This document shows, one piece after another, positions 1-41,105 of a stretch of DNA of 41,105 nt. The DNA is from Veillonellaceae bacterium (GTDB taxonomy: Bacteria > Bacillota_C > Negativicutes > UBA1444): NCBI GenBank assembly GCA_012798135.1, contig JAAZNU010000220.1:1-41105 (forward strand), written 5' to 3'. Numbering within the stretch: position 1 is the stretch's first letter; each line of letters starts with the position of its first letter. The translations under genes were made by a program, and so were the position numbers. The notes beneath the pieces are model-generated. The model had not been told where the DNA came from. It was given only the letters and a program-made list of their open reading frames with translations, and made no database searches.

Positions 1-273
1 CAGGTTGTCCTGCTCAGCCTTGTGGGTGTCCGCGAGCTGGGCCAGTGTCGTCTCGGTCACCAACCGCAGCCGGTGGGAGTTGATGCAACTGCCCAGACCC
101 TCGAGCGTGATGAGGTCTCTGTTGCCCACGTTCACGATCCGGGCGGGCCACTTCATCTTCGCGAGACGCTTGGCCAGGCGGGCATTCGGTCTCAGCCGCG
201 GCGCTGTCGCCGGCCGCTCCCAGTCCGGGCGCAGCTCGACCAGGTCGCCTACCTTGAAGATGATCGATTCCAT
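1..273 (-). CDS. Small SH3-like/unknown protein, 3' end cut by window edge
   Basis: 91 codons are visible and the gene runs off the left edge. The N-terminus contains FKVGDLVELRPDW and later PARIVNVGNRDLITLEG, a pattern of short beta strands like small SH3/KOW-type barrels; this is only a resemblance. Start is the ATG at 273, placed just after the stop of the SWIM gene (277-279), with no clear Shine-Dalgarno, so it may depend on translational coupling. Function not recognised. Confidence 0.6.
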   Translation of the reverse strand, partial: MESIIFKVGDLVELRPDWERPATAPRLRPNARLAKRLAKMKWPARIVNVGNRDLITLEGLGSCINSHRLRLVTETTLAQLADTHKAEQDNL

Positions 274-276
274 CGG

Positions 277-585
277 CTAGTCCGGGCTGATCTTGCGCCC
301 CCCTGCCGCTGCGGCAGGGATGACGATCTGCTCCTCGTCGATCTTGCGAAGGACCGCCCGGCTCACCTTTCCTGCCACTCCGACTCCGAGGCAGTACGTG
401 TCGGCCAGGCCCTGCTCCACCAGCCTGGTGTGCCGGCAGGACCTATTCCCGCTGGCATCGACACGCCTCGTCCACCCCTTGCAATCGCACGACGTCGTAC
501 CGTCCTCGTAGAGGATCGTCTGGTACGGCGGGGCGTCCGGGTTGGAATCCGAAGCGAACGACCAGGACTTCTTCACCGCCTTCAC
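277..585 (-). CDS. SWIM-type zinc finger protein
   Basis: 102 residues. Seen: C33-D-C35 followed by C50-R-H52, the CxCx(n)CxH arrangement of the SWIM zinc finger, preceded by a short beta hairpin (residues 21-31) as is usual for the fold. The family binds DNA or protein partners; the target here is unknown. The start is a GTG at 585, chosen because AGAGGAGGTG sits just upstream and because the GTGA overlaps the stop of the preceding gene (582). An in-frame extension to 684 would ignore this ribosome site. Inferred role: small nucleic-acid-binding accessory protein. Confidence 0.75.
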   Translation of the reverse strand: MKAVKKSWSFASDSNPDAPPYQTILYEDGTTSCDCKGWTRRVDASGNRSCRHTRLVEQGLADTYCLGVGVAGKVSRAVLRKIDEEQIVIPAAAAGGRKISPD

Positions 586-851
586 AGCTTCACCTCCTCT
601 ACCGAACCGACGATCGCCCTCACCTGCGAATCCCCAGCCCGCCAGGCACGCGCGAAGGCTCGTATGAACGAGCCCGCGGCCCATGACCGGCGGGAATAGG
701 GCCGCCCGTGAACTCCGATCTCCAGACAGCAGTAGAGGTACTTCCCGTTGCGGAAGTAGGTCCGGACCTGGATTTCGGTTTTCAGGATGTACGCCGTGTT
801 GTGGTGGACGATACTACCGACGCGCCGGGTTCGGTACTGCAGCCGTGACAT
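582..851 (-). CDS. Hypothetical protein, 89 aa
   Basis: Not recognised. The middle reads as beta strands (TAYILKTEIQVRTYF, GKYLYCCLEIGV) followed by a basic, Arg/Ala-rich helix (FIRAFARAWRAG). The ATG at 851 lies 38 bases inside the upstream gene and has no strong ribosome site, so the start is uncertain. It ends in a GTGA overlap with the SWIM gene, arguing for one polycistronic message. Confidence 0.55.
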   Translation of the reverse strand: MSRLQYRTRRVGSIVHHNTAYILKTEIQVRTYFRNGKYLYCCLEIGVHGRPYSRRSWAAGSFIRAFARAWRAGDSQVRAIVGSVEEVKL

Positions 852-1305
852 GGGACTGCTGCCGGTGCTGCCTCTCCAGTTCCTGGCAGACCTTCTTGTA
901 CATCTCGTGGTCCACGAGCAGCTTGGCGAACCCCTTGTCGTTGGGCCATCCGCGCCTTTTGGCCTCAAGGAACCCCTCCTCGGTGACGAACGCCTTCACC
1001 ATCCCGAGGTGGATGACCTTCTGCTCCCCGTCCGGCACCAACTGGGTGTAGACCATCGCCATGCGATAGTCGATCAGGGTGGGGTGGGCGAACACGGCGG
1101 CGTCCGCCCCCGTGTCGATCACCTCGCCGTACGAGATGTCGTTCGTCCTAGGCGATTCCATCACCACCCGGCTTCCCGGCTTCACGCCGGCGTGCCAGCT
1201 ACGGACGGCCAGGTCGAGCAGGAGACGCTCGTCGTCGGGGCCGCCGAAGGCGATGGCGATCCTGTTCGCCATCGCCTCGATGTCGCTGATCTTGTTCCAG
1301 CCCAT
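814..1305 (-). CDS. Hypothetical protein, 163 aa
   Basis: Not recognised. An N-terminal helical part (ISDIEAMANRIAIAFGG) is followed by a small beta-rich part (VKPGSRVVMESP, YGEVIDTG) and a helical, Gln/Arg/His-rich C-terminus. The ATG at 1305 follows GGAGTTAGG and comes 8 bases after the upstream stop. Codon use matches its neighbours. No catalytic motif was seen. Confidence 0.65.
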   Translation of the reverse strand: MGWNKISDIEAMANRIAIAFGGPDDERLLLDLAVRSWHAGVKPGSRVVMESPRTNDISYGEVIDTGADAAVFAHPTLIDYRMAMVYTQLVPDGEQKVIHLGMVKAFVTEEGFLEAKRRGWPNDKGFAKLLVDHEMYKKVCQELERQHRQQSHVTAAVPNPARR

Positions 1306-1313
1306 ACCCGAAC

Positions 1314-1922
1314 CTAACTCCGCTTCGTCCGGCGGGCAAGCTGGCCACGGCGCTTCTTGTTCTCGCCCTCGAGACGGTTCCGCTCGAGGACGTGCTCGGC
1401 CTGCTCGCGCGGCAGGTTCTCGGCCTTGTCCCCATCGGATTCATTGAGCAGGCGGTGCAAATGCTCGACCGCATCGGGCAGTTTCAGCTGTGTCGACGGC
1501 TTTTCCGCCACGATGTTCATGAGATCCTGCCACGGCACGGTGGGGTACTTGGCACCCACCCGGTCAATCCCGTCCTGTGCCGTGATCAGGGCCTGTAGGC
1601 ACAGCACCTTCTTCATGTACAGGTCCCGGATGATGATCGTGCGGGCCAACTCGTCCTCCGCATTGGCCCGCTCCGTGAGGTCGGGCTGCCGGTTGATGAG
1701 GTGGATGATGGTCAGGTCGATCTGCCGGTTGCTGTCCTCGGCCACCCGCAGCTCCCGCATCTGGGCCGCCATCTCCACGGCATCCTCCAGGCGGACCTGG
1801 TTGTTGCGCGCGAAGATCTTGATCATCGGGAACACCTCCACCCAGGTGTTCTTCAGGGTACGGTCCACCGGCTTGGGCACCAACTTCGTCGGGTCCGGCA
1901 GCTCGGTCTTCTTCTCGTTCAT
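1314..1922 (-). CDS. Hypothetical mostly helical protein, 202 aa
   Basis: Not recognised. Long, charged, helix-prone sequence with a lysine/arginine-rich C-terminus (ENKKRRGQLARRTKRS). Start ATG 1922 is fixed by GGAGGAGGTG immediately upstream and by the ATGA overlap with the preceding stop; the longer in-frame ORF to 2078 lacks such a site. The tail could bind nucleic acid, but that is only composition-based inference. Confidence 0.7.
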   Translation of the reverse strand: MNEKKTELPDPTKLVPKPVDRTLKNTWVEVFPMIKIFARNNQVRLEDAVEMAAQMRELRVAEDSNRQIDLTIIHLINRQPDLTERANAEDELARTIIIRDLYMKKVLCLQALITAQDGIDRVGAKYPTVPWQDLMNIVAEKPSTQLKLPDAVEHLHRLLNESDGDKAENLPREQAEHVLERNRLEGENKKRRGQLARRTKRS

Positions 1923-2344
1923 TTCGGCACCTCCTCCTCCTCCTCCTCCTTCTTCTTCTTCAGGACGTTGACGGCCACGTCGCGTACCTTCTCCATGGCC
2001 TGCTCCAACTCCATGATTCGCATCCGCAGCGGGTACACGCAGGCGCAGTGGACCCGGTCGTCCTTCTCCGGGTCGCACTGCTCCTGGATGGTCCGCTTGA
2101 AGCTGGTCTCGATGTCATGCAGGCGCTCGCTGATCACGGCCACCTTCCGGGCGGCCGCGGTCAGCTGAGCACCGATGTCCGCGTGAGGCTTGTCCGAGCA
2201 GACGATGGTATCGGGAGGGTAACGCTCGTCCAGGATGGACTGGAGCAGGGTGCATACCCCCTTGAAGGTCTTGAGCGACCGAAGGGTGTCCCGGGCCTCC
2301 ACCAGCTCGTCGTACTCCTCCTGGGGGATCAGAACTTCTCTCAC
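1919..2344 (-). CDS. Hypothetical coiled-coil protein with Lys/Glu block tail
   Basis: 141 residues, GTG start at 2344 behind GAAGGAGGGTGAGG, in a GTGA overlap with the preceding stop. Helical throughout, with heptad-like stretches (EEYDELVEARDTLRSLK; MRIMELEQAMEKVRDVAV). It ends in LKKKKEEEEEEVPK, encoded by an AAG/GAG triplet run that also supplies the ribosome site of the next gene. Three cysteines (CDPEKD, CAC) lie before the last helix. Function unknown. Confidence 0.7.
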   Translation of the reverse strand: MREVLIPQEEYDELVEARDTLRSLKTFKGVCTLLQSILDERYPPDTIVCSDKPHADIGAQLTAAARKVAVISERLHDIETSFKRTIQEQCDPEKDDRVHCACVYPLRMRIMELEQAMEKVRDVAVNVLKKKKEEEEEEVPK

Positions 2345-2685
2345 GGGTCCTCACCCTCCTTCAGGATTGCCCCGCCCGACGGCTGGTCGGAATCGATCTT
2401 TCTGGGGCCAGGCTGATCCTTCGGCTTCAAGGCCTCCTTGGCCTCGTACGCCTTCCGTTCCTTCCGGGCCTGCCTCTCCCTGGCCTCCCGCCTCTTCGCG
2501 GGCTCGAACTCCACGAAGATGGGTCGGTACTCGTCACCCGTGGCCAGCTCGATGCGCTTCACCATCTTCACCGTGTTCGCCAAGTTGGCGAAGAGCTGGC
2601 TGAGCAGATTGGCACCCTCCTCATCCACGGTGATGATATAGCCGCTCCGGTAGGAGCTGGGGGAGTAGCTGTCTAGCTTGATCAC
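2341..2685 (-). CDS. Hypothetical charged protein, 114 aa
   Basis: GTG start at 2685, GTGA-overlapping the upstream stop. The N-terminal half looks folded (beta strand GYIITVDEEGANLL, helix LSQLFANLANTVKMV), the C-terminal half is a highly charged Lys/Glu/Arg helix and a Pro-rich tail. Not recognised; may be a small adaptor or nucleic-acid-associated protein, which is speculation. Confidence 0.65.
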   Translation of the reverse strand: MIKLDSYSPSSYRSGYIITVDEEGANLLSQLFANLANTVKMVKRIELATGDEYRPIFVEFEPAKRREARERQARKERKAYEAKEALKPKDQPGPRKIDSDQPSGGAILKEGEDP

Positions 2686-3089
2686 TCAGCCAGCTCCACC
2701 GGCTCGCCGATGCGCCGCTCGACCTTCGTACGCTCGGCCAGGCACTCAGCGGCCATCTTCCAGGCCTTCGCCAGGGCCGCCTTGCGGTACCAGTGCTGCT
2801 TCCCGTCGCTGAGCATGGCGGCCATGAAGGCCCACTGGGCGCACAGCTGCAGCTCCTTCATCAGGACGAAGCATGACGTCTTCAGCTCCGGCCGTCGGAA
2901 CTTGGCCAGGCGGGCCTCGCTCTGCCGCATGCGCTGGCGAGCGTGCTGCCACAGCGCACGCACCTGGGGGTCGTCGTAGGCCAACTTCGCGAAGCCAGGG
3001 TAGTACCCGTTCTTGTCGTAGAAGGCCTCGACCTCGGCCTTGAAGAGGGCATTGATCTCCGCGTTCGTCATCTTCTTGCGCTTCTTCAT
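2682..3089 (-). CDS. Hypothetical basic helical protein, 135 aa
   Basis: Not recognised. Start ATG 3089 has GGAGGAAA upstream and ATGA-overlaps the preceding stop; the long in-frame extension to 3452 is Gly/Pro/Arg-rich and overlaps two genes, so it is discarded. The N-terminus is Lys-rich (MKKRKKMTNAEINALFK); the remainder is helical with several Trp and Ala-rich segments. No enzyme motif visible. Confidence 0.7.
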   Translation of the reverse strand: MKKRKKMTNAEINALFKAEVEAFYDKNGYYPGFAKLAYDDPQVRALWQHARQRMRQSEARLAKFRRPELKTSCFVLMKELQLCAQWAFMAAMLSDGKQHWYRKAALAKAWKMAAECLAERTKVERRIGEPVELAE

Positions 3090-3349
3090 GCGGGCGTTTC
3101 CTCCTTCTCCATTCGGCGGGTGCCGTTCACCGCCTGGGACTTCACGTTCTTCACGTTGCTGCGACGGCCCATGATGAGCCGGAGCTTCCGGTCCTCGCAG
3201 GTCGTCTCGAGCGCGACGTCCGTGAAGACGACGCCCTTCTCCACCGCCTGATGGAACGTGGCAACCGCGATCGCCAGCGCCTTCAGGCCGTTCAGGTCCA
3301 ACTCGATGGCCACGTCGTGGCCGTCCTCCTGGACGTCGATGTCGATCAA
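3086..3349 (-). CDS. Hypothetical protein, 87 aa (TTG start)
   Basis: The likely start is TTG 3349: it has AAGGGAGGAAG upstream and forms a TTGA overlap with the stop of the previous gene, the same coupling used across the region. The sequence begins with IDIDVQEDGHDVAIELD (beta hairpin) then helices, and ends with a basic tail. Function unknown. Confidence 0.65.
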   Translation of the reverse strand: MIDIDVQEDGHDVAIELDLNGLKALAIAVATFHQAVEKGVVFTDVALETTCEDRKLRLIMGRRSNVKNVKSQAVNGTRRMEKEETPA

Positions 3350-4314
3350 CGTCTTCCTCCCTTCTTGGGTTCCGCGAAGCAGCGATCGCACCGGTTGGCA
3401 TCGCACCCGTGGGGCCGTCCGAACCTGGTGGACGGGCAGATGAACCCGACACCTCTGGTCTTATAACGCACGAGGCCGTGATGCTCCGCGAAGTTCACGT
3501 ACGCGTCCGGGCAGGTCTTCCCATCGAACGCGGCGTAGGTAATCGTCGCCGTGGAGGGGACGTACTTCTTTCGGTCCATGCTCGACTCGTCGAGGCTGAA
3601 GTTCACCCGCCACAGATCCGGATCCAGTAGTACTACCTCCCGCCGGCGGGTGTAGGTGACGCACTGGACCTGACCGTAGGACCGGTCGTGGATCATCTGG
3701 GCGATGGCGTTGGCGAAGTGCGGGTACCTGGCGATGTCCCCGACGTGCGCGAAGCGAATCCGGGGCTGCCTGACGAAACCCCAGGCCTTCGCCTTCTGGG
3801 AGTCGTCCACGGCGCCCCAGAGCGCCCGGTCGACGTGCGGCTCGAGCCCCTTGAGAATGATCTTCATCACGCTGGGCGTCCCGGTCTCGAACAGCGAGGC
3901 CAGGAGCGAGTTCTTCACGCCCCGCTCGATGGACCCCGGCAGCACGTCCTTCCCGTCGTGGGCGTAGCACCACAGCCGGCATAGCCGGCTCGGATTGCAG
4001 GACATCAGGGCCAGCCGGAAGCTGACACCCTGCTTCGAAGAAGCCCCGAACGGGTCCTCCTCGACCAGCTGGGCCGCCAGCTTCCTGTGGTCCGTCTGCT
4101 TCTGCATGAGGTCCCGGTGCATCGACAGCTCGATGGCCGTCCGGACCTGGTACAGCTTCTCGGCGTGGGCGACCCGGAGGGCCCCCCTGGTCCCATAGTG
4201 GGCGCGGCAGGCCAACTGGTTGTAGTTCAGCAGGTCCGCCGGCGTGACCTTGATGCCCGGCGGATTCTGGACGTACCGGATGGCCCAGTTGAGCACGTTG
4301 TCCTTCACCGTCAT
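3346..4314 (-). CDS. CYA-motif cysteine protein, resembles phage Gp88-type family
   Basis: 322 residues. Seen: a cysteine cluster SCNPSRLCRLWCYAHDGK around residues 105-123, a central segment (GFVRQPRIRFAHVGDIARYP), and a C-terminal cluster CDANRCDRCF. The CxnCxxxCYA signature followed by an R-x-x-x-x-GD segment resembles the Gene Product 88 family of mycobacteriophages, whose role is unknown; I judge this by memory only. Cysteine clusters could hold Zn or Fe-S. The ATG at 4314 touches its AGGAG, so the GTG at 4308, spaced six bases from that site, may be the true start. Confidence 0.7.
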   Translation of the reverse strand: MTVKDNVLNWAIRYVQNPPGIKVTPADLLNYNQLACRAHYGTRGALRVAHAEKLYQVRTAIELSMHRDLMQKQTDHRKLAAQLVEEDPFGASSKQGVSFRLALMSCNPSRLCRLWCYAHDGKDVLPGSIERGVKNSLLASLFETGTPSVMKIILKGLEPHVDRALWGAVDDSQKAKAWGFVRQPRIRFAHVGDIARYPHFANAIAQMIHDRSYGQVQCVTYTRRREVVLLDPDLWRVNFSLDESSMDRKKYVPSTATITYAAFDGKTCPDAYVNFAEHHGLVRYKTRGVGFICPSTRFGRPHGCDANRCDRCFAEPKKGGRR

Positions 4315-4871
4315 CTCCTGAGCTCGTGGCAGTCTGGGCTGATCTTCAGGAGCTGGTGCCCGCGCACCGTGTACCCTCGGGAGAGCAGCCGCTTCTGCCA
4401 CGCATCGTTTCTCCCCACCAGGTAGCATCGGTCGAGCAGGCCGGCCTTCTCTTCCGCCTTCGTGAGCCGGGCGAACCGCTTGTAGAACTCGTGCCACTTC
4501 GGGATCATCATCTCCTTCCGGTGCAGCACCGGGAGGTTGAAGGCGTACTGCCGCACGCAGATCCTCTCCGTCACCAGGTTCACCGTGGTCGACTCGACCA
4601 GGACGGGGTGCCCGTGCGTCCAGAACCCAGGGTAGTACAGGAACGCCACCCGCTCCTTGGGGGTGACGCTCACGACGTAGCCGATGGCCTGCGCTCGCCG
4701 CCACTCTCGCCGCAGCTTCGGCCGCACCCTTTGGATGTAGTTCTCGCGCAGCTTCGCAGCCCTCATGACGTCGTACTGGATGTCATCCGGCATGCTGCGG
4801 GTCACGAAGCTGTGAAAGTAGATCTTCCGTCCGACCTGCTTCCCGAATGGGAGCTTGCGGAAATGCGTCAT
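4311..4871 (-). CDS. Protein resembling one part of DNA phosphorothioation-associated putative methyltransferase
   Basis: 186 residues. Segments seen in order: FGKQVGRKIYFH near the N-terminus, VAFLYYPGFWTHGHPVLVES, LPVLHRKEMMIP, FARLTKAEEKAGLL and RGYTVRGHQLL. This order and wording match my memory of the non-methyltransferase region of the family annotated as DNA phosphorothioation-associated putative methyltransferase (TIGR04096-like). No SAM-binding motif is present here, so the phage carries that region alone. ATG 4871 overlaps the upstream stop (ATGA) with AGGAG close by. Adjacent to the CYA-motif gene. Inferred role: DNA modification or anti-modification; not proven. Confidence 0.6.
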   Translation of the reverse strand: MTHFRKLPFGKQVGRKIYFHSFVTRSMPDDIQYDVMRAAKLRENYIQRVRPKLRREWRRAQAIGYVVSVTPKERVAFLYYPGFWTHGHPVLVESTTVNLVTERICVRQYAFNLPVLHRKEMMIPKWHEFYKRFARLTKAEEKAGLLDRCYLVGRNDAWQKRLLSRGYTVRGHQLLKISPDCHELRR

Positions 4872-5983
4872 TTCTTGAGTCTCCTCAGCTCCTCCTTCAG
4901 ATTGGCTACCCGAGCGTTGTGGGCCTTCACCGCTGCGGCGAAGTCGTCCGGGGTCTTCACCCCCTTGATGACCTCCTTGGCCATCTTCGCCAGCTCGGAC
5001 TTCGTGAGGACTTTCTCCTGGTCGACCGCGGCCGACGTGGGGGTGGGCACCTTCTTGCAAGCGATGTAGTGCGAGCTCGCGGACGTTCTCGTAGCGAACT
5101 CCTTCCCGCACTTGGGGCAGGGGAACAAGCCGTTCGCCGCCTGCGCCATGTGAATGCCCGGCCTGCGGTTGTAGTTCTTCGTCGTCGCCCGGAACGCCTG
5201 GATCTTGGCGACCAGCTCGTCGGCCATGGACCACGGCCAGACGTAGGTCTTGTGGCCCCCGACTCGGTCGAATCCCGGCAACCTACCATGGGCCGCCATC
5301 CGAACCACCGAGCTCACGGTAGACCCGCTAAGCTCGGCCAAGACCGTACACGTCAGGGGCTCTTTGTCCGGCATCGGCCGGGTAGATGTCGTTGTGGACA
5401 TGGGTTCCTCCTTCAGCTTCGGGGGCTCCGGCGGGGCCGGGGCCACCTCCTCCACTACCACGAGCGGTTGCGTGACCGCCTGGGGCTCGGAAGGCGTCTG
5501 GACGGCCACCGACATGGGTTCGGGCTCAACCGGCGCCTGGACGGCGCCCAGGGCCCTGGGAGGAGCCTTCCAGTCCACTTCCTTGAGGCACTCCTGCTTC
5601 AAGACCTGGGCCTTGCCGATTTCCCGACGTTCCTCCACGCCCCCGCTGACCGTCGAGTCCTTGTCCTTCACCCAGCCCCCGAGCAGCACGATCTGGGACT
5701 TCCCGAACCAATCGGGGCCCCGGAAGCAGAACAGGCGGTGGTCGTGCTCCTTGAATGTCCAGAGGCCCTTCCCCTCACCGTTGAGGGGCTTGAACAGGCG
5801 TTGACTGGCAGTAGACATTCCCTGCCTACTGAACAGGTCAAACGCCCGCTCGAACCGCTTCTTGAGATGGCGATAGGCGCTCTCCAGGAACTCCTTCCCA
5901 GGTGAGCGCCCGTTGGGGCGGACGTAGACCACGACCCGCCCCTTGTTCCCGTCCCGAACGAGTTCTAGCCAACCTTGAGACAT
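4868..5983 (-). CDS. HigB/Gp49-like toxin domain fused to HTH and zinc finger
   Basis: 371 residues. Residues about 30-125 resemble the RelE/HigB-type phage Gp49-like family (KPLNGEGKGLWTFKEHDHR, FGKSQIVLLGGWVKD). A Pro/Glu/Val linker (140-205) leads to an excisionase/MerR-like helix-turn-helix (209-252) and a C2HC zinc finger (C289, C292, H305, C309), then a Lys-rich helical tail. In HigBA loci, toxin and HTH antitoxin are separate neighbouring genes; here they are in one reading frame. Met195 (ATG at 5401) has AAGGAGGAACCC upstream, so a separate HTH/zinc-finger protein may also be made. Start ATG 5983 has GAGGTG. Confidence 0.7.
   Translation of the reverse strand: MSQGWLELVRDGNKGRVVVYVRPNGRSPGKEFLESAYRHLKKRFERAFDLFSRQGMSTASQRLFKPLNGEGKGLWTFKEHDHRLFCFRGPDWFGKSQIVLLGGWVKDKDSTVSGGVEERREIGKAQVLKQECLKEVDWKAPPRALGAVQAPVEPEPMSVAVQTPSEPQAVTQPLVVVEEVAPAPPEPPKLKEEPMSTTTSTRPMPDKEPLTCTVLAELSGSTVSSVVRMAAHGRLPGFDRVGGHKTYVWPWSMADELVAKIQAFRATTKNYNRRPGIHMAQAANGLFPCPKCGKEFATRTSASSHYIACKKVPTPTSAAVDQEKVLTKSELAKMAKEVIKGVKTPDDFAAAVKAHNARVANLKEELRRLKK
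5399..5418 (-). promoter_or_regulatory. Internal ribosome site inside the HigB-like/HTH fusion gene
   Basis: AAGGAGGAACCC is followed directly by an in-frame ATG (5401), at the boundary between linker and HTH domain. The spacing is as good as that of any true start in this window. It could be chance coding for Lys-Glu-Glu-Pro. Confidence 0.5.
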
Positions 5984-6174
5984 GGGATCACCTCGTACGT
6001 ATCCGGTGGGACCACCAGGTTCAGCGTCCGCCCGTTGTCCCACCGCACCGCGATGACGTTCGAGTCGGCCACCTTCACGACCCACTTGACCGTCCCTTCC
6101 GTTCCTGCCGGGACCGGGTCCTTGTCCTGCATGTCCAACACCCGGACCCGTGTCCCCTCCTTCAGTTCGGACAT
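5965..6174 (-). CDS. DUF4314-like small beta-barrel protein
   Basis: 69 residues. The pattern GTRVRVLDM, GTEGTVKWV, VAVRWDNGRTLNLVVPPDTYEVI matches DUF4314-type proteins, which have an SH3-like layout ending in WDNGxxL; their function is unknown. Start ATG 6174 has AGGAGGG upstream; a GC-rich hairpin (6192-6222) lies just before that site. The 3' end overlaps the start of the fusion gene by 19 bases. Confidence 0.75.
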   Translation of the reverse strand: MSELKEGTRVRVLDMQDKDPVPAGTEGTVKWVVKVADSNVIAVRWDNGRTLNLVVPPDTYEVIPCLKVG

Positions 6175-6506
6175 CCTGTTGTTCCCTCCTGGGGCGCCGG
6201 CGTTCTCAGCCGGCGTGCCCCGCATTCCGAGCTCTGGGTCCGCAGCTCGCAGTCGTGGGTACCGACCGCACAGCAGTACGTCTCCCGGACATGGATGGTA
6301 TCGCTACCATGACAGCGGCGGACTTCGTCATCGGTGGCCGGCCGGTCGTAGGTGCTCTCCCACCAGGACTCATCCGTGTCGCATACCCCTCCCACCGTCG
6401 GTGCCACCAACTGCCTGGTCTGGCCTCCGTCCATCGGACGTGGGCCGCCGGGGTGGCAACACAGGCTGAGAACTAGGAAGACGAGCACCGCTTCCTGTTT
6501 TCCCAT
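6162..6506 (-). CDS. Small cysteine-rich, probably exported protein
   Basis: 114 residues. Hydrophobic N-terminus (AVLVFLVLSLCC) reads as a signal peptide or poor lipobox (LSLC rather than L-A/S-G/A-C), followed by a hydrophilic, cysteine-rich region (CDTDESWW, RCHGSD, YCCAVGTHDCEL, SSECG) that may form disulphides. No strong ribosome site; it overlaps the upstream gene by 34 bases and the downstream one by 13. Could be a surface or superinfection-exclusion lipoprotein; this is inference. Confidence 0.5.
   Translation of the reverse strand: MGKQEAVLVFLVLSLCCHPGGPRPMDGGQTRQLVAPTVGGVCDTDESWWESTYDRPATDDEVRRCHGSDTIHVRETYCCAVGTHDCELRTQSSECGARRLRTPAPQEGTTGCPN
6192..6222 (-). promoter_or_regulatory. 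GC-rich hairpin upstream of DUF4314-like gene
   Basis: GGGGCGCCGGC and GCCGGCGTGCCCC pair across a seven-base loop. On the minus strand it lies immediately 5' of AGGAGGG. No T run follows, so it is not a typical terminator; translational control or RNA stability is possible. Confidence 0.5.
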
Positions 6507-6826
6507 GGCTTCGCCCCGGGCAGGTACTTCTTCCAGATGTCCTTCAAATCACGCTTCGGGCTGGTGACGAAGCCGAACTCCCGATCGAGCTTGCGGCACG
6601 CCGATCTGTGTAGACGTGCCATGACCTCCCGGCTGACACCACAGGACTTCGCCAGGGCGCTGAGCGGGATGCCCATGAGGTCGTACATCCGGAGGACCCA
6701 CTGCTCCCTGGGCAGCAGGACGGAGCTGATCACCGCGCTCACCACTGCCTCGGCGCCCCTCTGGGCGCTGAGCGTGCGGTCGTCCAACCATTCGACGAGA
6801 CGGGACCTCTTGTGCGCCCTGCTCAT
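6473..6826 (-). CDS. Sigma-70 region 4-like HTH protein
   Basis: 117 residues. Residues 36-82 (LPREQWVLRMYDLMGIPLSA, then AKSCGVSREVMARLHRSACR) match the region 4 helix-turn-helix of sigma-70 family proteins: a helix rich in REQ/VLR, then the LAxxxGVSREVMxRLHRSACRKL recognition helix. No region 2 is present, so it may be a small sigma-like adaptor, or a phage late-transcription activator. ATG 6826 follows GGTGGAG. The gene sits just after a strong 11-bp hairpin. Confidence 0.65.
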   Translation of the reverse strand: MSRAHKRSRLVEWLDDRTLSAQRGAEAVVSAVISSVLLPREQWVLRMYDLMGIPLSALAKSCGVSREVMARLHRSACRKLDREFGFVTSPKRDLKDIWKKYLPGAKPWENRKRCSSS

Positions 6827-6834
6827 GGCCCCAT

Positions 6835-7113
6835 CTACTCCACCTCCTCCGGCACCCCCCTAGGGGGTGCCGGATTCGGGACGGCGATCGAGCCGTCCGT
6901 CGAGATGCTCCCCGGCGGTTCCTCCAGGGGGGCCCCCTCCATCGCCTTCTGGATGGCCTGCTTGATCATCTTCTCCTTCACCGTCTTTGCGGCGTTCCGC
7001 CTGAAGGCCTGGATCTTCTCCTGCTGCTTCGCCGTCTTGATGATCGCCTTCTTCGTGGCCTTCCGCCCGGGCGCCTGTGCCGCCCGCTTCACCTTCCGTG
7101 CGTACTTCCCCAT
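6835..7113 (-). CDS. Small Lys/Ala-rich basic protein
   Basis: 92 residues. The first 65 are very basic and helix-prone (MGKYARKVKRAAQAPGRKA, KQQEKIQAFRRNAAKTVKEK), ending in a Pro/Gly-rich acidic tail. GAAGGAGGTGACG precedes the ATG at 7113, a strong start. Resembles DNA-compacting or RNA-binding basic proteins only by composition. It shares 254 bases with the gene at 6860-7303 in another frame. Confidence 0.65.
   Translation of the reverse strand: MGKYARKVKRAAQAPGRKATKKAIIKTAKQQEKIQAFRRNAAKTVKEKMIKQAIQKAMEGAPLEEPPGSISTDGSIAVPNPAPPRGVPEEVE
6849..6873 (-). promoter_or_regulatory. Perfect 11-bp stem hairpin before the sigma-like gene
   Basis: CCGGCACCCCC and GGGGGTGCCGG pair perfectly around a three-base loop. 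It lies at the 3' end of the basic-protein gene, holds the TAG of the overlapping frame in its loop, and is directly followed on the minus strand by the ribosome site of the sigma-like gene. No T run follows. Transcription pausing or translational coupling are possible. Confidence 0.6.
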
Positions 7114-7303
7114 CGTCACCTCCTTCGAAGTACCGGTCGGACAGGGTCGCCAGGACCTCGCCGCCGTGTTCCTTCGCCTCTTTCTCGGCTTCCTTCTTCG
7201 ACTCCCAGGACAGGACAATCCCGTCCCGGGTGAGCACCTTGGTTCGCTTCGTGCCCTTCACGGGCACGAGCACGGTGTACAGGTGCTTCCTACGGTGAGT
7301 CAC
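6860..7303 (-). CDS. Hypothetical protein with long overlapping 3' half
   Basis: 147 codons from a GTG at 7303 (AGGTGGAG upstream; GTGA overlap with the preceding stop). Residues 1-63 look like an ordinary folded protein (YTVLVPVKGTKRTKVLTRDG, ESKKEAEKEAKEHGG). From about residue 64 it becomes Gly/Glu/Asp/Gln-rich, the look of a read-through shadow of the basic-protein gene in the other frame. Either the stop was lost, or a +1 frameshift joins the N-terminal part to the basic protein. Function unknown. Confidence 0.5.
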   Translation of the reverse strand: MTHRRKHLYTVLVPVKGTKRTKVLTRDGIVLSWESKKEAEKEAKEHGGEVLATLSDRYFEGGDDGEVRTEGEAGGTGARAEGHEEGDHQDGEAAGEDPGLQAERRKDGEGEDDQAGHPEGDGGGPPGGTAGEHLDGRLDRRPESGTP

Positions 7304-7509
7304 GGCTCCACCTGCAGGATCGTCGTCGCCACCTCGCACGCCTGGTCGAGGCGACGGGCGCCCCGATTTTCGTTCTCGGCGAACTCCAGGGCGGCGGCGT
7401 AGTCGGTGAACGGGCCGGACACGATCTCGTTGACATCCCTCCCGCTCCGCGGTGACGGCCCCGATTCCGATCGGATGACCCAGTACAGCTCGATCCTCCT
7501 CACGCTCAC
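7300..7509 (-). CDS. Hypothetical protein, 69 aa
   Basis: GTG start at 7509 behind GGAAGGGGGG and GTGA-overlapping the upstream stop. The sequence (ELYWVIRSE, PFTDYAAALEFAENEN, EVATTILQVEP) has the beta-helix-beta look of small phage proteins that process an aligned beta sheet. Not recognised. Confidence 0.65.
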   Translation of the reverse strand: MSVRRIELYWVIRSESGPSPRSGRDVNEIVSGPFTDYAAALEFAENENRGARRLDQACEVATTILQVEP

Positions 7510-8009
7510 GAAGATCCCCCCTTCCTGCGAGGAGTCTTCTCCCGTCTCTGGACGACCTCAAGGAGAAACAGGTACCCAAGGAGGTCCATGCGGGTGTCCT
7601 CGGAGTCGTCCATCTGGGCCGCACGCAAGCGACTCAGCTTGTCGTCGATCCGGACAAGCAGCTGCTCGATCGGGCTCGCCTTCGAAAACACCCGGATGGG
7701 TTCGAGGGCGGAATCGCCGTACTTCCGGTTCTTCTCCACGAGCATGGACACGACGTCATCGGCCACGCCCTGGATATCCCGCTTGAACTCAACCTGCGGG
7801 TCCGCGGTGTCCTCGAGGACCTTCATCGCCGCCAGGTACCTGCGGGCGGCCCCCCGACTGGTGAAGAGCTCCGCCTTCCGGTATTGGCGCCAGCCGGTCG
7901 CCGTCTCGAAGACCCGGGGGTTGTCGGACTTGGGCCTCAGCTTGATGGGATCAATCCGATGACCCACGGCCGTCGGCCGGATGACGAAGTACCGCTTGTA
8001 GGTGCTCAT
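7506..8009 (-). CDS. DUF1599-like (nucleotide modification-associated domain 1) protein
   Basis: 167 residues. The C-terminal half holds the DUF1599 pattern: VEKNRKYGDSALEPIRVFSK, IEQLLVRIDDKLSRLR and SEDTRMDLLGYLFLLEV. This family (MazG-like all-alpha superfamily) is common in phages near DNA-modification or nucleotide-metabolism genes; its acidic residues are thought to bind metal and nucleotides. The N-terminal 80 residues are a separate beta-rich extension (YKRYFVIRPTAVG). ATG 8009 forms an ATGA overlap with the upstream stop. Confidence 0.8.
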   Translation of the reverse strand: MSTYKRYFVIRPTAVGHRIDPIKLRPKSDNPRVFETATGWRQYRKAELFTSRGAARRYLAAMKVLEDTADPQVEFKRDIQGVADDVVSMLVEKNRKYGDSALEPIRVFSKASPIEQLLVRIDDKLSRLRAAQMDDSEDTRMDLLGYLFLLEVVQRREKTPRRKGGSS

Positions 8010-8437
8010 ACCAGCTCCCTCTCGACCTGCGACCAGGCGAAGGCGAAGGAGGACGCCTGCTGGCGGTCGTCCTCCATGATGCCCCCATCCTCCCCCACCT
8101 CGACGACGGGGTTGTGCCGGTGGTTGACGGGCGCCATGAGGAAACGGCCCTTGAGGCCGACGATGCCGATCCAGGGGTCGACCCACCACTCCACGTCGTC
8201 GATGTCGGTCGGCCAAATGATGGCCACGAAGGTCGTCCCCTGCTTGGCGATGCGCTGCAGCAGGGCCACGGGAGTCTCACCCTCCATCATCAGGTGGACG
8301 ATCCTCTGCTTGTTGTAACAGTTGACGAGCCTCCTGTCTCGGTCGCCCGGCTCGCCCGTCCCGTTCACGAGGGAGAAGCCGGCCTTGACGAACCGCTCGG
8401 CGTCGCCCTTCTTGCACGCGACCAGTACCTTCATCAT
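8006..8437 (-). CDS. Hypothetical protein, 143 aa
   Basis: Not recognised. Begins with a Rossmann-like beta strand (MMKVLVACKKGDAERFVKAG), then alternating strands (TFVAIIWPTDIDDVEWWV, IGIVGLKGRFLMAP). Of three possible ATGs (8446, 8437, 8434), the second or third sits at proper distance from AAAGGAG, whereas 8446 touches it. Ends in an ATGA overlap with the DUF1599-like gene. Confidence 0.65.
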   Translation of the reverse strand: MMKVLVACKKGDAERFVKAGFSLVNGTGEPGDRDRRLVNCYNKQRIVHLMMEGETPVALLQRIAKQGTTFVAIIWPTDIDDVEWWVDPWIGIVGLKGRFLMAPVNHRHNPVVEVGEDGGIMEDDRQQASSFAFAWSQVERELV

Positions 8438-8452
8438 TCTCCTCATCTCCTT

Positions 8453-8680
8453 TCACCCGCTCGAGTCGTAGCAGGCATCCACCTGCGTGAGTGAGCCGTC
8501 GTCCTCCACCCGGAACACGATCTGTCCGAAGCGGGCGGGCGGCTGCAGGGGAACGATTGCGAACGTCTGCCGGCCGACCGTCTTCACGTACGCGTCGGCG
8601 TCTCCCTGGGGCGGGCCGCACAGCTCGTCCCACGTCTTGGCGTAGTACCAGAACTGGGGAACCCGGACGTAGCCCCTCAT
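8453..8680 (-). CDS. Hypothetical protein, 75 aa
   Basis: ATG 8680 follows AAGGAGTTCGG and overlaps the previous stop (ATGA). Sequence is aromatic-rich at the start (VPQFWYYAKTWDELCG) and then beta-prone (TFAIVPLQPPARFGQIVFRV). Not recognised. Confidence 0.65.
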   Translation of the reverse strand: MRGYVRVPQFWYYAKTWDELCGPPQGDADAYVKTVGRQTFAIVPLQPPARFGQIVFRVEDDGSLTQVDACYDSSG

Positions 8681-8883
8681 CCGAACTCCTTGTCGTCCTC
8701 CCGGCGGAGGTAGTCCCTGAACTTCTCCAAGCCCTCCTCGCCGAGGCTGTCGATGAATCCCAGACACAGGTCCAGCGCCGACCGATCCAGCCCGGAAGGA
8801 AACTCCGGGAGACCGTTGTCTTCCATGTACGTAAGGAGGATGTCCTCCGCGTACTTGTACGGCGTGTACTTGTCGGTGGTCAT
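8677..8883 (-). CDS. Hypothetical acidic helical protein, 68 aa
   Basis: ATG 8883 with AAGGGAGGTCAGC upstream and ATGA overlap with the upstream stop; the longer ORF to 9150 is rejected as the shadow of the cysteine-cluster gene. Acidic, helical (YKYAEDILLTYMEDNG; LDLCLGFIDSLGEEGLEKF). No known family. Confidence 0.65.
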   Translation of the reverse strand: MTTDKYTPYKYAEDILLTYMEDNGLPEFPSGLDRSALDLCLGFIDSLGEEGLEKFRDYLRREDDKEFG

Positions 8884-9164
8884 GCTGACCTCCCTTCTTG
8901 CTTCAGGACGTACTCCCCGATGCGACAGGGGTCGTCCGGGCTGTTCTCGATCTGCCCGTGAGCGAAGCACGGGGTCTTCCGGTACCACGGACGTCCGTGA
9001 ACCGCGCAGCGGTACTTGCCGGGTCCCGAGCCCTGGAGGTGGCGGCACGCCTTGCCCCCTCCCTTGTGGGCCACGAGGTTGTCCGGCCTGATCCCCTTCT
9101 CGGGATCCTTCACGATCACGACCATGTACTGCTTGCAGCAGTACCCGCACCGGAGGCAGTGCAT
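8880..9164 (-). CDS. YkgJ-type CxxCxxCC cysteine-cluster protein
   Basis: 94 residues. The N-terminus MHCLRCGYCCKQY is the CxxCxxCC signature; further ligands follow in CRHLQGSGPGKYRCAVHG and YRKTPCFAHGQIE, the usual order for the YkgJ/putative Zn- or Fe-chelating family. It is a compact single-domain form. The family's biochemical role is unclear. ATG 9164 overlaps the upstream stop (TGATG) and has no strong ribosome site, so translation is probably coupled. Confidence 0.85.
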   Translation of the reverse strand: MHCLRCGYCCKQYMVVIVKDPEKGIRPDNLVAHKGGGKACRHLQGSGPGKYRCAVHGRPWYRKTPCFAHGQIENSPDDPCRIGEYVLKQEGRSA

Positions 9165-9349
9165 CAGGCGAGTTCCCGCGAGACGCAGTTCCAGTTAAGC
9201 CAGTTGAACCCCGGTTTGGGCGTCATGCTCAGCGACCGGTTGTACTGCACGCCGGACCTGGCGCCCGTGAGGTAGGTCACGGTGATGTAGCGATCGAACC
9301 GGGAGACGTAGAACCCCGGGGGTCTCAACCAGTACTTGGGGGACGTCAT
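9164..9349 (-). CDS. Hypothetical protein, 61 aa
   Basis: ATG 9349 behind AGGAGGTGACGAC. Beta-prone and aromatic (KYWLRPPGFYVSRFDRYITV, GFNWLNWNCVSREL). Its stop is shared with the start of the cysteine-cluster gene (TGATG). Not recognised. Confidence 0.65.
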   Translation of the reverse strand: MTSPKYWLRPPGFYVSRFDRYITVTYLTGARSGVQYNRSLSMTPKPGFNWLNWNCVSRELA

Positions 9350-9363
9350 GTCGTCACCTCCTC

Positions 9364-10209
9364 TCAGGTGTAGTTTCGGATGACCAGCTCCTTCACCGAA
9401 CTGCGGGAGGAGCTCTTCGCGGCCACCGCCCTCGGGGCCGTGATGACCGCGTGGTTCACCCCCGGCATCGTCGCCGGGTCAAACAGGGTCTTCGTCACCT
9501 CGTTGTACGAGTTGGAGAGCATCCAGCGGACGCCCTTCTTCGTGAGCCGAGTGCAGAGCAAGGCCAGCCGCTTCTTGTCGTCCGGTCCGAACCCGCCGGC
9601 GGCGTAGCTCGTGAAGCTCGCCGTCTCCGACAGCGGTACATAGGGCGGGTCCAGATATACGAAGTCGCCCTCCTCGGCGCCGGCCAGGATCCACTCGAAG
9701 TCACCCGTCCGGATGTCCGTCCGGCCGTACATGACGTTGGATGCCTGATCGAGCTTGAGGCTGATGTCCAACAGATCAAGGACGGTCGGCTGGGGGTACT
9801 TCCCCCACGGGGCGTTGAACTGCCCTTTGGAGTTGACCCGGTACAGGCCGTTGAAGGCTGTCCGGTTGAGAAAGAGCATTCGGCCGGCGACCGCGAAGTC
9901 GCTCATCTTGCCGGGTTGCATCTTCACGACCTCCGCGAACCCGGAAGGGGACCAGTACTTCGAGACGAGGCGCTCGAAGGCGTGCGCCACGTCCCGAGGG
10001 TGCTCCCGAACCGCCCGGTACGTCCGGATCAGCTCCTCGTTGGTATCCGAGAGGACCGCCTGTTGGGGGCGCAGGAAGAAGAACATCGCCCCGCCACCGA
10101 GGAACGGCTCCCAGTACGTACCTGTGAAGGACAAAGGCAGGAGCGGCCCGAGTCTGGGCAGGAGTCGTCCCTTGCCTCCCACCCACTTCAGGAATGGAAT
10201 CCTACCCAT
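9364..10209 (-). CDS. dam: Dam-type DNA adenine-N6 methyltransferase
   Basis: 281 residues, the normal length for the D12 class. Motif X KWVGGKGRLLPRL (8-20), motif I EPFLGGGAMFF (34-44), the conserved NRTAFNGLYRVN (115-126), and catalytic motif IV DPPY (187-190) are all present. The enzyme transfers a methyl group from SAM to adenine N6 in DNA, GATC for most Dam relatives; specificity here is not visible. In phages it typically protects against restriction or marks DNA. ATG 10209 follows AGAGAGGTGAAG and overlaps the preceding gene by 8 bases. Confidence 0.95.
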   Translation of the reverse strand: MGRIPFLKWVGGKGRLLPRLGPLLPLSFTGTYWEPFLGGGAMFFFLRPQQAVLSDTNEELIRTYRAVREHPRDVAHAFERLVSKYWSPSGFAEVVKMQPGKMSDFAVAGRMLFLNRTAFNGLYRVNSKGQFNAPWGKYPQPTVLDLLDISLKLDQASNVMYGRTDIRTGDFEWILAGAEEGDFVYLDPPYVPLSETASFTSYAAGGFGPDDKKRLALLCTRLTKKGVRWMLSNSYNEVTKTLFDPATMPGVNHAVITAPRAVAAKSSSRSSVKELVIRNYT

Positions 10210-10633
10210 TCTTCACCTCTCTGGCCTTCACCAGGCCTTCTACGATCAGGACGTCCTTCCCCTCCTCGGGCAAGAGCAGAGGGTCGATGGGGAAGTCGAT
10301 CGCGATCCCGTGCTGGTGGGCGACCACGGCCAAGAAGGCATTGGCCAGGCCCAGGAACCAGCGCGGGTCCAGCTTCAAGTTCGTCCCCGTGTCCGGCCCC
10401 ACGAAGATCTCGGCGGCCGTCTTGAGTAAGGCTGCGACTACCGCCTTCTGGTTCGTGATGGACGGGTCCGCCACGCGCATCCTCGCCACCTGCGAGTAGA
10501 GCTCCTTCGAGATGTGGTCCACCATCGCTGTGAACGGCGTGCCCGTCTCCTCCGGGACCGGCGGGTACTGGTCAGGCCAGAACCCGATCTGCCGGGGGTC
10601 CGAGTCACTCGGGATCTTCTTCTTCATCGTCAT
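10202..10633 (-). CDS. Hypothetical protein, 143 aa
   Basis: Not recognised. Contains ITNQKAVVAALLKTAAEIFV and a Leu/Ala-rich helix (WFLGLANAFLAVVAHQHG). ATG 10633 or 10627 are both possible (AAGGGG upstream). Overlaps the preceding gene by 29 bases and the methylase by 8, so it belongs to the same transcription unit. Confidence 0.65.
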   Translation of the reverse strand: MTMKKKIPSDSDPRQIGFWPDQYPPVPEETGTPFTAMVDHISKELYSQVARMRVADPSITNQKAVVAALLKTAAEIFVGPDTGTNLKLDPRWFLGLANAFLAVVAHQHGIAIDFPIDPLLLPEEGKDVLIVEGLVKAREVKNG

Positions 10634-11324
10634 GCCCCTTGACCCTCACCAGGGTCACGCTGCGCAGCTTCTCGACGATCTTCTGGATGTCCGGCTTCTC
10701 GCCCCGCTTTACCGTGGCGATGACCTCGTTGGCCAGCTCGGTCTGCAGCTCACGGTACATGGCCAGCTCGTTGGCCGTGAACAGGGAGATGTCGAGGGCG
10801 GGTGCCATCCCGAACGGGCCCATCACCTTGTGCAGGCTCGCGATCATCAGCTGGATAAGGGCGGTATACAACCCTTCCTTGAAGTTGGGCGTGAGCAGGG
10901 GAGGCATGTCCTCCATGCTGTCGGACCGTCCCAGGAAGATGCCGGTCGACACCCGCGTCTGCTCATCCTCGCTGAACCCGAGGGCCTGGCAGACCTTCGG
11001 GGAGAGACCGGTCAGGACGGCGACGACCATGCCGCCGTTCTTGCTGAAAAACTGGTCCAGGCGCTGGGGGTCCATGCTCTTGTAGAGCTTCTCGACCTCG
11101 TTGGAGTAGTCCTGCGCCTTCTGGACGATCTGGCGAAGCTTGTCCTTCTCCTCGGTCGTGAGGTACCCGAAGTCCTTCGTCCCCTTCGGGGGCGGCTCCT
11201 TCTTCCCTCTCTTCTCCTTCGCCGGAGGAGGAGGCTTCGCCACCTTCGGTTTCTTGCCGGACAGCAGCTCCTCCACCGTCAGACGGCGAGGAGTGTCTGC
11301 CGGGCTGTCCTGCGGCTTCCCCAT
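10605..11324 (-). CDS. Hypothetical helical protein, 239 aa
   Basis: The start ATG 11324 overlaps the stop of the Zn-ribbon gene (TGATG, GAGG upstream). A disordered Lys/Pro N-terminus (residues 1-50) leads into a long helical region (TTEEKDKLRQIVQKAQDYSN, ALIQLMIASLHKVMGPFG), ending in a strongly acidic tail (GHDDEEEDPE). No family recognised; it may be a scaffold-like or regulatory protein, which is speculation. Confidence 0.65.
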   Translation of the reverse strand: MGKPQDSPADTPRRLTVEELLSGKKPKVAKPPPPAKEKRGKKEPPPKGTKDFGYLTTEEKDKLRQIVQKAQDYSNEVEKLYKSMDPQRLDQFFSKNGGMVVAVLTGLSPKVCQALGFSEDEQTRVSTGIFLGRSDSMEDMPPLLTPNFKEGLYTALIQLMIASLHKVMGPFGMAPALDISLFTANELAMYRELQTELANEVIATVKRGEKPDIQKIVEKLRSVTLVRVKGHDDEEEDPE

Positions 11325-11578
11325 CAGCGCCTCAGGAGGGCGATGATCTCCTCGGGGGTCTTCCCGTCGAACTCCCTGGTCATCACCAGATTCGCCACGA
11401 TGACCTGAGTCCGGTGCGAGCACTTCGGGCACAGGTCGGGGAAGCCGGCGGCCCACCCTTCCTTGCCCACGGTTGCCAGCGAGACCTTCAGGGCGTGGGC
11501 CTTCCGGGGCCCCTTGGCGTACAGCTCGTACGCCTCCCCGCACCTGTCACACACCCGACTGGGTATACTCTTCCTCAT
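11324..11578 (-). CDS. Zinc-ribbon protein, 84 aa
   Basis: Two CxxC knuckles, C10-DR-C13 and C50-PK-C53, make a probable Zn ribbon; the C-terminus (REFDGKTPEEIIALLRR) is a helix. Start set at ATG 11578, with GAAGGTG at good distance; the GTG at 11584 is an alternative. Such ribbons bind nucleic acid or subunits; target unknown. Confidence 0.7.
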   Translation of the reverse strand: MRKSIPSRVCDRCGEAYELYAKGPRKAHALKVSLATVGKEGWAAGFPDLCPKCSHRTQVIVANLVMTREFDGKTPEEIIALLRR

Positions 11579-11593
11579 CTTCACCTTCTCCCT

Positions 11594-12451
11594 CTAGAGG
11601 ATGCGAACGAGCTTCCCGCCACGCATCCTCATCCTCTGTACCTTCAGACCGTAACCTCGGCTCTGCCGAAGAGCCACGTAAATCGGTTGGCCCCCGTCGG
11701 CCGGCCGCCGGATGTCAAGAATGACGTACTTGCCGATGACCGCGAGGCCCTTCTTGTAGACCTTGTGCCACCACCGGTATGGCAGCCGAATGTGTATGTC
11801 CACGCCAACATTGGACCTACGCCACCAGCCACCGAACCGAGTCCGGGTGACGTTCACGCCCACGCCCAGACCGTCGGTCATGGTCAAGTAGAACCACCAG
11901 TAGTCCGGCCTCCTGAAGTTCGCCTCGCGAAAGCAGCTTTCCAGGACCGACTTGGAGGCCAGCTCGATCCGCTTGCGGAAGGAGTAGCCACACACGTTCT
12001 GGGGGTTGGGGAAGAACTCGAGGTCCACCGTCCGCTCCACGATGCCCGACCTCTTGGAGGTCGACCAGTTGACGGTCCTCTGGTACCACCGGTTGTGCAA
12101 ATGCACCTTGGCGATCTCCTGCGCCGCAGCGAGCATCCGGGGAGGCAACCGGGCCGCGTCGCCCAACCAGCGGTTCGACACGATCCTGGACCACCTGCGC
12201 TGCGCGACGAAGTACTGGTTCCAGTACTTCAACAGCTCGTAGCAACGGTTCTTGAGGCCGAGCTCGTTCATGATGATGTCGGCCGTCTTCAGGCCCTTCG
12301 CGTGGTCCAGGGCCCGGAGCGTACCCTTGTCCGTAAGCTCGAGCCGGTGCATGTGGCCGCTGCACCGTACGATAAACGTACGCGTCGCTATGGCAGCGTA
12401 AATGCGGGCCCAGCTGCCATGGCGACGCCGTCGTTTTCCTGCGGCACCCAT
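11594..12451 (-). CDS. Basic protein of unknown family, paralogue of upstream gene
   Basis: 285 residues, rich in Arg, Trp and Tyr. FIVRCSGHMHRLELTDKG (26-43) aligns with FRVRCSGQLHTISMDSRG of the upstream protein, and DIHIRLPYRWWHKVYKKG with MHIRVCLPLDWKRKVYDKG, so the two are tandem paralogues. Further strands and a basic C-terminus follow. No family is recognised; basic and aromatic content would suit nucleic-acid binding. ATG 12451 has GGGGAAGATGG upstream and lies 64 bases inside the preceding gene. Confidence 0.75.
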   Translation of the reverse strand: MGAAGKRRRRHGSWARIYAAIATRTFIVRCSGHMHRLELTDKGTLRALDHAKGLKTADIIMNELGLKNRCYELLKYWNQYFVAQRRWSRIVSNRWLGDAARLPPRMLAAAQEIAKVHLHNRWYQRTVNWSTSKRSGIVERTVDLEFFPNPQNVCGYSFRKRIELASKSVLESCFREANFRRPDYWWFYLTMTDGLGVGVNVTRTRFGGWWRRSNVGVDIHIRLPYRWWHKVYKKGLAVIGKYVILDIRRPADGGQPIYVALRQSRGYGLKVQRMRMRGGKLVRIL

Positions 12452-13530
12452 GCCATCTTCCCCTTCATCTTCGTCCCCGCCTTCACGGGGCCAAGCAGGG
12501 TGAGAGTTCGACCACCGGGGTTGACCCTGGCACGGTAGTGCCGGAAGAGCTGGGTCCCCTTCGACGTGCCGACGGCCACCAGGACAACGGCACCCGGACC
12601 CACTCCCGTCCGCCCCTTCGGCTCGAGGACATCGAGCACGAGCTTACTGTCGAGCACCGACTTCCCCTTGTCGTATACCTTCCGCTTCCAGTCCAGCGGA
12701 AGGCACACGCGAATGTGCATGTCACGGTATTTCTGCTTGGCACGGCTCTCGACGTAGGGAGAACGGCCTTTCACGCCCAGGTCCACCTCGACGTTGTTGG
12801 CGTAACGATAGTATTCCCGGCGGAACGTGATGATCTTCGAATGCTCGACCTTCGAGGTCTTACGGAACAGTCGGTTGATGATCTTCACCACCACCCTCCG
12901 GTGAGCCTCCTTGAGGGAACAGATGCCGATCAGGTCCAACACCCCGCCCTTCATGCTCGGTTTCTTGGGGCGCTGCCAGCCGCCGTTCCGCTTACGTAAG
13001 TCGGTAACGACCTTCCAGGCACACCGGGGCATCCAGAAATCGCTGGACCATTCGCCCCACCAGTACCTGCAGAAGCTGCGCTGCCAGGTCTGGTAAACCC
13101 TACGGCACCCGTACCGCATGCCCAGCTTCCCCATCACCTTCTCCCCGGACTCAAGGCCTCTTCGAAGCTCCCTCCTGTCGTGGTTGTGGAAATGGAGACG
13201 ACCACGGGAGTCCATTGAGATGGTATGCAGCTGGCCGCTGCACCGCACCCGGAACGACCAAGGTGAGATCCATCCCTTCCGGAGGAACGACCGCCTGGTC
13301 ACCAGGAACTGGGCCCGCATCTGCGCCCGCTTTGCGTCGTCCTTCTCCAGGAAGTACCCCCTGAGGATCGACTCCGGGAGCAATCGATCGATAGCGATCT
13401 CCCGGATCTCCTCCCAGGTCTTGAGAATGCGCTGCTTCTCGGCGGCGTCCGCAGTGTCCCAGCTGTCCCGCCAACCCCACGGGTAGGTATCCGGCATGTC
13501 CGCTGGACGGACCAACTTCGCCCTCGTCAC
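12388..13530 (-). CDS. Basic protein of unknown family, longer paralogue
   Basis: 380 residues. An extra N-terminal helical segment of about 85 residues precedes the shared core beginning at FRVRCSGQLHTISMD (RCSG at 96-99). The core matches the downstream gene through MHIRVCLPLDWKRKVYDKG and VLDVLEPKG. GTG 13530 has AGGAGGTGATTGA upstream and a GTGA overlap with the vWA gene's stop. Function unknown; co-transcribed with the vWA/AAA+ cassette, so an effector or substrate role is one possibility (inference). Confidence 0.75.
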   Translation of the reverse strand: MTRAKLVRPADMPDTYPWGWRDSWDTADAAEKQRILKTWEEIREIAIDRLLPESILRGYFLEKDDAKRAQMRAQFLVTRRSFLRKGWISPWSFRVRCSGQLHTISMDSRGRLHFHNHDRRELRRGLESGEKVMGKLGMRYGCRRVYQTWQRSFCRYWWGEWSSDFWMPRCAWKVVTDLRKRNGGWQRPKKPSMKGGVLDLIGICSLKEAHRRVVVKIINRLFRKTSKVEHSKIITFRREYYRYANNVEVDLGVKGRSPYVESRAKQKYRDMHIRVCLPLDWKRKVYDKGKSVLDSKLVLDVLEPKGRTGVGPGAVVLVAVGTSKGTQLFRHYRARVNPGGRTLTLLGPVKAGTKMKGKMAWVPQENDGVAMAAGPAFTLP

Positions 13531-14714
13531 TCAATCACCTCCTTGTCAGCGAACTCCTCCGGCGGAATCTCGAGCTTCTCGCCGAACGGGACCTCTCCCT
13601 TCATCGTGGTCACCCAGAGCACGGGGTAGTCCGGCGTCTCCGCCGGAAACGTTCCCATCAGGTCGGTCATGAAGAGGAGCAGTTGGGGCTTGAGGTCCTT
13701 CTCCTCGATCCAGTCGAACACCGGCGTGAAGTTGGTGCCGCCTCCGCCCTTCACAGCCTTCTTCAGCTTGTAGATCTCCTCGTCCGAGAAGTCGGAGAGG
13801 AGGATGCTGTTCTGGATGGCCGCGTCGCACATGACCACCCACACCTCGCTGGCCATGCCGGCCAGGCCGCGGATCTCGGAGATGATCTCGATCAGCGGCT
13901 CGCCCACCATCGATCCGGACGTATCGATGGCGATGACCACGTCCGGCAGCCCGTGCTTCGGCGCCAGCGGAGGGATGTACATCCCCAGACTGAGGAACGC
14001 CGGACTGAACCGGTTCGTAACGAGATCGTGATGCCCGACCTTGCTGCCCCAGTACTGCCGGAGGATCTCCCGCCAGGGGATGCGCGGCTCCCGGAGCTTC
14101 TCGATGAACAGCTCGATGCCGGCGGGGAGAGTCCCTCTCCCCGACATCTTCGCGGCCTGGTACGAGGCCAGGACCCCGGTGAGGACCCGGTCCGGGTCGT
14201 CGGACTCCGACAGGGGCAGCGCGCTGTCCGCCGGCTCGAGGCCCTCCAGGGCCTTCAACAGCTCCACGTTCTTGAGGGCCTCGAGGTAGATCTTCGCCGC
14301 GGTGTCCAGACCGGCCTTCGCACACATCACGCTCACGGCGGAGACACCATCAGGAACCCTGACGAACTCGTCAGGAACGGCCATCTCGGCCTCGACGGTC
14401 TGGGCCGCCGCCATGATCTCGGGGTACTTCACCGGCAGGGTGCGGGACGTGTGGTGCAGGATGATCCTGTTGATCTGCCTGCCGATGAGCCCGAACATCT
14501 CGGGGAACTTCAGGGCGGCCGCCTTCGGCCCGACCGTGATCCGGTTCCCATCGGTCGTCGCCATGTTCTCCCGGTAGTCCATGTCGATGACGACCGGGAA
14601 GTGGGCTGCCATACCCCAGTAGAAGCGGTGGTTGAGTCCCATCCGGATCCCGAGACGCTGCATCCGCAGATTCAGGGTCTCGTAGACCTCCTTCTCAGAA
14701 GGTTCGTTCGACAT
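13527..14714 (-). CDS. vWA-domain protein, DUF2201-like metallopeptidase fold without HExxH
   Basis: 395 residues. The C-terminal half has a von Willebrand A domain with MIDAS motif DTSGS (264-268), the conserved T in GGGGTNFTPVF and FMTDLMG. The N-terminal half follows the layout of DUF2201_N, but where the family has HExxH it carries HHTSRT (87-92), so peptidase activity looks lost. vWA proteins of this kind partner MoxR-type AAA+ ATPases, and such an ATPase lies four bases upstream. Likely adaptor that couples ATPase force to a client. No clear ribosome site at ATG 14714. Confidence 0.85.
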   Translation of the reverse strand: MSNEPSEKEVYETLNLRMQRLGIRMGLNHRFYWGMAAHFPVVIDMDYRENMATTDGNRITVGPKAAALKFPEMFGLIGRQINRIILHHTSRTLPVKYPEIMAAAQTVEAEMAVPDEFVRVPDGVSAVSVMCAKAGLDTAAKIYLEALKNVELLKALEGLEPADSALPLSESDDPDRVLTGVLASYQAAKMSGRGTLPAGIELFIEKLREPRIPWREILRQYWGSKVGHHDLVTNRFSPAFLSLGMYIPPLAPKHGLPDVVIAIDTSGSMVGEPLIEIISEIRGLAGMASEVWVVMCDAAIQNSILLSDFSDEEIYKLKKAVKGGGGTNFTPVFDWIEEKDLKPQLLLFMTDLMGTFPAETPDYPVLWVTTMKGEVPFGEKLEIPPEEFADKEVIE

Positions 14715-14718
14715 GGCG

Positions 14719-15888
14719 TCACGCGATGTCGTCGGACATCAGCTGGGAGAGCTGATCGTAGACGGCCCTGGCCGTCTTGCTCTTCTCCCCGCCCATCATC
14801 TCGCGGTAGACGTCCGACATCTTTCGCCGGTCCGTGAGGATCAGGTCCTGGATGAGGACCGTCTGGAACTGGGGACTCAGGAGCTCGAGCACGTTCACGA
14901 GCCCGATGGCCAGCTCCTTCATCTTCTTCTTGCCGCGCATCCACCAGGCCCGGCCCTGAGACATCAGCGCGTACTCGAGGGCCTGGCGGTTGGCCTTGTC
15001 TTTCCCCGCCACCTCGTCGAGGGGCGGGTGCTCGCCCCTGACCGCCAGGTCGATGTCCACCAACTTGTAGGTCTCGATGAACGCGATGAGCTTGTTGCAG
15101 ACCGCCGAGCCGAGGTTCGACTCGAGGACGGTGCGCAGCATCTTGTCCCGCGGGTCGAGCGGGCGGACCCGACCCTCATCCTCGTCGCCCCAGAAGACCT
15201 TCACCTCGTTCGAGGCGGCCTCCCAGGACCGGGGCGTGCAGAACGCCTTTTCCTGGTTCTGCGGCATCACCGAGAGGTCGGCGGGCTCGCTGTCGAGATA
15301 GCCGATGAACTCAGACCGGATGCGGCCCTCGCCGATGGCCCAGGGGCGCCAGACGGTCTTGTACTCGGCCACCACGTAGTGGTGGGCCATCCGGTTCGCC
15401 AGCGGTCCGTGCAGGGGGAACACCCCACCCGTCTCGTTGGCGCAGAACACCAGGAGCCACCCCGGTCCGAGCTGGCTGTCGAGCAGCCGGCGCTCAAGGA
15501 CCAGGTCCAGGGCGATCTTCTGGACCGCGTCCGGGGCTCCGGTGAAGTCGTCGATGACGTAGATGCCCTGTCCCTCGTGCGGGACCGGGATCAGGGGGTG
15601 CCGCTCGAACTTCCCGAGCAGGTCGTTCCACTTCGGCACCCCGCAGAGCTGGTTGTAGTCGGTCGTGGGAAGGCCAACGCGCACGAACCCGATGCCCAAG
15701 GCATTGGCGCATCTCTTGGCCACGGAAGACTTGCCGACGCCCGGCGGGCCCCAGAGCATCTGGGCCGGCAGGCGCGACTTGTCCTCCAGCTTCGCGAGGC
15801 GGAGCAGCTTCGCCTCCACCTCCTTGAGGGTCACCTCGGCACCGAAGATCTTGGCCTCGGCCTGCGCACGACCGTTGCTACGAGCCAT
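14719..15888 (-). CDS. MoxR/CobS-like AAA+ ATPase
   Basis: 389 residues. Walker A GPPGVGKS (47-54), Walker B IYVIDD (109-114), sensor-1 CANE (149-152) and PLANRM (162-167, Arg finger region) are in the normal AAA+ order. The loop insert and partnership with vWA and DUF3150-like proteins place it in the MoxR/CobS clade, which remodels protein complexes or inserts metal cofactors. ATG 15888 follows AGGATGTGAAGG and overlaps the KH gene by 11 bases. Confidence 0.88.
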   Translation of the reverse strand: MARSNGRAQAEAKIFGAEVTLKEVEAKLLRLAKLEDKSRLPAQMLWGPPGVGKSSVAKRCANALGIGFVRVGLPTTDYNQLCGVPKWNDLLGKFERHPLIPVPHEGQGIYVIDDFTGAPDAVQKIALDLVLERRLLDSQLGPGWLLVFCANETGGVFPLHGPLANRMAHHYVVAEYKTVWRPWAIGEGRIRSEFIGYLDSEPADLSVMPQNQEKAFCTPRSWEAASNEVKVFWGDEDEGRVRPLDPRDKMLRTVLESNLGSAVCNKLIAFIETYKLVDIDLAVRGEHPPLDEVAGKDKANRQALEYALMSQGRAWWMRGKKKMKELAIGLVNVLELLSPQFQTVLIQDLILTDRRKMSDVYREMMGGEKSKTARAVYDQLSQLMSDDIA

Positions 15889-16129
15889 CCTTCACATCCT
15901 CCACCTTGAACTTGAACGTCTTCCCGTTCGCCTGCCCGACGATCTCCACCAGGGCGGAGATTGCCTTCTTCAGGCATCCCGCCCGCCCGATCATCTTCGC
16001 CGCGTCCACCCGGCTCTCGGGCACGAACACGGCAACGACCGTGTGAGGGCCGCCTGCTACACGGACGACCCCGCTGGCTCCTACGGCCCTGGCGATCACC
16101 AGGATCATCTGCTCAAAGTCACGGTCCAT
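15878..16129 (-). CDS. KhpA-like KH-domain RNA-binding protein (first copy)
   Basis: 83 residues, the size of bacterial KhpA. HTVVAVFVPESRVDAAKMIG leads into the KH loop IGRAG (47-51), then helix CLKKAISALVEIVGQ and final strand KTFKFKVED, the type II-like KhpA pattern. KhpA binds RNA with little sequence preference and pairs with KhpB in bacteria. A second, divergent copy lies at 17690-17989; between them is the 523-residue protein. Start ATG 16129 lies 11 bases inside that gene. Confidence 0.7.
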   Translation of the reverse strand: MDRDFEQMILVIARAVGASGVVRVAGGPHTVVAVFVPESRVDAAKMIGRAGCLKKAISALVEIVGQANGKTFKFKVEDVKDGS

Positions 16130-17690
16130 TCTCCACCGCCGTTCCGGCCCTGGCCCACCGCATCCAGATGGACAGGGCTTCCTTGAGCTCGGGGCGTTCC
16201 TCTCGGAGCGCCCGGTTGACCAATCGTCCGATCCGAACGGGGTCCTTCGGCTCGAGGCTGAACTCGGCGCCGTTCACGGCCAGCCGCTTCGCCGCCTCGC
16301 AGACGAGGACGCCGTCCAGGACCTCGTCCAGGATCCCGACATCCACCGGGACGGGGGGCATCACCTTCGGACGGGCAGTCCACGATGCGCCTGAGTACCG
16401 CTCCGGCCTGAGTTCGTACCCCTTCGCCTTGCGGGCGATGAGGATGGCCCGCTCCGTGGGAGTGAGCTTCGGCGAGGAGAGAATGGCGATGAACAGCTGG
16501 GTCGGAATCTGGTAGCGGATCTTCCTCAGGCTCAGCGGCGTATTCGGAGAGCTGGCCTCCTGGCACACTTTCCGGATGGTCTCGACGATATTCATGTCCA
16601 TCATGTAGTCCAGATCGAAACGGCAGACCTCACGGAGCAGGGTGTCCGTCATCCGCGGGTTCGCCATGATCGAATCAGGTCGCTTGACGAGCGGGACACC
16701 GAGGTAGAGAGCCAGGTCCCACACCGGTGGGCCGTCCCGGTGTCCCACGAACTGCATGGCGGGCGAGAGGCCGCGGTGGCCCAGCACCCAGGCGAGGTGC
16801 CAAAGCGGGGTCCCCTTCCTGGGAGTCGGTCCGTCCGGTGCCAGCAGCCGCCGGCCGGCCAGCCAGCGGCTCCGGAGGGCGCAGCTGCCGCTGTAACAAC
16901 CACGAGCATAACCATGGCCGCTCTTGCGCTTGTACTCCAACGAGACCCCTTCACGGTACTTCTCCGCCGCCTGGACCATGGCGTCGGCGGTCTCGTCGTA
17001 TCCCCACTGCCCGATGGCCATCGCCACGGTGTTCGACAGCCGGACGACCGAGGACGGCGGAAGCCGGCGGATGGTCGCCGCCATCTCCGCGTCGGAGAAC
17101 GTCGGCTTCGGCACGATCAGCTCGGGGGTCTGGCTCGCGGTCCCGTTGCGCGACATGCGCTCCGAGGGGATGAAGATGCCGTCCAGGCGGGGCTGCATGA
17201 GGAAAAGGAACTGCATCGGGGACAGCTTCACGGCCTGGCCCAGGAACTCGACTGCCCCCTGGATGTAAGGACTGGACTCGTCGCACTTCCCCTCGGGGAG
17301 GACCGCATTCTGGAGCACCCAGACCGCCTCGTCCGGGTTCTCGTACAGGTACCGGATCCAGTTCTCCATGCCGACACCGGCGTCCTGGATGCGGTCCCCC
17401 ACGTTCTGGAAGTGCCGCCCCATCGAGTGACCGACCACCGGCAGGGGAATACGCATCCCCTCGGCCAGCTCGGTAAGGGCCGCGTCGATCAGCTCGGGGG
17501 TGATGGCCCCCTCCTTGATCACGATGCCGACGCCGGGGTCCATGACAACGTCCATGTTGCACGCCACTTTGCCGGCTTCGGAGGTGGAGATTCCACAACT
17601 GTGGTCCAAGTCCTCGAGGAAGGCGTTGATGAAGATGCCGCTCTTCTCCACCCCGTGTTCCCCCGAGTAGCTCCACTTGGCCAGGAACAT
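16119..17690 (-). CDS. Unknown 523-aa protein between two KH genes
   Basis: Not recognised. Mostly helical with repeated 30-40 residue helical units (e.g. LIDAALTELAEGMRIPLPVV, AAAEKY-like stretches, WHLAWVLGHRGLSPAMQFVG), which may form a HEAT-like solenoid. Cys-containing patch YARGCYSGSCALRSRW near the centre. ATG 17690 overlaps the KH stop (TGATG) and has GGAGAAG upstream, so it is tightly coupled to that gene. Position suggests it is the main client or scaffold of the vWA/AAA+/KH set; this is inference from context. Confidence 0.7.
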   Translation of the reverse strand: MFLAKWSYSGEHGVEKSGIFINAFLEDLDHSCGISTSEAGKVACNMDVVMDPGVGIVIKEGAITPELIDAALTELAEGMRIPLPVVGHSMGRHFQNVGDRIQDAGVGMENWIRYLYENPDEAVWVLQNAVLPEGKCDESSPYIQGAVEFLGQAVKLSPMQFLFLMQPRLDGIFIPSERMSRNGTASQTPELIVPKPTFSDAEMAATIRRLPPSSVVRLSNTVAMAIGQWGYDETADAMVQAAEKYREGVSLEYKRKSGHGYARGCYSGSCALRSRWLAGRRLLAPDGPTPRKGTPLWHLAWVLGHRGLSPAMQFVGHRDGPPVWDLALYLGVPLVKRPDSIMANPRMTDTLLREVCRFDLDYMMDMNIVETIRKVCQEASSPNTPLSLRKIRYQIPTQLFIAILSSPKLTPTERAILIARKAKGYELRPERYSGASWTARPKVMPPVPVDVGILDEVLDGVLVCEAAKRLAVNGAEFSLEPKDPVRIGRLVNRALREERPELKEALSIWMRWARAGTAVENGP

Positions 17691-17989
17691 CAGCTCTTCT
17701 CCGGAATCTTCGCCACGTCGAGAGAGAAGTCGAGGTCGTGGCTCCGGCCGATGGCGTCGACGATCGTCCGCAGGGCGCTGGCGATGTGCCCCTTGGAGCC
17801 GATGAGCTTCTTTCCGTCCTCCCGTGTCTCCGGGAGGATGCTGAACACGGCGACCTTGTCGCCGGCCTTGGAGACCGTCACCCTGGCCTTCGCCTTCACG
17901 AGGTTCTTGATCAGGGTGAGCAGCATCTCCGTGCAGTCGACGATGGCCTGCGGCCGCTCATCGATCAGCCAGGTGAAGTCAGTCGACAT
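17690..17989 (-). CDS. KhpA-like KH-domain RNA-binding protein (second copy)
   Basis: 99 residues. KVAVFSILPETREDGKKLIG, KH loop IGSKG (63-67), helix HIASALRTIVDAIGR and strand DLDFSLDV reproduce the KhpA layout and align with the copy at 15878. An extra N-terminal helix (ERPQAIVDCTEMLLTLIKN) is present. ATG 17989 has CCGGAGGATCG. Two KhpA-like proteins in one phage operon is unusual to my knowledge; RNA binding is inferred from the GxxG loop. Confidence 0.72.
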   Translation of the reverse strand: MSTDFTWLIDERPQAIVDCTEMLLTLIKNLVKAKARVTVSKAGDKVAVFSILPETREDGKKLIGSKGHIASALRTIVDAIGRSHDLDFSLDVAKIPEKS

Positions 17990-18938
17990 CGATCCTCCGG
18001 ACCGGGGCCTCCTTCACGAGGCACTCGACACGTTCCCGGATCTTCCGGATCTGGGCCCCGGCTTCCTTCGCCAGGTCGGGGTCGTTCTTCGTCTCGCGGA
18101 GATCCCCACCCTGAACGACGTCCCGGAACTGGGACACCACGGAGGCCAGCTCCTGGTCGTTGGCGATGTTGAGGGCCTCGAAGTTGTCGACGAACTCGAG
18201 GACCTGCTTCACCGTGCTCTCCCGGAGGAACTTCTTCTTGCCCCCCGGCTCGACCTCGAACTTCTCGGCCAGCGTCTTCATCAAGTCGGCGAACATCCGG
18301 CGCAGGGCACCGATCGCCTCGTCCTTCGCCTCGGTGATCCGCTTGGCCAGGCGGACTTTCTGTCGGTCGAAAGCCGCCTTCGACAGCTTCTCGAGGACGT
18401 CGGGGACGCCCATGTTCTCGAGGCTGTAGTCCACCCAGAACTCCTTTCGGACCTGGGCCGGGCTCGGGAAGGCGGACTCCTTGAACAGCGGGTCCGTCTT
18501 CCGGACCTCCTCGATGGCCTGGAGGTACTTGTCAGGCAGGAACACCCCAATGAGCTCGTCCCGCCGCTTGAGGTACTCCTCGACGGTCTCGTCCGCCCTC
18601 GGAACGAGGGCCAGAGGGATCACATACGACCCCGAGCGCCCGGGCTCCGGCAGGGACAGCCGCCGCAGTTCGCGTCGCACGGCCCCATCCGCCGACAGGA
18701 TCGCCGAGTACGCCTTGCTCTTGATGAGCTTCCGGCGCAGAGACACCAGGGTCGGGTCCGCCTTCTGCGTCATCACGTCCCGCCGCTGTGCCTCGGGAAT
18801 CGGGACGCTCTCCGTGATTCCCCAGATGTGGGGGGTCAGCTTCAGCCGGAGGCACTCCTCCGACATCATCCTCGGCTTGGGGGCCGGTTCCGCCGGCGCC
18901 GGCTGGGTCACCGGCTGGGTCTGCTTCTGCACGTCCAT
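17979..18938 (-). CDS. DUF3150-like protein
   Basis: 319 residues. After a disordered Pro/Gln N-terminus carrying QPVTQPAPAE, the central part (LTPHIWGITESVPIP, YVIPLALVPRADETVEEYL, RRDELIGVFLPDKYLQAIEE) fits the DUF3150 family, which in bacteria and phages accompanies CobS/MoxR AAA+ and CobT-like vWA proteins. The rest is a long coiled helical region. Its exact job is unknown. Start ATG 18938 is preceded by GAGGTAGC. Overlaps the second KH gene by 11 bases. Confidence 0.6.
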   Translation of the reverse strand: MDVQKQTQPVTQPAPAEPAPKPRMMSEECLRLKLTPHIWGITESVPIPEAQRRDVMTQKADPTLVSLRRKLIKSKAYSAILSADGAVRRELRRLSLPEPGRSGSYVIPLALVPRADETVEEYLKRRDELIGVFLPDKYLQAIEEVRKTDPLFKESAFPSPAQVRKEFWVDYSLENMGVPDVLEKLSKAAFDRQKVRLAKRITEAKDEAIGALRRMFADLMKTLAEKFEVEPGGKKKFLRESTVKQVLEFVDNFEALNIANDQELASVVSQFRDVVQGGDLRETKNDPDLAKEAGAQIRKIRERVECLVKEAPVRRIDVD

Positions 18939-18939
18939 G

Positions 18940-19191
18940 CTACCTCCTCACTCGTTCCCGTTCCCGCACGACCGTGCGGGTCTTGCGGATCTTCTGCGGG
19001 GTCCCCTCGAAGTGCTCCGCCAGGAACGCCATGATGCGCTCGGCGGACATGTGATTGACCTCCGAGATCTCGCCGAAGGTCTCAACCTTGACCGTCCCGT
19101 TGTCCAGGACGCTGATCTCGATCAGATCGTCACCGGGACCGGTCGGTCCGGCCCCGTGGTGATGATGGTGACCGTGACCGTCGTGGCACAT
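18940..19191 (-). CDS. DUF2997-like protein with natural His-rich N-terminus
   Basis: 83 residues. The N-terminus MCHDGHGHHHHHG could bind metal. The following IEISVLDNGTVKVETFGEIS and helix MSAERIMAFLAEHF resemble DUF2997, a short partner of DUF1257 and Ycf46 ATPases in cyanobacteria and phages. The C-terminus is Arg-rich. ATG 19191 has GAGGAGGTACTAGC and starts one base after the DUF1257-like stop. Confidence 0.55.
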   Translation of the reverse strand: MCHDGHGHHHHHGAGPTGPGDDLIEISVLDNGTVKVETFGEISEVNHMSAERIMAFLAEHFEGTPQKIRKTRTVVRERERVRR

Positions 19192-19192
19192 G

Positions 19193-19522
19193 CTAGTACC
19201 TCCTCTTCAGACGGAGCTTGCCGCTCTTCTCCTCCAACTGCCATCCGAACTTCTTGCTGGCGGCCTTCACCACCTGCTTCGTGTACGCCTTCGTCAGCTC
19301 CGAGGCGATCTCCTGGCTTCGGTTCTCCTGCATGTAGGCCCCGGAGATCTCGGCCACGCCGCCCTTCCTGATGCGAACGGTTTCCCTGCCCTTCGTCAGG
19401 GTCATCTCCTGGCTGGTCCGGTAGACGTACCACCCCGCGGCGCGGGCAGCGGTCTCGAGGGTGTCCCAGTTCTTCAGGTTCTCAAGGTGGGCCGAGAAGA
19501 TGCTGATGCTGTCACAGGGCAT
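19193..19522 (-). CDS. DUF1257/Ycf35-like protein
   Basis: 109 residues. MPCDSISIFSAHLENLKNWD, then LETAARAAGWYVYRTSQEM, and the C-terminal LTKAYTKQVVKAASKKFGWQ with SGKLRLKRRY match the DUF1257 (Ycf35) layout. In cyanobacteria and many phages DUF1257 is next to DUF2997 and Ycf46 AAA ATPase; all three are here. Function of Ycf35 is not established. Overlaps the upstream gene by 11 bases. Confidence 0.65.
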   Translation of the reverse strand: MPCDSISIFSAHLENLKNWDTLETAARAAGWYVYRTSQEMTLTKGRETVRIRKGGVAEISGAYMQENRSQEIASELTKAYTKQVVKAASKKFGWQLEEKSGKLRLKRRY

Positions 19523-20090
19523 CGGACACCTCAGTCCGCAGGTCCACCTTCGCCTCGGCCTTCATCGCCATCTCCGTCACCATCCGGCGCACCGCCGTCT
19601 TCTTGAGCAGCTTGACGATGGCCAGGTGGATCGACACGTCGGGATCGATCGTCTTCTCGAACCGGACGACCGCCTGGTCGTACCGGAGGTTGTACTCGTC
19701 CGGGATGATGGGCTCCCACCAGACCTGGCAGCCGTACACCGTCTGGCCGGAGTCGAGGATGATCTTCGGGTTGGCGCGGGTCCAGACGACCTTCGCACCC
19801 TCGGGCACCGCGTCCGCCGGCGGCTTCTCCTCGGCGTTCGGGGCAGAGCGGAGGGAGCCGTCGGGCATCTGGAAGAAGTACACCGGCACCTCGGCGACGT
19901 ACGTCCCGTCGCCCAGGTCCACCATCTGGTCCCCGGACATGACGTGCACACGTATCCCCTTGGGCTTCTCCTTCACCGGCGCCGGCGGCGGCGCCATCGG
20001 CACCACGGGCTCACGGCCCCTGGGGGCCGTCTTGGTCGACCGCCGATCGGTCACCCGGATGGGCTCCTTCGACGTCTTCTTCACCTTCAC
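19512..20090 (-). CDS. Hypothetical protein, 192 aa
   Basis: GTG 20090 with AAGGAGGTGGCGCG upstream. A Lys/Pro-rich N-terminus (about 1-45) precedes a beta-rich region (GIRVHVMSGDQMVDLGDGTY, VPVYFFQMPDGSLRSAP, GCQVWWEPIIPDEYNLRY) and a charged helical tail. An in-frame ATG at 20171 has no ribosome site. No family known, but it sits between the DUF1257 gene and the AAA ATPase, so it may be a third partner. Confidence 0.6.
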   Translation of the reverse strand: MKVKKTSKEPIRVTDRRSTKTAPRGREPVVPMAPPPAPVKEKPKGIRVHVMSGDQMVDLGDGTYVAEVPVYFFQMPDGSLRSAPNAEEKPPADAVPEGAKVVWTRANPKIILDSGQTVYGCQVWWEPIIPDEYNLRYDQAVVRFEKTIDPDVSIHLAIVKLLKKTAVRRMVTEMAMKAEAKVDLRTEVSDAL

Positions 20091-20157
20091 CGCGCCACCT
20101 CCTTCTTGTTCATGATCGCCATCCGGCACTGGGCCGACTGGCTTCTCCACGACCGTG

Positions 20158-20640
20158 CTAACCTGCACCATGATTCGTCTGCTTGCGGTGGGCGTGGCGG
20201 TAGTGCAGCAGCCGCATGGGGAACCCATAGTCCTTGGCACGGCCCCGCAGGCCCTCCGGCTCGCCGTAGTCGGGGAACACCATCTCGATGTGCTTCATGA
20301 TCGCCTTCTCGAGACCGCGGGGCCGGCAGATGTCCTTCAGCGGGACGATGAGCTCGAACGAGCAGTGGGTGCACATCCGGTGGGACGCCCTCGCCACCCC
20401 CTTCTTCCCGTTGTAGACGTCCTGGGGGCTGCAGAAGGACAGCCCCGTCTTGAACGTGACGAGGGGCCCGACGCTCGAGTCGCCGGACGTGGCCGTGACG
20501 GCGATCGGGGTCAGGAGGGCCGTCATCCCGTAGTACTGGTTCTTCCCGAACGGGAACGCCTTCGGGAGATGGATCGCGCTGTCGGGGGCCGCCAGAAGCT
20601 TCAGCATCATCGGCGCCGTCTTCTTCGTCGTCTTCTTCAT
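20158..20640 (-). CDS. Hypothetical protein, 160 aa
   Basis: ATG 20640 behind GGAGGCGACG, nine bases after the AAA ATPase stop. Lys-rich N-terminus, then AIHLPKAFPFGKNQYYGMTA, strands (LTPIAVTATSGD, LVTFKTGLSFCS), a CTHC pair, and a basic C-terminal His/Arg tail. Not recognised. Its tight placement between the ATPase and its partners suggests a role in the same complex. Confidence 0.65.
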   Translation of the reverse strand: MKKTTKKTAPMMLKLLAAPDSAIHLPKAFPFGKNQYYGMTALLTPIAVTATSGDSSVGPLVTFKTGLSFCSPQDVYNGKKGVARASHRMCTHCSFELIVPLKDICRPRGLEKAIMKHIEMVFPDYGEPEGLRGRAKDYGFPMRLLHYRHAHRKQTNHGAG

Positions 20641-20649
20641 CGTCGCCTC

Positions 20650-22170
20650 CTACTCCCCGATCTTCCGGCCGCCGATGCGCTCCTGCGGCTCGACGCGGTG
20701 GTACAAGCCCTTGGCCGACGCCGACAGCCACCGGCCCTCGGCCGAGCTACGCAGGCTGGCCAGCTGCTCGACCATCGACCGGCTGACCGGGGCGATCCAC
20801 GTCGCCGCCTCCTTCGGGCTGATCTTCAGGTCTCGAGCGAGGTCGCAGCAGGTACGGATCTCGGCGCCCGTCCATCCGTCGTCATCCGGGAGCTCGCCCT
20901 TCGTGATGCCGGTGCGCTTCAGGTGGATCTTCCAGATGGCCGCCCGCTCCTCGGGTGACGGGAGGTCAAAGAACCAGATGCCGTACCGGAACCGGCGCTT
21001 CAACTCCGGCGGGAGGCCGGAGAGCCCGTTGCATGTGGCGATGAAGAAGTGCCGCTTCGCGACGGAGGCCAAGGTCCGCATCGCGTCCCTGGTGTTCTGC
21101 TCCGACTCGCCGACGTAGCTGCCCTTCAGGCCGCCGATGTCGAGGGCGATGGTCGGGACGGGTCCGATGGAGCCGATGGCCTGGGCCGAGAGGCTCTTGC
21201 CGGCGCCCGGCGGGCCGACGGCGATGAGGCCCGTGGCGTTGCTCTCCTCCATCCAGCTCAGCAGCGTGCCCAGGATGTCCTGGGAGACGCCCGAACTGTC
21301 CCCGAGCTGACCGGAGGCGCCCGCGAGCGCCTTCTCGATCTCGTCGATGAAGACGATGCAGTCGGGGGGATTCTCACCGGCCATCAGCAGCTGGGCGAAG
21401 TCCTTGATGCCCGCCAGGCCGCCGATGTCGTCGAGCTTGAACTGGGAGTTCAGGACCCGCAGGCCCTTCACGGCGTTGACCGCCTGCTTCCACCTCTTCC
21501 AGAGAACGTCGATGTCCAGTTTCCCCTGGATAACGGATAGGGCCGCGGCCTGCTCGATGGTGAACGGCGGCAGACCGTGGGTTGCCTGGACGATCTTCGG
21601 CATCTCCTTCGGAACCGCCATGCCGTTGTCCTCGAACAGCCGAGTGACGATGTTGGCCCGGGCTTCCTCGTCCGGCAGCGCCTCGTCGAGCAGGGCCGTG
21701 TTCTTGGCGATCTCGACGGGCAGCTGGAAGTCCGGGCCCAGGAGCACCAGCATGCGGAAGTCGCCCTTGAACGGGTCCCGCAGGTTGGCGATGGCCTGGA
21801 CGCAGCCCCACGACTGCAGGATCTTGTGGCCGCCGCGGACGATCAACATGCTGCCCGAGGGCAGATTCTTGGCGGCGAGCATCAGGTCCACCGGGTTCAG
21901 CAGGTCCGCCGGCTCCTTGTCGCCCAGCATCTTCTGCAGCGCGACGGTCGACTTCCTGGTGAGGGCATAGGGGCCGGTGACGCAGTCCCAGCCGACGAAC
22001 ATCGGCTCGGGCGGCCCGTCCTTCTTCGTCTTGGCCTTCTCCCGCCATGCCTCCTCGAGCCACAACGGGATGTTGGCCTCCAAGACGTGCTCGTCGGCCG
22101 TGCAGATGGCCACCAGCGGCACGCCTTTGCCGCGGTACCGGACCAAGTCCTCTTTCACGGTTCGTACCAT
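20650..22170 (-). CDS. Ycf46-like AAA+ ATPase with permuted Walker motifs
   Basis: 506 residues. N-terminal domain (about 1-215) resembles Ycf46: PLVAICTADEHVLEANIPLW, MFVGWDCVTG. The ATPase region reads in the order IVFIDEIEKALAG (Walker B, about 272-284), then GPPGAGKSLSAQAIG (Walker A, 319-333), then GSYVGESEQN (350-359), then FFIATCNGLSGLPPELKRRF (sensor 1 and Arg). In Ycf46 and other AAA proteins Walker A precedes Walker B. All pieces are present and intact, so it is probably an active enzyme. Start ATG 22170 is set by GGAGGTG. Downstream lie DUF1257- and DUF2997-like partners. Confidence 0.82.
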   Translation of the reverse strand: MVRTVKEDLVRYRGKGVPLVAICTADEHVLEANIPLWLEEAWREKAKTKKDGPPEPMFVGWDCVTGPYALTRKSTVALQKMLGDKEPADLLNPVDLMLAAKNLPSGSMLIVRGGHKILQSWGCVQAIANLRDPFKGDFRMLVLLGPDFQLPVEIAKNTALLDEALPDEEARANIVTRLFEDNGMAVPKEMPKIVQATHGLPPFTIEQAAALSVIQGKLDIDVLWKRWKQAVNAVKGLRVLNSQFKLDDIGGLAGIKDFAQLLMAGENPPDCIVFIDEIEKALAGASGQLGDSSGVSQDILGTLLSWMEESNATGLIAVGPPGAGKSLSAQAIGSIGPVPTIALDIGGLKGSYVGESEQNTRDAMRTLASVAKRHFFIATCNGLSGLPPELKRRFRYGIWFFDLPSPEERAAIWKIHLKRTGITKGELPDDDGWTGAEIRTCCDLARDLKISPKEAATWIAPVSRSMVEQLASLRSSAEGRWLSASAKGLYHRVEPQERIGGRKIGE

Positions 22171-22186
22171 TCGTGACACCTCCAGT

Positions 22187-22203
22187 GCCGGCGCCTCGCC
22201 GGC
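22187..22203 (-). promoter_or_regulatory. GCCGGC hairpin just before the AAA ATPase ribosome site
   Basis: GCCGGC, five-base loop, GCCGGC. On the minus strand the ribosome site GGAGGTG follows at four bases. No T run, so not a Rho-independent terminator. May modulate translation or mRNA ends. Confidence 0.5.
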
Positions 22204-22212
22204 TGATTCACA

Positions 22213-22228
22213 CCCGACTTATGTCGGG
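22213..22228 (-). promoter_or_regulatory. Second hairpin in the AAA ATPase leader
   Basis: CCCGAC, loop TTAT, GTCGGG. Lies between the M14-like peptidase and AAA ATPase genes. On the minus strand it follows TTTT rather than preceding it, so it does not look like a terminator for leftward transcription. Confidence 0.45.
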
Positions 22229-22246
22229 AAAACCACATGCTTTTCA

Positions 22247-22963
22247 CTACCAGAAGACCGCCGTCGACGCAGCAACAATCAGGTGCTTGGCGGCCATGAT
22301 GTTCCTCTCCGGGTCGCCTCTCATGGGGAGCTCGACGCAGGCGATGCGCTGCACGCCGTCGTGCAGCAAGGCGTCGCCCATCGATCCGTCGCACGGCCAC
22401 GGCCTGTCCGGCCCGGCGCCGACCCAGTAGTTCAAGGTATCGTGCAGGTACCGGCGCCAGAGCCGGTCCTTGCGGTTGGGGCGGTCGCGGCGGTCGCCCG
22501 TGGCGAAGTAGATGTACCCCTCCGTGGCGTCCGGGTCCTCATGGAAGGCCAGGTAGCCGCTGTGGGCGTACACCGTCAGATTTCTCCAGTTGGCACTCTC
22601 GTGGAGGATGCTGTACTCCCTACACGGGGCCTGACCAAGCTCGACCTGATGCACCCAGCCCCGTTCGGGGTCCTCGTACCACCGGTTGAGGTGCTGTCCC
22701 CGAATGTACCCGCTCGGGTTCACCACCGGCAAGTAGTAGACCTCCGAGGGGAGGGAGAACCGTCCAGGGTCCGACAACAGGCGGACGATGCCCAGCGTCC
22801 CTGACCGCTCGTCCCCATGGATGGAGCCGGCTACAAGCAGGCTCTTCGTCCCCATAGGGACACGAGGGCCAAGGAGCATGAGAGGCCCACCTACATCAGG
22901 CCCCGTGTAGATGTTACACCAGTGCGTCTTGAACTGGTGCCAACGGATGTCGTATAGGTCCAT
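22247..22963 (-). CDS. Zinc carboxypeptidase-like (M14/AstE-AspA) protein
   Basis: 238 residues. Zn-binding HGDE (49-52) within LLVAGSIHGDERSGTLG, NPSGYIRGQHLNR (Arg/Asn substrate clamp), a third His in VYAHSGY and a likely catalytic Glu in ACVELPMRGDP follow the M14/succinylglutamate-desuccinylase order. Phage members may cut peptidoglycan stem peptides, or remove amino-acid groups from small molecules; the substrate is not visible. No signal peptide. ATG 22963 has only AGG close by; a hairpin lies just upstream. Confidence 0.72.
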   Translation of the reverse strand: MDLYDIRWHQFKTHWCNIYTGPDVGGPLMLLGPRVPMGTKSLLVAGSIHGDERSGTLGIVRLLSDPGRFSLPSEVYYLPVVNPSGYIRGQHLNRWYEDPERGWVHQVELGQAPCREYSILHESANWRNLTVYAHSGYLAFHEDPDATEGYIYFATGDRRDRPNRKDRLWRRYLHDTLNYWVGAGPDRPWPCDGSMGDALLHDGVQRIACVELPMRGDPERNIMAAKHLIVAASTAVFW

Positions 22964-22974
22964 ATCCTACCTAT

Positions 22975-22994
22975 CCCGGCCGTCCTCGGCCGGG
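22975..22994 (-). promoter_or_regulatory. Hairpin upstream of M14-like peptidase gene
   Basis: CCCGGCCG, loop TCCT, CGGCCGGG: a perfect 8-bp stem 11 bases before the ATG at 22963. Not followed by T residues. It may occlude or expose the weak ribosome site. Confidence 0.55.
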
Positions 22995-23002
22995 GTGCTT
23001 CC

Positions 23003-23038
23003 TGCAGCTTGCTTTGCAGCTTGCTTTGCAGCTTGCTT
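23003..23038. repeat. Three tandem copies of a 12-bp repeat
   Basis: TGCAGCTTGCTT occurs three times without mismatch (23003-23014, 23015-23026, 23027-23038). Non-coding. Could be iteron-like or a slippage product; too short and without spacers for CRISPR. Confidence 0.9.
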
Positions 23039-23062
23039 CTCTATGTACTATTAGGGGGTGAG

Positions 23063-23140
23063 CCAAGTAGTCCTCCAAGGGAGGCCGGCGAATCCACTGA
23101 CGGAGGTCATCTAGTACGTATTCCAGGCACCATCTAGTCC
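23063..23140. repeat. Cluster of CACCAASTAGTCC-like half-sites, left flank
   Basis: CCAAGTAGTCC at 23063, CATCTAGTACG at 23108 and CACCATCTAGTCC at 23128 share the core of the perfect inverted repeat at 24662-24701. A further related TTACTTGGTGCG overlaps the stop of the initiator-like gene at 23186. Spaced repeats flanking a replication gene suggest binding sites for its product. Confidence 0.6.
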
Positions 23141-23185
23141 ATCATCCTTCACGAGGTAGTCGGATTAGATGTCCTCCATGATGGA

Positions 23186-24607
23186 TTACTTGGTGCGCTC
23201 CTGCTCGATGATGTCCCGGTAGTACGGGAACGCCTTGTTGAGCCCCTCCATCGTGAAGACGACCGGACCCACACCTGCCGCCTTGTCCATCAGGCTCCTC
23301 GCCTGGGTGAGGAACGCGAGAAGCACGGCCCTCTTGAGCGACTCCTTGTTGGCGTCCGACACTGGGAGCCAACCGGCCTCGTTCATCATGACCACCAGGC
23401 CGAGGGCGGCACTGCGGGTCTTTACCGTCCTGACCGCCCGGGTCCCCAGGGCGGTCTTGTGGGCCACTTGCCAGAGCTCGATGAGGATGCCAGCCCACTC
23501 GCCCCTGGTGGACGCGTCGAGCGGCTTCACCGGCTCGAGGTCTACCTGGGGACGAGCTCCCTCACCGAACATCTTGGCAACCGCCGGCTCGTTTCCGGTG
23601 ACGATCGTCAGGGGCTTCGGGCTGCCCAGCCGGTCCCGGATCCAGATCTTCCGACGGGGGTAGAACGACTTCTCGTGGTCGGTCAGCGGGCGCCCCAGCG
23701 CCTCCTCGGCCGCCTCGACGCTGGGGAACACGTCCAACTGGGCGATCTCCTCCTTGGAGTACTTCGTCTCGAACCAGTTGAGATACTTGAGCTCGAGCTC
23801 CGGCATCGCCTTGAGCAGTTCCCTCAGCGACCAGATGCCGGCCTTCCTGGCATTGAAGGTGTCGGTCATCTGCTTCCGGACCTCCCAGTCTTCCTGACTC
23901 TTGAGCGGGTACTGGTCGATCATGTCGGAGGCTTCCTTCAGGGTCAAGGAGAAGAGGCCGTCCATGCCGGGTGGTACCGGCGGCCGGGCCGCCACCGGGA
24001 TCACCACCGCCGGCTGTGCCGGCGCCGGAGCCTTCGAAGACAGGCTTTCCGCCGGCCTCGGCGGAGGGGGTACCTCGTACCCCAGGACCCGGCCGCGCTT
24101 CGACTTGATCGGGATGAGCAGCCCGGCGGATGCGAGGGTGGACGTCTGCCTCTGGATGTAGCGGTTCGTCACCCCCATCTGCTTCGCCAGCACCGACTTC
24201 CACCCGCGCCTGGTCCGACCGTTCACCATGATTGTCAGCAGGTGGATGTGCACCAGGACGGTACGCCACCCACCATGCCGGTGCCCAGCCACGGCGTCTC
24301 GGATCCGTCGAAGGTCCTTCACCGACAACCGGACATACCGGTTGCCCCTCACCTTGTTGACGTCCCGGTCTCCGCACAGTGCATCAACGGTCATCAGTTC
24401 GGGCGGCAGCTTCTTCATGGTCCTGGCCACCGACTGGGGGTTCATGCCCAGTTCTCGGGCAAGGACATCCTTGTCTGGCTTGTGGGCGTCGCTGCCGTCC
24501 CGCTCGAAGAGCTGCCTAACGGCGATGTAGACCGCCTGGGCAGGCGGAGAAAAGCCCCACGCCCTGATCCGAGTGAGCATCGTGGTGTCAATGCCGATGT
24601 TTCGCAT
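23186..24607 (-). CDS. Double winged-helix protein, probable replication initiator
   Basis: 473 residues. Two wHTH units: residues about 48-66 (LARELGMNPQSVARTMKKL) and 139-163 (VLAKQMGVTNRYIQRQTSTL). A Pro/Ala linker (180-213) leads to a helical C-terminal part. Two tandem wHTH plus a C-terminal domain is the layout of RepA/DnaD-like initiators. It lies beside ParB-like and DnaB-like genes and is flanked by repeated motifs, which supports initiator or autoregulator function; this is inference. ATG 24607 is six bases from a promoter -10, so the message may be leaderless. Confidence 0.65.
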   Translation of the reverse strand: MRNIGIDTTMLTRIRAWGFSPPAQAVYIAVRQLFERDGSDAHKPDKDVLARELGMNPQSVARTMKKLPPELMTVDALCGDRDVNKVRGNRYVRLSVKDLRRIRDAVAGHRHGGWRTVLVHIHLLTIMVNGRTRRGWKSVLAKQMGVTNRYIQRQTSTLASAGLLIPIKSKRGRVLGYEVPPPPRPAESLSSKAPAPAQPAVVIPVAARPPVPPGMDGLFSLTLKEASDMIDQYPLKSQEDWEVRKQMTDTFNARKAGIWSLRELLKAMPELELKYLNWFETKYSKEEIAQLDVFPSVEAAEEALGRPLTDHEKSFYPRRKIWIRDRLGSPKPLTIVTGNEPAVAKMFGEGARPQVDLEPVKPLDASTRGEWAGILIELWQVAHKTALGTRAVRTVKTRSAALGLVVMMNEAGWLPVSDANKESLKRAVLLAFLTQARSLMDKAAGVGPVVFTMEGLNKAFPYYRDIIEQERTK

Positions 24608-24613
24608 ACTTGG

Positions 24614-24642
24614 TTACTAACCTCCGACCCTCCTTTTGTCAA
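24614..24642 (-). promoter_or_regulatory. Promoter of the initiator-like gene
   Basis: TTGACA (24637-24642), 17-bp spacer, TAGTAA (24614-24619). The ATG is six bases beyond the -10, predicting a leaderless transcript. GGTTAGTAACC, an 11-bp palindrome, overlaps the -10 and could be a repressor site. Confidence 0.6.
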
Positions 24643-24661
24643 CCAGATGACCTCCATCGCA

Positions 24662-24701
24662 GGACTAGTTGGTGTCAGCAGTAGGCGACACCAACTAGTC
24701 C
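24662..24701. repeat. Perfect 15-bp inverted repeat, probable operator or origin site
   Basis: GGACTAGTTGGTGTC (24662-24676) and GACACCAACTAGTCC (24687-24701) are exact reverse complements separated by ten bases. It lies about 20 bp upstream of the -35 of the initiator-like gene. A related CTACTTGGTGCC lies at 24739-24750. Confidence 0.8.
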
Positions 24702-24760
24702 CATTTAGGAGAACAACTGGTATCGTGCGGGAGTAGTGCTACTTGGTGCCGATTCGAGGA

Positions 24761-25591
24761 CTATTCGTCCTCCAGAGACTGGATCTTCTTCTCGATCTCT
24801 CGGACAGGGTCATCTTGGTCGCCCGAGATCTCTCCGAGGCCCCATCGGGCTGTAGCCAACACGCCGCACCAGAACCCCCGGTCGAAGTCCTTCTCCGCCG
24901 GGGTGTTGTCCAGCTCCTTGCTGGCCAACGTGACGAGCCCCCGGCGCTGGGCCTTCGTGGGCAACTGGACACGGTTGATGGCCCGCTTCGCCGCCTTTCG
25001 CCCGGCCTTCTTCTTCGTGGCCGTATAGGCCTCAAGCAGCCGGAGCTGCTCCTTCTCCGACCGGGTGGACATCTCGTAGGCGGCGCTCATGGGGACGGTC
25101 CCCTCGGAGACGGCCACAAGGACGTCCGGGGCGCACTTCTTGCGGACCCGCATGAGCCGGCAGATCCAGGCCTGGGACAGGCCCGTCCGCTTGGCAATCG
25201 CCTCGAGCTTCACCTGCCGGTTCTGCATCAGCTGGACGTACTCGGCGATGTCGAGGGGCCCGTGCGTGTTACGGGCGTTGTTCGCCTCGAACCGGCGGTA
25301 CAGCATCTCCTGGTCGTTGCCCTCGGTGAAGTGGACCGGGACCATCTCGAACGCGTCCTTGTCCCGGGTCTGGATGCGAGCGATGGCCGTGTACCGGCCC
25401 TCCCCGTCGATCAGGTCGAAAATCTTCTTCCCGGTCTCATCCTTTCCTTCCCTGACCAGAAGAGGCTGCAACAGGCCGTTCGCCTCGATGCTTGCGGCCA
25501 GTTCCGCGATCTTCTTCTCCGGCCATTTACGGTAGTTGGGGATCTTTCCCAGACGGATCTGCTTGAACAGCACCCTCGTCCCGCTCACCAT
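24761..25591 (-). CDS. ParB-like protein with HTH
   Basis: 276 residues. The ParB/Srx-like N-terminal domain is seen in IAELAASIEANGLLQPLLV (28-46) and IDGEGRYTAIARI (61-73; GEGR in place of GERR). An HTH follows (LEAIAKRTGLSQAWICRLMR, 129-148). The C-terminus is Lys-rich and helical. ParB-family proteins bind specific DNA sites and CTP; phage copies also act as regulators or nucleases. The CACCAASTAGTCC motif downstream could be its target. ATG 25591 has CGGAGGACAGGG and lies 65 bases inside the helicase gene. Confidence 0.82.
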   Translation of the reverse strand: MVSGTRVLFKQIRLGKIPNYRKWPEKKIAELAASIEANGLLQPLLVREGKDETGKKIFDLIDGEGRYTAIARIQTRDKDAFEMVPVHFTEGNDQEMLYRRFEANNARNTHGPLDIAEYVQLMQNRQVKLEAIAKRTGLSQAWICRLMRVRKKCAPDVLVAVSEGTVPMSAAYEMSTRSEKEQLRLLEAYTATKKKAGRKAAKRAINRVQLPTKAQRRGLVTLASKELDNTPAEKDFDRGFWCGVLATARWGLGEISGDQDDPVREIEKKIQSLEDE

Positions 25592-27014
25592 CCCTGTCCT
25601 CCGTTTCAATCCTCCGGGGCTTGAGGGCCGTGCCCCCCGTGGGCTCGACCTGCTGCGCCGGCGCCGGCTGCGTGACCGGCTGGTCTTTCTGGGCGGCGAA
25701 CCGGTCCGTCTGGAGGTTCGTCACCCGCTTCGCCTTCTTCCCCTGCTTGTCGATCTTCAGCAGCATGATGTCCACGGCGGCAGGATTGTTGAGCATCATC
25801 TGGTCGGCGTAGGAGCCCGTGGGCGGCGGCGTCATGACGAGGCCGCCCGTCCGGAAGTTGCGGGCCTTCGAGACCTGCACCAGCAGCTTGTCGGTGCTGT
25901 CGTCCTCGTCCGTGTACGGGTACAGCCGCATGAGCACGCGGGCCTCCTGGGACAGGACGTCGGAGTAGCCGACGTCGTCACCGCCTCCCGGCCCGACCGA
26001 CTCGGACTTGGCCCGGCGGGCCCAGACGGTCATCACGATCGGGATGTCGAGCGACTTGGAGAGGTCCCGGAGGGCCTTGCATACCTTGGCGACATTGGCC
26101 GAGTCGCGCGTCTCGAGGCTCTCGTCGGCCGAGAGCAACTGGGCCTGGTCGATGAGGAGCAGGCCCGGCTTCAGCTCGTCCACCTGCCGGGTGAGCTCCA
26201 CCATGCTGGTGTCCTCGGGGTGGACAACGTGAAGGTTGCCAACGGTCCCCTCGGCCTCGAGCGCCTCCTTGTAGAAGGCAAGCGTCTCTCGGTCGTCATC
26301 ATCAATGCGGCCGGCCCGGACGAGGCTGTAGTCCTTGCGCAGGAGAAGGGTCAGGATCCTTGGGTAGATCTCCTTGACCTCCTCCTCGACGGAGTAGAAT
26401 AGTATATTGATCCCGGGGCTTTCCCGGACGTTGTGGACTGCGAAGGCGCATAGAAGCCACGTCTTCATGCAGCCCGGCCGGCCGTAGATCACGATCAGGT
26501 CGCCGCCCCGCATCCCGAGGGAGACCTCGTTGAACGCCTCCCAGGGGTACGGAAGCCCCCGGATTCCCTTCCCCTTGGTCAACTGCTCGATGGCCAGGTC
26601 GATGCCGGTCGCGAGCGGCACGGCCGTCTTGTCGCCGTGAGTGACCATGATCTCCCGGATCTTGGCCGACATGCGCCGCATCACGGCGTCTGGGTCCCTC
26701 CGGATGTCGTCGACGTCCGGGATGATCTGCTCGACTTTCCTGACCTTCGATTGCTGGATGACCTGCTTCGCCAGCCCCGAGGGACTCGTCGCCTTGGCCT
26801 GTGAGACGAGGTCGCTGTAGCCCGACCGCTCTAGGAAGATCTCGGTGGTCGGCAGGTCCCCGTTATTCTCCTCGGCGTAGCGAAGCAGGAACTCGTAGGC
26901 GACTCGCTCCCGGTGGAGTCCGAAGTGCGCCGGGAGAAGCCCCTCCCGGACTGCAGACTTCAGATCCCGCGTCTGCATGATCGCCCCAATAAGGAGCGTT
27001 TCCACGTTGACCAT
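25527..27014 (-). CDS. dnaB: DnaB-like replicative helicase
   Basis: 495 residues. RecA-fold helicase with Walker A GRPGCMKT (178-185), the glutamate motif YSVEEE, Walker B LLLIDQAQLL, and the conserved IVMTVWARRAK arginine region; the N-terminal part is the helical DnaB N domain. Unwinds DNA at the phage fork as a hexamer. The C-terminal 70 residues are a disordered tail with QPVTQPAPAQ. ATG 27014 with AGGAGG three bases away; the upstream promoter is one of the best in the window. The 3' end overlaps the ParB-like gene in another frame. Confidence 0.9.
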   Translation of the reverse strand: MVNVETLLIGAIMQTRDLKSAVREGLLPAHFGLHRERVAYEFLLRYAEENNGDLPTTEIFLERSGYSDLVSQAKATSPSGLAKQVIQQSKVRKVEQIIPDVDDIRRDPDAVMRRMSAKIREIMVTHGDKTAVPLATGIDLAIEQLTKGKGIRGLPYPWEAFNEVSLGMRGGDLIVIYGRPGCMKTWLLCAFAVHNVRESPGINILFYSVEEEVKEIYPRILTLLLRKDYSLVRAGRIDDDDRETLAFYKEALEAEGTVGNLHVVHPEDTSMVELTRQVDELKPGLLLIDQAQLLSADESLETRDSANVAKVCKALRDLSKSLDIPIVMTVWARRAKSESVGPGGGDDVGYSDVLSQEARVLMRLYPYTDEDDSTDKLLVQVSKARNFRTGGLVMTPPPTGSYADQMMLNNPAAVDIMLLKIDKQGKKAKRVTNLQTDRFAAQKDQPVTQPAPAQQVEPTGGTALKPRRIETEDRDGERDEGAVQADPSGKDPQLP

Positions 27015-27046
27015 CAACCTCCTCCAAACGGAAGACTGGTCCTCCG

Positions 27047-27074
27047 TTCATACCCCTCGCACCGCCGGTGTCAA
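27047..27074 (-). promoter_or_regulatory. Sigma-70-like promoter of the helicase gene
   Basis: TTGACA (27069-27074), 16-bp spacer, TATGAA (27047-27052). The predicted start lies about 25-30 bases upstream of ATG 27014, leaving room for the AGGAGG site. Begins a replication transcription unit immediately after the upstream wHTH gene. Confidence 0.65.
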
Positions 27075-27083
27075 GACCTAGAA

Positions 27084-27611
27084 CTAGAACAAGTAGCTGG
27101 CAAACGTGTTGTCGTCGGCGACGACTCCAGCGACGGCGAGGCCGTCGAACGCCTTCCTCACCACCGCCGGTGGAATACGCGCCCGCTCGGCGATGGACGA
27201 ACGGGAGACGTACAGCTTCCGCTCCTGGACGTCGACGTAGGGCAGGAACCGGAAGAGGACCATCTGGTCTTCCTCGGTCACGCCCTGCGCCCGGAGCTCG
27301 TTGAGCGCCGTGATCGTGACGAACACGCTGCGGCCGCCCGTGAGCAGGTTCAGCCGGCCGAGCCACTGGTCCGTGAACAGGCCGGCCCGGGCGGCACGCT
27401 CCCACGTCGGGAGCAGCTCATCCGGCTCCATCCCCATGATGCAGGCCACCCTCTTGAGCGTCGGGAGCCACTTGCGGCGGCCCGCGAGCGCCCGGACGTA
27501 GAGGAACAGGACCTGGGCGTCGGCCGGGATGTCCCGGAGGGCGTCCAGCAGATCGGTCGTTACCCAGCTTCCTCGTTCCCGTCGGCCGTAGGGCGGCTTC
27601 GTCCGTCTCAT
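27084..27611 (-). CDS. Winged-helix replication-associated protein
   Basis: 175 residues. LPTLKRVACIMGMEPDELLP and LYVSRSSIAERARIPPAVVR look like two HTH/wHTH elements, with a beta wing between (RSVFVTITALNEL). Layout recalls DnaD/replication accessory proteins and the initiator-like gene nearby. Placed just upstream of the helicase, where helicase loaders often are; inference only. ATG 27611 has no strong ribosome site. Confidence 0.6.
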   Translation of the reverse strand: MRRTKPPYGRRERGSWVTTDLLDALRDIPADAQVLFLYVRALAGRRKWLPTLKRVACIMGMEPDELLPTWERAARAGLFTDQWLGRLNLLTGGRSVFVTITALNELRAQGVTEEDQMVLFRFLPYVDVQERKLYVSRSSIAERARIPPAVVRKAFDGLAVAGVVADDNTFASYLF

Positions 27612-27614
27612 TCG

Positions 27615-28142
27615 TTAATCAGGAATCAGGAGGCCGCGACGGGCCATGGCGATGCGCTGCTGGGCCGCCAGGATGGCCGCCCTGGCCCTGACCTCGGGCG
27701 GGATCTCCTCCCTGGACCCGCCGACCTGACGGGCCAGCCAGGGGGCCGTGAGGCCTCCCAGGATGGACCCGATGATCGGGTGGTCGGAGACCGCAAGGGC
27801 ACCGATGGGGGCACCGGCCAGGACGGCGGTGTCCGTCGAGATGCGCCCCTTCTCCCGCTCCTTCATGGCTTTCATCACGCCGCCGACGGCGAGGCCAGCC
27901 ATGATGATCTTGAACAGGGGCAGGAGCTCCGTGAGTTCCACGGGGTCCCCTTCCGCCTGCCTGTTCTTGATCTCCTTCTCGGCCATCGCCGCCATGCCGG
28001 CGCCCAGGGCGGCGCCGATCGCGGTGGCCTTCCCACGGTCCCCCTCGGGGGCCGAGATAGCCGCAGCGAGGGCGGAGAACGGGGCCGACATCATGGCCTC
28101 GGCCACGCCGGCCCGCTTCGCCATCTGCCACCGGAGGTTCAC
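27615..28142 (-). CDS. Small Ala/Gly-rich protein, possibly membrane-associated
   Basis: 175 residues. GTG 28142 has GGAG nine bases upstream and GTGA-overlaps the preceding stop; the longer ORF to 28481 is rejected. Three small-residue-rich segments (ATAIGAALGAGMAAM, IIMAGLAVGGVMKAM, AVLAGAPIGALAVSDHPIIG) have a glycine-zipper look and may insert in or sit at the membrane. Function unknown. Confidence 0.6.
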   Translation of the reverse strand: MNLRWQMAKRAGVAEAMMSAPFSALAAAISAPEGDRGKATAIGAALGAGMAAMAEKEIKNRQAEGDPVELTELLPLFKIIMAGLAVGGVMKAMKEREKGRISTDTAVLAGAPIGALAVSDHPIIGSILGGLTAPWLARQVGGSREEIPPEVRARAAILAAQQRIAMARRGLLIPD

Positions 28143-28510
28143 GGCCAGTTCTCCAGCTTCTTCCAGCCGTACCGACCGGTCGGGTCGTGGGTCGCGTAGA
28201 TCGCGATGGGAGCCGGGCACTTCTTCAGTACCTCGGCCCTGATCGTCTCGGTATTGATCGGCTCGTGCTGGGCGATCACGAGCGTCATCTCGGGCGGCCA
28301 GAGCTGGGGGTTGTCGACGTTCCGAGGATGCGGCGCCGCGTGGTTGAGCCACTTGGCGACGACCACGTACGTCTTGATCCCGTTGGCCAGCTCGATCTCC
28401 TTGATGAGCGCCTGGGTCCCGTGGAACGTGGTCGGGTCCTTCTGGCCAAGGGCCGTGAGGTACCCAAAGACCATGTCCCACTGCTGGTCGGTCAGCGTCA
28501 CGACGATCAT
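28139..28510 (-). CDS. Hypothetical protein, 123 aa
   Basis: Not recognised. Starts MIVVTLTDQQWDMVFGYLTA, then beta-prone IKTYVVVAKWLN and MTLVIAQHEPINTETIRAEV. A short 49-bp gap separates it from the DHH gene upstream; no promoter was recognised there. Ribosome site weak (TAGG adjacent). Confidence 0.6.
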   Translation of the reverse strand: MIVVTLTDQQWDMVFGYLTALGQKDPTTFHGTQALIKEIELANGIKTYVVVAKWLNHAAPHPRNVDNPQLWPPEMTLVIAQHEPINTETIRAEVLKKCPAPIAIYATHDPTGRYGWKKLENWP

Positions 28511-28559
28511 CCTACAGAACGGTCTCCAGCACGTCCAGTCCCTTTCACGATGTCCCGGA

Positions 28560-29546
28560 TCAGCTCCGGGGCGAAGGGAGGGTCACCCGGTTCCGCTCCG
28601 GGGTCTCGGGGATCCAGACGGTGTCCTCGTCCGGGCAGGGACAGGGCGGGTCGACGCTGTTGAAGCCGGCCGCGCCGGGGTGGCCGCCTCCGCCGTGCTC
28701 CTTCGCGATCGCGCTCACGTCGAACCAGCCGGCGTCGGCGGCCCGGTAGAGCGTGACCTCCCAGTAGCGGCCGGTGAACTTGTAGGGCATCCAGCCGTCC
28801 ACGTCCTTCAGCCGCTCGGGGGCCAGCTCTCGGGCCTGCTCGAAGACGAGGCTGTTGATCCGGCTTCCGTTACAGGCCCACCACCACTTCCCGTCGAACT
28901 GGACCCGATAGCCGTTCGTGATGACGAGGTTGGCGCCGTGCATCAGCTCGGCCTTCCGGATGGCCATCCCCTGGCTCTCCAGGGTGTCGAGCATCGCCGT
29001 GGCGCGCGCATCGTTCTCGAGCAGGGTCTTCATGATGGTCGCCTCCCCGATGGCCGGGGAGAAGATGTCGGTGGCTGACAGGGCCGCCACGATCGACAGG
29101 ATGCGGACGTCGTTCTTGTGCTCCCAGGTGTCGTAGAGGGAAACGATCTCCACGACCGTCGGTACGGGCTTGTCCGGATGGAAGTACTCCCAGGTCAGCC
29201 GGGCGCCCGACGGCTTCGTGAGGGCCCGCTTGCCCTCGATCGGGGCCAGCTCCCTCGCGTTGATCGCCAGCTCGACGGCCGCGATCGCGGTCTTGTGGTG
29301 GTCGATCCAGATCAGCTGCTTCCCCAGGTCCTGGATCTTCTTGAACACCTCCGGCGGGAAGGAGAAGTCAACGACGACGACCACGTCGGCCGCCTCGATG
29401 GCGTCCCAGGGCGGGTCCTTGTCGTAGCTCATCTCGATCCGAGAGACCTGGTGCGGGGCACCGGAGCCCCAGTTGTTGGAGTTCATGGCGACGTAGCCGG
29501 CAACCCGGCCGTCCAGATCGTCGTGATGCAGTACGAGTACGTTCAT
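28560..29546 (-). CDS. DHH-family phosphoesterase
   Basis: 328 residues. HHDDLDG (7-13), VVVDFS (58-63), IDHHKT (81-86) and the DHHA1 motif GGGGHPGAAG (285-294) are all present. The acidic and His residues bind two Mn ions. Family members hydrolyse nanoRNA, pAp or cyclic dinucleotides; for a phage, RNA fragment turnover or degradation of cyclic-nucleotide defence signals are both plausible. The C-terminus ends with a short Cys/Pro tail (DPPCPCPDED). ATG 29546 has GAGGAGGAGAA and ATGA-overlaps the upstream gene. Confidence 0.9.
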   Translation of the reverse strand: MNVLVLHHDDLDGRVAGYVAMNSNNWGSGAPHQVSRIEMSYDKDPPWDAIEAADVVVVVDFSFPPEVFKKIQDLGKQLIWIDHHKTAIAAVELAINARELAPIEGKRALTKPSGARLTWEYFHPDKPVPTVVEIVSLYDTWEHKNDVRILSIVAALSATDIFSPAIGEATIMKTLLENDARATAMLDTLESQGMAIRKAELMHGANLVITNGYRVQFDGKWWWACNGSRINSLVFEQARELAPERLKDVDGWMPYKFTGRYWEVTLYRAADAGWFDVSAIAKEHGGGGHPGAAGFNSVDPPCPCPDEDTVWIPETPERNRVTLPSPRS

Positions 29547-29815
29547 TTCTCCTCCTCTCTCATTCTGACCCTCCTGTCGTAGTACAGCCGGCCGGGATGC
29601 ACCCAGTCGGCCCAGTCCAGGATCACCAGCCGGACGTTACCATCCGGCGCCCTGGCCAGCCGGTGCCGCAGGTCCTCGATGCCCTTCTGGGCGTCATCCT
29701 CGGTGTCATACGCCTTCCAGGCGACGAGCACGCCGCCGAACCCGGAGATGAGCACACGCCAGAGGCCGTCGTCCCAGGAGTACTTCACGTCGATCAACGC
29801 GGGGGTCGGGAGCAT
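29543..29815 (-). CDS. Hypothetical protein, 90 aa
   Basis: DVKYSWDDGLWRVLISGFGG and VLVAWKAYDTEDDAQKGIED read as a beta-beta-alpha small fold. ATG 29815 (CAGAGG) lies inside the previous gene by 22 bases. Ends in an ATGA overlap with the DHH gene. Not recognised. Confidence 0.65.
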   Translation of the reverse strand: MLPTPALIDVKYSWDDGLWRVLISGFGGVLVAWKAYDTEDDAQKGIEDLRHRLARAPDGNVRLVILDWADWVHPGRLYYDRRVRMREEEK

Positions 29816-30132
29816 CCTCTGATTCTGCCCTCCATCCGAAGACGATTCCAGAACCTCTTCAGCTTGGCGTTGAGGGTCCGCTCGAGGCTTCGAAGTGCCC
29901 CGGACGCTGTGTGCAGCTTCCGCCGGCGCCGGTACGTGGTCCGGATAGCCGTGTAGGCCGTGTCCGCCGACACGTAGGCGCTGGGCGACCCCTGGTGGAA
30001 CATCGCGTCGAAGATCTTCGCGGCCTCCTGGATCTCGCTTTCGGTCAGCTGCCGGTGGAGAGAGAGAGACTGGAGGTGCAACACGACGGCCCGAAGCCCC
30101 AGAGGGGCGACATCGGAGTACTCCCGGGTCAC
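29794..30132 (-). CDS. Hypothetical basic protein, 112 aa
   Basis: GTG 30132, GTGA overlap with the upstream stop. Helical with a strongly basic C-terminal half (AIRTTYRRRRKLH, NAKLKRFWNRLRMEG). Possibly nucleic-acid binding by charge only. The N-terminal in-frame extension to 30417 is rejected as the shadow of the adjacent gene. Confidence 0.6.
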   Translation of the reverse strand: MTREYSDVAPLGLRAVVLHLQSLSLHRQLTESEIQEAAKIFDAMFHQGSPSAYVSADTAYTAIRTTYRRRRKLHTASGALRSLERTLNAKLKRFWNRLRMEGRIRGCSRPPR

Positions 30133-30464
30133 GCCGGGGCGTCGCGCTCCTCCTTCTCCTCGTCCGTCCTCTCCCCCATGAGCCTCCGGACTTCCGTCTT
30201 CACGGGTCCGATCAGGGGACGGAGCTTCTCCGGAAGGTACGTGTCGTCGATGGCCAGCAGCACCTTCTTGAGGCCCTTCCCCAGGTCCTCCGCCGCCTGA
30301 CCGGCCTGCCGGCGCATCTCCCGGACGTCCTCGTCCGTCGCCCCCGCCGCCCTCAGGGCCGGCTCCACCACCTCGTCCGCCACTTCCCGGACCTTCTCGA
30401 GGAACGTCTCCCGCCATGTTCCCTTCCTGTCCTTCCCGGTCCTCTTCTTTCTTTTTCCTGCCAT
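30129..30464 (-). CDS. Hypothetical charged helical protein, 111 aa
   Basis: ATG 30464 behind AGGAGGTCCAGG, immediately after the terminator at 30487-30524. Lys/Arg-rich N-terminus (MAGKRKKRTGKDRKGTW), then a long amphipathic helix (FLEKVREVADEVVEPALRA) and an acidic/basic tail. Not recognised. Expression may depend on read-through of the terminator. Confidence 0.65.
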   Translation of the reverse strand: MAGKRKKRTGKDRKGTWRETFLEKVREVADEVVEPALRAAGATDEDVREMRRQAGQAAEDLGKGLKKVLLAIDDTYLPEKLRPLIGPVKTEVRRLMGERTDEEKEERDAPA

Positions 30465-30486
30465 CCTGGACCTCCTGTCTTGATCG

Positions 30487-30524
30487 AAAAAACCCCGCCC
30501 ATGACCAGCGAGAACTGGGCGGGG
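30487..30524 (-). terminator. Rho-independent terminator after the DnaJ-zinc-finger-like gene
   Basis: Stem CCCCGCCCA (30493-30501) and TGGGCGGGG (30516-30524), 14-base loop, followed on the minus strand by six T residues (30487-30492). The only canonical terminator found; it isolates the 30567-31403 gene. Confidence 0.88.
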
Positions 30525-30566
30525 TGTTGGATGTCCACCTCGCCCAGCTCTCGCTGGCCTCGGCTG

Positions 30567-31403
30567 CTAGGACCGCCGGCGACGACTGGCGGTCCGCTTC
30601 TTCTCGCTCTTCTCGACGACCGACTCGGGCTGCTCCTGGCTGCAGGTCGTCTTCGCCGCCTGGACCACCGCCTGGATGGCCAGCTCCTGCACGTCCGTCC
30701 CCAGCCGACGGGCCCAGGCGGCGCCCTTGGCGTCCGTCGCGTGCAGGACCGGCTCGTCCACCGTTCCGCTCACAGTCCAGACGTCGTGGATGGCCGCGCC
30801 GTCGTCGGCCCCGTCCGCCAGCACGCCGGCGTCCATCGCCTCGACGAACCGGACGTATCCCGAGATGGTGGCGCCCCGCCGCTCAACGAAGACGCCCAGG
30901 GCGCAGCGGGCCCGGATTGTGTTGCGCATGCCGTCCACCGGCCGGTAACCTCCACGAACGTAGCCCTTCTTGTCCCGGTCGTAGCCCAGCGGGACCCAGT
31001 CTGTCACCTGGCCCTCCATCTCGCCGGCCACGACTCCGAACCGGAGCAGGAGCTGGACGCTCGAACCACCAACACCGAACTTGGCCAGCAGCTCCTTCGC
31101 CCTGGACACCGCCGCGGTGTCCCCCACCTGGGCGTCCAGGCGGAGGCGGGAGATGCCCTTGCGCGTCCCCTCGCCCTTGCAGGCGGGGCAGGAGTGGCCG
31201 AAGGCCAGCTTCCCGATCCCCTCGCAGAGGGGACAGGGAAGGGAGACGGCCCGCTTCATCTCGTCCGGACGGAGCGGCCGTCGTTCCGTGCCGAACTTCG
31301 GCCACAGGAGACCTGCCGGGATCTCCTCCGGGGGTGCTTCGCGAACGAGCTGCCACGAGACCGAGAACCGGGGGTCCGCCACGATGATTCGGCTCATGTC
31401 CAT
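30567..31403 (-). CDS. DnaJ-type zinc-finger (CxxCxGxG) protein
   Basis: 278 residues. Two repeats CPLCEGIG (57-64) and CPACKGEG (72-79) match the DnaJ Cys-rich zinc repeat, one pair rather than the two pairs of full DnaJ; no J-domain. The rest has a beta-rich core (QLLLRFGVVAGEMEGQVTDW) and a Lys/Arg-rich tail. ATG 31403 is chosen for GGAGGTCGAC; an ATG at 31415 has no site. Single-gene transcription unit, divergent from the plus-strand gene. Exact function unknown. Confidence 0.72.
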   Translation of the reverse strand: MDMSRIIVADPRFSVSWQLVREAPPEEIPAGLLWPKFGTERRPLRPDEMKRAVSLPCPLCEGIGKLAFGHSCPACKGEGTRKGISRLRLDAQVGDTAAVSRAKELLAKFGVGGSSVQLLLRFGVVAGEMEGQVTDWVPLGYDRDKKGYVRGGYRPVDGMRNTIRARCALGVFVERRGATISGYVRFVEAMDAGVLADGADDGAAIHDVWTVSGTVDEPVLHATDAKGAAWARRLGTDVQELAIQAVVQAAKTTCSQEQPESVVEKSEKKRTASRRRRS

Positions 31404-31424
31404 GTCGACCTCCATGGGGCGATA

Positions 31425-31460
31425 CGTTTCTCAGCCATCTATGCCCCGGCCTGAGAAACG
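31425..31460. promoter_or_regulatory. 10-bp inverted repeat in divergent intergenic region
   Basis: CGTTTCTCAG (31425-31434) and CTGAGAAACG (31451-31460) are exact reverse complements with a 16-base spacer. Position in the gap between divergent genes suggests an operator that controls one or both. Confidence 0.6.
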
Positions 31461-31499
31461 GCGGAACTCGTGTGGTTACGCACTCTCCTTATGACGGAT

Positions 31500-31528
31500 T
31501 TGCCCCTGGAACTGCAGGGGGTTAGGCT
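31500..31528 (+). promoter_or_regulatory. Possible promoter of the plus-strand gene
   Basis: TTGCCC (31500-31505), 17-bp spacer, TAGGCT (31523-31528), then six bases to the ATG. The spacer carries a CCCCTG/CAGGGG hairpin. Matches to consensus are moderate. A leaderless or near-leaderless transcript is implied. Confidence 0.45.
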
Positions 31529-31534
31529 AGAGGC

Positions 31535-31909
31535 ATGAGCAACGATCTATGGGAGGATCTTCTGGGACCTGACGCCGGCGCCATCCTCCAGCAGGCCGCC
31601 CAGCGCCACCAGGAGCACACCACCCCCGAGGAGCTGGAGGCTGTCGAGATCTACAACCACGACCGCTCCCGGCTCACGGAGCGGCACAAGGCCGCCCTCG
31701 CTGATCTTCTGACGGCCGTGGCCGACGACTTCTCATCCCGCCGGCGGGCCGCCATGATCCACGAGGCCATGCTGAAAGGCCCTCCTGGAGGGCCCCAGGA
31801 GCCCGACGAGCTCTTGATTCCCGACGAGGATGGTCGGACCCGCCCCAGGCCCGTCAAGGACGACGGGAACAGCCTGGAGGCCTTCCTGGACGATTTGGAC
31901 TCGGACTAG
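31535..31909 (+). CDS. Small acidic protein, only plus-strand gene
   Basis: 124 residues, Asp/Glu-rich, ending LEAFLDDLDSD. Helical N-terminus (DLWEDLLGPDAGAILQQAAQ), a helix with basic patch (FSSRRRAAMIHEAMLKG), and a disordered Pro/Gly segment. Not recognised. Its stop TAG overlaps the stop of the convergent minus-strand gene at the palindrome CTAG. Divergent placement with its own promoter and operator-like repeat is typical of regulators; that role is inference. Confidence 0.7.
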   Translation: MSNDLWEDLLGPDAGAILQQAAQRHQEHTTPEELEAVEIYNHDRSRLTERHKAALADLLTAVADDFSSRRRAAMIHEAMLKGPPGGPQEPDELLIPDEDGRTRPRPVKDDGNSLEAFLDDLDSD

Positions 31910-32118
31910 AACCGCTTCCCGCGTTCCTTCAGATAGTCCCAGGCGGACCAGTAGGCGGTCCTGCGCGGGAACATCCCGGGCTTGCGGGACATGATGTCGG
32001 CGATGCGAATGAACGGATTGGCGATGGCCAGGGCGATCGGCAGGACACCCATCTGGGCGGACTTGGCCATCTCCTCCTGGAAGGAGAGGGCCTCGACCCG
32101 CGGCTCGAGTCCCCGCAC
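31906..32118 (-). CDS. Hypothetical protein, 70 aa
   Basis: GTG 32118 directly follows the tube-like gene's stop. QEEMAKSAQMGVLPIALAIA and PFIRIADIMSRKPGMFPRRT suggest a partly hydrophobic helix and a basic C-terminus. An ATG within (AGGAGGAG adjacent) is an alternative start. Stop shared with the convergent plus-strand gene. Not recognised. Confidence 0.55.
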   Translation of the reverse strand: MRGLEPRVEALSFQEEMAKSAQMGVLPIALAIANPFIRIADIMSRKPGMFPRRTAYWSAWDYLKERGKRF

Positions 32119-32847
32119 CTAGATCACCACCGGAGCCGGCGGACCGGCGCTGATGTTCGAGGTCGCGTCACCCTTCACGAGTGGAACCACCCGGATCTTG
32201 ATGGGGATCAGCCGCTCGTACTGGATGCCGACCGACTCCTGGATGATGACGCCCATGGCGTCCGTCGCCCAGGTGTGGTTCGGGATGACGCAGGCCTCGC
32301 AGTAGAAGGCCCCGAGCGACTGCATGTTCGAGTCTCGGACGAAGAACCCGAGCCCCACCGGCTGGCCGAACAGGTCGCTCGCCAGGTTGAGGAACAGGTT
32401 CTCGTACCCGGGGGAGACGATGACATCGTGCGGATTCGCCATCCGCTGCGCCCCCAGGTTCGGCCACAGCCAATCCACCTCCTCCGGGGGGAGCACGTTC
32501 CGGTAGTAGGCGTACAGGAGGCGGAGCAAGCTCGGCCCGTAGTAGTGGACACGCGACAGGCCGATCTGGCCGAACGTACGCCCCGAGATGAAGTACGAAC
32601 GGTCGGACCCGATCTCGAAGATCCGGTTGAACGTCCGGCTCTGGCCCAGGTTGAAGTTCTGGATGACTCCGACCGGGAAGATCAGGTCGTCCAGGCTCGT
32701 CGTGGTCGGGCCCAGGGCGCTCGCACCGAGGGACGTGAGACGCGGCGGCCCCACGCACAGGGTGACGAAGTTGCCGGCGACGAACTGACCGTCGATCAGC
32801 CCTCGCTGGACGTATTGAGTGTACGGACTTTGGTCAGAAAACGGCAT
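32119..32847 (-). CDS. Tail tube-like virion protein
   Basis: 242 residues. VIQNFNLGQSRTFNRIFEIG, SYFISGRTFGQIGLSRVHYY and IPNHTWATDAMGVIIQESV resemble the conserved parts of large-phage tail tube proteins (a F-E-I-G-x-x-R-x-Y/F strand followed by G-x-x-x-x-x-x-x-x-S-R-V). It directly follows the sheath gene, the usual sheath-then-tube order. ATG 32847 has ATGGAGGCGTAAC. Could also be a neck or tail-completion protein. Confidence 0.6.
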   Translation of the reverse strand: MPFSDQSPYTQYVQRGLIDGQFVAGNFVTLCVGPPRLTSLGASALGPTTTSLDDLIFPVGVIQNFNLGQSRTFNRIFEIGSDRSYFISGRTFGQIGLSRVHYYGPSLLRLLYAYYRNVLPPEEVDWLWPNLGAQRMANPHDVIVSPGYENLFLNLASDLFGQPVGLGFFVRDSNMQSLGAFYCEACVIPNHTWATDAMGVIIQESVGIQYERLIPIKIRVVPLVKGDATSNISAGPPAPVVI

Positions 32848-32957
32848 GTTACGCCTCCATCTTTTCGGGCCTTATCCGCGGCAGGGAACTCCTCCACCGG
32901 CTTCTCCTCGCCGCCGCGCCTGCAGATCCTGGTGCCCCTGATCCGTCATGTCTTCCC
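32848..32957 (-). pseudogene. Possible zinc-ribbon remnant in sheath-tube gap
   Basis: In one minus-strand frame the gap reads ICRRGGEEKPVEEFP and ARKDGGVTC, similar to the CxxCGEEKPxxEF...Dx(n)C ribbon seen in some HNH-associated proteins, but the second Cys is Gly and there is no start codon in frame. A 25-codon ORF (32872-32949) in another frame has a ribosome site. Decayed gene or chance. Confidence 0.25.
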
Positions 32958-35900
32958 CTAGATCACGAGGCGAACCCGGATACGGTTGAGCGGGTTCCCC
33001 ACGGTGACCTCGAGCTCGATCAGGACCTCGTCCTCGCCGCCCGGCTCCAAGCCCTCGGCCAGGTCGTCGGCGGTCGCATCGAATGGACCCTGCACCAGCT
33101 TGATGACCTTCGCGCCGAGCCACACCCCGGTGCTCACGAGGAAGTCGATGACGCCGTTCACGACCATGGACAGCATGTCGAGCGTCGCCGACGTGATGTT
33201 CATGGTGCCCACGAGGGGGGCCAGGGCGTCACGGATGGCGTATGCCCCGAAGTCGACCGCCGTGCGGATCGAATCCTCCCTCGTCTTCACCGAGGTCGGG
33301 TCGGTGGTCAGCTGCTGCCGGGTGACAACCGTAGACGACACCTCGTCGTTGATCCACCACCAGAGGCCGTAGCCGGCCGCCTGGTCCATGTCGTCCTCGG
33401 GGAAGAACCCGTTGGAGAGGTAGACCTTGTTGAAACCCTGGAGCGGGGCGTTCGTGAGCGGCTTCGCCGGGTGCGTGCCGCACCGCATGGCCACCTGGCC
33501 GGCCGCCAGGTAGTACGTCGGCAGGCGCTGCGCCAGGCCGTTGACCGTCACCTCGACCTCGCCCGGGGCCCCGACGTCCATCCGGCTGTCCCTGAACCGC
33601 AGGCACCGCTTTCCCATCGCCTTGGCGATGGCCGACCGGTCGGGGTTGCCCGCCGTGTCCACCAGCTCGCGGCCGCGGATGTAGATCGAGAACGTCTTGT
33701 CCACGATCGGGTTCGGCCACAGGTTGCCGTTGTCGTAGAACGAGTCCTCTGTGGCCGTCCTCTTCCGGCAGGTGATCTGGGCGCCGGAGTACCCGGTGAT
33801 CAGGTAGTTCGCGTCCAGACCCTCGACCCGCAGGAAGACCTCGTTGCCGTCGCCGGTGCCGCCGTGGAGCGCGTCCGGCCCCCAGCCGCTGCTCGTCGTG
33901 ATGCCGGCCGCCATGAAGAGGTCCCCGAGGTCGGCAATGCCGGTGTTGAACGTGTTCGGGGACACGCCCCCGGTCGCCGCGTTGCCCTCGGTGCCCGAGG
34001 TGACGAGGGTGTCCTCGTCCCGCTCCGGGATCGCGAACGTCACGAACCCGTACCGCTCACCCCGGCGCTTGGTCGCCGACATGTAGTTGATGTGGGCGTA
34101 CAAGTTGATGGCCGTTTCGAGGTCCTGGGACAGGGGCACGATGCCGTAGCAGCGGAGGCTGCGCAGGGCATCGAACGCCCGGGCATAGGCGTCCGGGGTG
34201 CCGTCGGGGTACGTGTCCGACACCTCGTCGACGCCGAACAAGTAGATCGGCGTCTGGCCGGCGTTCAACAGGGCCAGGTACGCCGCCAGGCCGAGCGGGT
34301 TCTGGGCGTCGAGAGGGGCAAACTGGGTGTCCAGGCCCGTGAAATCGCTGGCGTTGATCTGCACCGGCACGGGGTCCCGGGTGGTCGCCGCCACGGTCAC
34401 GTCCAGCCGCAGGCCCTTGTAGAACAGGGCCGCGTAGGCCATGACGTCCGTCGGGGTGATCGGCATGTACATCGGATCCTGCTTGGACCCACGCAGATCG
34501 TCCTGGCGGAGCTGGATGAACCGGGTGGTCACCGAGAGCTCCGGCGTGGTCTTGTCGGTGCTGCCGGCGATGACCTGGCCGGCGGTCAGGTTCTTCGCCT
34601 CGATGAACCAGTTCTGCCGGCTGGAGCCCCATGGGGTCGCGGAGAAGTAGTCGGCCGCCAGTTCGGTGTCGAGGCGGACGATCTGATCGACCGCACCACC
34701 GACATCGGTGGTGACGAGCTGAGCAATGACGCCGAGCTTCGTGTTGCCGACCCACAGCTCGTCGCCGATCAGGGGCGCCTGGGCAGTGCCGCGGGCCACC
34801 ATCCGGGTGGTCCCGGTCTCGAAGACCTGCCCGCCCGAGATGTCCCGGTAGCGGATGACGCCCTCCCGCCCATACCCGTGGGACTGGATGACGACCGTCG
34901 TGCCGCCACCGGGCGCCGCTGTGCCGGGGAAGTACTTGTTGATCTCGGCCGCCAGGTCGTCCTTGGTGGCGATGGCGGTCCCGGAGATGCGCTGCAGCTG
35001 CCAGCCATCGATGCCCAGCTCGATGACGCCCGTCCACGGGAAGGTGATCGAGGAGGTCGTGACGGCGGCCCGGGACGCGGCTGCCGAGAAGCCGGTGAGC
35101 ACGGCGTCCGGGTTCGGGTACGTGTACCCGTTCACCGTCGCCGCCGCAGTCGGGCCCTCGGCCACGCCGGCCTCAACCGTGGTCATGACCGCCCCGGTCG
35201 GGTCGATGCTGACAACCGTGAACGTCGTGTTGTTGAGAGTCGTCCCCGTGATCACGACCTTCGTGCCCGGAGCCGCATACCCGTCGGTGACCCAGCTACC
35301 AGCCGCCCGGGTAATCGTGTTCACACCGGAGAAGGTGAGAGTGGTGTACTGGGCCGCAACCAGCGTGGCCAGCGGGTTCCGACCCATCAGGTCGTTCGGG
35401 TAGACGGGCTGGACGGAGTTGTTGACGAATCGGACGAGCGGGCTGGTCCCATCGCCGTCCCCGTCGTCCACGACGCCGAGGTACGAGCTGACGGTGCGAT
35501 TGACGGCCGACGTCGGCCAGAGTTCCTTCTTGATGTTGGTCGCCGTGGTCTGGAACCCGCGGACCGAGGACTCGATGATGTCGAGGTCGTCGCCGAGGTT
35601 CCACGGGTCGGGCAGCATGTCCTTCGTGATGAACATGCGGGTGCCGTCGTACCGGTCGTACCCGATGGCGGTCCAGTTGAACGGGAGGTGAAAGTTGTTC
35701 GCACCGGAGGCCGGCATCGTCGCCAGGGCGTTCCACGCCACCGTCAGGGCCGCGCCCGAGCCCTCGCTGATCGTCCGGATGCGCAGGGTCACGTTCGTAC
35801 TCGACAGAGCGACCGTGTCCGCGATGATCGGGAAGCCGGCCACGTCCGCTGCCGCCTGGATGAAGGCGGCCGCAGTCGCCGGGGTGTACGTCGAACCGGA

Positions 35901-36209
35901 AGAGAAGGTGATGGTGAGGGGAGCACTGCCCGGCATGGACAGGGTCAGGACGTCGTTAGCGGTCGCCGTGTGGGTGGTCGCCGCTGCCACGCCCGTCATG
36001 TCGAGGCCCTGGTAGATGGCCGGCAGGCTGATCCGCGCGTTCTCGTTCAAGGACCCGTCGGTGTTGGTCACCTCGAGCACCTTGTAGCAGGGCCCAACGA
36101 TGACCTCCTGCAACGTCGGCCTCACGTTGATGACGTCGGTCTGTCGGATGGATTGGACGACGTCAACTCCAGGCCGGCGAATGGGGGAAGGCAGTGCGGT
36201 GGTCGTCAT
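32958..36209 (-). CDS. Tail sheath protein
   Basis: 1083 residues. The N-terminus RRPGVDVVQSIRQTDVINVR and the C-terminal part (TSVKTREDSIRTAVDFGAYA, RDALAPLVGTMN, ending in IELEVTVGNPLNRIRVRLVI) follow the sheath layout, with large Gly/Thr-rich surface insertions between. Forms the contractile outer tube that drives the tail tube through the host envelope. About twice the length of small-phage sheaths. ATG 36209 with GGAGTGACGCC. This gene identifies the phage as myovirus-like. Confidence 0.85.
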   Translation of the reverse strand: MTTTALPSPIRRPGVDVVQSIRQTDVINVRPTLQEVIVGPCYKVLEVTNTDGSLNENARISLPAIYQGLDMTGVAAATTHTATANDVLTLSMPGSAPLTITFSSGSTYTPATAAAFIQAAADVAGFPIIADTVALSSTNVTLRIRTISEGSGAALTVAWNALATMPASGANNFHLPFNWTAIGYDRYDGTRMFITKDMLPDPWNLGDDLDIIESSVRGFQTTATNIKKELWPTSAVNRTVSSYLGVVDDGDGDGTSPLVRFVNNSVQPVYPNDLMGRNPLATLVAAQYTTLTFSGVNTITRAAGSWVTDGYAAPGTKVVITGTTLNNTTFTVVSIDPTGAVMTTVEAGVAEGPTAAATVNGYTYPNPDAVLTGFSAAASRAAVTTSSITFPWTGVIELGIDGWQLQRISGTAIATKDDLAAEINKYFPGTAAPGGGTTVVIQSHGYGREGVIRYRDISGGQVFETGTTRMVARGTAQAPLIGDELWVGNTKLGVIAQLVTTDVGGAVDQIVRLDTELAADYFSATPWGSSRQNWFIEAKNLTAGQVIAGSTDKTTPELSVTTRFIQLRQDDLRGSKQDPMYMPITPTDVMAYAALFYKGLRLDVTVAATTRDPVPVQINASDFTGLDTQFAPLDAQNPLGLAAYLALLNAGQTPIYLFGVDEVSDTYPDGTPDAYARAFDALRSLRCYGIVPLSQDLETAINLYAHINYMSATKRRGERYGFVTFAIPERDEDTLVTSGTEGNAATGGVSPNTFNTGIADLGDLFMAAGITTSSGWGPDALHGGTGDGNEVFLRVEGLDANYLITGYSGAQITCRKRTATEDSFYDNGNLWPNPIVDKTFSIYIRGRELVDTAGNPDRSAIAKAMGKRCLRFRDSRMDVGAPGEVEVTVNGLAQRLPTYYLAAGQVAMRCGTHPAKPLTNAPLQGFNKVYLSNGFFPEDDMDQAAGYGLWWWINDEVSSTVVTRQQLTTDPTSVKTREDSIRTAVDFGAYAIRDALAPLVGTMNITSATLDMLSMVVNGVIDFLVSTGVWLGAKVIKLVQGPFDATADDLAEGLEPGGEDEVLIELEVTVGNPLNRIRVRLVI

Positions 36210-36213
36210 GGCG

Positions 36214-36987
36214 TCACTCCTCCGTTCTCACGCGTACCGATGATCGCATACTCCCCGTGGGTTGGGAAGCATCGACGAGAAGCGTTCTGGGGCCCTGCCG
36301 CCGCTGCACGGCCGGGTCGGCAGGGAACCTGACATCCCTGGGTGGAGTCGGGTAGTTCACGATGTCAGGGGCAATCTGGGTGATCCTGGCGGTCACGGCC
36401 TGGAGCACCGGAGCGTCGAGCGGCTCCGCACGGGACCGACGGGCCATCCGGAACGGCATCGTCACGGGCACAGTCACCAACCCCTTGGCATCCCCCTCCA
36501 CCAGGGACCCGGCCGGCCCAGGCTCCCCTACGTTCAGCGTACCCATCGTAGCGATGAAGTACTTGGCCAGGAAGTTGGAGTGCATCCAGATCATCTCGGC
36601 GGAAAAGAAGGCCAGGTCCTCGGCCTCCGCCTCCTTCGACGAGATGTGGTGGAACACCATCACCGAGTTGATGAAGTCGCTCTTCGTGAAGGCCCCGGTC
36701 GACGTCTCAACCTCATCGAGCGAGCCGACGCCGGCGCCGGCGAACTGGAGAGCGGACCGGGCGCACGCGATGCACGGCCGGTTGCCGAACACCTTTCCGT
36801 CGACCGGCACCGTTGCAGCGATGATGATCTTCGAGTTGTTCTGGTCGGGCTCCCAGTGGTACGGCCCCTCGACAGCGTTGTACACGCCCTGGAGGAAGGC
36901 CATACAGACGTTCCGGATGTACCGGATCGGGCTGCCCTGCAGCAGCGGCTTGATCGCTTCGAAGCCGGGAACGTCGATCTGCTGCAT
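36214..36987 (-). CDS. Hypothetical virion-region protein, 257 aa
   Basis: IRYIRNVCMAFLQGVYNAVE, NNSKIIIAATVPVDGKVFGN, INSVMVFHHISSKEAEAEDL and AEMIWMHSNFLAKYFIATMG form a mixed alpha/beta protein with a basic, disordered C-terminus. Starts in a TGATG overlap with the 71-residue gene and ends four bases before the sheath start, so it is likely a tail-completion or neck protein by position. Not recognised by motif. Confidence 0.6.
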   Translation of the reverse strand: MQQIDVPGFEAIKPLLQGSPIRYIRNVCMAFLQGVYNAVEGPYHWEPDQNNSKIIIAATVPVDGKVFGNRPCIACARSALQFAGAGVGSLDEVETSTGAFTKSDFINSVMVFHHISSKEAEAEDLAFFSAEMIWMHSNFLAKYFIATMGTLNVGEPGPAGSLVEGDAKGLVTVPVTMPFRMARRSRAEPLDAPVLQAVTARITQIAPDIVNYPTPPRDVRFPADPAVQRRQGPRTLLVDASQPTGSMRSSVRVRTEE

Positions 36988-37202
36988 CAGTCAAACGCCG
37001 GGTGCCGGGATGTACGGGACGCAGTCCCGCCCGACGGCTCATCTTCGAAATCCGTGTCCTTGATCTTCTTCACCGGCACGTCGCGCAGCATCATCTTCCT
37101 GGTCACCAGCGTGCCAGGGGCCAGCAGCTGGGGCGAGCCGCCGGCCGCCCACTTCTCCAGCAGGTTCGCGAAAACGGCCATTTCGAGTGCGTGATCATCC
37201 AT
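36987..37202 (-). CDS. Hypothetical small protein, 71 aa
   Basis: ATG 37202 follows GGTGAGAAC. N-terminal helix (ALEMAVFANLLEKWAAGG), then APGTLVTRKMMLRDVPVKK and a hydrophilic tail. Lies inside the virion module with TGATG coupling to the next gene. Not recognised. Confidence 0.6.
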   Translation of the reverse strand: MDDHALEMAVFANLLEKWAAGGSPQLLAPGTLVTRKMMLRDVPVKKIKDTDFEDEPSGGTASRTSRHPAFD

Positions 37203-37206
37203 GTTC

Positions 37207-38031
37207 TCACCCGATGGTCGTACGATACCTGAAGTTCCGCTCCTCAGCCAAGGGGGCAGACATCAGGGCCTGGAAGTTGACCGGCACGTCGAACTCGATG
37301 TCCCCACGGGCGCACTCCGCCACGGTGAGCTCCTGGTGCAGCGGGCAGCCCAGGCGCTCGGTCCGCTTCACGGAGACGACCCGCCACCTCCGGTTGTCCG
37401 GGGAGACGATGAGGTCCTTCGGTTTGGCCTCCGGGAACGCCGACATGTAGACGAGGTTCGGCGACTCCTGCCTGACCTCCGGCCCGAGATTGAGGTTCTT
37501 CGGGGTCGGCATAAACTGCGCGTAGATCTCGATGGGGTGGTGGAACCCGCGGACGAACCCGGTGGAGTAGCAGCTGGGGCAACGCGAGCTCGTCACCACC
37601 TGCTGGGTGTTGTCGTAGCAGTTCCTGCACGTCGTCCCGAACGTGCGGACGGGGAAGAACCAGGAGCGCCGACCCATCAGCTCGCGCAGCTTCACGTCCC
37701 AGTGCCGCCGCACCTCGAGGGCGATGAGGTCTGGCTGATCATCCGCCGTGTAGGGCCCGAAGTCCTTCGTCATGCCCGACTTGATGTGCTTTACCCGGAT
37801 GATGTAGTTCATCGTCCGGTGCAGGTGAAACGGCTCGACCGCACTGTCCCGGAACTGGAACTTGTCCGTGAACCAGTCGCTGAGCTCGTCCCACGGACCG
37901 GCCGGTCCCTCGGACCGGAGAATACGGAACTGGTAGTCCAGGACCTCTTCGTAGGTGTCCGCTACCTGCCAGGCGATCTGCATCGACCGGATGTCGAGCG
38001 TGCGAACGCGGACGTACTCAACATCCAGCAC
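37207..38031 (-). CDS. Virion protein with FnIII-like N-terminus and zinc ribbon
   Basis: 274 residues. Residues 1-105 read as a beta sandwich (MQIAWQVADTYEEVLDYQFR, YIIRVKHIKSGMTKDFGPYT) like fibronectin III. Then a ribbon CRNCYDN ... CPSCYSTG, and a C-terminal beta domain (NLVYMSAFPEAKPKDLIVSP). Position before the sheath fits a neck or head-tail joining protein. GTG 38031 with GGAGCCGCAG. Confidence 0.62.
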   Translation of the reverse strand: MLDVEYVRVRTLDIRSMQIAWQVADTYEEVLDYQFRILRSEGPAGPWDELSDWFTDKFQFRDSAVEPFHLHRTMNYIIRVKHIKSGMTKDFGPYTADDQPDLIALEVRRHWDVKLRELMGRRSWFFPVRTFGTTCRNCYDNTQQVVTSSRCPSCYSTGFVRGFHHPIEIYAQFMPTPKNLNLGPEVRQESPNLVYMSAFPEAKPKDLIVSPDNRRWRVVSVKRTERLGCPLHQELTVAECARGDIEFDVPVNFQALMSAPLAEERNFRYRTTIG

Positions 38032-38040
38032 CTGCGGCTC

Positions 38041-39351
38041 CTATCCAGCCGCCCTCGTCAGAGAACGGAGACCGTTCAACGCACCCACGGGGGCGAACGC
38101 CTGCCCCTGACCGATGCCTCGGGCGAGTCTCCCGAGAAACTGCGCCTGCTTCGGCGTCTTCCACGCCGCAGCAGGCCTCCAATCTCGAAGGGATCGCCCC
38201 GCCGTGACCGGCCCGTGTCCCTGTTCACGGTCGGCCGAGGACGAAAAACGCTCGGGTCGCCCGGGCCCCAGGTTCGCCCGATCGACCGCCTGTCGGAAGA
38301 CGGAGGTCTGTCGATGACGTCTCGCCATCTCCTCCTTCTCCCGCTTCCGGCGGAAGTACAGCGCCGTCCCCAGGCCGCCGCCGATGAGGGCAGCACTCAG
38401 CCCGAGGACCGCGGCCGGCCGCTTCCCGAGCGCCTTGACCAGCATCCGGGGGATGCCGCTGGCGTGGGCCGCCGACGTGGCCCGCCGGATGGCACGGGCC
38501 ATCCCAGGCGCCGCCGTCTTCGTCTGCTTCGTCTTCGTCTCCCACCCGAACGCCAGCTTCAGGAGGGCACGCTGGTTCGCCTGCTTCTGCTCTTGGGCCT
38601 GCGACTGCTGCTGGATGCCCTGGACTTGTTCGGGCGTGGGCTGCCCACCCTGCTCGGGCGGCGGGCCCCACTGGCCCTGCTGCTGCATGACCTGCATCTG
38701 CTCGGGCGGGATGCCCATCTGCTGGGCCATCGCCGCCTGCTGTTGGGCCTCCATCGCGGCCTGCTGCGCCCGCATCTGCTGCTGGATCGGGTTCTGGTCG
38801 ATCATGCTCCTGAGCTGGGACGCCCAGCCCATGGTCTGATCCTGGAGCTGCTGGAGGGCCCTCTGCGATTCGAAGGCCTGCTGCCGGGCCTCGATGGCCG
38901 CCTGACCCGCCTGCAGCGACTCGGACTGCAGCTGGGCCATCTGAAGGGCGGACTGCCCCTGCTGCTGGATCGCCTGCTGCATCCCCATCTCGGCCTGCTG
39001 GGTCCGCTGCCCGAGCTGCTGGAGCTGCATCTGCAGGTCGTTGATCTGCTGCTGGGCCTGCTGCTGGATGTTCCGGACCTGCTGGGCTGCGTAGTTGGCC
39101 TCGGCCCTGGCCTGCTCGACCTGGGCCTGCTGGTCAGCGATGACCGATGCTGCCCCTTGCAGATACGCCTCGGGCTTCTCGTCCACGAGCTCTTCGGTGA
39201 CCGGCCGCCCGCGGTAGGCGTCACGAAGGGGATCGGGGTCCTCCACCTGAGACTTCTTGACCAGCCCCATGAGGAACCGGCGGGCCGCCAACGGGGGAAT
39301 CCCGTGACCGCCCAGCTTCGTGATCAGGTCATGCTGATTCATGCTCCGCAT
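38041..39351 (-). CDS. Gln-rich coiled-coil protein with one membrane-like helix
   Basis: 436 residues. Residues about 65-255 are extremely Gln/Ala/Met-rich coiled coil (QQVRNIQQQAQQQINDLQMQ and similar), with a Pro/Gln hinge at 212-245. A hydrophobic helix AAVLGLSAALIGGGLGTALYF-like lies at 313-333, flanked by Arg/Lys. The C-terminus is basic and disordered. ATG 39351 is chosen for GGAGAG at proper distance; ATGs at 39366 and 39342 are alternatives. Could be an injected virion or scaffold protein; inference. Confidence 0.65.
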   Translation of the reverse strand: MRSMNQHDLITKLGGHGIPPLAARRFLMGLVKKSQVEDPDPLRDAYRGRPVTEELVDEKPEAYLQGAASVIADQQAQVEQARAEANYAAQQVRNIQQQAQQQINDLQMQLQQLGQRTQQAEMGMQQAIQQQGQSALQMAQLQSESLQAGQAAIEARQQAFESQRALQQLQDQTMGWASQLRSMIDQNPIQQQMRAQQAAMEAQQQAAMAQQMGIPPEQMQVMQQQGQWGPPPEQGGQPTPEQVQGIQQQSQAQEQKQANQRALLKLAFGWETKTKQTKTAAPGMARAIRRATSAAHASGIPRMLVKALGKRPAAVLGLSAALIGGGLGTALYFRRKREKEEMARRHRQTSVFRQAVDRANLGPGRPERFSSSADREQGHGPVTAGRSLRDWRPAAAWKTPKQAQFLGRLARGIGQGQAFAPVGALNGLRSLTRAAG

Positions 39352-39379
39352 CGTACCACTCTCCATAGGGCCAGAGAAG

Positions 39380-39538
39380 TCAGCTAGCCAGCCACCAAAT
39401 GACTGCCACGCACAGCCCGAAGAGGCCGGCAGAGGCGATGAAGGTCAGAAGGAACTCCTTGACCAGGCCCTTCCGCAGGAAGGGTGGGACGCCGTCGAGC
39501 TGGAGCTTGAAGTAGCTCAGCTTCGGATCTCCGGTCAT
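39380..39538 (-). CDS. 52-aa single-helix membrane protein
   Basis: Too short for routine ORF listing. ATG 39538 has GGGAAGGACGACACC and an ATGA overlap with the preceding stop. Residues 29-51 (FLLTFIASAGLFGLCVAVIW) form one transmembrane helix, with basic residues before it. Paired with the upstream one-helix coiled-coil protein, a holin- or lysis-related role is possible; not proven. Confidence 0.7.
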   Translation of the reverse strand: MTGDPKLSYFKLQLDGVPPFLRKGLVKEFLLTFIASAGLFGLCVAVIWWLAS

Positions 39539-39915
39539 GGTGTCGTCCTTCCCATCTGGAGCATGAGGTTCCGGAGCTCCCGGAACTCCTGCTTCAGATC
39601 CTCGAACTGCCGGTTGCTGCTGTCCTTCATCTCCCGGAGCTGCTGGGTGGTGGTGTCCACCCGCTCCTTGTACTGCCCGATCTCCATCACCCCGTAGAGC
39701 ACGGTAAGCACCGCCGCGAGGACAAGACCCAGGACGGACCCGAGGATCCAGACCTTGAGATGGGCCGCCACCGCCTTCGCCGTCGTCGCCAGGGCTCGCT
39801 CGATCTCCTTGTCGAGATGGTTGTGCTTCTCCTCACAATCTTCCCTTTTCACCGTGTCAGCCATGTCACCCTCCAGATACCACTCGAGCAAGTCGTCGAT
39901 GTCTTCCCGGCTCAT
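39535..39915 (-). CDS. Membrane-anchored coiled-coil protein
   Basis: 126 residues. After a charged N-terminus, a transmembrane helix (WILGSVLGLVLAAVLTVLYG) is followed by a coiled coil (QLREMKDSSNRQFEDLKQEF). This N-in/C-out anchored coil recalls i-spanins or virion-membrane proteins. ATG 39915 lies six bases from a TAGAAT -10-like box; alternatively ATG 39864 has a strong GGAGGGTGAC site and would give 109 residues. Either start is possible. Confidence 0.65.
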   Translation of the reverse strand: MSREDIDDLLEWYLEGDMADTVKREDCEEKHNHLDKEIERALATTAKAVAAHLKVWILGSVLGLVLAAVLTVLYGVMEIGQYKERVDTTTQQLREMKDSSNRQFEDLKQEFRELRNLMLQMGRTTP

Positions 39916-39921
39916 GCCCCG

Positions 39922-39927
39922 ATTCTA
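39922..39927 (-). promoter_or_regulatory. Possible -10 box before the coiled-coil membrane gene
   Basis: TGTAGAAT (extended -10 TAGAAT) followed by six bases and ATG 39915, the same spacing as at 24614 and 31523. No -35 was found, so support is weak. Confidence 0.3.
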
Positions 39928-40068
39928 CACCACTCTCCAGGATGCCGATGCTGCCAGCCCGGACCGAGACGAACCTGCCGTGACGGCGTTTACTGCAGCC
40001 TCCCAATCCGGGGTCAACTCAACCTGCTCCTTCTTGGGTCGACGCTCTCCCACGAAAAACAAGCTCAT
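39925..40068 (-). CDS. Hypothetical small protein, 47 aa
   Basis: ATG 40068 behind GGAGGAGGGCTACG. Sequence MSLFFVGERRPKKEQVELTP then an Ala/Ser-rich C-terminus. In-frame extension to 40293 is the shadow of the LamG gene and is dropped. Good ribosome site and packing argue it is real; no function known. Confidence 0.55.
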   Translation of the reverse strand: MSLFFVGERRPKKEQVELTPDWEAAVNAVTAGSSRSGLAASASWRVV

Positions 40069-40087
40069 CGTAGCCCTCCTCCAAGCG

Positions 40088-41105
40088 TCAAGCCGCGCTC
40101 CTCGCCCTGCTCCGCGTCCGCGTCGTCCAGGACGCCGACGACAGCGTGCCCTCGTACCCGGCGGGGATGGAGCGGACGGTAGTCCCGCTCCCCTCGTCCA
40201 GCGGCCAGTGAATCTGGATGCAGCCCGACGGCGTGGCCGGGACGATTCCGTTGTAGTAGTGCGCCGCGATCTCGTCGCGGGTGAACGGAGCACCCTTGCG
40301 CCAGATCAGGTCGTTGAATGCGGTCCTTGTGTTTGCTGCTCCGTCGCCCAGAGACATATCGCTCGTAGGACTTACACTGCCAAGTGCTCCGATGCTCGAC
40401 CGTCCGACCAGCGATGCGTTGATGTACATCGATGCGTAGCCTGAGCTTCTGTCGATAACTGTCGCGAAGTGCATCCACCCGTGCTCAGACCTGCCAAACG
40501 GTCCTGTCACAGTGGCACCGACTGAACCATCGTGGAAGTACGCCGTGAACGGACCGGCACCATGCACGTAGAACGGAGCTACCATGCCACCAGTCGTCAC
40601 GAGCAGCTGATTGTGCGCCGTCGAAACGTACTTGTCCCTCCAGACCCAGCACATCCACCCACAGGACTGTGCTTCCGGTCGAATGGCGATCGAGTTCGGG
40701 ATCTGCAGCACCGAAGACCCACCCATGAGAAACGGAGCCGCCCTGACGTCCTCGACGATCCTCCTCGGCTTCCTCGGAGCGTCCGGCTTCCACAACGCCC
40801 CAACGATGGCGTCGTCCGTGCCGCCGATCTCCTCGCGGCAGGTCGAGCCGTACCCCGGATTCTCGCCTGTCCACCAGCGAGCGAGGCCAGTCGGGTCCAC
40901 CCACTCGCCAGCGAAGTCGGCGGCGACCTCCTGCGGCGTCCAGGCGCGGGTGTAGATGCGGGCGTCCCAAACGTTGCCGTGTATTGGAAAGGCACTGAAG
41001 CCGTGACCGATTCGGCTGGATTCAGCGCCGATTGATGGTGTAACGGTTGCCGAGGTAGCAGTAAGTGTACCGTCGACGTAGAGTCGCATCCTGCCTGTGC
41101 CTCCA
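40088..41105 (-). CDS. LamG/concanavalin-like tail appendage protein, 5' end cut by window edge
   Basis: 338 codons visible; reading frame continues past the right edge. First module ends with MRLYVDGTLTATSATVTPSI, WDARIYTRAWTPQEVAADF; second spans SVLQIPNSIAIRP through FNDLIWRKGAPFTRDEIAAH. The xRLYVDG strand and 'WDARIYxRAWxxQEV' ending are the hallmark of LamG jellyroll repeats. Such modules in phages sit on tail fibres or the baseplate and bind host glycans. The C-terminal 40 residues are Arg/Ser-rich. Confidence 0.8.
   Translation of the reverse strand, partial: GGTGRMRLYVDGTLTATSATVTPSIGAESSRIGHGFSAFPIHGNVWDARIYTRAWTPQEVAADFAGEWVDPTGLARWWTGENPGYGSTCREEIGGTDDAIVGALWKPDAPRKPRRIVEDVRAAPFLMGGSSVLQIPNSIAIRPEAQSCGWMCWVWRDKYVSTAHNQLLVTTGGMVAPFYVHGAGPFTAYFHDGSVGATVTGPFGRSEHGWMHFATVIDRSSGYASMYINASLVGRSSIGALGSVSPTSDMSLGDGAANTRTAFNDLIWRKGAPFTRDEIAAHYYNGIVPATPSGCIQIHWPLDEGSGTTVRSIPAGYEGTLSSASWTTRTRSRARSAA

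Follow-up and report, generated by a model that had tools for sequence, protein, structure and literature searches.

A Ycf46-like AAA+ ATPase lineage with two inner blocks of the catalytic core exchanged in chain order

Results

The locus and its genes

The window, that is, the whole stretch of 41,105 nucleotides analysed here, carries on its reverse strand a gene for an AAA+ ATPase, with smaller neighbouring genes downstream (Table 1). Residue numbers refer to the 506-residue product that begins at the ATG at 22170. The protein matches Pfam AAA with 53 bits (cut-off 21.2), and the match is split over two stretches. Residues 1–240 give no Pfam match and contain no recognisable motif. We take the Ycf46-like architecture to be an N-terminal domain free of motifs and, after it, one active AAA domain. 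The window ATPase has this architecture, with the active-site motifs in its single AAA domain. As far as its sequence can tell, it belongs to the AAA clade of the AAA+ superfamily.

Table 1. Coordinates of the ATPase gene, its parts and its neighbours in the window.
Feature	Positions	Strand	Remarks
Swapped-core AAA+ ATPase gene	20650..22179	-	509 aa from GTG; Pfam AAA 6.4e-14
N-terminal domain, residues 1-235	21466..22170	-	without Walker motifs; region of the first AAA domain of p97/Cdc48 alignable
DIGG motif and helix α0, residues 246-265	21376..21435	-	usual place, before the core; from sequence and junction table
Segment B, residues 266-311: β3 with Walker B, pore-loop-2 equivalent, α3	21238..21375	-	exchanged position
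Walker B IVFIDE, 272-277	21340..21357	-	
Segment A, residues 312-372: β1, P-loop, α1, β2, pore loop 1/GESE, α2	21055..21237	-	
Walker A GPPGAGKS, 319-326	21193..21216	-	
GESE, 354-357	21100..21111	-	within VGESEQN 353-359
Segment C, residues 373-440: β4/sensor 1, second region of homology, β5, start of lid	20851..21054	-	segment C profile
Sensor-1 strand FIATCN, 376-381	21028..21045	-	IATCN = 377-381
Arg-finger region KRR, 391-393	20992..21000	-	stretch one residue shorter than in normal-order relatives
Sensor-2/lid motif WTGAEIR, 433-439	20854..20874	-	common to normal-order relatives
DUF1257-like (Ycf35-like) neighbour, 109 aa	19193..19522	-	without direct Pfam match
Small neighbour, 83 aa, perhaps DUF2997-like	18940..19191	-	gene order and likeness by eye
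DUF3150-family neighbour, 319 aa, most constant partner	17979..18938	-	without direct Pfam DUF3150 match

Two of four relatives of the 319-residue neighbour matched PF11348 (L168 at 1e-8 and L003 at 1.1e-5), and those from L155 and L102 did not. The DUF1257 cut-off of 22.2 bits is passed by two of five relatives of the 109-residue neighbour (L089, 29.6; L060, 25.3) and missed by those from L168, L102 and L003; a profile grown from the window protein finds the annotated DUF1257 proteins of L168 and L169 and misses those of L170 and L166. Homologues of the 83-residue protein occur in 31 of 81 viral loci. It has no DUF2997 profile support: like the other two neighbours, it has no direct match to its Pfam family, its relatives from L003 and L102 gave no match either, and its own profile missed the DUF2997 protein of L168. 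PHROGs returned no match for the five genes between 17979 and 20640.

Further downstream, a MoxR-like AAA gene (14719–15888) adjoins a DUF2201 vWA/metallopeptidase gene (13527–14714), both on the reverse strand; a MoxR/vWA-type pair in jumbo phages has been proposed, in an excerpt of PMC7824862, to aid virion assembly. The reverse-strand gene just upstream of the ATPase (22247–22963) encodes a product like the catalytic domain of AstE/AspA succinylglutamate desuccinylases (24.4 bits against a Pfam cut-off of 25). The same strand carries a D12-class adenine DNA methyltransferase gene (9364–10209; 2.5e-46) and a DHH phosphoesterase-like gene (28560–29546; PHROG 4771, 2.2e-37). The DnaB and ParB-like genes of the window fit a phage, and no terminase or portal gene was identified among the 25 window ORFs scanned.

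Walker B precedes Walker A

The chain order of the window ATPase is DIGG helix, Walker B, Walker A, GESE and sensor 1. It reads FKLDDIGGLAGIKDF...PDCIVFIDEIEKALAG, with Walker B at 272–277, and Walker A does not come before Walker B as it does in normal-order AAA+ proteins. The sequence-only reading had placed Walker B near 275 and GPPGAGKS near 322, followed by GESEQN and ATCN; this order is right, and its numbers are those of the 509-residue product. When tested alone, residues 256–311 match positions 44–96 of the AAA profile (PF00004) with 25.3 bits, and residues 316–368 match positions 2–54. Since these separately tested pieces map to PF00004 in reverse, the profile order is inverted in the window ATPase.

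Is the DEIEKA segment an accidental look-alike, with the true Walker B elsewhere or lost? Some homologues do bear a DEA-type string in the N-terminal domain as well. However, the segment matches the AAA profile by itself at the positions given above, and the same segment profile picks up the conventional Walker B of 225 normal-order relatives. Furthermore, segments A and C nearly abut in the swapped cores, which leaves no room for a Walker B strand between GESE and sensor 1. We regard an accidental motif as highly improbable.

In normal-order relatives, the chain runs from α0 through a linker of 10–25 residues to block A, block B and block C. In the swapped chain, α0 is followed after 0–9 residues (mostly 0–1) by block B, then block A and block C. 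The gaps between blocks are small in both orders, with 0–3 residues at the B-to-A junction in 258 of 259 cases, and the median core length is 174 residues for swapped and 171 for normal cores. The β3/Walker B unit had been read as moved ahead of strand 1 with its motifs kept. This is supported, and the unit can be defined further as the whole of β3–α3, about 46 residues including the pore-loop-2 equivalent, which trades places with β1–α1–β2–α2. As had also been expected, chain connections are altered, and there are three of these: α0 to β3, α3 to β1 and α2 to β4. A circular permutation exchanges the two ends of a domain (as described in part of PMC2430557). This explanation was rejected, as α0 and segment C keep their ends. 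Because the DIGG/α0 helix and everything from sensor 1 on stay in their places, the change is a swap of inner blocks and not a circular permutation.

The swapped order is conserved

The first protein search scored 7999 candidates, of which 2168 matched with an E-value of at most 0.001, and 120 homologues were listed. By a loose pattern, 101 of these 120 have a Walker-B-like string before the P-loop, at the expected place in 95 and only in the N-terminal domain in 6. None of the 120 had such a string after the P-loop, and 19 had no such string at all. The alignment of these 120 homologues served to build three block profiles, for β3/Walker B to α3 (B), β1/P-loop to α2 (A) and sensor 1 onward (C). 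Applied to 167 loci and the 120 proteins, they gave 260 B–A, 26 A–B and one fragment, and all 120 listed homologues were B–A. The set was enlarged by three more viral scans and a normal-order protein search with 5457 matches to 329 loci and 240 proteins. It contained 335 BAC (279 distinct cores) and 225 ABC (216 distinct cores), which are best matches to the chosen queries and no census; distinct-core numbers are given because contigs recur between scans (e.g. L001 and L067). The remainder was one fragment and one ABC bearing an additional, weak match to C, along with the loci that gave no order call (1 of 80 in the genomes and 6 of 80 in the A6 scan). No intermediates (ABA, BAB or leftover second copies) were seen among the proteins and ORFs given order calls by the segment profiles.

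The swapped order was found in every viral locus of the first (80 of 80) and second (64 of 64) alignment scans and in 12 of 15 in the third, these scans partly covering the same contigs, and in 57 of 80 genome loci. The latter include Nitrospira, Acidobacteria, Armatimonadetes, Gemmatimonadetes, Deltaproteobacteria and two planctomycete MAGs (L098 and L101), where the MAG contigs may be binned phages. The isolated, cultured Tunturiibacter phage Tunturi_3 (L002) carries it, as does the complete chromosome of Nitrospira moscoviensis at two loci (L102 and L103). Normal order was found in all 120 relatives listed for a planctomycete query, in two Manganitrophus plasmid proteins, one Nostoc plasmid protein and five named phages.

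The alignment with phage homologues thus shows the swapped order kept across a large clade. An assembly or cloning artefact could be imagined, as most of the relatives are metagenomic. However, a misassembly with normal-order homologues is ruled out by the recurrence of the order in Tunturi_3, at the two complete-chromosome Nitrospira loci and in 279 distinct cores, and we give an artefact practically no chance. Since the swapped order is present in viral and genome loci, including the isolated phage and the complete chromosome, it is neither a misassembly nor private to the window. Judged from these comparisons, the rearrangement is old and stable rather than an error.

Several observations were made alongside these counts. 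Relatives of the ATPase lie on 646 plasmid records, mostly from enterobacteria, of which 570 are predicted to be conjugative; the three records checked for order are all normal. Five viral matches to the normal-order query (L305, L306, L308, L310 and L313), which are without an order call, span about 2.3 kb rather than 1.5 kb, and the gene there may be split by an intron or intein. L319 and L320 are on one viral contig of 170,948 bases, which carries the gene close to each end in opposite orientations, perhaps owing to inverted terminal repeats or an assembly effect.

A single lineage

In an IQ-TREE analysis (LG+G4, one model, 98 of the 495 distinct cores), all 50 swapped sequences fall in one group with UFBoot 100. 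A larger FastTree grouped 179 of 179. The FastTree labels at the BA node after re-rooting are 0.796 for the larger tree, 0.446 for the core and 0.0 for the N-terminal domain, and the BA grouping is recovered in each tree despite the low labels. Because re-rooting can move labels, we rely on the UFBoot value. On these trees, the swapped lineage is one clade, in keeping with a single origin.

Partner genes in both orders

A DUF3150-family relative lies near the ATPase and on the same strand in 79 of 81 viral loci, which include one contig twice. It is placed likewise in 48 of the 57 swapped genome loci, in Tunturi_3 and in 17 of 21 normal-order genome loci, and was found in none of five other named phages within the 3–6 kb flanks examined. 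Since the same partner is mostly kept, the swapped and normal-order ATPases probably do the same work. Annotated records place AAA, DUF1257, DUF2997 and DUF3150 genes together on Manganitrophus plasmids, and Rhizobium phage RHph_I4 has the ATPase, one gene, DUF1257 and DUF2997. A cyanobacterial cluster of DUF2997, ycf35 (DUF1257) and fed7 is described in a section of PMC4284462. Thus, part of the gene set was already known, and the four-gene set was found in annotated records only.

At locus L102 of Nitrospira moscoviensis (1071–16053), the ATPase gene lies near genes for a TraG/VirD4-like protein, ribonucleotide reductase, primase, helicase and a DUF6094 methyltransferase, which suggests that this copy sits in an integrated conjugative element. 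With one Nitrospira copy beside a TraG/VirD4-like conjugation gene, the swapped ATPase is not confined to phage contigs.

Catalytic residues

The Walker A, Walker B, sensor 1, Arg-finger and sensor-2 residues are all present in the window ATPase. Among 247 swapped sequences, K325, E277, N381, R393 and G354 are invariant, R392 is found in 243 and E357 in 180, and the WTGAEI lid motif is largely kept. The Walker B residue D276 is Asp in 226 and Glu in the other 21, 19 of which have Arg at 274. This Glu-for-Asp subgroup includes P0006-P0008, P0010, P0011, P0013, P0015, L021, L035, L050, L080, L139 and others.

The Arg-finger region differs between the two orders. Among the cores that matched the pattern (24 swapped and 42 normal cores missed it), the spacing between the PPE of the second region of homology and the DLP motif is 12 residues in 253 of 255 swapped cores and 13 residues in 172 of 174 normal cores. 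RxxR is present in 173 of 174 normal cores. In the 255 swapped cores, adjacent RR was counted in 217, RxxR in 31 and neither in 7; RxxR was tested before RR, so that the window ATPase, which has both, is counted as RxxR. Which of the arginines acts as the finger is inferred.

A degenerate, non-hydrolysing family, in which the order no longer matters, might be suspected from the Glu-for-Asp substitutions and the shortened Arg-finger region. However, K325, E277, N381 and R393 are kept in every one of the 247 sequences, and we consider this explanation very unlikely. On the aligned sequences, the catalytic residues of the swapped family are intact. The proposal of a structural novelty rather than decay is borne out, in that a large clade conserves the order with all motifs kept. 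Misassembly, a chance motif and decay were rejected on independent records, profile mapping and invariant residues, respectively.

Predicted structure and couplings

The AlphaFold2 model of the window ATPase has a pLDDT of 95, with block means of 97 at 261–280 and 82–98 over 281–320. In the model, segment B has a strand at 271–275 and a helix at 295–309; segment A has strands at 313–318 and 340–343 and helices at 325–335 and 355–370; and segment C has strands at 374–380 and 398–400. The sequence-only reading had called for an overlay on a Ycf46/AAA model. The single-chain model is a confident AAA fold, bearing in mind that AlphaFold2 may pull a chain toward a fold it knows. On seven solved AAA domains, 35–53 fewer residues align than for a normal-order relative, about one moved block, which reflects one segment out of order and says nothing on where that segment lies.

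The spatial order of the AAA+ sheet is β5-β1-β4-β3-β2 (given in a portion of PMC5039278). Couplings were analysed with effective numbers of 185 and 86 sequences, and the signals are weak. The normal sheet has four adjacent strand pairs, and only β3-β4 and β5-β1 among them stand out in the BA family; β1-β4 (P 0.84) and β3-β2 (P 0.27) do not. The non-adjacent pair β5-β4 comes second both in the smaller BA set (P 0.050) and in AB (P 0.047). Among their 20 strongest couplings, the two families have 0–1 pairs in common for each block pair, and some shifted maps reach as many. The couplings lend weak support to the normal position of the Walker B strand, where β3 would lie between β4 and β2.

Alternatively, the ring could be strand-swapped, with β3–α3 completing the sheet of the neighbouring subunit and the exchanged segments holding the ring together. 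The β3–α3 unit now adjoins the N-terminal linker, and conservation and coupling cannot separate contacts within a chain from those between chains. However, the B-to-A junction is very short, and the single-chain model is confident over just this region (see the block means above). We consider a strand-swapped ring unlikely.

Discussion

We strongly favour the explanation that the protein is a working Ycf46-like tandem AAA+ remodeller, in which two complete β–α blocks of the catalytic domain were swapped once, in a non-circular manner. The unit β3(Walker B)–α3 would now precede β1(Walker A)–α1–β2–α2, with α0 before them and β4(sensor 1)–Arg finger–β5–lid after them unmoved. In a parallel α/β sheet, each β–α unit begins and ends at one edge, and the loops that bind ATP are at the other. 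Because the strands are parallel and the units begin and end at the same edge, blocks can trade their order in the chain and yet keep their places. Rewiring would be limited to three loops at the edge opposite to ATP, and the ATP loops and both pore loops would be untouched. Each block would bring its own functional loops, block A the P-loop and pore loop 1, and block B the Walker B and the pore-loop-2 equivalent; these pore-loop equivalences are presumed, with support from the p97 alignment. Most likely, the protein has a normal AAA+ core fold, assembles into a ring and hydrolyses ATP by the usual residues, and it would remodel protein substrates with its DUF3150- and DUF1257-like partners, as presumed for the normal-order relatives. 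The swap may have arisen by tandem duplication of A–B and subsequent loss of the outer A and B; no intermediate of this route was found among the sequences given order calls.

In the usual AAA domain, the stretch after α3 bears the inter-subunit signalling motif and runs on into the sensor-1 strand. In the swapped ATPase, this stretch joins the P-loop strand directly, which may alter signalling between subunits. We suggest only tentatively, at less than even chances, that in this single-origin AAA+ lineage the swap rewired communication in the ring and that, with the Arg-finger region shortened, coupling to the neighbouring subunit was altered.

How does the protein relate to known systems? 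It shares with the Ycf46-like (SpoVK/Ycf46/Vps4-type) proteins the DIGG/α0 region, alignable segments A, B and C and similar neighbours, and its three best matches among predicted viral structures are named ycf46. However, in the Ycf46-like relatives that were checked for order, Walker A precedes Walker B, and the Arg-finger region has RxxR and is longer by one residue. Because its core lacks the normal order, we file the window ATPase as a sister branch of the Ycf46-like proteins with a swapped core, not as a plain member. The AAA domains of p97/Cdc48 and Vps4 also have normal chain order, unlike the window ATPase. The anti-phage ATPase IetA is matched weakly (PADLOC 35.1 bits, NCBIfam 34.8 bits), and a reading as an IetA defence protein was rejected, since the NCBIfam cut-off is 510 bits.

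Circularly permuted GTPases of the YRG family (PMC2430557) and cpRAS (PMC6912228) are, in excerpts of these papers, P-loop NTPases of altered motif order that are presumed or shown to be functional. They resemble the swapped ATPase in this altered order, but they rotate the whole domain, whereas the swapped ATPase exchanges an inner block, keeps its ends and belongs to the AAA+ family. Permutations are common in Rossmann proteins, according to a section of PMC7758060. No description of a permuted AAA+ core was found in full-text searches of open-licence papers, which did turn up permuted GTPases. There is none in the available portions of PMC10853773 (methylases), PMC7824862, PMC5039278, PMC2430557 and PMC4284462, nor in those of PMC13131479, PMC6912228 (GTPases), PMC7758060 and PMC9196750 (a GTPase). 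The non-circular swap of an AAA+ core is thus undescribed in the open-licence literature searched.

The AAA+ motors are much studied, and to our knowledge their chain order of Walker A, Walker B and sensor 1 is commonly regarded as fixed. That a sizeable natural lineage has an inner block exchange would mean that the canonical AAA+ order is not needed. Swapped AAA+ proteins surface in profile searches as two-piece AAA matches. The lineage can serve as a natural experiment to learn which chain connections transmit allosteric signals, and the normal-order sister family, mostly with the same partner gene, makes a direct comparison possible.
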